From positions 1-32,368 of IMG/VR virus record IMGVR_UViG_3300048827_000008: a stretch of DNA of 32,368 nucleotides; one strand, written 5' to 3'. The position numbers were made by a program, and so were the translations under genes. Positions 1 through 32,368 of this stretch are shown here, piece by piece. This stretch comes from a virus. How positions within the stretch are numbered: position 1 is the stretch's first letter; each line of letters begins with the position of its first letter. The notes below the pieces were generated by a model. That model ran no database searches and was not told where the DNA came from. It was given only the letters and a program-made list of their open reading frames with translations.

Positions 1-235
1 AGCCACGACCGGCAACTCCGCGCGAGCCTCTGCAATGGGAAAGCAGTCGATTGCTGCATCTTTGGGGAGCAACGGCATGGCTAAGGGTTCAAAAGGCGGA
101 TGGCTGGTTCTCTCAGAGATTGGCGATGACCTGAAGATAAAGGCCGTTCGCGTTGCGCGCGTCGATGGGAAAAAGATCAAGGCCGACACGTATTACCAGA
201 TCAAGGGCGGCAAGTTTGTAGAGGTGAAATCATGA
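1..235 (+). CDS. C-terminal part of a phage repeat protein, cut by window start
   Basis: The frame is open from base 2, so the gene enters from the left. The visible 77 residues begin with quasi-repeats rich in Gly, Ala, Ser and Thr (ATTGNSARASAMGKQSIAAS), then a conserved ending (GGWLVLSEI, VDGKKIKADTYYQIKGGKFVEV). This layout matches a recognised phage family in which many short GxxAxA-type repeats, probably a beta-solenoid, precede a small C-terminal beta domain. Its function is not known to me. An internal ATG at 77 follows GGGGAG and could give a 52-residue product, but the repeats upstream of it belong to the same family, which argues for the longer partial gene. Its stop overlaps the next start as ATGA. 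Confidence 0.7.
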   Translation, partial: ATTGNSARASAMGKQSIAASLGSNGMAKGSKGGWLVLSEIGDDLKIKAVRVARVDGKKIKADTYYQIKGGKFVEVKS

Positions 236-360
236 CCACTCTTGCCCTCGCCTATCTCTGCATCTTCCTGTGCCTTGTAGTGGTTGCGCTGGAGATGGTG
301 CGCATCAGGAACGCACGACAGGTCTGGGCGCGGTTGCAGCGCCGAAGGAAGGGAGATTGA
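232..360 (+). CDS. small membrane protein, 42 aa
   Basis: The ATG overlaps the previous stop as ATGA, so translation is probably coupled. The product starts with a hydrophobic helix (about residues 3-21, LALAYLCIFLCLVVVALEM) followed by a strongly basic tail (RQVWARLQRRRK), as expected for a single-span inner-membrane protein with its C-terminus in the cytoplasm. I recognise no family. The coupling, the membrane pattern and the precise fit between neighbours support a real gene in spite of its size. Confidence 0.6.
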   Translation: MTTLALAYLCIFLCLVVVALEMVRIRNARQVWARLQRRRKGD

Positions 361-363
361 GAT

Positions 364-717
364 ATGAGCCACAAAGCGTTATTACCGTGCCCGTTTTGTG
401 GGAACGCGGATGGTAAAGAGCCAGAGCGTTATGGCGTCTATGTTTGGCTGGAGCGGCGATGGCGTGGCCAGTTCTCAAAGGGATCGTTTGTTGCAGAATG
501 TCGCAACTGTGGAGTTGATACTGGGCCATGTTCTAGCGAAGCTGAAGCCATTGCTGGATGGAACACGCGCCGTGACCCCGTGCAGAAGGGGCTAATCGAG
601 GCGCTGAAGGCGTGCCAGCTTCAGATGCTTCAGTCTAACAATGATAGCGAATACGCTCAAGAAGCGAACGAATTGGCACGCGCGGCTTTGCTTGCCGCCG
701 GAATTGAGGCACCATGA
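364..717 (+). CDS. Lar-like zinc-ribbon protein
   Basis: 117 residues. The N-terminal half carries a zinc-ribbon pattern: LPCPFCG (C9, C12) and AECRNCG (C46, C49), followed by SEAEAIAGWNTR, the typical ending of the Lar restriction-alleviation family (Lar_restr_allev). Lar of the Rac prophage modulates type I restriction, but many phage Lar-like proteins are untested, so the function here is only suggested by the family. The C-terminal 45 residues are helical and Ala-rich, beyond the usual domain. The start follows GGGAGATTGAGAT. The stop sits at 715-717 and overlaps the next ATG. Confidence 0.75.
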   Translation: MSHKALLPCPFCGNADGKEPERYGVYVWLERRWRGQFSKGSFVAECRNCGVDTGPCSSEAEAIAGWNTRRDPVQKGLIEALKACQLQMLQSNNDSEYAQEANELARAALLAAGIEAP

Positions 718-795
718 TGGATTTTAGGCATTGCCGCCGGGGTATGCGCGGTCGTAATGGCCGCAATCGCTGTAGCGGCGCTCATCATTTTCTAG
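714..795 (+). pseudogene. possible small membrane protein with disrupted start frame
   Basis: From 718 the frame reads WILGIAAGVCAVVMAAIAVAALIIF and stops at 793-795: one clean transmembrane helix with no in-frame ATG before codon 757. ATGs at 714 and 717, well placed after GAGG and overlapping the previous stop, are one base out of frame; removing one G from the GG at 719-720 would give MMILGIAAGV. The next gene has its own strong binding site just downstream. Either the sequence has a one-base error or mutation here, or translation starts at ATT 721. The overlapping frame-714 reading (Arg/Cys-rich, running into the next gene) does not look like a real protein. Confidence 0.35.
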
Positions 796-813
796 TAACT
801 CAAGGAGGAAGCA

Positions 814-1233
814 ATGAAACACGCAGAATTTGTGCAGAGTTTGCGGAATGCCGCAGACTTCTTCGAGGCGCGGCCCGAGCTTGGAGTGCCGTCATGTAGC
901 GAGCAGAACTACGATTTCGCTGGAAACATTAACGGCAAGAGCGTAGATAGCCGCGCAGGACTAGCTGAGTTCATTCGGCTGGTGGGCGGCCGCATTGATA
1001 AAGACGAGGACGATTATTGGTATCGCCTTGTGTCTCGGCAGCATGGATTCTCGGTACGCGCACTTGCGTATCGCTCAGCGGTCTGCGAGCAGGTCAAGGT
1101 CGGAGTAAAGATTGAACCTGCCCACCTCATTCCGGCGCAGGAAGAGACAGAGGTTCCCGAGCGCGAGGTTCCAGTCTACGAATGGCGCTGCCCGAGTCTT
1201 CTAGCACCCGAGGAAGAGAGCGTAGAGGCATGA
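814..1233 (+). CDS. conserved phage protein of unknown function, 139 aa
   Basis: The start is preceded by a near-perfect AAGGAGG at good spacing. The N-terminal 95 residues form a mixed alpha/beta domain (NAADFFEARPELGVPS, then a Phe/Val-rich strand region ending in VCEQVKVGV). The Glu-rich tail ends in VYEWRCPSLLAPE. I recognise this arrangement as a family common in phage early regions, but I know no function for it. It overlaps the next gene as ATGA, so it is part of the same coupled operon. Confidence 0.65.
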   Translation: MKHAEFVQSLRNAADFFEARPELGVPSCSEQNYDFAGNINGKSVDSRAGLAEFIRLVGGRIDKDEDDYWYRLVSRQHGFSVRALAYRSAVCEQVKVGVKIEPAHLIPAQEETEVPEREVPVYEWRCPSLLAPEEESVEA

Positions 1234-1466
1234 GCGCGCGGCCAGATGGACTTACACATGAAGCCTACCTTGGGGATGGCGCCTATGTGGGCTTTGATGG
1301 CTATCACGTAGTTGTCTATACGACAGACGGAATTCGGTACACGCGCCCTGTTTACATGGAACCTGCCGTGCTAGAGACGTTCCTGCAATGGGCGCGAGAT
1401 TTCAAACGCGCGATGACTGCACGCGACGCGCCCGCGCAGCCAGCGAAGGAAGCGGAGGCGAAGTGA
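1230..1466 (+). CDS. conserved small phage protein, 78 aa
   Basis: The chosen start is ATG 1230, which overlaps the previous stop as ATGA; an in-frame upstream ATG at 1182 lies deep inside the previous gene. The core reads YLGDGAYVGFDGYHVVVYTTDGIRY, a beta-hairpin-rich motif, then EPAVLETFLQWARDF and an Ala/Pro/Lys tail. Small proteins with this YLGDG...FDGY motif occur in many phage early regions, but their role is unknown to me. The stop overlaps the next start as TGATG. Confidence 0.6.
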   Translation: MSARPDGLTHEAYLGDGAYVGFDGYHVVVYTTDGIRYTRPVYMEPAVLETFLQWARDFKRAMTARDAPAQPAKEAEAK

Positions 1467-1672
1467 TGGCACGCGAATGCCTGCACACGTCGGACTGGTG
1501 GAAGCAGATGATTCCTTGCGTATGCTGTGGCGCGATGTACAGTGACGAGGAAGCCCAGCAAATCGCCTATGAAAACACCCGCGTATTTGAGTCGCAGGAA
1601 CTTGCGGACATTGAGCGCATGAAAGCGGAGAGCGAGGAACAGTCAAGTCATTGGCGACTACTACGACGATGA
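1466..1672 (+). CDS. small Cys-containing protein, 68 aa, possibly 5' half of a frameshifted gene
   Basis: ATG 1466 overlaps the previous stop as TGATG. The product has a PCVCCGAMYSDEEAQQIA segment (possible metal ligands C18, C20, C21) and an acidic helical part (ELADIERMKAESEEQSS). The last residues (HWRLLRR) are unlike the rest. From 1650 the overlapping frame continues as an acidic, Cys-rich sequence with no ATG start. A +1 shift at AGT-C-ATT would join the two into about 103 residues. I therefore think the C-terminus given here may be wrong or may be a frameshift product. Confidence 0.5.
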   Translation: MARECLHTSDWWKQMIPCVCCGAMYSDEEAQQIAYENTRVFESQELADIERMKAESEEQSSHWRLLRR

Positions 1673-1778
1673 CGACTACGGACCTGATAGTGACGCCGCG
1701 TGCTGTTTGCATGGTGTCCCGTGGTGTGAAGAGTGCGAGCTGTGCAACGAAGCGGAAGATGAGGAGGAGGGGTTATGA
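1650..1778 (+). pseudogene. orphan 3' frame encoding an acidic, Cys-rich segment
   Basis: The 42-codon frame reads IGDYYDDDDYGPDSD, then CCLHGVPWCEECELCNEAEDEEE, with a dense set of possible zinc ligands (two adjacent Cys, His, then CxxCxxxC). It ends in a TGA that overlaps the ATG of the nuclease gene as ATGA, exactly like other joints in this operon. This is strong evidence that the frame is coding, yet the only possible local start is ATT 1650. The simplest reading is the second half of the gene at 1466, displaced by one base. Confidence 0.45.
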
Positions 1779-2620
1779 GTGAGCTTAATGGCTTCTACTA
1801 CGGCATGGACTTCGAGACGTATCAGGCTGTGCCTGCGCTCAACGGTTCGTCCCTGATTCACCTGCGCCGCTCTCCAATGCGCTACAAATTTGAGCTGGAG
1901 AATCCGACTCCTCCTTCGCCAGCCATGATTCTCGGCACCGCAACACACCGCCTGATCCTTGAGCCTGAGCGGGTGGGCGACTTCGCGGTGTGGGGCGAGC
2001 GCGAGGAGGAGAAGGTTCGCCGTGGCAGCGTGTGGGAAGAGTTTAAGGCTGCGAACGCGGGCAAGATGATTGTAACCAAGGCCGAACGCGATCAGATGGT
2101 AGGCATGGCCGTGGGTGCGCGAAGGAACGTGCCCATCATGAAGTACGCGAACGCCAAAGGGAAAACTGAAGTCAGTATGTTCTGGCGCGATCCGGTGAGC
2201 GGCCGCAGGTTCAAGGGGCGCGTGGACAAGATTCTCGATAGCGGCCATGTGATCTTTGACCTCAAGACTACGCGCGACTGTCACCCGCGCCGATTCGGAG
2301 GGCAGTCTTACGCGCTGGGCTACCACATCAAAATGGCGCTCTATGGAAGCGGGTACGCGGCCATCGCGGGAGAGCAGCCCAAAATGCACTTGGGCGCGAT
2401 TGATTCTAAGGCTCCCCACGAGAGCGCGGTCTACCGCGTGACCAAGGACGTGATCCTGCAAGGGCTTGAGGAGTTGGATGAGCTGCTGCGCTTGCTGGGC
2501 GAGTGCGAGAAGACGGACAACTGGCCTCCGGCGTATGAGACCGAGACGGACCTGATGATTCCCGCGTGGGCGTTGACAGAGCAGGACAGTTTGGAAGAGT
2601 TTGCGGAAGTGGAGGAATAG
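1775..2620 (+). CDS. PD-(D/E)XK exonuclease, RecE / exonuclease VIII-like
   Basis: 281 residues, matching the PDDEXK-like family (DUF3799) that includes the C-terminal nuclease part of RecE. Visible family marks are SSLIHLRRSPMRYKF near residues 25-39, GTATHRLILEPE (54-65, with H58), an acidic E132 in TEVSMFW, FKGRVD (147-151), the core FDLKTT (161-166, D162 and K164), and a following YALGYHIKMALY helix. Such enzymes digest one strand of duplex DNA to expose single strands for annealing, usually with a partner annealing protein and in the cytoplasm. No RecT or Beta homologue is visible here; the 2929-3567 product is the nearest candidate partner. The start follows GAGGAGGAGGGG and overlaps the preceding frame as ATGA. 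Confidence 0.8.
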   Translation: MSELNGFYYGMDFETYQAVPALNGSSLIHLRRSPMRYKFELENPTPPSPAMILGTATHRLILEPERVGDFAVWGEREEEKVRRGSVWEEFKAANAGKMIVTKAERDQMVGMAVGARRNVPIMKYANAKGKTEVSMFWRDPVSGRRFKGRVDKILDSGHVIFDLKTTRDCHPRRFGGQSYALGYHIKMALYGSGYAAIAGEQPKMHLGAIDSKAPHESAVYRVTKDVILQGLEELDELLRLLGECEKTDNWPPAYETETDLMIPAWALTEQDSLEEFAEVEE

Positions 2621-2621
2621 C

Positions 2622-2876
2622 ATGTTAGGACCGATGTGCGCACCTTGGACGGATGTTGGAAGGCTTCAATCTGACATCTCAAACATTGAATCGCAACTGA
2701 GCAGAAAGGCAGAATCCTATGAAGTTACTTCGCTACGTAGCAAAGTGGACACTCTGGAATCTACCGTTGGGAACCTTCGCTCCGATCTTGATGAGCTTCG
2801 CCGTCAATACGACATCTTACGAGAGAATTTCCGCGAAGCATTGAATGTTCTAGCCCAGATGACCACAGTTCTGTAA
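2622..2876 (+). CDS. coiled-coil protein, 84 aa
   Basis: The ATG at 2622 follows GGAGGAATAGC, one base after the nuclease stop. After a short MLGPMCAPWTDV head, nearly the whole protein is heptad-like (LQSDISNIESQL, SLRSKVDTLESTV, LRSDLDELRRQYDIL), indicating a long coiled coil that probably oligomerises. No enzyme motif is present. Its position directly between two recombination-type genes suggests it is co-expressed with them, but any functional link is inference. Confidence 0.65.
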   Translation: MLGPMCAPWTDVGRLQSDISNIESQLSRKAESYEVTSLRSKVDTLESTVGNLRSDLDELRRQYDILRENFREALNVLAQMTTVL

Positions 2877-2928
2877 CCGAGGCACACTTGGCAGCGATAC
2901 CGTAGCCCTCACATCGAAGGAGAAAATC

Positions 2929-3567
2929 ATGGGAAAGATAGCCGCAAAAGAGGGCGAGAAACGTCCGCTTCCGGGTTCCTACTCGGAAATGTACCCAAAC
3001 AGATTTCTAAAAGCCGACATGCTCAAGGGCCACAAGGTGACTCTTACCATCAAGGACATCAGCGGTGAAGGATTGATGAGTGAGGACAAGGGTTCCAATC
3101 TCGAATGGATCGTTTCCTTTGCCGAGCGCGACAAGCAATTCGTGATGAATAAAACGAATGCGACTTGTCTCTACCGCATGTTTGGCGGCGATCCGAAATC
3201 TTGGATTGGTCACAGGATCACTCTCTTTCCCACCACCGTCTTCGCGTTCGGGGCCAATCAAGATTGCCTGCGCGTGTGGGGGAGTCCAGACATCGCCGAA
3301 GATTTGTCGATCACGGTTCCCCAGGGCCGCAAGAAGGCGTGGGAGACGGTCATGCACAAAACTGGGACGGCGCATACGAACGGGCAGACACCCACATCCC
3401 CTCCCCCAGAAAATCAGTCCGGCTTGGACCCGCGCATCGCGGTCGCGTTTGGACTCCTGGGATGGGACGCGCCGGCGCAATCGAAGTTCATCATCGAGAA
3501 TCTGGCGAAAGGGCAACCGGCCATGATTGCGGAACTCAATCGGCTGCTCGATACGGAAAGCGCCTGA
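2929..3567 (+). CDS. conserved phage protein near recombination genes, possible ssDNA-binding role
   Basis: 212 residues. Residues 25-118 carry a pattern I recognise from many phage genomes: RFLKADMLKGHKVTLTIKDI, then NKTNATCLYRMFG, then SWIGHRITLFPT and DCLRVW. The alternating beta strands would fit an OB-like fold, and these proteins often sit next to exonuclease genes, as here. No fold or activity can be proven from sequence alone. A Pro/Thr-rich linker (about 147-165) separates a short helical C-terminal region (FGLLGWDAPAQSKFIIENL). The start follows GAAGGAGAAAATC. Confidence 0.65.
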   Translation: MGKIAAKEGEKRPLPGSYSEMYPNRFLKADMLKGHKVTLTIKDISGEGLMSEDKGSNLEWIVSFAERDKQFVMNKTNATCLYRMFGGDPKSWIGHRITLFPTTVFAFGANQDCLRVWGSPDIAEDLSITVPQGRKKAWETVMHKTGTAHTNGQTPTSPPPENQSGLDPRIAVAFGLLGWDAPAQSKFIIENLAKGQPAMIAELNRLLDTESA

Positions 3568-3609
3568 CGCCGGTTCTGACATGGCGGGGCAGAGGGTAGG
3601 GAGGGAAGT

Positions 3610-3783
3610 ATGAAGATTCATCAGTGTGTGTATTGCGGTGAAGAGTTGGGGGTTGTTTGCGATTCGCAGGATCGTCCTACTTGCGGTAAAAGTGAGTGTG
3701 ATCGTTTTGCGCGCGACGATGACCGCGAGGAGCGAGAGAACCGCATGGAACGGGCGCGGGAAGATGATTACTCGCGTTACTGA
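3610..3783 (+). CDS. small zinc-ribbon-like acidic protein, 57 aa
   Basis: The start follows GGGAGGGAAGT. The product begins MKIHQCVYCGEELG and continues to PTCGKSEC, giving four or five cysteines in a ribbon-like arrangement (CxxC...C...CxxxxC). A highly charged helix follows (FARDDDREERENRMERAREDDY). This fits a small metal-binding protein, perhaps a host-directed or DNA/RNA-binding factor, but no family is recognised. A ten-codon ATG frame just upstream (3582) ends in ATGA on this start and might couple its translation. Confidence 0.55.
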   Translation: MKIHQCVYCGEELGVVCDSQDRPTCGKSECDRFARDDDREERENRMERAREDDYSRY

Positions 3784-3813
3784 GCACCCATAGGCGTAGG
3801 CCGGGAGGGGATG

Positions 3814-3933
3814 ATGCCGCACATCACCGAGTTAGGTCCGCGCGTTGAGGGCACGATATGGATCGGCGTGGTAATGGCTTTGGCAATCGAGGCGTTTGTG
3901 GCGGCGGTGGTGTACGGGATATGGAGGATGTGA
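3814..3933 (+). CDS. small membrane protein, 39 aa
   Basis: Two ATGs follow the GGGAGGGG motif at 3803-3810; the second (3814) has the better spacing. The product has a short soluble head (MPHITELGPRVEG) and one hydrophobic helix (TIWIGVVMALAIEAFVAAVV) ending YGIWRM. This is a typical single-span membrane protein. Its stop overlaps the next ATG as TGATG. Its function is unknown. Confidence 0.6.
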   Translation: MPHITELGPRVEGTIWIGVVMALAIEAFVAAVVYGIWRM

Positions 3934-4130
3934 TGGCGAGCGCGAAGAGGTACAGCCCGAAGCAGAAAGAGATTGCGAAGAACGAACAAAAGGTTTTGTT
4001 CGTGTGGGAGATGGATAAGCGGTACGTTGCGGGCCCGAACGACCAATTCGTGATTCAATGCTGCGGAGCCATGAGCGCAGATAGGGCGCGACGTATATGG
4101 GCAATCATTCAGGAAAAAGATAACCAGTAG
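3933..4130 (+). CDS. small basic protein of unknown function, 65 aa
   Basis: ATG 3933 overlaps the previous stop as TGATG and follows GGAGGATG. The protein is Lys-rich at its N-terminus (MASAKRYSPKQKEIAKNEQK) and has a middle segment with VIQCCGAMSADRARRIWAIIQE, probably a short helix-turn-helix-sized unit. No family is recognised. The longer in-frame reading from 3858 overlaps the membrane-protein gene and is rejected. Confidence 0.5.
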   Translation: MASAKRYSPKQKEIAKNEQKVLFVWEMDKRYVAGPNDQFVIQCCGAMSADRARRIWAIIQEKDNQ

Positions 4131-4155
4131 CGCACCTGATGCGCTGGAGGATGTG

Positions 4156-5046
4156 ATGGACGAAGCAGCGAAGGTACAAGGAGAAGCGATGCAGGAAGCC
4201 GACGAGGAAATAGCTTACCGAGCACGTCAAATATGGCGGCGCTTTGTGGGCATTCCGATCACCGAGCCGTATGACAAGGAGTTTCAATGGTTGATAAATC
4301 TCCTTTCCGGCAACGAAGAACCAAAGCGGAAACTCTCGGAAGTGTGTGAGGAGCTTCGGCGTGGGCCCGACCCGCCAACAGTGCAGATTCACTTCGCGCA
4401 TCGCGGCAATGGGGATGACGCGCTGCGGAAAGCGGTGCAGGATGATGTAATAAGCCGCATCTCAAAGTTGATCCGTGCGTTTGCAGTTGAGGGTGGAGAA
4501 CCTGATCGCAGGGAATATCCAGCCGACACCTGCGAAGAATTGTTGGCGAGAATCGGAGCACTCAAGGCCGTGCTGTCGGAGCCGGTCACGCTGTCGGGTG
4601 ATAAGTGTCCCAAATGCGGGTACACTACGCGCATCACCATGAACAGCGACTATTCTCCGCTGCATCGTCCGGCAGCCCCAGCACCTGTGCCGGAAGACTT
4701 ACAGCGGATCGAGAATATGGCCGAAGCGCAGCTCGACCCCGAATTGCGGCGCTATAGAGTTGACCCTGAGCAGATACTACAAAGCATGATCAACAAGCTA
4801 TACGAGATTGTGCGTGGTGAATCTGAGCGCATCGCGGAACTAGAGCGCTCGCTGGCCGCGAAGGATAAGCAGCTTGAAGCAGATCGCGTTGATTTTCTCG
4901 ATCTGAACGAGTATTGGAACGGGGGCAGCGGTGCGGCTGTTGACGCCTGCCAGCATACATGCGAAGTGACCGAGACTGCTCTAAATCGCATCGCCGCGCC
5001 CCCAGCCGTACCGCCCGGAACGCAGACCACAGGAGAGAGCGAGTGA
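4156..5046 (+). CDS. large helical protein with a CPKCG knuckle, unknown function
   Basis: 296 residues from ATG 4156, which follows GGAGGATGTG. The N-terminal 130 residues are mainly helical and charged. A single CPKCGYTT pair (around residues 149-156) suggests half of a zinc ribbon. A long heptad-like helix follows (about 205-250, MINKLYEIVRGESERIAELERSLAAKDKQLEADRVDF). The C-terminus is Ala/Pro-rich. It may be a mosaic of several phage early modules; I recognise none as a whole. The stop overlaps the next ATG as TGATG. Confidence 0.6.
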   Translation: MDEAAKVQGEAMQEADEEIAYRARQIWRRFVGIPITEPYDKEFQWLINLLSGNEEPKRKLSEVCEELRRGPDPPTVQIHFAHRGNGDDALRKAVQDDVISRISKLIRAFAVEGGEPDRREYPADTCEELLARIGALKAVLSEPVTLSGDKCPKCGYTTRITMNSDYSPLHRPAAPAPVPEDLQRIENMAEAQLDPELRRYRVDPEQILQSMINKLYEIVRGESERIAELERSLAAKDKQLEADRVDFLDLNEYWNGGSGAAVDACQHTCEVTETALNRIAAPPAVPPGTQTTGESE

Positions 5047-5396
5047 TGGACCTAGTAGGGACTTGTCCGAAGGATTTCTGGGAAGAATGGATTGCCGAAG
5101 GTGACGCTGCTGGCGAAGCGTATACGGGCGAGGAGTGGGGATGGTATACGCGCCATAGTCTCGCGGCGAAGATCAAGCCCGGTGATCGTTTCTACGTTGT
5201 AGCCCACGGAAAGCTCCGGGGATGGGCACCTGTGACCCGCGTCCGCGATGGCGGAGATGGATGCTACTGCATCTGTCGTCGCGGTGAAGCCGTAGCTTGC
5301 ACAATCCCATTTTCTATCCCCGGCTTCCGAGGATTGCGCGAACGATGGTGGGATCGAAACGCGGAGCAGCCGTTTGAGAACTGGAGAATGCCATGA
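5046..5396 (+). CDS. ASCH/PUA-like domain protein
   Basis: 116 residues. The start overlaps the previous stop as TGATG. The pattern FWEEWIAEGDAAGEAYTGEEW, KIKPGDRFYVVAHGKLRGWAPV, a strand ending RRGEAVACTIP, and GFRGLRERWWDRN resembles small phage proteins with the ASCH/PUA-like beta-barrel fold. Such folds bind RNA or modified bases in characterised relatives. Fold assignment rests on the KxxPGDxxxVxxxGxLxG pattern and the order of strands, so it is probable but not certain. No catalytic residues can be named. Confidence 0.55.
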   Translation: MDLVGTCPKDFWEEWIAEGDAAGEAYTGEEWGWYTRHSLAAKIKPGDRFYVVAHGKLRGWAPVTRVRDGGDGCYCICRRGEAVACTIPFSIPGFRGLRERWWDRNAEQPFENWRMP

Positions 5397-5427
5397 TCCC
5401 CATCATCCAGCACGAGGAAAGGAACGC

Positions 5428-5820
5428 ATGCGTCCACGTAAGCCAGTTTTAGTCTGCGGTAACGACGCCGATCGGGTAGGTGAGATTGCCTACATGCTCG
5501 GGCTACAAGCGCACTACAGGCCGATCCAATGCAACCGAAACGGTCTAGGTGAGGCAATTAAGGCGCATTTCTTCTTTGGCGTGATCCTGCTGGAGCGGCC
5601 AGGAGAGAACCTGTCGAGCGTGGCCGCAATTGTAGCCGAGAAGCACAATCTGCCGGCACTGATCGTCAAGCCGGAATGTAGCGCTGCAGAGTTGCGGGAT
5701 CATGTCGCCCAATTGGTGGTGCGCAAGTGCGGCTCACGACCACGAGTGCCGAAGATACCGCCGGTTGCGACAGCGCCCATATCGCCGAAGTGGGCCAAGG
5801 TGTGGGAGCGCAGCGCATGA
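5428..5820 (+). CDS. receiver-like (pseudo-REC) protein
   Basis: 130 residues from ATG 5428, which follows GAGGAAAGGAAC. The chain alternates strands and helices like a response-regulator receiver: PVLVCGNDADRVGEIAYMLGLQ, then EAIKAHFFFGVILLERPGENL, SVAAIVAEKHNLPALIVKPECSAAEL and a last helix. The usual phosphorylated Asp after the third strand is replaced by Glu (VILLER), so classical phosphotransfer is unlikely. A basic Pro-rich tail follows. The fold is my inference from the pattern; no output domain is present. Confidence 0.5.
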   Translation: MRPRKPVLVCGNDADRVGEIAYMLGLQAHYRPIQCNRNGLGEAIKAHFFFGVILLERPGENLSSVAAIVAEKHNLPALIVKPECSAAELRDHVAQLVVRKCGSRPRVPKIPPVATAPISPKWAKVWERSA

Positions 5821-5859
5821 CCACGCGCCAGTGACGTGGGAGAACGGGGAGGGAAGCAA

Positions 5860-6030
5860 ATGGCAGAAAAAACGGAATCATCCGCGCGAGTGGAAATTGG
5901 GTTGCGGGCCGCGATAATCGCAAAGGCTGCGCTTGAGATGTTGGGAATGGGACCTCTAATCTGCCGCCTTCAAATCAAGGAAGTCGAGGAGAGGGTAACT
6001 GAAATGAAAGCATTTCTGAAATCGTTGTAG
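5860..6030 (+). CDS. small helical protein, 56 aa
   Basis: The start at 5860 follows GGGAGGGAAGCAA. The product is mainly helical (VEIGLRAAIIAKAALEMLGM, then QIKEVEERVTEMKAFLKSL), with an amphipathic C-terminal helix suggesting a small dimeric or partner-binding protein. No family is recognised. An upstream in-frame GTG at 5836 is less well placed. Confidence 0.5.
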   Translation: MAEKTESSARVEIGLRAAIIAKAALEMLGMGPLICRLQIKEVEERVTEMKAFLKSL

Positions 6031-6060
6031 CCCCCACGCGGGGCACGCAGGGAGGGGAAC

Positions 6061-6939
6061 ATGCAGGACAAGCTGAAAACGATCAAGAATGAACTCGCGG
6101 GGCTCATCAACAGTCATTCGCTGGAAAATGGCTCCAATACGCCGGATTTCATTCTAGCGGCCTATTTGTTGAATTGCCTGACAGTTTTCGACCACGCAAA
6201 CAACTGGAACACAGCTTGGCACTCAAAAGATGGAGTTCCTGCGGATTGGCGAGAAAACGGACCTCCGACCGCCGTCCGCGCCCACGATGCGGGGACGGAT
6301 AAGGGGCTCAGGAAAGCTCGCGTCGAGGATGCTTTCGATAAGATCGCCTGCGCAAACACCGTCACAATTTGTAGTTTGGACGAAATGGAAAGTATTGTGA
6401 ACCGCGCCCTCGATGGAGAATTTGACGCTGATTTACGAGTTCCTCCCGACTCCCACGCCGCCGAGAGCGCCGCGCAGCTTGACGCCGAGGACCCCGCAGA
6501 GCCGGGGGAGGATGTGCCATCGGGCTACATGAAGCTGGGGGCCGTTGAGAATGCGATACGCGCAGCTTGGGCAAGAGCCTGGTTCGGCGGGGTAACTCCA
6601 GAATCATTCGAGCAATTTCTCGCTTTAATCATGGCCCGTCTCGCCCCCAAGCCGTCGCTGGCCGAGGAGATGGAACCACAACTTGAATTGAAGTTGGAGA
6701 ACGTGAAGCCGCACGCCAGTCGAACGCGTGACCGCATCCTTGCGCTATTGCGCGAGAAAGAGTGGCTGGCCGGCTATGAGATTACTGACCAACTGTGCAT
6801 CCGGTACGGCATGGTTATCAGCGACACGAACGCGACTGCCCGTTTAAGGGAAGCACGGCGCACTGAATTCGGCGGTCACAACATCGTCAGCCGGCCGCGC
6901 GCAGGGAGCAGCGCATGGGAGTATGCCTGCCATGATTAA
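6061..6939 (+). CDS. fusion of a small phage domain with a C-terminal winged helix
   Basis: 292 residues; the start follows GGGAGGGGAAC. Residues 25-55 (NTPDFILAAYLLNCLTVFDHA, WNTAWHSKDG) match a short protein found alone in many phages. The C-terminal 75 residues (SRTRDRILALLREKEWLAGYEITDQL, DTNATARLREARR, GSSAWEY) fit a winged-helix DNA-binding domain. An acidic Pro/Glu-rich stretch lies between. It may act as a regulator of early genes, but the target cannot be read from the sequence. The stop overlaps the next gene by 8 bases. Confidence 0.6.
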   Translation: MQDKLKTIKNELAGLINSHSLENGSNTPDFILAAYLLNCLTVFDHANNWNTAWHSKDGVPADWRENGPPTAVRAHDAGTDKGLRKARVEDAFDKIACANTVTICSLDEMESIVNRALDGEFDADLRVPPDSHAAESAAQLDAEDPAEPGEDVPSGYMKLGAVENAIRAAWARAWFGGVTPESFEQFLALIMARLAPKPSLAEEMEPQLELKLENVKPHASRTRDRILALLREKEWLAGYEITDQLCIRYGMVISDTNATARLREARRTEFGGHNIVSRPRAGSSAWEYACHD

Positions 6940-7150
6940 AGCGAAGCTCCAGCACTTCCACATCTCCGAGACGGTGTTCTGCTGCAATTGCGAATGCTTT
7001 TCAACATCGCGCGGATCATGCTGTTGCTGCGGCAGTCACTCGCTGTTGAACGCGGCGAACATCCTGAACCGCGACACAGTAGACGACTATGCGCGAGAGG
7101 CTGTGCTGTGGCAGTTGCGCGCACAGGATGTGGCGCGACGCAGGCCTTGA
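6932..7150 (+). CDS. small zinc-finger protein, 72 aa
   Basis: Starts at ATG 6932 inside the end of the previous gene. The protein carries CCNCE and CCCCG clusters (VFCCNCECFSTSRGSCCCCGSHSLLNAANILNR), a compact four-Cys metal site followed by a helix, then a charged tail. Similar small 'CxxC...CxxCGS..L..A.IL.R' proteins are frequent in phage early regions. Its function is unknown; nucleic-acid or host-protein binding is plausible. Confidence 0.6.
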   Translation: MIKAKLQHFHISETVFCCNCECFSTSRGSCCCCGSHSLLNAANILNRDTVDDYAREAVLWQLRAQDVARRRP

Positions 7151-7181
7151 GCACAGCCTGCGAGAAGCAGGAGGAGGCGAA

Positions 7182-7511
7182 GTGAGCAAGTATCACAACC
7201 GGCAAACGGCGGCGAGCGACGGAACTGTACTCGCCAGCCAGAAGGAGGCGCGGCGTTATGAGGAGCTTCTGCTGCTCTGGAAGATGGGCAAGATCACGAA
7301 GCCACAAACGCAAGTGCGCTACGAGTTGATCCCAGCGCAGGCCGGTGAGCGGAAAGTTGAATACGTCGCGGACTTCGTTTACTCAGAGATGCCGATAGCT
7401 AAGTGGCCCGCATCACATGTTGAGGATACAAAAGGGTTTCGCACTGAGGTTTACAAAATAAAACGCAAATTGATGCTGTACGTGCACGGCATCAGGATCG
7501 AGGAGATATGA
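7182..7511 (+). CDS. DUF1064 protein, predicted PD-(D/E)XK nuclease
   Basis: 109 residues from GTG 7182, which follows GGAGGAGGCGAA. The sequence shows the full DUF1064 layout: SKYHNRQT at the start, SQKEARRYEELLLLWKMGKI, then QVRYELIP, KVEYVADFVYSE, VEDTKGFRTEVYKIKRKLML and GIRIEEI. The VADF strand (Asp), VEDTKG (Glu/Asp-x-Lys) and following basic helix are consistent with a PD-(D/E)XK active site; the family is predicted to cut branched DNA or act as a small endonuclease. Together with the RecE-like gene it gives this early block two nucleases of the same superfamily. The stop overlaps the next start as ATGA. Confidence 0.8.
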   Translation: MSKYHNRQTAASDGTVLASQKEARRYEELLLLWKMGKITKPQTQVRYELIPAQAGERKVEYVADFVYSEMPIAKWPASHVEDTKGFRTEVYKIKRKLMLYVHGIRIEEI

Positions 7512-7834
7512 CCGACGAAGAGAGAGCAATCGACGTGGCAGCCGCAACGCCGCGCGTGAACGCGATCCTGCATCCGAACGGCGCAGCGATAACCAATGTG
7601 GCTCCCTACGAAGCGCCACAGACCGCCCCCAAGCCCCCGCGCGCCCCGCGGAGTGACAAGGGCACTCACAGGCCGCCGGGGCCGCCCAAGCCCCATCCGG
7701 CCGGGAAGCTGTCGAGGGAGCAGGTGGATGAACTTGAGGTCAGGCGTGGGACCATGCAGGAAGCCGAGACAGCATATCTTGCCGCGCATAAGGCGTATTT
7801 TGACTATCTTGAGGAAATCACCGCCAAGGGCTAA
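7508..7834 (+). CDS. Pro/Ala-rich protein of unknown function, 108 aa
   Basis: The start overlaps the DUF1064 stop as ATGA. Residues 33-67 are Pro-rich and probably disordered. The last 40 residues form a charged helix (SREQVDELEVRRGTMQEAETAYLAAHKAYFDYLEEI). It is the last intact plus-strand gene before the convergent junction. No family is recognised. Confidence 0.55.
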   Translation: MTDEERAIDVAAATPRVNAILHPNGAAITNVAPYEAPQTAPKPPRAPRSDKGTHRPPGPPKPHPAGKLSREQVDELEVRRGTMQEAETAYLAAHKAYFDYLEEITAKG

Positions 7835-7866
7835 AACGCGGGTGGGCAGCACGCGACGTTTAATCG

Positions 7867-7880
7867 GTAAATCGATTTAC
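7867..7880. repeat. 14-bp perfect palindrome in the convergent junction
   Basis: GTAAATCGATTTAC reads the same on both strands and lies in the 146-base non-coding gap between the last early gene and the late-operon end. A dyad of this size could be a regulator site, but no partner copy was noticed. A second dyad, a 6-bp stem with a 3-nt loop, lies at 7897-7911 and has no T-run on either strand, so it is not an obvious terminator. Confidence 0.4.
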
Positions 7881-7928
7881 GTGTTTGAGCGTAACGGCAC
7901 CGGCCCGGTGCAGGATGGAGGGGGGAGG

Positions 7929-8021
7929 ATGCGGCCTTACTACGAGCACGCGGGAATCTCCGGCGTGTGCCGTCCGGTTGTCAATCTCCGGCCTCGGGAT
8001 GGGGCTGTCTCTCGTAGATAG
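7929..8021 (+). pseudogene. possible remnant of a DNA methyltransferase start
   Basis: A 30-codon frame with a very strong binding site (GGAGGGGGGAGG directly before the ATG) begins MRPYYEHAGIS. This resembles the first residues of phage DNA methyltransferases (typically xPYYxxxGI-x-IYHGDC), but the similarity stops after about 11 residues and no catalytic motif follows. The 3' part overlaps the opposing membrane-protein gene. The reading is a truncated gene left at the junction of the two operons; the similarity is short and may be chance. Confidence 0.3.
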
Positions 8022-8229
8022 CCCTGGCAGTCGCGTAGCCTTCTCTGAAGGCTTTCAACATTCCAACTTCAGTTGTAAGAGCGGTTATGTCTCGCGTGTG
8101 ATCATTGAGCTGCTGGTCATGTGCGGAGATACGCTTAATGCACTCGTGCAGACTGGCCGTGAGACCACCGGCAAAGAAAACGCAGATTATAACCGAAACG
8201 ATCGTTGGTCCCCATGCCGCCCAGTTCAT
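7981..8229 (-). CDS. small single-span membrane protein, candidate lysis accessory
   Basis: 82 residues; the start follows GGAGGAAAGGGAAG. One hydrophobic helix near the N-terminus (AAWGPTIVSVIICVFFAGGLTASL) is followed by a polar heptad-like helix (CIKRISAHDQQLNDHTRDITALTTEVGMLKAFREGYATAR). This 'NWAAWGP + TM + coiled coil' layout resembles small phage membrane proteins encoded near lysis genes (holin-like or XhlA-like). It is the last gene of the late operon, a common place for lysis functions, but no endolysin is visible nearby, so the role is unproven. Confidence 0.6.
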   Translation of the reverse strand: MNWAAWGPTIVSVIICVFFAGGLTASLHECIKRISAHDQQLNDHTRDITALTTEVGMLKAFREGYATARAIYERQPHPEAGD

Positions 8230-8257
8230 TATTCTTCCCTTTCCTCCGCAGATTAGA

Positions 8258-8266
8258 TGCTATACT
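8258..8266 (+). promoter_or_regulatory. candidate extended -10 promoter
   Basis: TGCTATACT fits the extended -10 pattern TGnTATAnT on the plus strand, against the direction of the surrounding late genes. No good -35 hexamer is seen 16-18 bases upstream, which extended -10 promoters can tolerate. Transcription would start near 8273 and meet the terminator at 8306-8335. Confidence 0.3.
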
Positions 8267-8305
8267 GGTTCCACAACACCGCAGATTCAAATTGGAAAAT
8301 GGCTT

Positions 8306-8335
8306 GGCGTCCGGGAAACCGGGGGCCTTCTTTTT
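8306..8335 (+). terminator. rho-independent-type terminator, plus strand
   Basis: A 9-bp stem (8306-8314 with 8319-8327; one mismatch and one G-T pair) closes a GAAA tetraloop and is followed by TTCTTTTT. This is a good intrinsic terminator for plus-strand transcription. It could stop early transcripts that run past 8 kb into the late operon, or end a short RNA from the candidate promoter at 8258. On the minus strand no T-run follows the stem. Confidence 0.6.
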
Positions 8336-8337
8336 GC

Positions 8338-8850
8338 TTATTTCCTCTCGATCTTCAGCTTTACGTTCAAGGCCAGCGTGGGCACATTCGGCGCTTGCGG
8401 CTTGTCCACCGCCGCACTCGTCGGCGCATTTGCCGCCGGTGTTGCAGGTGCCAATGCCGTTACCGCTGAAGCCCTGCTGACAACCCAGAGAACGCCGCTA
8501 CAGGTCTGCCCCGAGGCCGCCGTGCAGGTCCACGATAACTGCACTTTGCCAGTAGCTCCGCCTGTGACTGGGCCAACGACGTTTGACCAGGAGCCGTACT
8601 GCGCCGAGGTTGATCCCGAAGCTGGGAGGTAGCCTTGAACGACATACCCGACTTGGCCGCTGGGCGTGTCGGTGTAGTTGAGGCTCGTCGTCGGAGGCGT
8701 GCTGGACCCTACCGCATTCAGGGGCGTGTAGTTTCCGTTGCCAGCCGCGGGAAGCGTGGTCACGGGGGGCGTCACGGGAACCTGCCCATGACAACCGGCA
8801 GAAATCCCTAGAACTGCGATACAGGCGAGAAGTGCGAGAGTGCGTTTCAT
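8338..8850 (-). CDS. predicted phage-encoded lipoprotein
   Basis: 170 residues; the start follows AAGGAGAATCAT. The N-terminus (MKRTLALLACIAVLGISAGC) is a signal peptide ending in a lipobox-like ISAGC with C20 as the probable lipidated residue. His at +2, rather than Asp, would favour outer-membrane sorting in Gram-negative hosts. The Ser at -3 is less usual, so this is not certain. The rest is Thr/Pro/Gly-rich with a beta-sandwich-like middle (GQVGYVVQGYLP, KVQLSWTC, GVLWVVSR) and two further Cys. It could be a surface lipoprotein of the superinfection-exclusion type (such as T5 Llp), a guess from location and signal only. Confidence 0.65.
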   Translation of the reverse strand: MKRTLALLACIAVLGISAGCHGQVPVTPPVTTLPAAGNGNYTPLNAVGSSTPPTTSLNYTDTPSGQVGYVVQGYLPASGSTSAQYGSWSNVVGPVTGGATGKVQLSWTCTAASGQTCSGVLWVVSRASAVTALAPATPAANAPTSAAVDKPQAPNVPTLALNVKLKIERK

Positions 8851-8863
8851 ATGATTCTCCTTT

Positions 8864-10480
8864 TTAGAGTGGGGCCATCATTAGCACAGCCGTTCCTGGT
8901 GCGGATGGCGGGGGTGGCGTGCTTCCGTAATTGTAGGCGCCTACTGTCCATGCGCCGCTCGATGGACGAGTCGCGCCGGTGATGTCTGAGTTTAGCGCGG
9001 TGATGCCCAGAGAGGTCAGGTTGGCTCCGTTGCCTATTGTGACAGACCCCGTTTGAGGAACGCCGCTTGAATTCAACCCGGCGCTGGTCGCATAAGCCGA
9101 AGGACTAGCGTCTTGCCCGGTCTGCGATTGCCACGTCGAGAACGATCCTTGCCAGCCGTGCGAGGCGTAGTTCCAGCAATCGTTTCCTCCGGAAGTGCAG
9201 TTTCCTGGTCCGGCCGCATAGATGTTGTTGTGCAGGCCGCCGGATATAAAGGAACCGCCGTTCGCGGCATACAATCCTTGACCGCAGCCGCTGACCACGT
9301 TGTTGATGAAGGTCACGTTTGGAGAGCTTGACGTGCCAACTCCTACATCGCCATTGCTCCCATTCGTACACATAACGGTGTTGTTGAACCACTTCCCCCC
9401 GCCATCCTGTCCGGTTGTTATGAGGCCATCGTTTACAGGACCGACGCCAGTATCAATAAGCGTGTTGTTGTAGCCGAAGACATTCGTGGTTCCTCCACCG
9501 TTGGCCTCGATGAAGATGTGGGCGGTCGCGTTAGCTCCCATGTTGCCGCCGAACTTGTTGTTGTAAATCCAGACCCCGGTGATTGGGTCCGTTCCGCTAT
9601 CTCCGTCGCCCCAGATATGGATGCCGTCGTGGTGCCAGATATCAGCGGTAGTATCCCAGTTCGCATAATCGTGGATATAGTTGCCGTAGATGTAGACATT
9701 TTCGAGCGTCTGCGAAGCCGAAGGCCCACCCAGAGCGATGCCGTGATCCACATTGTAAATTTGATTGTTGGCGATGGTCACCCCGTTCGATGGCCCGCTA
9801 TCGTACTGGAGCGAGATGCACCAGGAAACGTCGTGCATGAAGTTGTTCTGAATCACCCAACCTGAAATATTCCCGTGCTCGTACATGCACGTTCCGCCGC
9901 CCCCGCTCGGAACGTTCGGCGCGGTGACGTACATATCGATGATCGACAAGCCCTCGACGGTGATATTTGTCGAGTTGGTACCACCTTCGATGGCATTGCT
10001 GTCATCGTGCAACGTGCAAGGCCCGCCAAGGCAGGTCGCCCCGGAGTCCCCGGTTAGAGTTGCTTCGATGATCCCGCCGTCGCCGCCTGCGGAGGTCCCC
10101 TGGCCATCAATGGTGATGTAACTATTACCGCCAAGGTCGATGGCTCCGCTGGTCCCGTTGGGAGGCCACTCGGGGGAAGCGAACACCGTTCCGAGCGGTA
10201 TGCGGATAATGATTGGATGGCCGCTGGTCCCTGAGTTATTGAGCTGAATGGCCGTAGTGTTCTGGGCTACGGAGAATGAGCCGCAGAAGATATTGATGTC
10301 ATCCGGGGCAACTGACGACAACGCATTGAAGGTGGCAAGAGAAATCGCTGTTTGCCCAGTGCATATAGCTGGACTACCGCTGCTGTAGGTGCCAGCCGTC
10401 TGCGCCACATAGCGGGTTGTGGCGTGTGCCGTGACAGCAAGCATCAGAACCGCGAGTGCTGCGTAGATGCGTTTCATCAT
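8864..10480 (-). CDS. exported right-handed beta-helix protein, spike or depolymerase-like
   Basis: 538 residues from ATG 10480, seven bases after GAGGAG; upstream in-frame ATGs lie in or too close to that site. The signal peptide is clear (MKRIYAALAVLMLAVTAHA, then TTRYVAQ). After it comes a long run of short strands with Asn/Gly turns (GNSYITIDGQG, NITVEGLSIIDM, GVTIANNQIYNVDHGIAL, NVYIYGNYIHDY, GVWIYNNKFGG, NVTFINNVVSG), the pattern of a pectate-lyase-like parallel beta-helix. Such folds bind or cleave polysaccharides in phage spikes and secreted lyases. Catalytic residues cannot be assigned. The signal-peptide region is duplicated at 13447-13529. The gene is 13 bases from the lipoprotein gene. 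Confidence 0.75.
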   Translation of the reverse strand: MMKRIYAALAVLMLAVTAHATTRYVAQTAGTYSSGSPAICTGQTAISLATFNALSSVAPDDINIFCGSFSVAQNTTAIQLNNSGTSGHPIIIRIPLGTVFASPEWPPNGTSGAIDLGGNSYITIDGQGTSAGGDGGIIEATLTGDSGATCLGGPCTLHDDSNAIEGGTNSTNITVEGLSIIDMYVTAPNVPSGGGGTCMYEHGNISGWVIQNNFMHDVSWCISLQYDSGPSNGVTIANNQIYNVDHGIALGGPSASQTLENVYIYGNYIHDYANWDTTADIWHHDGIHIWGDGDSGTDPITGVWIYNNKFGGNMGANATAHIFIEANGGGTTNVFGYNNTLIDTGVGPVNDGLITTGQDGGGKWFNNTVMCTNGSNGDVGVGTSSSPNVTFINNVVSGCGQGLYAANGGSFISGGLHNNIYAAGPGNCTSGGNDCWNYASHGWQGSFSTWQSQTGQDASPSAYATSAGLNSSGVPQTGSVTIGNGANLTSLGITALNSDITGATRPSSGAWTVGAYNYGSTPPPPSAPGTAVLMMAPL

Positions 10481-10524
10481 TTTCATTCTCCTCATCCCCG
10501 CAGGGCGTTAGCACGTCGAGCAGA

Positions 10525-10638
10525 TCAGGATTCCCCTGCGAAGCGGCAAGTAGTTTCTGCAACGAGATGGCCGAAACCACCTTGCCCAAGGGCGATTACA
10601 AATCGAAGCTCTTTTTTATTTTCAAACGAGTTGGTCAT
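10525..10638 (-). CDS. small protein, 37 aa
   Basis: Its ATG overlaps the stop of the preceding small ORF as ATGA. The product starts MTNSFENKKELRFVIALGQGGFG, recalling short phage proteins next to tail-fibre genes that begin with 'FENKRELRF.I.LG.G.FG', but it stops sooner than I would expect. A second minus-strand frame across the same region (10578 onward) also looks partly coding, so an indel may have split a longer gene. Support is moderate. Confidence 0.4.
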   Translation of the reverse strand: MTNSFENKKELRFVIALGQGGFGHLVAETTCRFAGES

Positions 10639-10724
10639 CTTGGATCACGCGGAATTTTGGCATAGAATATCACCGGCGCGAAAATCATTCCGAGATAAGC
10701 GAGAAAAATCAAAAGATCGTGCAT
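10635..10724 (-). CDS. small membrane protein, 29 aa
   Basis: Reads MHDLLIFLAYLGMIFAPVIF then YAKIPRDPR: one transmembrane helix with a basic tail. GGATGGAATGAA lies just before the ATG. It lies in the gap between the tail-spike gene and the beta-helix gene and is coupled by ATGA to the next small ORF. Upstream, a 10-codon ORF (10765-10797) has a good AAGGA site but is too short to call. No other content is seen in 10725-10844. Confidence 0.45.
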   Translation of the reverse strand: MHDLLIFLAYLGMIFAPVIFYAKIPRDPR

Positions 10725-10844
10725 TTCATTCCATCCGTTCAAGCACCGTAGATGAACAACCTGATTACCTGTGAACTGCCGTGATTGCGAATTTCATGTT
10801 GTCCTTTCGTGCTGCGTGGCCCACTCCCACTATATGCGCGGAGG

Positions 10845-13364
10845 CTAAAAACAATGCGCTGTAATCGTCGTTTCGTTTATTCCAAGCAGCCCAAAAACGA
10901 TGCTGCCATTGTGCGCCCCCGTTGGCGTTGTAACTATGCCTACCGCCCCATTTGCGACGCAGTAACCCTGATTTAATGCAGTTGGAAACGTGATTGTGCA
11001 AGATGTTGCCCCGGCTGTAATTCCGGTAACTTGAAAAGCGTTTTTGTTCCCAGTTACAACGCCGCTGTTACAAGCAGATGAATAAGGGGAACTTGTGCTT
11101 GAAATAGAGTAGCTGTAAAAGTTCGAATCGCCTCCCCCCGATAGTCCGCCGCCAAGCTCAACATTCCAAGTTGAAGAGTTAATGCATAACACGCTTTGAC
11201 TAGAATTGGATCGTGTGAAGTTTGTCGTGCAAGCGCCATTCGTTCCAGGCGTGATCGTTCCTCCCGGCCAGTTCAAGACTCCCGTGAGAGTCCCCCCACC
11301 AATAGGAAGATACGGTAGACCTCCAGATGTCGCACCTTGACTGCAAGCTCCTCCAGCGGGACAAAACCAAAGGTCTGAGGGGATTGAGCCGCTAATTTGT
11401 GAAGCTCCTAAGCTGGCAGAGTTGCCTTGTACAGTGAACCCTAAAGCTGTAGTTGACCCAAAATCAATTACTTTTTGATTGGTGTAGCTTGGGGCGTAAT
11501 AGATGCTGTTCCCCACAAATACTCCACCAAAACTTCCGTTCTCCCCATTCTTATAGAGCGTCGTTCCAGGCGTCAATGTTGCCATTACACTCATCACTAG
11601 GCCCGAAGGATGAAGCGTAAACCACGCCCCCGTTGCGCCGGGAGTAGCCGAATCACCCACCCATGTTCCATTTCCAATCACGAGATTAGCTTGGACATTT
11701 CCTGTGGTATACGTGATGGCGCACGGATTGCCATTTTGAAGAGCCTCAAATGTTACATGGTCGAAAGTCCATGACGTACCGGGATCAAGCACCCCGCAAG
11801 TTGTCAGCGCATTAAATGTTGTGTTTGCTACCTTTACCACGTTACTGTAACTGCCGGAGACATACCCGGTAATTCCATATCCCGCGCTTTGAAGCACCAT
11901 ATCGCTAATTGTGTCGTCAGCAGTTGCATTCAGCGAGATAAGAGCAGAAGCGCCGTACTGTCCGTTACCTTCAATAGCTCCTTTTTCCAGCAATAGATTC
12001 TGGCTCCCATCTCCGTTGATAAGCACACCAGTAAAAGACGCGTTATTGTAAGTGATCGCAAGTCCCTCACTCTTAAATCCGAGGGTTGTTCCTAGATTTA
12101 AGAAGGGTGCAGTTATGCCCGTATAGCGCAGTTCTGAAGTAATTTGGCCCTTTCCACCTTGGCCCTTGAAAATAATATCGCTCCTGCCTGACAGATTTAT
12201 CTGCGTGGGGGTTGCACACACTCCAGAAGGAAATACAATCTCCCCGCCTGCTGAGGGAAGTGCCGCGATAGCTGCGGCAATAGCGGCAGCATCATTTGTG
12301 CCCCCACAAAGTAACGAGACAACTTGGGGGCTCGCGACGGTGCCTGGGAACGTGCTTACCTGAGAACTTGTGCCGAGCGTACCGGTCTGCGTTACGCCTG
12401 TGATGTTCAGGTTCGCCCCGGCTGCGGTGGTCGCGCCCGTGCCGCCCGACGCCGGAAGCAATGGCGATCCAAGCGTCTCACTGCCAGCCACGACATTGCC
12501 TGAGAACGATGCGCTAGTGCCGGTGAGTGCGCCGGTCAGCGTTCCGCCAGTGAGGGGAAGTTTCGTCGGGTCTGTGGCAGTTCCCGCACTAGTCGCATAG
12601 GTGGCTGTGGCCGCGTTGCCTGTGGTGTTGGCTGCGTTGTTTGGTATGTCGCCGGAAAGCAGTGTGGGCAACTGCGCGTGAGGCAATGTGCCAGTGGTCA
12701 AGTCTGAAGCGGAAACTGTGACGTTGCTGCTTAATGCGTGGCCGTTAACCGTTGTTGCGGTTGAGACCGCGCCAAGGTTCACCAGCGCCCCGGCTGCGGT
12801 GGTCGCGCCTGTGCAGCCGTTGGGGATCAAATTACCAAGTGTGCAACCCGCCCCAGCCGTTCCCGCCGGAAGATCGGCAAGGACTAAAGCTCTAAATAAT
12901 GGAGACTGAGAAGTACCACCAGGGGGTCCAGCATAGACGACGTTGGCAGGTTCGGGTCCATACAGTGTCGCACTTTGCTCTTGATCGATCTCCGTCAGCT
13001 TGTCCAGGCCATTCTCGAAACTCTTCATCGGGACCGGCATGTTGTCCGTGAAAACGCTAGCTTGAGTCACGGGCGTAGTGCGTTCAATCATCAGAGTCCC
13101 AGATGCGCAGGCTGTGTTGAGAGTTACTGATCCTCCATTGGATGGGTTGTTATTCACGGCCACTACGGAATAAGTTGAGGGCGACAACACAGTGCCCGCC
13201 TGAGTTACGGTGATCGCTGTCGCAGCGGAGTAAGAAAATGGGATCGGGTAGGGGCCCACGCTGCCACTGCAAGTGTAGGACACGCTAGTACTCTGCGTCG
13301 TAACCGTAGCGCGTGCCCACGCGCTCGCCAGAATCAAGACCATCAGTAGAAAGATTCTCTTCAT
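10845..13364 (-). CDS. tail spike/fibre with T7 gp17-like anchor and a signal peptide
   Basis: 839 residues from ATG 13364, after GGTGAGGGAT; a GTG nine bases upstream lies within that site. Residues 1-19 form a Sec signal peptide (MKRIFLLMVLILASAWARA). Residues 25-131 match the tail-fibre N-terminal domain of T7 gp17 (VGPYPIPFSYSAATAITV, SPSTYSVV, GTLMIERTTPVTQ, NGLDKLTEIDQEQ), which attaches fibres to the tail. A low-complexity shaft (132-340) contains two copies of TGATTAAGA. A pectate-lyase-like beta-helix follows (about 349-650, starting NDAAAIAAAIAALPSAGGEIVFPSG). The Cys-containing C-terminal domain begins near 690. Role: receptor binding and perhaps polysaccharide degradation. The signal peptide on a virion fibre is highly unusual. 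Confidence 0.8.
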   Translation of the reverse strand: MKRIFLLMVLILASAWARATVTTQSTSVSYTCSGSVGPYPIPFSYSAATAITVTQAGTVLSPSTYSVVAVNNNPSNGGSVTLNTACASGTLMIERTTPVTQASVFTDNMPVPMKSFENGLDKLTEIDQEQSATLYGPEPANVVYAGPPGGTSQSPLFRALVLADLPAGTAGAGCTLGNLIPNGCTGATTAAGALVNLGAVSTATTVNGHALSSNVTVSASDLTTGTLPHAQLPTLLSGDIPNNAANTTGNAATATYATSAGTATDPTKLPLTGGTLTGALTGTSASFSGNVVAGSETLGSPLLPASGGTGATTAAGANLNITGVTQTGTLGTSSQVSTFPGTVASPQVVSLLCGGTNDAAAIAAAIAALPSAGGEIVFPSGVCATPTQINLSGRSDIIFKGQGGKGQITSELRYTGITAPFLNLGTTLGFKSEGLAITYNNASFTGVLINGDGSQNLLLEKGAIEGNGQYGASALISLNATADDTISDMVLQSAGYGITGYVSGSYSNVVKVANTTFNALTTCGVLDPGTSWTFDHVTFEALQNGNPCAITYTTGNVQANLVIGNGTWVGDSATPGATGAWFTLHPSGLVMSVMATLTPGTTLYKNGENGSFGGVFVGNSIYYAPSYTNQKVIDFGSTTALGFTVQGNSASLGASQISGSIPSDLWFCPAGGACSQGATSGGLPYLPIGGGTLTGVLNWPGGTITPGTNGACTTNFTRSNSSQSVLCINSSTWNVELGGGLSGGGDSNFYSYSISSTSSPYSSACNSGVVTGNKNAFQVTGITAGATSCTITFPTALNQGYCVANGAVGIVTTPTGAHNGSIVFGLLGINETTITAHCF
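12415..12437. repeat. 23-bp direct repeat, copy 1 (copy 2 at 12787-12809)
   Basis: An identical 23-base stretch occurs at 12415-12437 and 12787-12809, 372 bases apart, inside the spike shaft. Both copies encode the TGATTAAGA motif, followed by similar residues. It could allow recombination that shortens or lengthens the shaft. Confidence 0.7.
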
Positions 13365-13418
13365 ATCCCTCACCCCCGCCCCGCAGGGCGTCGGTCGATC
13401 ACTAATCAGTCGGGCACG

Positions 13419-13529
13419 TCACCGAGGTCGGAACCACAAGACCCCCGCCGTCTGCGCCACGTAGCGGGTCGTGGCGTGCGCTGCCACGGCAAGCATCAGA
13501 ACCGCGAGTGCTGTGTAAATGCGTTTCAT
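13419..13529 (-). pseudogene. truncated copy of the beta-helix gene start
   Basis: A 36-codon ORF whose first 29 residues (MKRIYTALAVLMLAVAAHA, then TTRYVAQTAG) are nearly identical to the N-terminus of the beta-helix protein encoded at 8864-10480; the last seven (VLWFRPR) are unrelated. Its ATG overlaps the stop of the upstream gene as ATGA, so it would be translated and could produce a cleaved signal peptide and a tiny fragment. It looks like the leftover 5' end of an exported gene after recombination replaced the rest with the tail-spike gene. Confidence 0.65.
13447..13529. repeat. 83-bp imperfect direct repeat of 10395-10477
   Basis: Bases 13447-13529 match 10395-10477 over 83 positions with about 9 differences by eye. 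Both copies encode a signal peptide and the residues TTRYVAQTAG. In addition, a 13-base sequence (CCCCGCAGGGCGT) is shared exactly at 10496-10508 and 13379-13391, upstream of the beta-helix and spike genes respectively. Confidence 0.75.
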
Positions 13530-14581
13530 TTCGCCCCCAAGTCTACTAGCAACGCACCCGGCGTGATGTCGCTGCCGGTTACGTTGCACACGCTCCAACT
13601 TGCAGTGCTCGTCGCGGATACCCACACCTTGAGCGACAAACCGCCGCTCGATCCCCAACCCGTAATCGCGTTTGGATTGCCCTCATAGGCCACAGTGAAC
13701 GTCGATCCCGGCGTTGCCCCAGACGGCGCAACCAGGCCCGTCATCGTCACCGTTGCTGGAGTCGTACAGGTGTTGGCCGTGATCGTGCTCGTGGGCATCG
13801 TGAGCTGCACGGTAGCAATGCCTGCGCACGTCACCCCGCTGGTTGTAGTCGCGGTCACGTACTGGCCCGCAGAGCAGCTTCCTACTGCGGCGCGAGCTGC
13901 GGCTGCGCCTGAAGCATCAAACGTTGATGTCGCTAAATTGCAATTAAGTAGCGTGCCGGAGGTGGTGTAGGTGCACATATCGCCATCAACATATGTGCCC
14001 TTCAAAAGCGAAAGCGCTGGTTGCGGTGCGGCGTTATTGCAATTTAACAAGGTTCCGCTGGACGTGTAGCTGCACCAGTCCCCATTCGTATAGGTTCCCG
14101 CGAGTAGGCTGAGGGACGCCTGCGCGCCCATATCACCAAGCGCTTGTGATGCGGTGCGGTATTGTTGAACGTGCGCTGTGCCAGTGGATTCCGCAAACTC
14201 TGGTGTGGTTGTCGTGCCTGAGCCATCGGTCACCGTTCCGCTGCCGCTTGGTGTTGCAGCCGAGTAGCATGGATTTGGTGTTCCTCCAGTCGTGTACTCT
14301 ACGGCCTGACCATTGGTAGGCGTGAAGCCGGTGCAGAATGGGACACCCTTTAGCCCTTCCACGATCTGCGACGAAGATGATCCTCCCAAGTCACCTGCCG
14401 CCGTGAAGCCACCGCCGCCACCGTCTACCTGCTGAGGCGCTCCATTGGCGCAGATGTAGAAGTGATTGTTGTACAGGTAGTACGGGGTAGACGAGTCGCA
14501 ATATGTGTTAGACGGTGTTGTTTGGGACAAGCAATACGGCGCGAGGAAAAGCAAGCACAAGATTAAAGGCAAACGTTTCAC
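13526..14581 (-). CDS. exported Cys-rich fibre-like protein with internal repeats
   Basis: 351 residues. The N-terminus is a signal peptide (MKRLPLILCLLFLAPYCLS). The mature part is Gly/Ser/Thr-rich like a fibre shaft and has about twelve cysteines. A tandem unit of about 33 residues occurs twice: ALSLLAGTYTNGDWCSYTSS...LLNCN and ALSLLKGTYVDGDMCTYTTS...LLNCN. The C-terminal part is beta-rich (ATVTMTGLVAPSGATPG, FTVAYEGNPN, SWSVCNVTG, GALLVDLGAK). Paired cysteines and the signal peptide suggest export and disulfide formation in the periplasm. I do not recognise the whole protein; a tail-fibre accessory or surface adhesin is possible. Confidence 0.65.
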   Translation of the reverse strand: MKRLPLILCLLFLAPYCLSQTTPSNTYCDSSTPYYLYNNHFYICANGAPQQVDGGGGGFTAAGDLGGSSSSQIVEGLKGVPFCTGFTPTNGQAVEYTTGGTPNPCYSAATPSGSGTVTDGSGTTTTPEFAESTGTAHVQQYRTASQALGDMGAQASLSLLAGTYTNGDWCSYTSSGTLLNCNNAAPQPALSLLKGTYVDGDMCTYTTSGTLLNCNLATSTFDASGAAAARAAVGSCSAGQYVTATTTSGVTCAGIATVQLTMPTSTITANTCTTPATVTMTGLVAPSGATPGSTFTVAYEGNPNAITGWGSSGGLSLKVWVSATSTASWSVCNVTGSDITPGALLVDLGAK

Positions 14582-14590
14582 GATACCCCC

Positions 14591-15115
14591 TTAAAGTGTC
14601 GCTCTGAAGATCAGGTCAAGCGTGATTTGCGCGCTATGCACGGTATTCACTGTGATGGCAACCGTTAGCGCACTGCGAACGGGTGGATACACCGGATATG
14701 GAGCAGTCGCGCTAGTGATCGGAGTCAACTGCGCGGCGCTGGCGCTACCGTTGGTGGTCAGCAATCCCAAGTCCATAGCAAAGCCCCGCGTGTCTGTGAT
14801 GGTGATCGTGTAGCTTCCCGTGGGCTGAGTCGTACCAGGAGTGCGCCCGACTTGATACAAATAGTACCCCGTCAGGTTGTAGGCATTCAGATAGGCCGTT
14901 GGGGATGATCCGGTCAGAGGCACAACCGTAGACGGGAAACTGCCGTCTGCCGAATCGCCGACACAGGTCAGAGTGACGATCACCACTCCAGCATCGGGCA
15001 CACGATTCGATATGTTCTGTGTGCTGGTGACATCGGTAACGTTGCAGGTTCCAACAGCCCACGCCGGCAGAGCCATGCCAAATGCCAGTAGAACTGCGAG
15101 TAATCGATTCCTCAT
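14591..15115 (-). CDS. exported beta-sandwich phage protein
   Basis: 174 residues from ATG 15115, after GAGGAGAATCC; the upstream in-frame start at 15133 lies before this site. The signal peptide is MRNRLLAVLLAFGMALPAWA. The mature part (ADGSFPSTVVPLTG, YYLYQVGRTPGTTQPTGSYTI, ITDTRGFAMDL, ALTVAITVNTVHSAQITLDLIF) follows the strand pattern of a structural protein common next to phage tail-fibre genes, in which 'DGSFPDT...GATAPTDNYDITLTD...LT..I.....S....V' is seen. Those relatives usually lack a signal peptide as far as I know. Two early Cys may pair in the periplasm. Confidence 0.65.
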   Translation of the reverse strand: MRNRLLAVLLAFGMALPAWAVGTCNVTDVTSTQNISNRVPDAGVVIVTLTCVGDSADGSFPSTVVPLTGSSPTAYLNAYNLTGYYLYQVGRTPGTTQPTGSYTITITDTRGFAMDLGLLTTNGSASAAQLTPITSATAPYPVYPPVRSALTVAITVNTVHSAQITLDLIFRATL

Positions 15116-15125
15116 AGGATTCTCC

Positions 15126-16385
15126 TCACTCAAACTTTACTCCAAAATCAGCCAACTGTTCCAGATTCTTCTTCAAAATGTCCGCGCTTCCAGTAAAAGC
15201 CTCAACCTGTGTTCCCTTGATCTGGTCGCTAATCTCTTGAACCTCCGCAACGCACTCATCGATGCTGTCTCCATAAGCGACAACTGCCGCGAAGATTGGG
15301 CCGGCCTGCTGAGGCATGATCCACAAACCATCGGGAAACTGCGTCGCGTACCGGAGCTTGATCTGGTCTCGGAATTTGTCGGGAAACTCCACGAGCAAAG
15401 GATGCTTATCAACCCACGCGCTTTGCACCAGAACTTCAAATCCATACTTTCCCCTGTATTCCGGCTCAACCAGCTTACCGTCCGCGCCTTCCCAGAGGAT
15501 CTCCGGCAGGTTCTTCATCATGTTCAATTCCAACTCGAAGACCGGCGAGCCGACTCTCATGGCCGGATCGCTCAGGTACATCTTATCTTTTCCGGTGCGA
15601 AACTCCATCGCAAAGAAGTTGCGATACTGATATTCCTTGAGTGCCGGACTCAGCTTTTCGTAGGCTTCCACGATCTTCTTTGGAAACTGAGCCCATTCTT
15701 TGACGACGCCAATATACCCCTGATCCTTCTGCTCATTGCCCAGCAAGCCCCGCGAGGGGTACTGGCCGTCAATGCAATAGGTGTCAATCGCCAGATCGAA
15801 CGTATCGGGAAGATTATCCTCGACAACGAATGTCCGGTAATCGGCTACTGGGCCAAACTCCGCCTCCAACTCGTCCAGATGGTTCTTTGATAGTTCGTAG
15901 CCCTCAACGCAGAATGTCTCCGTGTCCCCGCGCGTGCGGCTGATTTTGATCCACAGCTTTTCCTTATCGCGACTCTTGATATATTTGCGCAGCGCCGTCA
16001 TGCCCGTGACCACTTCGTAAGGCGGCTGGAGTATGTCCAGCGTCTTGAAATACTCGCGCGCCTCCTCACGATAGAGTTCCAATTCATCTCCGTTGCGCGA
16101 TCCCCAGACTCTCTTTCCCTGCGCTGTGAGATATTCCTGCAATGGCCCCTGGTGCGATTCCGGAAACATGAACAGATCTACATCATCGATGATGCCCCAA
16201 ATATCGTCCACGCGCTCAAAGGTTGGGAATCCCTCGCCTAGTTCGGTGTGGTAGGAAGTCGGATAGTCCGCCACCCACGGCGACGTGTAGTAGACCTTAC
16301 CGAAGGACTCACTCAGTTTCTCGGCAAGAGCCGTATATACCCCGTTATCTACTACCGCGACACTCTTTGTAGAGTAGTCAGTCAT
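15126..16385 (-). CDS. ATP-grasp enzyme, PurD-like
   Basis: 419 residues. The start has GAGGTGGGAC upstream. The N-terminal 100 residues look like a Rossmann-type pre-ATP-grasp domain (KSVAVVDNGVYTALAEKLSESFGKVYY, VDLFMFPESHQG, GKRVWGSRNGDELELYRE). The ATP-grasp core follows: LWIKISRTRGDTETF (144-158, a likely ATP-contacting Lys region), and LSDPAMRVGSPVFELEL (271-287), which resembles the metal/phosphate-binding E/D-x-N/M-R-x-G-x-P-E segment of PurD and related ligases. Such enzymes form amide bonds using ATP through an acyl phosphate. The substrate is unknown; cell-wall, peptide or virion modification are guesses. Its place between ejection proteins and fibres suggests a late role. Confidence 0.7.
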   Translation of the reverse strand: MTDYSTKSVAVVDNGVYTALAEKLSESFGKVYYTSPWVADYPTSYHTELGEGFPTFERVDDIWGIIDDVDLFMFPESHQGPLQEYLTAQGKRVWGSRNGDELELYREEAREYFKTLDILQPPYEVVTGMTALRKYIKSRDKEKLWIKISRTRGDTETFCVEGYELSKNHLDELEAEFGPVADYRTFVVEDNLPDTFDLAIDTYCIDGQYPSRGLLGNEQKDQGYIGVVKEWAQFPKKIVEAYEKLSPALKEYQYRNFFAMEFRTGKDKMYLSDPAMRVGSPVFELELNMMKNLPEILWEGADGKLVEPEYRGKYGFEVLVQSAWVDKHPLLVEFPDKFRDQIKLRYATQFPDGLWIMPQQAGPIFAAVVAYGDSIDECVAEVQEISDQIKGTQVEAFTGSADILKKNLEQLADFGVKFE

Positions 16386-16482
16386 TGCAGTGTCCCACCT
16401 CTTCCGGAGGCCACTCCTCGTCCACCAGCCCCAAGTCCCATAAGGGCCAGAGATTGTCGATCTTGCGCCTACGAATGCACAT
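16378..16482 (-). CDS. small ORF, 34 aa, between ejection protein and ATP-grasp genes
   Basis: ATG 16482 lies two bases after the stop of the gp16-like gene, and the stop overlaps the ATP-grasp start by 8 bases, so the ORF fills the gap almost exactly. The product is MCIRRRKIDNLWPLWDLGLV followed by an acidic tail (DEEWPPEEVGHCND). The upstream binding site is weak (AGAGACGG). No family is recognised; translational coupling is the main support. Confidence 0.4.
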   Translation of the reverse strand: MCIRRRKIDNLWPLWDLGLVDEEWPPEEVGHCND

Positions 16483-16484
16483 AA

Positions 16485-19400
16485 TCACCGTCTCTGCCCT
16501 GGCAGTCGCATCCCACTGTTTCCTCTGCCCACGCCGGGAAGATGGAAGCCGCCGCCTCTACCTGCTCCGGGAAGTACTCCCTTCCCCGCGTTGCCTGTTT
16601 TTATGCCTTCACGGATAACCTGCGAACCCATAGCGTCTCCAGCCAATTCCAACAGGTCTTTGTAGGAGTATTCTTTGTTAGGGTCTTTCAGGGCGTTCTC
16701 CACCGTCTCCACCGCGCTTACTGCTGAAATCGGGGCCAACCTTTCAGCAGCGTATTCACTCTGATCTGCGAGCTTTTTACCGAAGCTATCTGCCTTCTTG
16801 TAGATAGGCTTGCCGCCGTACTCCACATTCATTGCCATGTGCCCAACGGTTCCGATCACTGGCGCTGCCTTGTTGACTACAAACTCCGCCGTACCCGCTA
16901 CTGGCGTGTCACTCATTGATTTCTTTACCCACGTCATAGCATCCTTGGGCGCACCGGCAAAGAACAGATTGACGTACATTTCCTTACCGTCCTTGTCCTT
17001 TCCTAGATAGACCTGATCGATATGTCTAATGTCGGTCGGATCATACTTCCCGCCAATCGCTAGACTCATTCCAGCAGTCATGGCAAAGCCAGTAGCAAAA
17101 GACTTGACAAAGAACATACGGGCGGCGGAGCCTGCCGGTCCACCTTGAAATGCGTACTTTGCGTTTAGGATATTGCTGAAAGTCCAGTCCGGGGCCAAAA
17201 GGAACATGCGGTACATATCCCTCATACTCTTGCTCACACCCATCACATCCCAGTTCAGACCACCGTAGGCCGCGTTCATTTCCTTGGCGATGCTGCGCAT
17301 TGCCGACCCGTATTCCTGATTGGTCGCTTCGGGATGCTTCGCAACCCAAGCCGCCTCCTGTGCCGACATATCCGTAACCTTGAACTTGCGTTGAATCACG
17401 TCGAATGTGGTTTTCGTTATGTACTTTGCGAATCCATCAACCTGCTTGATTATGGGGAGATTGGTGAGTCTTCCAAATCCAGTAGGGATATCAGACGGGT
17501 TCATCCCCTTGTAGGCTTCGTATTCGGGACCAGTCTTTGTTGTAGTAAGCCCGTAAAGAGCGTGATGCCTTTCCTGCGCCTCAAAATCTGGCGATGAATT
17601 GTCTGAGTGCATCGCTCTCACATAGCCGTCCACGCTCATGTTGTTCATGGCGGTAATGCCCATGGTCTTGATGTGGAAGAGGGAAAGGCCAAGCTCGATT
17701 GCTTTGGTGACTTGCTGCACATGCAGAAACTTTGCGACTGCGGAAGGTTTTCCTCCACGCTCAAGCAATGGCGCCAGCGCATCGGAAACGACCTTCGGTA
17801 CGTAAAGGCCGCCTGAACCGCGAAGTGTTTCCCAACCCTCGGGATGGCTGTCTTCGGTTCCCTCTACACCCAAAGCGGTATTCCTCAACTCTGTCGTGAA
17901 TAATTTAGTAGAAACCGCTATCGCATGTCGGTCCCCATAGATGGCGAGTTCGTCAAAAGCGTTGAATGTACGCGCCTCAAAGTCTCCAGATTTCAACGGA
18001 TCAAGAAGGTTTAGATACTCTCTCTGAATTGCATGAGGGGTTTTCTCTGTAAATTTTGATCCGCCAAAACCCTTCGCGCCCTTGTCCATAGCCTTCACGA
18101 ACATTCGCGGGCTGTACCGCGCAGGGTCAATGCTACTATCCATTATTCCCAACTGACGTGCTCTATCAAGCGCTTTCGTGAAATACTCGGTAAGCATCTT
18201 GTCGGCGGCCATCATTTCAGGAGTAGGTTCCAAGGCCCTCTCCATCGATGGGATGTACTGCTTGAGGTTTTCATTCGATCCCGCTTTGATCTCCGGGATC
18301 GACGAGCGAAGAGCATCGGGATTTTTGCGGTAATCGCGCATGAAGCTAATTGCCCGTTGATGCACAACGTCGGGTTCGAGTTTTCTCAGCCGGCCAACAA
18401 GCTGCGCAGCCTCAGTGACGAACATATTGTGCGGCCCGACAAGAAGAGTCCTCAATGCAGACTCGCCATAGTCGGCACCCTTTAGACCAGCCTTTATTCC
18501 GTTCAACGTAGCCCTTCCTCCAGCAAAGAACCTTGCGAGTTCCTGTTCCATTGAATCGAAATCCGCTGCGCCCTCCGCCACATTGCGGCCGGCAACCCTC
18601 TCTCGTGCCTGTCCGTAGTCCTCGGCGTGAAGCTCTTCCTTGTCGCCTCCGGCAATATCGCTCCACATCTTATAAACTTCCGGCTCGTTTTCCTTGACCC
18701 ACCGCTTCGCCGCGTTGCGGTCGAGAAACTTGCCATCTGGCGTAACAAAGCCCCGCCCAGACTTCATCTCGCCGCGGTTGTAGAGTTGGTCGATGGTCTG
18801 CGGACCGCGTTGCTGGGCCTCAGCCGTGATGGGCTCTCCGGACTCTATCGCCTCTTTCTTGAGCGTCCTAGCCCGGTCAATGACCGCCTGCTCGTGAATC
18901 TCCGGATTCTGCAATACCTTGTCCGCGAGCTTAGGATCGGCCTCCAACTCGGCCATCTCAACCGGCTTTTGGGACAAAACTCGCGAAGCGAGGTCTGAAT
19001 GGCTTTCATTCTCATCGGCTTCGGCAAAAGACTCACCGAAGTTAATAGCAGACTTGAGTCCGGGCGCAGGATCAGGCTTGACGGGGGGTTGCGCGGCGAG
19101 CTTGTCGGCAGACTCCTGGGGTGTCGTTCCATCCTTGGCGTACACATCCATGAGGGCTTGCTTAGACTCTCCCTTTCCTAGCATCAACCCGCCGGTCGCA
19201 AGATTAAGGGGAACCACCATCAAAGCGGAATCCTCGAAGTCCCGGAGGCGAGGCATGCGCTGATCGAGCAAAGAACCCGCTAAGGTCATTGCGCTGGCCT
19301 GATACATGCCCTTCATGGCGATGCTTGCCAGGGGCTTCTCAGCAATCATTCCCGGCACCGGAATGTCGCCTGCAACGCTGAATGCTTCGGCTCCGAGTGC

Positions 19401-19973
19401 TCCCTTTGTTGCGGACCACAACGCATCGCCTGCTCGATCCGCCAATTCTCCGAAGCTCTTTGTATCCCCCTCTTCGTAATTCTCCATCATCCACTTGCGC
19501 AATCCCGCATCCAAAGCTGAACCACCGACGAAACCAGCAATGGCCGCTCCGGGTACAGCAATATCCGCTAGCGCGCCTACAACTATCGGAACCATAACAA
19601 CGGGATCAGTAGCAAAACTAACCAAGTTGTGAACGCCGCGCTCAAACACATTGGAGGATTCAAAAGGATCGGCCTCTTTCCCGCGTATGAGCATCCCCAA
19701 TGGCGTCTCTTCAAAACCCGTCTCCGCTGCATAGGCAAATCCCTTGTCATAATCCGCATCGCGATTACGCAACTGATCCTCGATCTCATCATGGTTCTGA
19801 TAAGCGTATCCTGGCGTCACTCCAATCATCCGTGCGTGGACAGAGGCTTTCCACGCAGCTCCGGAGTCTTCCGGCGTCATCTGCGGAGCGTTCATCGCAG
19901 ACGGGGACGCTTCCGTAGGCTGTTGCCACGGAGCTTGCTCTGCGCTCGGTCTATCCCACGGCGCGGCGCTCAT
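16485..19973 (-). CDS. large ejection (internal virion) protein, gp16-like
   Basis: 1162 residues from ATG 19973, which overlaps the previous stop as ATGA and is preceded by GGGAGAAG; an in-frame ATG at 19988 lies in the site itself. By position and size it corresponds to T7 gp16, which enters the host envelope during DNA ejection. A hydrophobic stretch at about 111-155 (VMVPIVVGALADIAVPGAAIAGFVGG) and another near the C-terminus (FATGFAMTAGMSLAIGG) may insert in membranes. Residues near 405-455 (GFVTPDGKFLDRNAAKRW, then ELHAEDY) form a small domain I recognise from large phage polyproteins. No lytic transglycosylase motif is visible, unlike T7 gp16. The C-terminus is Gly/Arg-rich. Confidence 0.7.
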   Translation of the reverse strand: MSAAPWDRPSAEQAPWQQPTEASPSAMNAPQMTPEDSGAAWKASVHARMIGVTPGYAYQNHDEIEDQLRNRDADYDKGFAYAAETGFEETPLGMLIRGKEADPFESSNVFERGVHNLVSFATDPVVMVPIVVGALADIAVPGAAIAGFVGGSALDAGLRKWMMENYEEGDTKSFGELADRAGDALWSATKGALGAEAFSVAGDIPVPGMIAEKPLASIAMKGMYQASAMTLAGSLLDQRMPRLRDFEDSALMVVPLNLATGGLMLGKGESKQALMDVYAKDGTTPQESADKLAAQPPVKPDPAPGLKSAINFGESFAEADENESHSDLASRVLSQKPVEMAELEADPKLADKVLQNPEIHEQAVIDRARTLKKEAIESGEPITAEAQQRGPQTIDQLYNRGEMKSGRGFVTPDGKFLDRNAAKRWVKENEPEVYKMWSDIAGGDKEELHAEDYGQARERVAGRNVAEGAADFDSMEQELARFFAGGRATLNGIKAGLKGADYGESALRTLLVGPHNMFVTEAAQLVGRLRKLEPDVVHQRAISFMRDYRKNPDALRSSIPEIKAGSNENLKQYIPSMERALEPTPEMMAADKMLTEYFTKALDRARQLGIMDSSIDPARYSPRMFVKAMDKGAKGFGGSKFTEKTPHAIQREYLNLLDPLKSGDFEARTFNAFDELAIYGDRHAIAVSTKLFTTELRNTALGVEGTEDSHPEGWETLRGSGGLYVPKVVSDALAPLLERGGKPSAVAKFLHVQQVTKAIELGLSLFHIKTMGITAMNNMSVDGYVRAMHSDNSSPDFEAQERHHALYGLTTTKTGPEYEAYKGMNPSDIPTGFGRLTNLPIIKQVDGFAKYITKTTFDVIQRKFKVTDMSAQEAAWVAKHPEATNQEYGSAMRSIAKEMNAAYGGLNWDVMGVSKSMRDMYRMFLLAPDWTFSNILNAKYAFQGGPAGSAARMFFVKSFATGFAMTAGMSLAIGGKYDPTDIRHIDQVYLGKDKDGKEMYVNLFFAGAPKDAMTWVKKSMSDTPVAGTAEFVVNKAAPVIGTVGHMAMNVEYGGKPIYKKADSFGKKLADQSEYAAERLAPISAVSAVETVENALKDPNKEYSYKDLLELAGDAMGSQVIREGIKTGNAGKGVLPGAGRGGGFHLPGVGRGNSGMRLPGQRR

Positions 19974-22186
19974 GGCTGCTTCTCCCAATTCTTCTGGTCG
20001 TACTGATCCCCGCCCTTGAATTTCCAGTCCGCATTGTCGTAGTGTTTAACGGTTCCAACGGGGGGCGCATTGGCTTTTGAAGCGGAGGGCAAGGTCGTAT
20101 CTGTGGTTCCACTTGGAGGATTTGCGCTAGGGTATCGCGGAGTATATTGCCCCCCCGTAGCGCCGGATTTTATTCCCTCCCAGATGTAAGCTGGTAATTG
20201 ACTCAATGAAGGCGTTGGAAGAACGCCAAATCTCTGATCTAGAAGGTCTGAAATCTGCTTTTGAATCTTCGGCCCCAGAACTTTCTGCGCGATTACCGCC
20301 TTATCCTTTGATGGGTTTGCGTTGACCTGCTGCTCCCATGCTTTAAAGGTTTCCGCGTATTTCTCCGACAACCGATCAGCCTCTTCTCGTGTTGCTGTTT
20401 TCGGAATAGCGAAGGCGTTCGTGAGTATAGACATTCCGGTCTGGTAGTCCTTGTTCGTCTTGGCTTCATTGATCGTGCTGATTACCTGCGCCTGATCTCT
20501 GCTCGTCATTCCTGTAGTGGTACGGACGGTCACTGGGTCAAGAATCTTTCCGGAGGCAATGTCCATGAGAAAATTGCCCGCGATCTGATCGCTTTTTTGC
20601 TGTCTTTCTTGCATCGCTATTTGGCGTCCCTGTATACGCATCTGTTTATTGTAGCGATCATTTTCATCCCACTTACTTAGGAGATAACTTCTACCGTGTG
20701 CGTTTATTTCGGAGTCTGGAATCTGGAATATCTGGGCGCGCGAAAGTTTATCAAGGTTTGGTTCGTACTTGTCAATAGCCCGTGTATTTTTGTCAGCCTG
20801 ATTGTGCTCGGATAAGGTTCTCAGACGTTCCTCATCTTCAATCAATTTCTCCGCCATCACTCGATCCGGATTACCCTTTTCGTCCACTAAATTGTGTTGT
20901 TGCAGCCATTGTCCGTCTTTAAGGACATTGCTGCGAGCTTCCCAATTCTCGGTCCCGTCTGGGTTCTTAAATTCCGGCGCACCGAGAGCGGCATCCTTGA
21001 TGTTGAGCGCACCGTTAAAGTTTTGCGACTCAGCTTGCTCATTCAAGTGCTTGTCCATGTCAATCGCATGGTCACGCAGGATGTTCACTTCAGCGGGAGT
21101 TATGTTGATCAGGTTCAACGGTCCAGTTGCGCTATGTTGTCCGAATCTTCCATACTTTCCAGCCTCCGCATCTTCGTGATACTTCTGACCAAAGGCGTCC
21201 GCATCAGCAATTCTCTGCTTTTCGTCTCCTGCAAACTTGGCCATAAACTGCCCGGTGTCCTTATAGTGCTGCCACGCCTCATCTTCGGTATGGAGTTTCC
21301 CATCGTAGATTGTCGGAAAGAGAACTTCCACCCCATCCTCATCACGGCTGGCAGAATAGACGGTTCCAGTAGTACCTTTCTTAATCGAACCCGTATCAAC
21401 CTCTGGACGGTTGTACCATTGAAAATTTTTACCAAGTTCCACGAGAGTGGAATATCCAGATGTAGACGGTGGGGCTCCCTGAGTACCACCTCCCAACTGC
21501 GCAATGGCCTGCTGTCTCTCCATTGGATTGGCGCTGGTAATCGCAGCTTCATTGATTTGTTTCTGTGTCGCCTCCTGAAATGCGTCCATGTTGAGTTGCT
21601 TTTCGGCGGTGGTCATCAGGCCATTCTTGACCGCATCATCGTACAGACCTTCAACGTGGGAATGAATCTGTTGCTCTTGCGCCACAGCGCCGCTGCGGTG
21701 CGCTGCTACGAGTTGCGGGAGAAGCGTCTTAATCTGGATAGCGGTGTTTGCGTCGTTTTCCTGCCCCAGCAAAGTCAGTTGCCTCGCCTGTCCCAGCGTG
21801 TCCATGCTCGGCTTCAAGCCCTGAGCGGACATCTGGATTTCTATCGCGGCGGGAGACTTTCCGAAGTCCTTGACAACCTGATTCAGTTTTCCATTCGGGC
21901 CCGTGTACTGGTCTAGAACGTCTTTTACCTGTCCGGAGTTGGTTGTTTTCTTGAGTTCGATTTGCAACTCGTCGTCGAGCGCCTTCATGTGGTTCTGCGC
22001 AGCGATCTCATCGACATGCTTCTGCGCTTCCCGGATGTGCGCTTCGAGATCAAGTCCCGTGTCCGCAATGTCTCCAGAGGTGTCCGCCAACTGAGCAATA
22101 TCCTGCCCAGGCTTGCCCGCCTGACGGGGATTTATGTATGGCTTATCGACGGATTGAAGATCGGGCACACCGGGAATCTGCGGCAT
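19970..22186 (-). CDS. internal virion protein, gp15-like, with an inserted small domain
   Basis: 738 residues, overlapping the previous stop as TAATG. It is long, mostly helical and hydrophilic, and sits between gp14-like and gp16-like genes, so it should be the second ejection protein that forms the periplasmic conduit. Residues about 250-345 form a distinct module (NFQWYNRPEVDTGSIKKGT, DEDGVEVLFPTIYDGKLHTEDEAWQHYKDTG, ADAFGQKYHED) that I recognise as a small domain present in many unrelated phage proteins, function unknown. No catalytic motif is seen. The C-terminal tail is Lys/Trp-rich (HYDNADWKFKGGDQYDQKNWEK). Confidence 0.65.
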   Translation of the reverse strand: MPQIPGVPDLQSVDKPYINPRQAGKPGQDIAQLADTSGDIADTGLDLEAHIREAQKHVDEIAAQNHMKALDDELQIELKKTTNSGQVKDVLDQYTGPNGKLNQVVKDFGKSPAAIEIQMSAQGLKPSMDTLGQARQLTLLGQENDANTAIQIKTLLPQLVAAHRSGAVAQEQQIHSHVEGLYDDAVKNGLMTTAEKQLNMDAFQEATQKQINEAAITSANPMERQQAIAQLGGGTQGAPPSTSGYSTLVELGKNFQWYNRPEVDTGSIKKGTTGTVYSASRDEDGVEVLFPTIYDGKLHTEDEAWQHYKDTGQFMAKFAGDEKQRIADADAFGQKYHEDAEAGKYGRFGQHSATGPLNLINITPAEVNILRDHAIDMDKHLNEQAESQNFNGALNIKDAALGAPEFKNPDGTENWEARSNVLKDGQWLQQHNLVDEKGNPDRVMAEKLIEDEERLRTLSEHNQADKNTRAIDKYEPNLDKLSRAQIFQIPDSEINAHGRSYLLSKWDENDRYNKQMRIQGRQIAMQERQQKSDQIAGNFLMDIASGKILDPVTVRTTTGMTSRDQAQVISTINEAKTNKDYQTGMSILTNAFAIPKTATREEADRLSEKYAETFKAWEQQVNANPSKDKAVIAQKVLGPKIQKQISDLLDQRFGVLPTPSLSQLPAYIWEGIKSGATGGQYTPRYPSANPPSGTTDTTLPSASKANAPPVGTVKHYDNADWKFKGGDQYDQKNWEKQP

Positions 22187-22659
22187 TACCAGTCACCCCC
22201 TCCGCCGGCAGGTAACGGTGTCGGAGCTTTCGCACCGTAGTAGGCGGTCGATGCCTTCGTGAGGCCACTCAGGAATGAACCGATTCCGCTCATTGTTCCC
22301 GAGAACGCCGCAATCTTCCCGTAGTAGCGTTGCATCGCAGCCTCTTCAGTCCCAGCCTCTTCGATCTGTACGCTTTCCTTGGCTCCGCGCGCCACCGTTG
22401 CTGCCATGATGAGTAGCGGCGACCCTGAAGCAATGTCCACGCCAGCGGCGGCATACCGGCCTGCCTGAGTGCCAACTAAGGAAGAAAACTTTTGCTGATT
22501 CGCTTCCACTTGATCCCGCATATTCTCAAGCGTGATGTCGGCGTTGTAGTCGTCGGCTGCCTTCTGTTTCTGGCCGGACTCATATCCCCCGAATCCGCTC
22601 ATCACTGAAGAGAGAACACCCACCCCAAAGTTGGCTCCCGATATGGATTGCGGCGTCAT
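22186..22659 (-). CDS. internal virion protein, gp14-like
   Basis: 157 residues; the start overlaps the previous stop as ATGA. A Gly-rich hydrophobic N-terminus (SISGANFGVGVLSSVMSGFGGYESGQ) precedes a helical middle (ITLENMRDQVEANQQKFSSLVGTQAGRYAAAGVDIASGSPL) typical of the small ejection protein of T7-like phages, which inserts into the outer membrane. 'GRYAAAGVDI.SGSPL' is a common signature of this group. The second half has another Gly/Ser-rich hydrophobic region. Confidence 0.75.
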   Translation of the reverse strand: MTPQSISGANFGVGVLSSVMSGFGGYESGQKQKAADDYNADITLENMRDQVEANQQKFSSLVGTQAGRYAAAGVDIASGSPLLIMAATVARGAKESVQIEEAGTEEAAMQRYYGKIAAFSGTMSGIGSFLSGLTKASTAYYGAKAPTPLPAGGGGDW

Positions 22660-23093
22660 AGCTGTACCTCAAAGATACGCGCGTACATGGAGCAGGTTTC
22701 TCCGGAAGGGCCGAACTTCCTCATCGTTCCCTCGTAATCGAACCCAAGATGACGGAACAGGCGCTCAGAAACTCCCCGAGCGCAGGTAGCCTGAACTCTC
22801 TGGAATTCTCCGACGCTCACGAGAAGGGGAAGTTTTGCTCGCATAGCACGCAAGCACGTCAGGAGATGCTCTCGGAAGAAACGAGTCGGAAGCAGCCACG
22901 CTTCGCCACGGTGCCATTGGAGATTCACAATCCCTCCCGCAAAGACTGGTTCCCCATCGACAATCAGGCAAAGAGAAGAGCTTCCTGAAGTAAAGTAGGA
23001 GCGCCGATCAAGCAACGCCGCGAGTGCCGGCGAAACTCCAGCAAGAAGCTTGTCTAGGTGCTCGGGATTGAGTGCCACTACTTCGTATGTCAT
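22656..23093 (-). CDS. GNAT-fold protein in the gp13 position
   Basis: 145 residues. The fold pattern is that of an N-acetyltransferase: VFAGGIVNLQWHRGEAWLL strands, a helix with LTCLRAMRAK, and the C-terminal SERLFRHLGFDYEGTMRKFGPSGETCSMYARI. Proteins of this shape often occupy the position of T7 gp13 in podoviruses. The usual acetyl-CoA Q/RxxGxG/A loop is not clear, so activity is doubtful; a structural or morphogenetic role is as likely. It overlaps the gp14-like gene as ATGA. Confidence 0.7.
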   Translation of the reverse strand: MTYEVVALNPEHLDKLLAGVSPALAALLDRRSYFTSGSSSLCLIVDGEPVFAGGIVNLQWHRGEAWLLPTRFFREHLLTCLRAMRAKLPLLVSVGEFQRVQATCARGVSERLFRHLGFDYEGTMRKFGPSGETCSMYARIFEVQL

Positions 23094-23094
23094 A

Positions 23095-26000
23095 TCAATC
23101 CTGATTCGCGGAATCGCGCCAAACCAGACCTCGCAAAGTGAACGGCAGGGGATCGCTCTGGGTCACATAAAACGTCGATTCGTCGCTCCAGTCGTCGTCC
23201 ATATCGCGCGTCAATTCAAGTGTACTCATTGCCGGAGGTTGCAACATTGTTCCCGGCCCGTAAGTGATGTCGTACATGTGGGCAGGATCGGTCCCGTACT
23301 CCCCCCCCATCGACTGATACACACTCAGCGTAACCCGATTGAGCTTTTGCTTCATACCCCGCGTCGTAGATCCCTGCGCGGACATCACAGGATTTGTCGG
23401 TCGAATCGTTATCTGGTAGGGAATCCCGATGGTGATGAGGTTGGAGAAGTAGGGAAACACTACCGTATCCGAGGTCACTATCGTCGGCTGAAGAATCACT
23501 GCACCGTCGCCCACCGCCACAACCTGTTGACCGAGAAGGTAGCTCATCCCAGTCACCTGATTGGTCACCTCCCGGACCGTTCCACCGCCCGTATAGACGC
23601 CAAACAAAGTTGAGTCCATTCCAACCAACTGGAATTCGTTTAGAACTGCATTGACCACCGTGTAGGCTTGAGTCGCATCCTGATTGATTTGCGTCATGCC
23701 TTCTACGCCCGATATCTGCACCGTCATTCCGTCTGTAAAACTGTGACCGGGAGCCTGGACCTCAACAGGAGTTCCATTGTTGATTCCCGTGATGGCCACA
23801 GGTGGCAATCCTTGCCACTGCTGACCACAGTTCACAAAGAAGGCATTCGAGAGTTGACCGAACAATTCTTGCGGCATGAAGTATTCGACGTACCGCATTG
23901 TCACGCCATTGATGGTCCGGTTGACGACAACGGAGATTTGATCCTCTATATTCGCTCCGCTGATGACCGCAACAGATTCAATGCTTCCCCCTTGGGTTTG
24001 CATATTTATGCGGAACCACGCATACACCTGATCCTGCGTGTTAAAGACAAGTCCGATCATTTGCCCATCATTGCGCACGGCCCAGAAAATCGGATAAGGC
24101 TCCGCCTGAAACGCGGTCTGTGCGATGCCGGATTGAGCCGAGGACGGACCTAGAGTTATGTTGCGGTTGAGGCGTGTCAGGTCGAAGTTGTCCCACTGGT
24201 TAGACACGAAGTTGAAGACCAAGAATGTCACGATTCTGGTGGACCGAGAGACGAAAATTGCTGATCCATTCACCAGTTGCGGCTGCAAGGGACTGACCCC
24301 GAGGTTGCTTTGCAGGGCCGCATTTACATTGGTTTGGCTCAGGGACGATCCGTTCGATCCCTCCACAACCCACACGCCTCCAGCACTGCCGATCAATAGA
24401 GCGTTGGGGGTTCCAATCATGCTGAGGAGTTGGTTTAGTTTGTTCGCAACCAAGGTGTATTGGAAAGCGTAATCGTCTTCGTTGGGATCGCAGATGAAAT
24501 CGTAGTAATCATCTTGAACACTGCCATTGATCTGCACGGGATTGTTGTCGCTTCCTCCGATGGTCAAGCGCTCTTGGTAGAGAGTTCCGCAAGCTGGATA
24601 GTCTCCCGCCGCTGCGAAGAATGGAAAGACCGCGACTGCAAATCCACCGCTCACATAGGCTAAGTATCCGGTGGTATCGACTAGATTCCCGGTGTTGGCG
24701 TCAAGAAGGTCGAAAGAGCAAGTCCCGTCGCCATTGTTCACAAAACTATCGACGTAAAATTCCCCTTGATTAAGTTCGACCATCCCGCCGATGAGATTCA
24801 TGTAGATTCGCTGATTGTTGCTAAAAACTGTAGTGGTCGCCGCAATCGTAACGACACCAGGGTTTGCCTTCGTGATCCCGGTGATCGACTGTCCGAGGCC
24901 GTTGTATCCGGTCTTCACAACGTCCAAAGTTCCGCGATATGTGGAACCATTGCCTAATGTTCCGGGGAGCGCTGGTGCATACTGCCATGAATTAGCGGCG
25001 AGTCTTTTAATCTGCGCCGGCGGATAGTTGGGATGGAAGACCCACAACACGTCCGCGCTTTGCGTTGAGCAATCGAGAGCGAATAGGTCGGCCTCGGCAT
25101 ACGGCGTGGTTAGCTCAATCGGCGGTTCCGCGAGGCTGGTTCCGTCTTCCCAAAACGCCGAGTTCCACGACAGTCCTGTCGCTCCAAAAACTAGAGGGAA
25201 TTCATCGAATTGGTTGTTTGCGGTACATTCTGCTATCCAGTTTTGCGTGTTCCATCCCAGGGGGGCGTAGACAAGAGAAGGTACTGCGATCCACGGAGCC
25301 GCATAATAAAGAGCATTCGGAGTTACCGTCCAACCCGATAAAAGAACCTGGTTGCTCGTCGAAGCATTCAGTTCCGATAAAGCTCTAATTGCAGTCTCAA
25401 TCAGGTTTGCAGCGTTGTTCGCTGCCGTTGTTTTAGCCAGCGCGATATTGATGCCTTGGTTTGGCGAACTCCCGGTAATCGTGACGCTAAGAACATCAGA
25501 AGTATTGGTCGTGAAAGTAATTGGAACTGTCTGAGCATTAGCCGTTCCGTAGGGCGCCGCGATGTAGAGTCCCTTGCGGTTTGGAGTCTGCCCTATGAAA
25601 GCAAAGAATGGACCCACCAGTGACAGGTTTGCAGCGACATACGCAGTCGCCGGATCATAGTTGAGGGCAGTGGGAAGAGTGACCGCCAGCCCCAAAGACC
25701 ATGATCCTTCGCTCGCCCCTTCCCAGATACGGATAAGTCCCGCTGAGAGTTCGAGGATCGCCCCCTGAATTGTCGAAAACTGGAACGGGACGAGACGACT
25801 TTTTCCGCTCGAACCCGTCATCATGCTCTCGCTTGCGATAGTCTGCGAGTTGTTTACTATGTAGGTTCCCGTATAGCCAAGCCCCGAACCCAGAGCAGTG
25901 ATGACGGTTCCCGCGGCGATGCCTGTTCCGTAGAGCGTCTGCCCAACACGGAGGCTCCCCTGCGCTACGGCTGTCACGGTGAGGGTCGTAGTGGCGATTG

Positions 26001-26214
26001 ATCCGGTGAACATAGAACCGCCGCGGGCGGAAACCCCAGCGAAGTAGGTTCCGGGCATCTTCTTGGCACCGCCCTCGACGAGCGGTACGGCGTTTTCTAA
26101 AATTTTGCAGGCAGAATTATACTTGGCGATGTCATCTCGGAAGTCTACGAGAGGACTGCACTCCCCGGTGTTAAATGATTGACGTACAACGGCTAGCTTT
26201 CCACCACTAGGCAT
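23095..26214 (-). CDS. tail nozzle protein, gp12-like, with inserted domain
   Basis: 1039 residues; the start follows GGAGAGTCT. The opening ([51 protein letters not shown]) is the typical start of phage tail-tube/nozzle proteins of the T7 gp12 type, where SPL...R.D...Y..G......N..P...G...RRPGT is conserved. Residues 70-133 form a foreign-looking beta module. The chain then resumes with [29 protein letters not shown], as in family members. Near residues 815-890 ([36 protein letters not shown]) lies a domain often annotated in phages as FCCH-like. The protein forms the tail end through which DNA leaves. Confidence 0.8.
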
Positions 26215-26247
26215 AGACTCTCCTATTTACATTATTATTTATTCCTG

Positions 26248-26994
26248 CTACCAGCGGAAATAGCGGCCGGCGTCTACCCAGGATGTGCTCCCGGCTTCGT
26301 CTTCGCTGAAATCGAGGCATTCGTTCTGGGCCTCGGCAGAATTCAAGCTGTCTTTGTACATCTGCTGCATCAGTTCAAACTTCGATTTGTCCTCCGTGAC
26401 GCCGATCGACAACTCCATCGCCAATCGATTACAGAGGCAGTTCACGAATCCTGGCATCAGTTGTGTGTAATCGGAGATCAGTCGGATGTAGTTAATCATC
26501 GCCGGACCCCGGAAACCCATGTAATCCGTGAGCGCGTACCTCCCCGCAGGAAAGGGCAAGGAATACGGTGTCGGCGGGCATGTGATCGGCGACGACCAGC
26601 CAGCGGTAAGAGTCTCGATGACGTAAGGAGTGTCGTAGGGCCAGAACGGAGGATCTTCCCGCCTATACCATCCTTCGCCCTCTGGACCCCAGAGCCAGGC
26701 GAAGTGGTGTCTGTCCCTGGGGCGCTTGTGCGGGCGCACGAATCGGAGGAGGTCAGAGGGTAGAGCCCATGCAGCCTTGTAGGAATAGAGGGGGATGACT
26801 GGGCTTAGCTCAAGCTGGACTCGAGTCTTGGCGAATTTCCAGTCGCGCTCCGCCATTACCTCTCCAAACACGAAATCCCAAACCGCGAGACACTTAACGG
26901 CATTGGGGGAATTCTCGTTGACATTTGTAATTTGCCCACGAGCTCCTATTCTCCCCAGTGCAACATTACATATGCTGGTTTGTGAATAATTCAC
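26248..26994 (-). CDS. tail adaptor protein, gp11-like
   Basis: 248 residues from GTG 26994, after GGAGGAAGC. The protein starts MNYSQTSICNVALGRIGARGQI and continues NENSPNAVKCLAVWDFVFGEVMAERDWKFAKTRVQL, the usual layout of the tail tubular protein A family (T7 gp11), which joins portal and nozzle. A longer middle segment rich in Pro/Trp (RPRDRHHFAWLWGPEGEGW, PPFWPYDTPYV) departs from the shortest family members. The C-terminal helix (NRLAMELSIGVTEDKSKFELMQQMY) is also typical. The start overlaps the 3' end of the HNH gene by 29 bases. Confidence 0.85.
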   Translation of the reverse strand: MNYSQTSICNVALGRIGARGQITNVNENSPNAVKCLAVWDFVFGEVMAERDWKFAKTRVQLELSPVIPLYSYKAAWALPSDLLRFVRPHKRPRDRHHFAWLWGPEGEGWYRREDPPFWPYDTPYVIETLTAGWSSPITCPPTPYSLPFPAGRYALTDYMGFRGPAMINYIRLISDYTQLMPGFVNCLCNRLAMELSIGVTEDKSKFELMQQMYKDSLNSAEAQNECLDFSEDEAGSTSWVDAGRYFRW

Positions 26995-27487
26995 GCTTCC
27001 TCCGTCGCATCTGGTGAAGGCTTATGAACTGGCAGTTCATGCAAAGGATACGGAATCCGGAAGGGAATCCTTCTCTCTTTAGCCACTGGTAGAAATTTAG
27101 TCCCGCGTTGAGCCTGATACTTTTTCTATGTGCGTTTCCTCCTCCATCAATGTGATCCACACTTAAACATGGAATCCTGTCCTCGTTGCACAACGCACAC
27201 TTCATCGTACCGTGGCTATACTTTTCTACCACTAACGTCTTCAGTTTAACCTTGTGCCGCCGAGAATTCTCTTCAACACGAGACTTCTTGACTGGATCAG
27301 CACGATTGGCCCGATCTCTAACTCGGGCTTTTTCGCGAAGTTCCTCAAGATGTTTTTCTTTATAGGTTTGGATGTAACCGAGAAATCTTTCGCGGACTTC
27401 AGGACGCTTTCTATACTCTCGCTGATAGTCTCTCGCGTATGCCCTAGCAGCATCTTTCTGGGATTCAGATTTATCGCCGTAGTTCAA
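26966..27487 (-). CDS. HNH homing-type endonuclease
   Basis: 173 residues, starting at TTG 27487 after GGGGGCAGG; no in-frame ATG occurs until residue 95. The basic N-terminal 90 residues (YARDYQREYRKRPEVRERF) probably bind DNA. The HNH core is complete: CALC (97-100), SVDHIDGGGNAHR (D111, H112, H120), NFYQWLKREGFPSGFRILCMNCQ (C149, C152). These selfish or recombination-promoting nucleases cut DNA and are common between structural genes. Overlap of its 3' end with the tail adaptor gene suggests insertion into an existing operon. Confidence 0.85.
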   Translation of the reverse strand: MNYGDKSESQKDAARAYARDYQREYRKRPEVRERFLGYIQTYKEKHLEELREKARVRDRANRADPVKKSRVEENSRRHKVKLKTLVVEKYSHGTMKCALCNEDRIPCLSVDHIDGGGNAHRKSIRLNAGLNFYQWLKREGFPSGFRILCMNCQFISLHQMRRRKRELFTNQHM

Positions 27488-27495
27488 CCTGCCCC

Positions 27496-27951
27496 CTACG
27501 CCGGGACAGTTGCAGTCTCGGCAGTATTCCTGTGACTCTTGTTGTGGACTCTAATGGCGTACAGGTTCGGAAGAACCTCACCGCATGTTTTGCAGGTGAA
27601 TGTCTTGCCCTTCTTCTTCCCCCGTTTTTCGATCACAACCGACTCGTCAGAAACCACTTCCTCGACGGCCTCAGTCTTGTGAACAGACCTCTTGTGAACA
27701 GACCGGGTGTGAGTTCCAAGATCATTCAGAGATTCGAAAGGCTTCTGGCATTGCTTGCAGATGAAACCGCCGGGAGCGGGACTAACTCCAGTTCCGGTCA
27801 TCGTTCGGTCGAACTCGAAAACGTAAATATTCCCGATCTTCATAACAGCAAGAGTACCGTCGTGCTCGATCTCATAAGTCTCGCCGGGATAGAACGAGAA
27901 ACACTTCGGACTATCCCATGCGAGAGAGATGCATTTGGCTTGCACCTTCAT
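27496..27951 (-). CDS. C2H2 zinc-finger protein
   Basis: 151 residues from ATG 27951, which overlaps the cement-protein stop as ATGA and follows GGTGGGGAAC; a longer reading from 27981 is rejected. Residues 1-50 look like a small beta domain ([27 protein letters not shown]). Two classical fingers follow: C65-x2-C68-x12-H81-x4-H86 and C120-x2-C123-x12-H136-x3-H140, joined by a charged linker with GKKKGK. C2H2 fingers bind DNA, RNA or protein; they are uncommon in phages. The position after the capsid genes says late expression. A 15-bp tandem repeat lies just after finger 1. Confidence 0.8.
27675..27704. repeat. perfect 15-bp tandem duplication
   Basis: TCTTGTGAACAGACC occurs twice without a gap (27675-27689 and 27690-27704). 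In the zinc-finger protein it adds one copy of RSVHK, giving three histidines spaced by five residues at the end of finger 1. Perfect identity suggests a recent slippage event. Confidence 0.8.
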
Positions 27952-28706
27952 TGTTCCCCACCTGTCTTGGGTCCAAACCATGAGGTCAGGTATCCCGTTG
28001 TCGCTGCGCCGCCGGCATTGGCCGCATACCAGCGCAGAAACTCCAGAATGGACGCTCCGTTGACGGGAATGAAGTAATGCGCTCCATTCACCCCCAACTG
28101 CGCCGCACTCAAGGTTCTCGCCGCGATGATGTTGGTTGCGGTGCCAATGAGTGCGCCCGTCGCCGATGACGTGAGAACAGAGAAGGCGATGCTGGTCGTC
28201 GCGGCCGTCAACATGGGCGCCGTGATGACCAGGTGAATCCCCATCTCAACCCCGCCATCCCCAACGACTTCAGGCGGGAAGGTGTAACCCTTCTCCGCGT
28301 AGGACGGGAACTGCGGAAGCCACGGGTAACTTGCCCCCGTATTCGGTGCCCCGAAGTCGAGTTCGTTGTTCGAGTACTGCGCGCTTCCCGTCAGAGCATC
28401 GCCTAGCGTGTTCGGTCCAAACGTCATGGCAGTGCCGCCGGAGACGGTTTGCGAGATGTTGACGATGTAGGTTGTGCCTCCACCAAGACCGATGCCGGTC
28501 CCGAGGGCGGTAATGAAGGTTCCGGCAGTGACTCCGGGACCATTCACACTCTGCCCAACCACGATCTGACCGGTGGTCAAGGTCGTGACAGTAAGGGTGG
28601 TTCCGGAGATGGCGCAACTGGAAGCTGCGTTGAGTGTCGAAGTGATCGGACCGGAGACGGAGGTTCCGGAGCCGTGCAACATTGCAACTGCATCTGTGAC
28701 TGGCAT
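27948..28706 (-). CDS. capsid cement/decoration protein, Bbp16-like, with inserted domain
   Basis: 252 residues; the start follows AAGGAGGGACAC. It lies directly after the major capsid gene, the place of the Bbp16 capsid cement protein of BPP-1-like phages. The C-terminal two thirds fit that family ([65 protein letters not shown]). Residues 31-95 ([49 protein letters not shown]) are a separate beta module that also occurs in the nozzle protein. The protein should stabilise the capsid from outside. Confidence 0.7.
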
Positions 28707-28716
28707 GTGTCCCTCC

Positions 28717-29763
28717 TTAGCTCAGGACCGTTTCGGTTGAGAGAATCTTTTCGGCGACGTAGATCGGAATGTTCTGGAACTTGGTCACCGACCGTCCAAA
28801 CACATCCGTCTCATTGGCGTTGAAATTGGTGTAGGCGTTGAGCTTCTGCGATACCGCGCGGATGTCGATTTGCGTCTTCAGCGCGCGGTTGACCAGAATC
28901 ACCGTGCCGGAGCCCTCACCGCCCCGTGGCAGTTGATTCTTGGCCGCGATAAAGACGTTCTCGTCGAAGTTGTTTGCGGAAAGGATCGTCGGATTGATGT
29001 TCGCGATGCGCTGCACGGCACGTTCATCAGCGATCTGGATTCCCATATACCAGGTCAGCAAAGTGCCGAGAACCTCGTACATGGCATTTATTCCTATCGT
29101 TCCGAGCGAACTAGCGAGTTGCTTGGTGTACTGCCCAAGGTCTTCCACACTCAAGCCAGCGGGCGTATTGGGAGGATAAATCCCGTACACCGAGTCGTCG
29201 CCGAACTCGATCATCCATGCGCTTGTAACAGAGCCATTGGTAGCGCCGCCCTTCCACACGTTCGGCTGCCAGCTCGTGTCTCCGTTTGGGTAGGATGCAG
29301 TGGTGTTGAAGCGGGTAGCCAGGCCATTGAATCCTCCGGGGTTGGTCGCCAGGTTTCCGTAAATCAGGTTGGACTCCATCAATTGAAACAGTCCCTCTAC
29401 GTGGTTCATGTCCTGGTCCGCTCGCCATGCGTTCGGATCGTTCTGGAGCATCCAGAGACCCTTGTCCACTTCGCTTCGATCCTCGAAAAGAGCGATGGGG
29501 TCGTTGATGGGAGTGTTCTTCGATGTCGTCGGCTTGATTCCCTCGTTCCAGCGGCGCGTCGAGGCCGTGGGAAGAGAATCGGTGCGGACGGCAATGTTCG
29601 AAAGGATGTTGTTTGAGGGTTTGAGTGGCATCATCCTGACCAGCGGTGTCATGCGGTCAAGGATGCGTGTGGGGAGAACGAATCTCGCCCCTGCATCGGC
29701 GGACGAATAATTCGCCACGATGTCGGTAAACGTGGAATATCCCAGTTGGGAAATATCGGCCAT
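28717..29763 (-). CDS. major capsid protein, epsilon15 gp7 / BPP-1 Bbp17-like
   Basis: 348 residues; the start follows a perfect AAAGGAGG. The N-terminal region ([40 protein letters not shown]), [15 protein letters not shown], and the C-terminal half ([54 protein letters not shown]) match major capsid proteins of podoviruses related to epsilon15 and BPP-1, which have the HK97 fold. Position between scaffold and cement genes supports this. No N-terminal cleavage motif is evident. Confidence 0.85.
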
Positions 29764-29781
29764 GTCGAGCCTCCTTTAGGC

Positions 29782-30507
29782 TCAGGACTTTTTCGGAGGA
29801 GCGGGACTTTTCGAGTAGCCGATGAAGCTGGACTTCGCCGAACTCCGACTCATCCCTCCCTGTGGCGACTTGTCCTCGCCGGTCAGGGCAGCGAACTTTA
29901 AAAGCATCCTGATCGTGGTCGCCCGGTATGCCGAGTTCCCATTCTCGAACGCCTTGTCAAATTCGCCCTCTCCGTACTTGGTCCACATCCGTTTGGCCAG
30001 TTCCACGCTGGTATCAAACTTGTCGCCCAACTCGGTTCTGAGCTTCTGTTCATTGGTCGTAATTTCCTGCTGACGCTGCGCATTCGCAGCCTCCACAAGT
30101 TTCTGTATCTGAGCGTTAAAATCTCCGCTCAGTCCATCGGCTTGCGCGGCAGTAATACCACGCCTATGAAATTGGGTTTTCCAGAAGTTCGTCCACTCGG
30201 GGGCATTCTTGTCCTCACCTTGTAGTTTGTATTCACTGGGCTGTTTGGGTCGTCCCAAAGCGTCGTAGTAGAGGTTCCGGTCCTCATCGCTCGCGTCATC
30301 CGGCAGTTTGGGCACATAGTTGCTCAACTTTCCCTCCAGTTCGGAGACCTTCGACCGCACCGCAAGATCGTCTTTGGCAAAATCGCCAACCGTCTTGAAG
30401 GCTTTGAGGGCTTCGTTCTGTTTGAGATCGTCGGGCAGACCAGCGCGCCATCCCAGGGATTCCGTCTGTGTCTGAGAATCGTTCGTCGTTTGGGTATTGT
30501 CAGGCAT
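29782..30507 (-). CDS. capsid scaffolding protein
   Basis: 241 residues. The product is acidic, Gln-rich and mostly helical (MPDNTQTTNDSQTQTESLGW, then LPDDLKQNEALKAFKTVGDFAKDDLAVRSKVSELEGKL), with a long central helix (LVEAANAQRQQEITTNEQKLRTELGDKFDTSVELAKRM) and a basic C-terminus (SPAPPKKS) that should contact the capsid protein. The 'W...LPDDLK....L..F.....LAK.......KL' start is typical of scaffolds in this phage group. The gene is 18 bases upstream of the capsid gene. The binding site is weak (GAGAAAC). Confidence 0.85.
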   Translation of the reverse strand: MPDNTQTTNDSQTQTESLGWRAGLPDDLKQNEALKAFKTVGDFAKDDLAVRSKVSELEGKLSNYVPKLPDDASDEDRNLYYDALGRPKQPSEYKLQGEDKNAPEWTNFWKTQFHRRGITAAQADGLSGDFNAQIQKLVEAANAQRQQEITTNEQKLRTELGDKFDTSVELAKRMWTKYGEGEFDKAFENGNSAYRATTIRMLLKFAALTGEDKSPQGGMSRSSAKSSFIGYSKSPAPPKKS

Positions 30508-30538
30508 ATGTTTCTCGTTTCAATAGTACACCGTCGTG

Positions 30539-30727
30539 TCAAGTCCTCTTGACTGAAGGCGACTTGTCATAGTCGATCATCTGGTTCGGCGGTCGCTTCT
30601 TCTTCTTCCATTGGTCAAAGAGCGATCTGCGACTTGCCATAGCTGGCTTCGTGTCGTCGTCGAGCGCGGCATTCGAGGCATGACCAGTCGAGCCACCCTT
30701 GCCGCCGCCTTTTGCTCCACCAGCCAT
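30539..30727 (-). CDS. small Gly/Lys-rich protein, 62 aa
   Basis: Starts at ATG 30727 after GGAGTGACC; an in-frame GTG six bases upstream is less likely. The product begins with a Gly/Lys-rich run (MAGGAKGGGKGGSTGHASN) and ends basic (FDQWKKKKRPPNQMIDYDKSPSVKR). It is probably disordered. It lies between the decoration-like and scaffold genes in the head module; it may be a small head or DNA-binding component. No family is recognised. Confidence 0.55.
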   Translation of the reverse strand: MAGGAKGGGKGGSTGHASNAALDDDTKPAMASRRSLFDQWKKKKRPPNQMIDYDKSPSVKRT

Positions 30728-30735
30728 GGTCACTC

Positions 30736-31131
30736 CTACGAAGTCGGGGTTGTGTCTGCCGTCACACGCTGCACGTCGCCGGCAACCGAGTCCATGAACA
30801 GGAGAGCCGCCTTCAAGTTGACTACGGCGATTCCCGTCTTGCCAGTCACCTTGAAGGTAATGGTCTGCCCGGAACCGTTGTTGACGACAAAATGTTTTCC
30901 TGGAACCAGCGCCGGGAATATGGCGTTTGCCGCACCGCCCGCAAGGATCACGGAGTATACGGACCCTGCCGTTTCCTCGGGATTCATATTCCAGTCCGCA
31001 GTACCGGAAGCGTAACTGTGCGAAACATTCTTATCGACCATGAAGGTAGCCTTGCCAGCTTCCTGCGGATACCTAATTCCGCTAGGTCCCCCATACCGTT
31101 CATTGTCGTAATACGGCGCTGTTCCTGCCAT
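30736..31131 (-). CDS. head decoration/structural protein of unknown exact role
   Basis: 131 residues; the start follows AAGGAG with good spacing, one base after the Bbp19-like stop. The C-terminal half (GKHFVVNNGSGQTITFKVTGKTGIAVVNLKAALLFMDSVAGDVQRVTAD) is a beta domain seen in many phage fibre or decoration proteins, where 'NGSGQ.ITF...G.TGV.V..G....V..DG..V.R' is conserved. The N-terminal half has a Tyr/Gly-rich start (APYYDNERYGGPSGIRYP). Position in the head module suggests a virion surface protein. Confidence 0.6.
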   Translation of the reverse strand: MAGTAPYYDNERYGGPSGIRYPQEAGKATFMVDKNVSHSYASGTADWNMNPEETAGSVYSVILAGGAANAIFPALVPGKHFVVNNGSGQTITFKVTGKTGIAVVNLKAALLFMDSVAGDVQRVTADTTPTS

Positions 31132-31132
31132 G

Positions 31133-31378
31133 TCATTCTCCTTTTTGAATCATTCCAAAGTCTTTGTACAGCCCGTTGAAGGCACCGGCGTGCTCCGCGA
31201 TGATTACTGCCAGAGAGTATTCACCCAATCTCACCGGGTCATCCGCGTTCAGTGTCTTCCCAAAATGCCCCAGCGTCAAGATGTCTCCCAACACTATACG
31301 CCCCTCGGCCGTTCCGAAGACGTTCTTGTACCTCTGCTGCATGTCCTTTGCTTCCTGAAGAAGATCACGCTCCGGCAT
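31133..31378 (-). CDS. Bbp19-like small phage protein
   Basis: 81 residues; the start follows GGAGGCGGCG. The segment YKNVFGTAEGRIVLGDILTLGHFGKTLNADDPVRLGEYSLAVIIAEHAG follows the pattern of the Bbp19-like phage domain ('F.TP.G..VL.DL......F......D......EG.R...L.I'), typically encoded between portal and scaffold in BPP-1-like podoviruses. Function is not known; a virion assembly role is assumed from position. Confidence 0.7.
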   Translation of the reverse strand: MPERDLLQEAKDMQQRYKNVFGTAEGRIVLGDILTLGHFGKTLNADDPVRLGEYSLAVIIAEHAGAFNGLYKDFGMIQKGE

Positions 31379-31387
31379 CGCCGCCTC

Positions 31388-31576
31388 CTATATCTCAGAA
31401 AACTTAAGCCATTTTGAGATGCGAATCGGAATAATCCATCTCCAGATATAGAAATATCGTGCGTATTCCCGCCTCTCATATGGAACTGAGGCGGGATCTG
31501 ATGATACTAGCATCTTGCCCCAAAGAGAGTCTCCCAGATCCCGCATTCCCCTCCAACCTTTACAGCTAATCATCAT
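31388..31576 (-). CDS. small protein of unknown function, 62 aa
   Basis: ATG 31576 overlaps the portal stop as ATGA (a second ATG is at 31573). The product has a Trp/Arg/Tyr-rich C-terminus (VPYERREYARYFYIWRWIIP, then IRISKWLKF) and a Gly-rich start. Exact filling of the space between portal and Bbp19-like genes, with coupling, supports a real gene. No family is recognised. Confidence 0.5.
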   Translation of the reverse strand: MMISCKGWRGMRDLGDSLWGKMLVSSDPASVPYERREYARYFYIWRWIIPIRISKWLKFSEI

Positions 31577-32368
31577 GATCCCGATTCTCCTCCACCCATC
31601 AATTCCTTCAAAATGCTTCCAGACTCCGGAGACTTGCTCAATGCAGCGGCAGCCTTGGCCATCTTCGGCACGACATCAGCAGTCTGCTCCTGCTGGGCCC
31701 GCTGATTGAGTTTCTGCAAAATTGCAGCGAAAGTCTTTTCGTCGTACACAACATCGACGGGAGCATTGACTGCATCCCTTAGCGTTCTCAAAATCTGCGG
31801 AGCGTTGATTGCGTGGATGATGGTTGGGTCCATCTGAGCAACCTGTGCGGTCAACTGGAGGAATGAAGTGATCGAACGAACCGTGGTCAGACGGGTCTGG
31901 GCCTGCGCTAGGGGTCCGAGGTACTGGACCTCAACCGGACCATGTATCGATTCGAGCAGTATTTGAGGGGGAGAAGGAATTCGGCCTGCCTCAGCCTCAA
32001 TCGAGTACACACGAGCGATAAGCGGATCAAACGCCTCCGATTGAAGGTTGCCCACTCGGGTTCCCAAAATTGCGGCTTTCTCTCCCTGAAGTTCCTGCAC
32101 CTGGTCGATGACCATGCGCGAGGTATTGCTTGCTCCGGCCAGTTGTGAGAATTTCTGAAACACGTCGGTATAGAAGTGCTCATTGATAACCGCCACCACG
32201 CGGTCCTGAAACTCGATATTGAAGGGCAGGTTTTGTACACCTGTTCCATTGAGGGGCATCGGCGCCCGCGTGCGAATGTCCCCGCGATTGGATTCGATAT
32301 ACGTGATCCCGTTCGGATCCCGCTGAATAGCTCCACGAAGGTCGGAATAGGCTACTAGGGGCGGCTCG
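31573..32368 (-). CDS. portal (head-to-tail connector) protein, C-terminal part
   Basis: The frame is open to the right edge, so the gene is cut by the window; 264 codons are visible. Before the internal ATG at 32259 the frame reads IQRDPNGITYIESNRGDIRTRAP, continuing into PLNGTGVQNLPFNIEFQ. Key family marks are VIDQVQELQGEKAAILGTRVGNLQSEAFDPLIARVYSIEAEAGRIP and EVQYLGPLAQAQ, characteristic of the head-to-tail connecting protein family of podoviruses. Twelve copies form the DNA portal. The C-terminus is Ala/Gln-rich and helical. Confidence 0.85.
   Translation of the reverse strand, partial: EPPLVAYSDLRGAIQRDPNGITYIESNRGDIRTRAPMPLNGTGVQNLPFNIEFQDRVVAVINEHFYTDVFQKFSQLAGASNTSRMVIDQVQELQGEKAAILGTRVGNLQSEAFDPLIARVYSIEAEAGRIPSPPQILLESIHGPVEVQYLGPLAQAQTRLTTVRSITSFLQLTAQVAQMDPTIIHAINAPQILRTLRDAVNAPVDVVYDEKTFAAILQKLNQRAQQEQTADVVPKMAKAAAALSKSPESGSILKELMGGGESGS

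Follow-up and report, generated by a model that had tools for sequence, protein, structure and literature searches.

A PurD-like ATP-grasp family, putatively of amide ligases, encoded among the virion genes of uncultured phages

We analysed a virus record of 32.4 kb (hereafter, the window), whose structural module is T7-like and is read on the minus strand (Table 1). The genes follow in the order head-tail adaptor fragment (phrog_332), major head protein (phrog_212), tail protein (phrog_394), large tail protein (phrog_376) and internal virion protein (phrog_418), continuing with two long proteins at the positions of gp15 and gp16, an ATP-grasp gene and three genes for signal-peptide proteins. 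The ATP-grasp gene starts with an ATG at 16385 and encodes a product of 419 amino acids, P0001. The two long proteins are probably ejection proteins, judging from gene order and size, and neither of them matched a PHROG; the one at the gp16 position lies upstream of the ATP-grasp gene throughout the clade of the window. The original prediction placed the gene between ejection proteins and an exported cassette, which holds for the cassette of three signal-peptide proteins downstream and, more provisionally, for the ejection proteins. It also stated that no other purine genes lie nearby and, indeed, we found none among the window ORFs tested.

Table 1. Features of the window in and around the structural module.
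Feature	Coordinates	Strand	Basis and remarks
Separate gene with tail fibre domain	27948..28706	-	Domain common with large tail protein
HNH endonuclease-like gene	26966..27487	-	phrog_2255, E 7e-7
Large tail protein	23095..26214	-	Tail fibre domain
Internal virion protein	22186..22659	-	phrog_418, E 1.2e-12
738-aa protein at gp15 position	19970..22186	-	Cluster c13; probable role, without PHROG match
1167-aa protein at gp16 (ejection protein) position	16485..19988	-	Clusters c12/c18; probable role
34-aa peptide ORF, MCIRRRKIDNLWPLWDLGLVDEEWPPEEVGHCND	16378..16482	-	Stop overlaps ATP-grasp start; conserved small gene
PurD-like ATP-grasp ligase, putative (P0001)	15126..16385	-	Structure, conserved residues, dN/dS about 0.05
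Exported protein	14591..15115	-	Signal peptide MRNRLLAVLLAFGMALPAWA; starts 10 bases past ATP-grasp stop
Exported protein, 351 aa	13526..14581	-	Signal peptide
Exported protein with tail-protein N-terminal domain	10845..13364	-	phrog_1640, E 6e-14; signal peptide
PD-(D/E)XK protein	1775..2620	+	PF12684; plus-strand block
Restriction alleviation protein Lar	364..717	+	PF14354; plus-strand block

Within the structural module there is also an HNH endonuclease-like gene, and the large tail protein and a separate gene have a tail fibre domain in common (phrog_38233, phrog_21413); a block on the plus strand includes genes for a Lar and a PD-(D/E)XK protein. The 34-aa ORF preceding the ATP-grasp gene differs from its homologue in L012 at 4, 1 and 18 first, second and third codon positions, with 15 synonymous versus 4 nonsynonymous codons. 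A further homologue, in L299, has no ATP-grasp gene within the 10.8 kb read, which weakens the case for this peptide as an obligate substrate. The first of the exported proteins has homologues in L003, L006, L013, L014 and L016.

P0001 gave nothing above cut-off with the Pfam, PHROGs, NCBIfam or PADLOC models, and neither the protein alone nor a profile of 7 members retrieved anything useful from Pfam, PHROGs, PADLOC or PDB sequences. Matches to cytochrome P450 reductase and cystatin covered a short stretch and disagreed with the structural model, and were dismissed as due to chance. The NCBIfam purD model (TIGR00877) produced a weak, colinear match (85-172 on 83-171; E 0.048), scoring 12.5 bits where the cut-off is 288. 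An AlphaFold (AF2) model, run on a 24-sequence alignment, reached a pLDDT of 92.0 and a pTM of 0.89; its top Foldseek matches were all PurD/GAR synthetase (E 8e-21), and VIA-align superposed it on PurD structures (PDB 2yw2, 3lp8, 2qk4) over nearly the whole chain, including the N-domain, with Z of 27.6-31.6 versus about 24 for PurT and PurK. The fold consists of two alpha/beta lobes plus a pre-ATP-grasp Rossmann-like N-domain, and length and domain order are those of PurD. The assignment of P0001 to the PurD fold is thus due to its structure, since sequence searches barely detect the likeness, and it confirms the presence on the minus strand of a full-length PurD-like ATP-grasp protein with its N-domain. 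The gene is under purifying selection, with dN/dS of 0.04-0.07 against close relatives in four pairs with estimable dS, which was saturated in all of them; this and the many relatives on other contigs mark it as a real gene.

The family of the window shows only 14–19% identity to PurD, and its profile aligned with one built from 22 PurD sequences, of E. coli and of bacterial MAGs, with a probability of 96.8 in global mode and 77 in local mode. A second family, also from phage genomes (L216, L222, L223; MW202796.1), bridges the two. It retains the PurD motifs GPNTG and RFG, scores 93 bits with purD, and hhalign relates it both to PurD (probability 99.3, E 3e-20) and to the window family (probability 98.6, E 7e-16). 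Because the bridging family matches both, there is good support for the presumed descent of the window family from a PurD-like ancestor. In the tree, the window family is set apart from cellular PurD by long branches and the bridging family forms a separate branch.

Eleven residues are invariant in the 102 full-length members: E103, K147, R152, D201, E218, K220, E261, D273, R277, P281 and N292. They include the ATP-binding Lys and two acidic metal ligands (K147, E261 and D273); K147 aligns with K145 of E. coli PurD, and D273 and R277 correspond to Glu and Arg in the PurD motif VIEFNCR, so that the ATP-side Lys and the Arg of the NxR motif are kept while Glu is changed to Asp. The role of E261 as metal ligand is presumed from the spacing in biotin carboxylase (E276/E288), and not taken from a ligand-bound structure. 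Other PurD signatures are lost. The metal-binding Asn of E-x-N-x-R (position 275) is Cys in 57 of the 102 sequences, Thr in 39, Ala in 3 and Met in 3, and never Asn; the N-terminal GxGGREHA motif (GNGGREHA) has gone, with VVDNGVYTALA in its place; and RFGDPE has become RxxSP (RVGSPV in P0001), in which R277 and P281 are retained and the Asp is mostly Ser. The ATP- and metal-binding residues are, therefore, mostly conserved, with this one Asn replaced. The family is a constrained enzyme with an altered active site and presumed catalytic activity, very probably an active ligase other than PurD. Nevertheless, because the metal-binding Asn is replaced throughout the family, catalysis is not certain.

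Iterated scans of uncultured viral contigs yielded 34, then 37 and then the best 80 of 187 loci; with duplicates removed, the window family comprises at least 107 distinct contigs, including the window and contigs from MAGs. The near-identical relatives of the window are IMG/VR contigs. There were no matches among 50,697 phage records with four different family members as queries, nor among cultured phages and plasmids with several members, and a genome collection produced six matches, all to short MAG contigs. Among 396 genomes from the same phylum as the acidobacterial MAG G002, the only positive was the virus-like contig of G002 itself. As far as searched, the window family is confined to uncultured phages. 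The MAGs bearing it are assigned to Opitutaceae, Acidobacteria, Anaerolineae and a Methanoregulaceae bin, assignments that might hint at hosts, given that binning of viral contigs is unreliable. Three contigs with the decarboxylase/ATP-grasp pair described below (L254, L255 and L265) carry IMG identifiers resembling those of isolate genomes (2747843221, 2824350403 and 2511231028), and are possibly prophages in cultivable hosts.

A structural or packaging cluster, recognised or inferred, lies within six genes upstream or seven downstream of the ATP-grasp gene in 78 of the 107 contigs. Three arrangements recur. In the clade of the window and its sister group, the gene follows the gp16-position protein and precedes exported or tail proteins; in a second arrangement it stands between a probable portal and a probable scaffold and capsid, with roles deduced from order and appearance in proteins without PHROG match; and in one large clade it is flanked by terminase (phrog_38) and portal (phrog_156), and the major head protein (phrog_334) comes later. 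Because these arrangements differ, the ATP-grasp gene accompanies virion genes in general and no particular one of them. Its residence in phage structural modules, and not in purine operons, together with the lost PurD motifs, bears out the earlier view that it does not serve nucleotide synthesis. In three contigs with a structural module near the ATP-grasp gene (L024, L031 and L035), there are glycosyltransferase-like genes upstream of the probable portal (PF13704 in L031, E 1.4e-10; a second protein looks like GT9 by eye).

Signal-peptide genes, called with our own heuristic detector, are enriched at positions +1 to +3 from the ATP-grasp gene (35/152 versus 49/581 among farther codirectional genes; Fisher p 3e-6), mostly owing to the clade of the window and its sister group. 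Nearly all members of the window's clade have one to three consecutive signal-peptide genes after the ATP-grasp gene, including one for a tail-domain protein, as seen in the window. The original prediction regarded the exported and ejection proteins as possible substrates, and this found no support: only in the window's own clade are exported proteins the usual neighbours, and other clades place the gene at terminase and portal or at the probable portal and scaffold-capsid genes. We thus rejected the idea that exported proteins are the substrates as a rule for the whole family.

Two kinds of small protein were associated with the ATP-grasp gene, designated c1 and c3. One or the other is present in 63 of the 107 contigs, usually encoded directly upstream of the ATP-grasp gene; five contigs have both and 44 neither, and neither occurs anywhere in the 32 kb of the window. 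Profiles of all their members were too diverse for scanning the collections, and smaller alignments were used.

SpeD-family decarboxylases turn an amino acid or SAM into an amine, and c3 (about 125 aa; 35 of the 107 contigs, usually directly upstream) is a homologue of these enzymes. PF02675 was over its cut-off in 12 of 26 partner-bearing records, with E below 0.001 in 23 of the 26; one subgroup matched TIGR03330 with E 8.6e-14, and the best PDB match was the AdoMetDC 2iii, with a weak E of 0.036. The pyruvoyl-forming Ser (Ser63) and the active Cys (Cys83; T. maritima numbering) are invariant in 22 sequences, a likeness that extends to the phage SpeD/AdoMet decarboxylase homologues, several of which are demonstrated decarboxylases of ornithine or arginine (PMC9992855, PMC10407285). 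c3 differs from them in its coupling to the ATP-grasp gene, a term absent from the main text of both papers, and in usually having Asp for His68; His is retained in L091 and L095. This His is essential in T. maritima AdoMetDC (PMC10407285) and, with Asp there in most sequences, c3 is only a putative decarboxylase. Searching from the c3 side, we found an ATP-grasp gene within 4 kb in 44 of 46 loci, some of them on contigs that the first set contained as well; of the two exceptions, one is truncated at a contig edge. We found c3 neither in cultured phages nor elsewhere in the partner-less records, which are fragments. None of the 26 partner-bearing records contained a spermidine synthase, which was found in 11 of 14 control genomes; this absence fits an amine product that is used directly, and not for spermidine synthesis.

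The other partner, c1 (about 125 aa; 33 contigs), has an HExxE motif and further invariant Asp, Glu and His residues (His96). Its model (pLDDT 96.7) shows a weak zincin-like resemblance, with a best Z of 5.3 (IrrE); the best-matching folds are the zincins IrrE, CapP, Spartan and selecase. The motif of zincin metallopeptidases is HExxH, where c1 has HExxE. From the c1 side, an ATP-grasp gene was found in 38 of 53 loci, three of them with the bridging family, in which the HExxE protein adjoins the ATP-grasp gene in L216, L222 and L223. In the clade of the window c1 comes and goes, being present in 4 of 13 members, and it occurs elsewhere in 2 of 37 partner-less records, which are fragments. In L131, L133, L134 and L137 c1 is downstream of the ATP-grasp gene and has a C-terminal extension, which in L131 matches the Erv1/Alr thiol oxidase (PF04777, E 1.5e-7).

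The acyl phosphate that ATP-grasp enzymes form from a carboxylate is attacked by a nucleophile, an amine in PurD. We propose, with belief and doubt about evenly balanced, that the window family are late, ATP-dependent carboxylate-amine (amide-bond) ligases that derive from PurD, have lost its substrate sites and perform a phage-specific job. ATP and Mg2+ would bind between the two ATP-grasp lobes (Lys147, Glu261, Asp273, Arg277), a carboxylate would be activated as acyl phosphate, and attack by an amine would yield the amide. In about a third of the relatives this amine might come from the adjacent enzyme of the pyruvoyl-dependent SAM-decarboxylase family; in another third, processing of the substrate or the product may fall to the HExxE peptidase-like protein encoded alongside. 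The phage of the window, having neither partner, would use host metabolites, including a host amine; the absence of partners from the window and from 44 of the 107 contigs indicates that they are not required. Since the gene rides in a structural or packaging operon, the reaction would take place late in infection. The simplest joint reading of the ATP-grasp and decarboxylase genes is production of an amine followed by late amide ligation. The ligation foreseen in the original prediction, read as amide ligation, fits the decarboxylase and peptidase-like partners of the relatives; its choice of a virion, wall or surface component as target goes further than the data, with which a small-molecule product and a modified virion protein are equally compatible.

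That the protein is a true PurD, carried as an auxiliary metabolic gene to boost purine synthesis, has in its favour the similar fold and length and the best Foldseek matches; we reject it, leaving it next to no probability, on its low score against TIGR00877, the lost motifs, the long branches of the tree and the lack of purine neighbours. Besides, 37 of the 40 genomes searched from the phylum of G002 encode a PurD themselves that scores over the cut-off. PurD joins glycine to phosphoribosylamine, and PurD ancestry would suit a hypermodification of DNA in which nucleotides receive an amino acid or an amine, but this is very unlikely because the GGREH motif of the PurD N-domain is lost, the gene is in a late module and the window ORFs searched yielded no recognisable nucleotide-modification gene.

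A stronger contender, though still rather unlikely, is a soluble amine conjugate (e.g. aminoacyl-polyamine or aminoacyl-agmatine) made with no protein modification, which could act as a DNA counter-ion during packaging or re-route host polyamines. The kinship of c3 to SAM decarboxylase, the phage relatives that became ornithine or arginine decarboxylases, the lack of spermidine synthase in the 26 records and the terminase-portal location in one large clade are all in agreement with it, but the partner is missing from the window and many relatives, and the window's clade has ejection and tail genes as neighbours instead of packaging genes. Late modification of a host protein or cell-envelope component, for counter-defence, superinfection exclusion or lysis timing, is in keeping with the exported proteins adjoining the gene in the window's clade and has a parallel in jumbo phages, where peptide ligases from a different ATP-grasp family were suggested to act on host proteins (PMC7824862); these neighbours are, however, clade-specific and there was no PADLOC match, and we deem it improbable. 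Those R2K/CDC123 proteins of jumbo phages and the graspetide ligases resemble the window family in ATP-grasp chemistry, for which a role in modifying peptides or proteins has been proposed, and some of the window family's relatives have peptidase-like and small-peptide neighbours; they belong, according to literature descriptions, to other ATP-grasp families, whereas the window family has the full PurD architecture and a decarboxylase partner.

Going beyond the amide ligase itself, we tentatively envisage a new late phage pathway, in which an amine from the decarboxylase and a substrate prepared by the peptidase-like protein would be joined by the PurD-derived enzyme into an amide on a virion protein, on a small phage peptide or in counter-ions of the packaged genome; this is possible, but doubtful. 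If true, tailed phages would carry a widespread system for post-translational or small-molecule conjugation in their structural operon. Fold and class of chemistry are familiar; what appears to be new is the family, together with its active-site signature and its partners, and our search, limited to the open-access literature, found no paper on the family or the gene pair. A large and strongly conserved family has been overlooked because it occurs in uncultured phages and no profile library recognises it. From its partners, a specific chemistry can be predicted, amine plus carboxylate, during the building of the virion. Enzymatic modification of virions or packaged contents is poorly known in phages, and a defined gene pair is now available with which to study it. 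In nine contigs in which c1 and c3 are absent (L057, L058, L061, L139, L141, L142, L144, L148 and L150), conserved and very acidic peptides of 37–48 aa (33–42% Asp/Glu; motif AETGRxGCLxP) are encoded just upstream of the ATP-grasp gene, and are possible candidate substrates.

Follow-up and report, generated by a model that had tools for sequence, protein, structure and literature searches.

Ig-like domains are the textbook example of a promiscuous surface module in phages. They occur in about 25% of tailed dsDNA phages and in many classes of virion protein, including those of fibres, baseplate, tail, head and decoration, and for decoration proteins a link has been drawn with the binding of carbohydrates and mucus (PMC7602432). 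Some tail and neck proteins contain RIFT-related domains (PMC10684548), and dimeric cement proteins lie near the penton in the capsid of phage Bridgette (PMC13033339). As excerpted, these sources deal in a general way with the shuffling of domains, with Ig-like and RIFT-related domains and with cement proteins, and leave the domain described below unnamed (PMC10684548, PMC7602432, PMC13033339); likewise, no title or opening of an abstract that we found names it.

We analysed an IMG/VR virus record of 32,368 bases from a short-tailed phage (the whole stretch is called the window here), in which the original prediction had recognized one small beta module in both the capsid cement protein and the tail nozzle. 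That observation was confirmed and proved larger than first noticed, and the mobility proposed with it is right in kind, although not for the two copies in the window. Like the phage Ig-like domains, the module is a small beta domain inserted optionally in several classes of virion protein, and it appears to be a second promiscuous surface module, apparently unnamed, for which neither Pfam nor NCBIfam has a model. The features concerned all lie on the minus strand:

28717..29763 (-), major capsid protein (PF20911 GP7, E 3e-62), directly upstream of the cement gene, given for context
27948..28706 (-), capsid cement protein of 252 aa, a jellyroll of the BPP-1 kind (VIA-align to 3j4u_H and 8cjz_A)
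28422..28631 (-), module copy in the cement protein, residues 26-95 (AF2 pLDDT blocks 74-97, mostly >=90)
26248..26994 (-), head-tail adaptor of 248 aa, without a module in the window (phrog_394, E 4.5e-31)
23095..26214 (-), tail nozzle of 1039 aa with a beta-propeller core (phrog_376, E 4.6e-123; PDB 8ck1_A Tail Nozzle)
26035..26058 (-), upstream flank of the nozzle insertion, MPGTYFAG, residues 53-60 (conserved columns; AF2 strand 56-61)
25816..26019 (-), module copy in the nozzle, residues 66-133 (AF2 strands 67-85, 93-95, 104-107 and 116-133)
25783..25803 (-), downstream flank of the nozzle insertion, KSRLVPF, residues 138-144 (conserved columns; AF2 strand 140-145)

A segment common to the cement protein and the nozzle

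The genes run in the order major capsid protein, 252-aa protein, C2H2-finger protein, HNH-like gene, adaptor and 1039-aa tail protein. The AF2 model of the 252-aa protein (mean pLDDT 79.8) aligned with the cement protein of BPP-1 (3j4u_H; VIA-align Z 13.9, r.m.s.d. 2.7, 122 aligned of 140 residues) and with that of Carin1 (8cjz_A; Z 12.3). The likeness lies in the jellyroll core: the solved chains have 140 and 129 residues compared with 252 here, and the alignment to 3j4u_H spans residues 4-252 with 122 aligned, so that about half of the window protein is without a counterpart in BPP-1 or Carin1. The jellyroll nevertheless covers most of the solved chain and the gene adjoins the PF20911 capsid gene, as expected of a cement protein of the BPP-1 type. 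The 1039-aa protein is related in sequence to a solved podoviral tail nozzle (8ck1_A; phmmer E 6.2e-43, best stretch 536-1032), and both names given originally, cement protein and nozzle, are therefore right. The nozzle model has a mean pLDDT of only 67.8 and a pTM of 0.47; its structure ranking is headed by 8ck1_A (VIA Z 22.1 but r.m.s.d. 22.3), followed by many beta-propellers, and given this pLDDT and r.m.s.d. the exact place of the module on the propeller is a guess.

The two proteins do have a module of about 68 aa in common, in the places originally named. A two-sequence BLASTP comparison of nozzle and cement protein gave 26/50 identities (E 6e-5), and the local BLOSUM62 score of the module pair was 158, the top of 1,000 shuffles being 76. 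In the nozzle, MPGTYFAG forms the first and KSRLVPF the second strand of the hairpin at which the module is inserted. Since a six-frame HMM search of the window found these two copies only, the other Thr/Gly-rich proteins of the window are not matches by composition.

Composition could still have brought about the likeness, in that the modules (Thr 21%, Gly 17%, Ser 11%) might be convergent, non-homologous low-complexity Thr/Gly/Ser stretches. This we regard as extremely improbable, and it was rejected on the decoys: at E<=1e-4 the family profile had no match in 7,848 reversed ORFs, none in 7,848 shuffled ORFs and none in 289 ORFs with their modules shuffled in place. Moreover, the pattern is conserved across 68 profile columns in unrelated hosts, and the fold is confident.

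Fold, family and host range of the module

In the cement model the module is confidently predicted as two long and two short strands. Its ends in the models are the outer ends of the two long strands, an arrangement that lets the module sit at a hairpin. In the cement model, residues 23-100 aligned with residues 241-330 of eEF1A (5o8w_A; VIA-align Z 7.2, r.m.s.d. 2.8, 76 aligned), which we take to be domain II, and with several elongation-factor chains; herein lies the likeness to RIFT-related and EF-Tu domain II-like barrels. The module part also aligned with PDB 8eci_1 of Arthrobacter phage Bridgette (Z 6.7, r.m.s.d. 1.7, 61 residues, 31% identity). Both matches are leads, because a Z below 8 can reflect a common arrangement only. 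Taken together, the models point confidently to a small self-folding beta domain, one that would resemble domain II of translation factors.

Searches by sequence set the module apart from the named families. Pfam held no family for it among 39 module sequences scanned and NCBIfam none among 67 (one stray match), and in contrast to EF-Tu domain II none of the 39 matched PF03144 GTP_EFTU_D2. The best PDB match of the cement profile was an elongation factor (E 0.47 over the module), which is not significant and agrees with the fold match; hhalign of the module against five EF-type sequences, a weak test with a thin profile, gave E 0.74 over 5 columns; and PDB sequence searches with module profiles gave best E values of 0.6 and 0.32 to short pieces of unrelated chains, which we take as chance. 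The module differs from phage Ig-like domains in its length of ~68 aa, in its domain II barrel neighbours and in its nesting within itself. No Ig or Big Pfam model reached the cut-off in any of the 39 sequences, the only Ig-like match being PF10342 in one member (E 0.059), and the structure neighbours listed for the module range of the AF2 model have folds other than the Ig beta-sandwich, which a list of this kind may still miss. Although it behaves like the promiscuous Ig-like domains, we do not class the module with them, the sequence test being negative.

Two PHROGs, 38233 and 21413, hold the module at about positions 555-620 and 398-465, respectively, and all 39 module sequences match both. 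Since these are whole-protein families (895-odd and 595 positions) rather than a domain family, such a match names the module and not the host protein. The residues D, E, K, R and H together make up about 3% of the modules compared with about 14% of the rest of the same proteins. The wider module alignment comprised 67 of 70 picked sequences; conserved module residues are mostly at turn and core positions (G, T, V, I and Y), as the fold alone predicts.

Scans with a 68-aa consensus confirmed relatives in at least 450 of 600 candidate stretches of viral contigs, from which 80 loci were kept; in bacterial genome contigs, where 596 stretches were candidates, they gave at least 51 loci. Altogether the family counts at least 420 module matches in at least 289 ORFs of at least 190 loci. 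The 289 listed ORFs, once masked for the module, fell into ~47 host-protein groups by single linkage (true families may be split), and 91 of the 190 loci listed have modules in two or more groups. All came from searches with the module or the nozzle as query. Loci L001-L004 and L012 were left out as duplicates, and because overlapping contigs remain (for example L005/L013 and L047/L080) the counts of 289 ORFs and 190 loci include some that are not independent. BLAST searches, whose low-complexity filter may hide the module, gave two GenBank phage records for the window module and none for the consensus, the module of L029 or the complete cement protein; in plasmids the module had no match.

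Comparison of 20 representatives with PHROGs identified adaptor/head-closure, minor head, baseplate wedge, tail sheath and head protein families as hosts, together with virion structural, head-protease and families of unknown function; at L159, L161, L167 and L173 the match was to the module itself only. The phage-like hosts named by PHROGs or Pfam among the representatives scanned are virion parts. At L169 the module lies in four adjacent ORFs, a tail sheath and a head protein among them.

Bacterial hosts of the module include, at L191, a SusD lipoprotein with a TonB receptor as neighbour, at L160 a GH5 cellulase, at L183 a secreted protein of Bacteroidota with five tandem copies and, at L161, a DUF6701 protein that also carries the lectin-like Laminin_G_3. 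The last adjoins pilin-like genes, presumably of an MSHA-type pilus. Once the domain is recognized, annotators would no longer need to label unrelated proteins as tail fibres on its account.

Empty sites, gain, loss and exchange

The module is an optional insert in the cement protein, the adaptor and the nozzle, each of which has relatives with and without it. In scans of viral contigs, relatives of the nozzle turned up at 64 loci and relatives of the cement protein at nine. As expected of the insertion originally proposed between MPGTYFAG and KSRLVPF, the MPGTYF-to-RLVPF spacing in nozzle relatives is either 10-12 or 76-247 aa. Among 43 distinct nozzle-site sequences, 8 were empty (10-12 aa), 25 had a single module (76-85 aa), 3 a module within a module (145-157 aa) and 7 a module plus another domain (224-247 aa); the regular expression used for this spacing misses some loci, for example L010, L011, L024 and L059. 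Cement relatives without the segment measured 163-186 aa from the start codon, or 133-134 in L055 and L056. With so many relatives lacking it, the module is not an integral part of the core fold in all family members. In the adaptor, which is without a module in the window, one is present in L010, L011, L014, L015, L025, L054 and L071 among distinct loci (7/43 tree members), the inserts occupying two different loops with flanks intact.

The module is itself a site of insertion. The nozzles of L014, L016 and L019 carry a second whole module inside the first, in the loop between strands three and four, and those of L008, L027, L033, L065 and L073 carry other, unnamed domains in this same loop, while in L018 and L058 another domain occupies the turn of the module's first strand. 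No credible Pfam or PHROG match was found for the nested domains of L008, L018, L027 and L073. Empty, single, nested and composite alleles thus occur naturally at one site, and the function of the module could be asked of close phages that differ at the insert.

Presence was followed on a nozzle tree with 43 members, left from 58 long nozzles after 15 near-duplicates had been taken out by hand; the tree used columns filled in at least 80% of rows, by which most optional inserts drop out and columns of the commonest insert may remain. The nozzle site was scored with a module in 33 members and without in 8 (2 unscored, L024 and L059 set to filled by hand), the adaptor in 7 and 36, respectively, and the cement protein in 24 and 12 (7 unscored), the last by a length above 200 aa, which also counts a divergent insert (as in L021, L030, L045 and L050) unreported by the profile at E<=1e-4. 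These states require at least six changes of presence at the nozzle site, at least seven in the cement protein and at least five in the adaptor. The three sites change independently within the phage family, and many relatives lack the module at one or another.

Copies group by site. A tree of 64 modules placed most of the cement copies in a single supported group, support for the mainly-cement group being 95/83 for 10 rows. By score, the nearest neighbour in other genomes was a nozzle copy for 39/39 nozzle copies, a cement copy for 11/13 cement copies and an adaptor copy for 4/6 adaptor copies; six further nozzle copies at other sites were nearest to nozzle (4) or cement (2) copies. These neighbours and the module tree indicate that copies mostly descend with their site and that both window copies are old. 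The window nozzle copy scores 236 against nozzle copies of other phages and the window cement copy 274 against cement copies, compared with 158 between the two. At the DNA level, where recent transfer had been expected to show, blastn between the window nozzle and cement genes returned a 27-nt stretch, identical at 23 positions, and otherwise only weak pieces. Recent duplication or exchange between the window copies was rejected on these grounds; the mobility of the original prediction therefore holds as repeated gain and loss, but not as recent transfer between these two copies.

Exchange shows at one junction between related contigs. L041, which is empty, and L036, which is filled and has 207 extra nt, were compared in 50-nt windows: identity is 96-100% from 6200 onwards and 50-82% over 5900-6199, the nozzle gene start and module region. 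L041 and the filled L061 are 99.6% identical for 5,931 bases, as far as the start of the nozzle gene, beyond which they differ. By its sequence, the L041/L036 junction has the look of homologous recombination at the conserved strand that follows the module, its direction not being readable. Exchange would proceed by homologous recombination in the host gene, across the conserved stretches on either side of the insert, and not through a dedicated mobile element.

Outward display and putative function

The module is optional, self-contained, stackable and exchangeable between phages. At the tip of a hairpin it would project from the cement protein and the nozzle into solvent; since its turns can take on whole domains, we consider this outward display well inferred. 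Many copies on the capsid and around the tail might then make for weak surface contact, poor in charge and most likely with glycans, by which the virion would be held near cells or polymer, as has been proposed for the Ig-like domains of other phages. Glycan contact is the less certain part, suggested by the analogy to Ig-like domains and by the glycan-related bacterial hosts. On the same two hints, the adhesion to a shared ligand that was first proposed is plausible. However, copies in different proteins of one genome are no more alike (median identity 49%) than copies between different loci and hosts (49%), so no matching to a shared ligand is visible, and this, together with the independence of the three sites, speaks against a tightly shared ligand. 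Also counted against surface contact is that no binding residue stands out among the conserved residues. We give about an even chance to the account as a whole, that is, a promiscuous self-folding domain of ~68 residues in exposed loops that makes outward, weak, most probably glycan contacts and is exchanged by recombination. More tentatively, the module may represent an undescribed and very widespread insertion domain, common to unrelated virion proteins and bacterial glycan-handling proteins, that nests outward, places weak adhesive copies on capsid and tail and is swapped in the manner of alleles.

Two other readings give the module a different role or none. It could act as a brace that stabilizes the particle through added contacts between subunits, whether of cement protein with capsid or of nozzle with adaptor or fibres. 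That one host is a cement protein is in keeping with this, as is the alignment of the module part to 8eci chain 1, which may be the dimeric cement protein of Bridgette. Close relatives nonetheless lack the module at each site, and turns that can take up entire additional domains are more in keeping with free space than with a tight interface, which makes a brace somewhat unlikely. Alternatively, a soluble, charge-poor, self-folding domain with adjacent ends might simply be tolerated at hairpins and spread by recombination, nearly neutral and with no selected function. Patchy presence, inserts nested in inserts, conservation that looks like that of a fold alone and a very wide host range all agree with such accretion, which we still think distinctly unlikely. 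Neutral inserts are expected to decay or be deleted in compact phage genomes, whereas the mainly-cement group has been kept over long divergence with reading frame and fold intact.

Nozzle and module loops

Beyond its module, the window's tail nozzle matched the ubiquitin E1 FCCH domain model PF16190 in two stretches (E 2.6e-12):

23095-26214, minus strand: nozzle ORF, with FCCH-like stretches at residues 823-883 and at one other site

The nozzles of two related loci, L054 and L071, carry two modules farther along the ORF, at approximately residues 244-423. At four other related loci, a non-module domain of ∼110-165 aa is nested in a module loop:

L008, 8400-8741: nested domain
L018, 4079-4525: nested domain
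L027, 6376-6801: nested domain
L073, 6382-6870: nested domain

Searches of these nested domains against Pfam and PHROG gave no credible match.

Genes between cement and adaptor

Two further ORFs were annotated within the structural gene block of the window:

27496-27981, minus strand: 161-aa phage protein with two C2H2 zinc fingers (Pfam PF13912, E 2.9e-13)
26966-27487, minus strand: HNH-endonuclease-like ORF (phrog_2255, E 7e-7)

The zinc-finger gene lies between those for the cement and the adaptor, and related locus L030 encodes a similar protein in the same position. The HNH-like ORF, which had no match in a Pfam search, is possibly a homing-type gene.

Structure-search matches to the cement protein

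The AF2 model of the cement protein was used to query BFVD, with entries A0A6J5SIT1 and A0A1V0SCQ2 among the matches listed. Of these two entries, one is listed as a major capsid protein of the HK97 type, 40% identical over 72 columns, and the other as a collagen-repeat protein from a giant virus, matched at E 7.6e-6 with an rmsd of 14.6.
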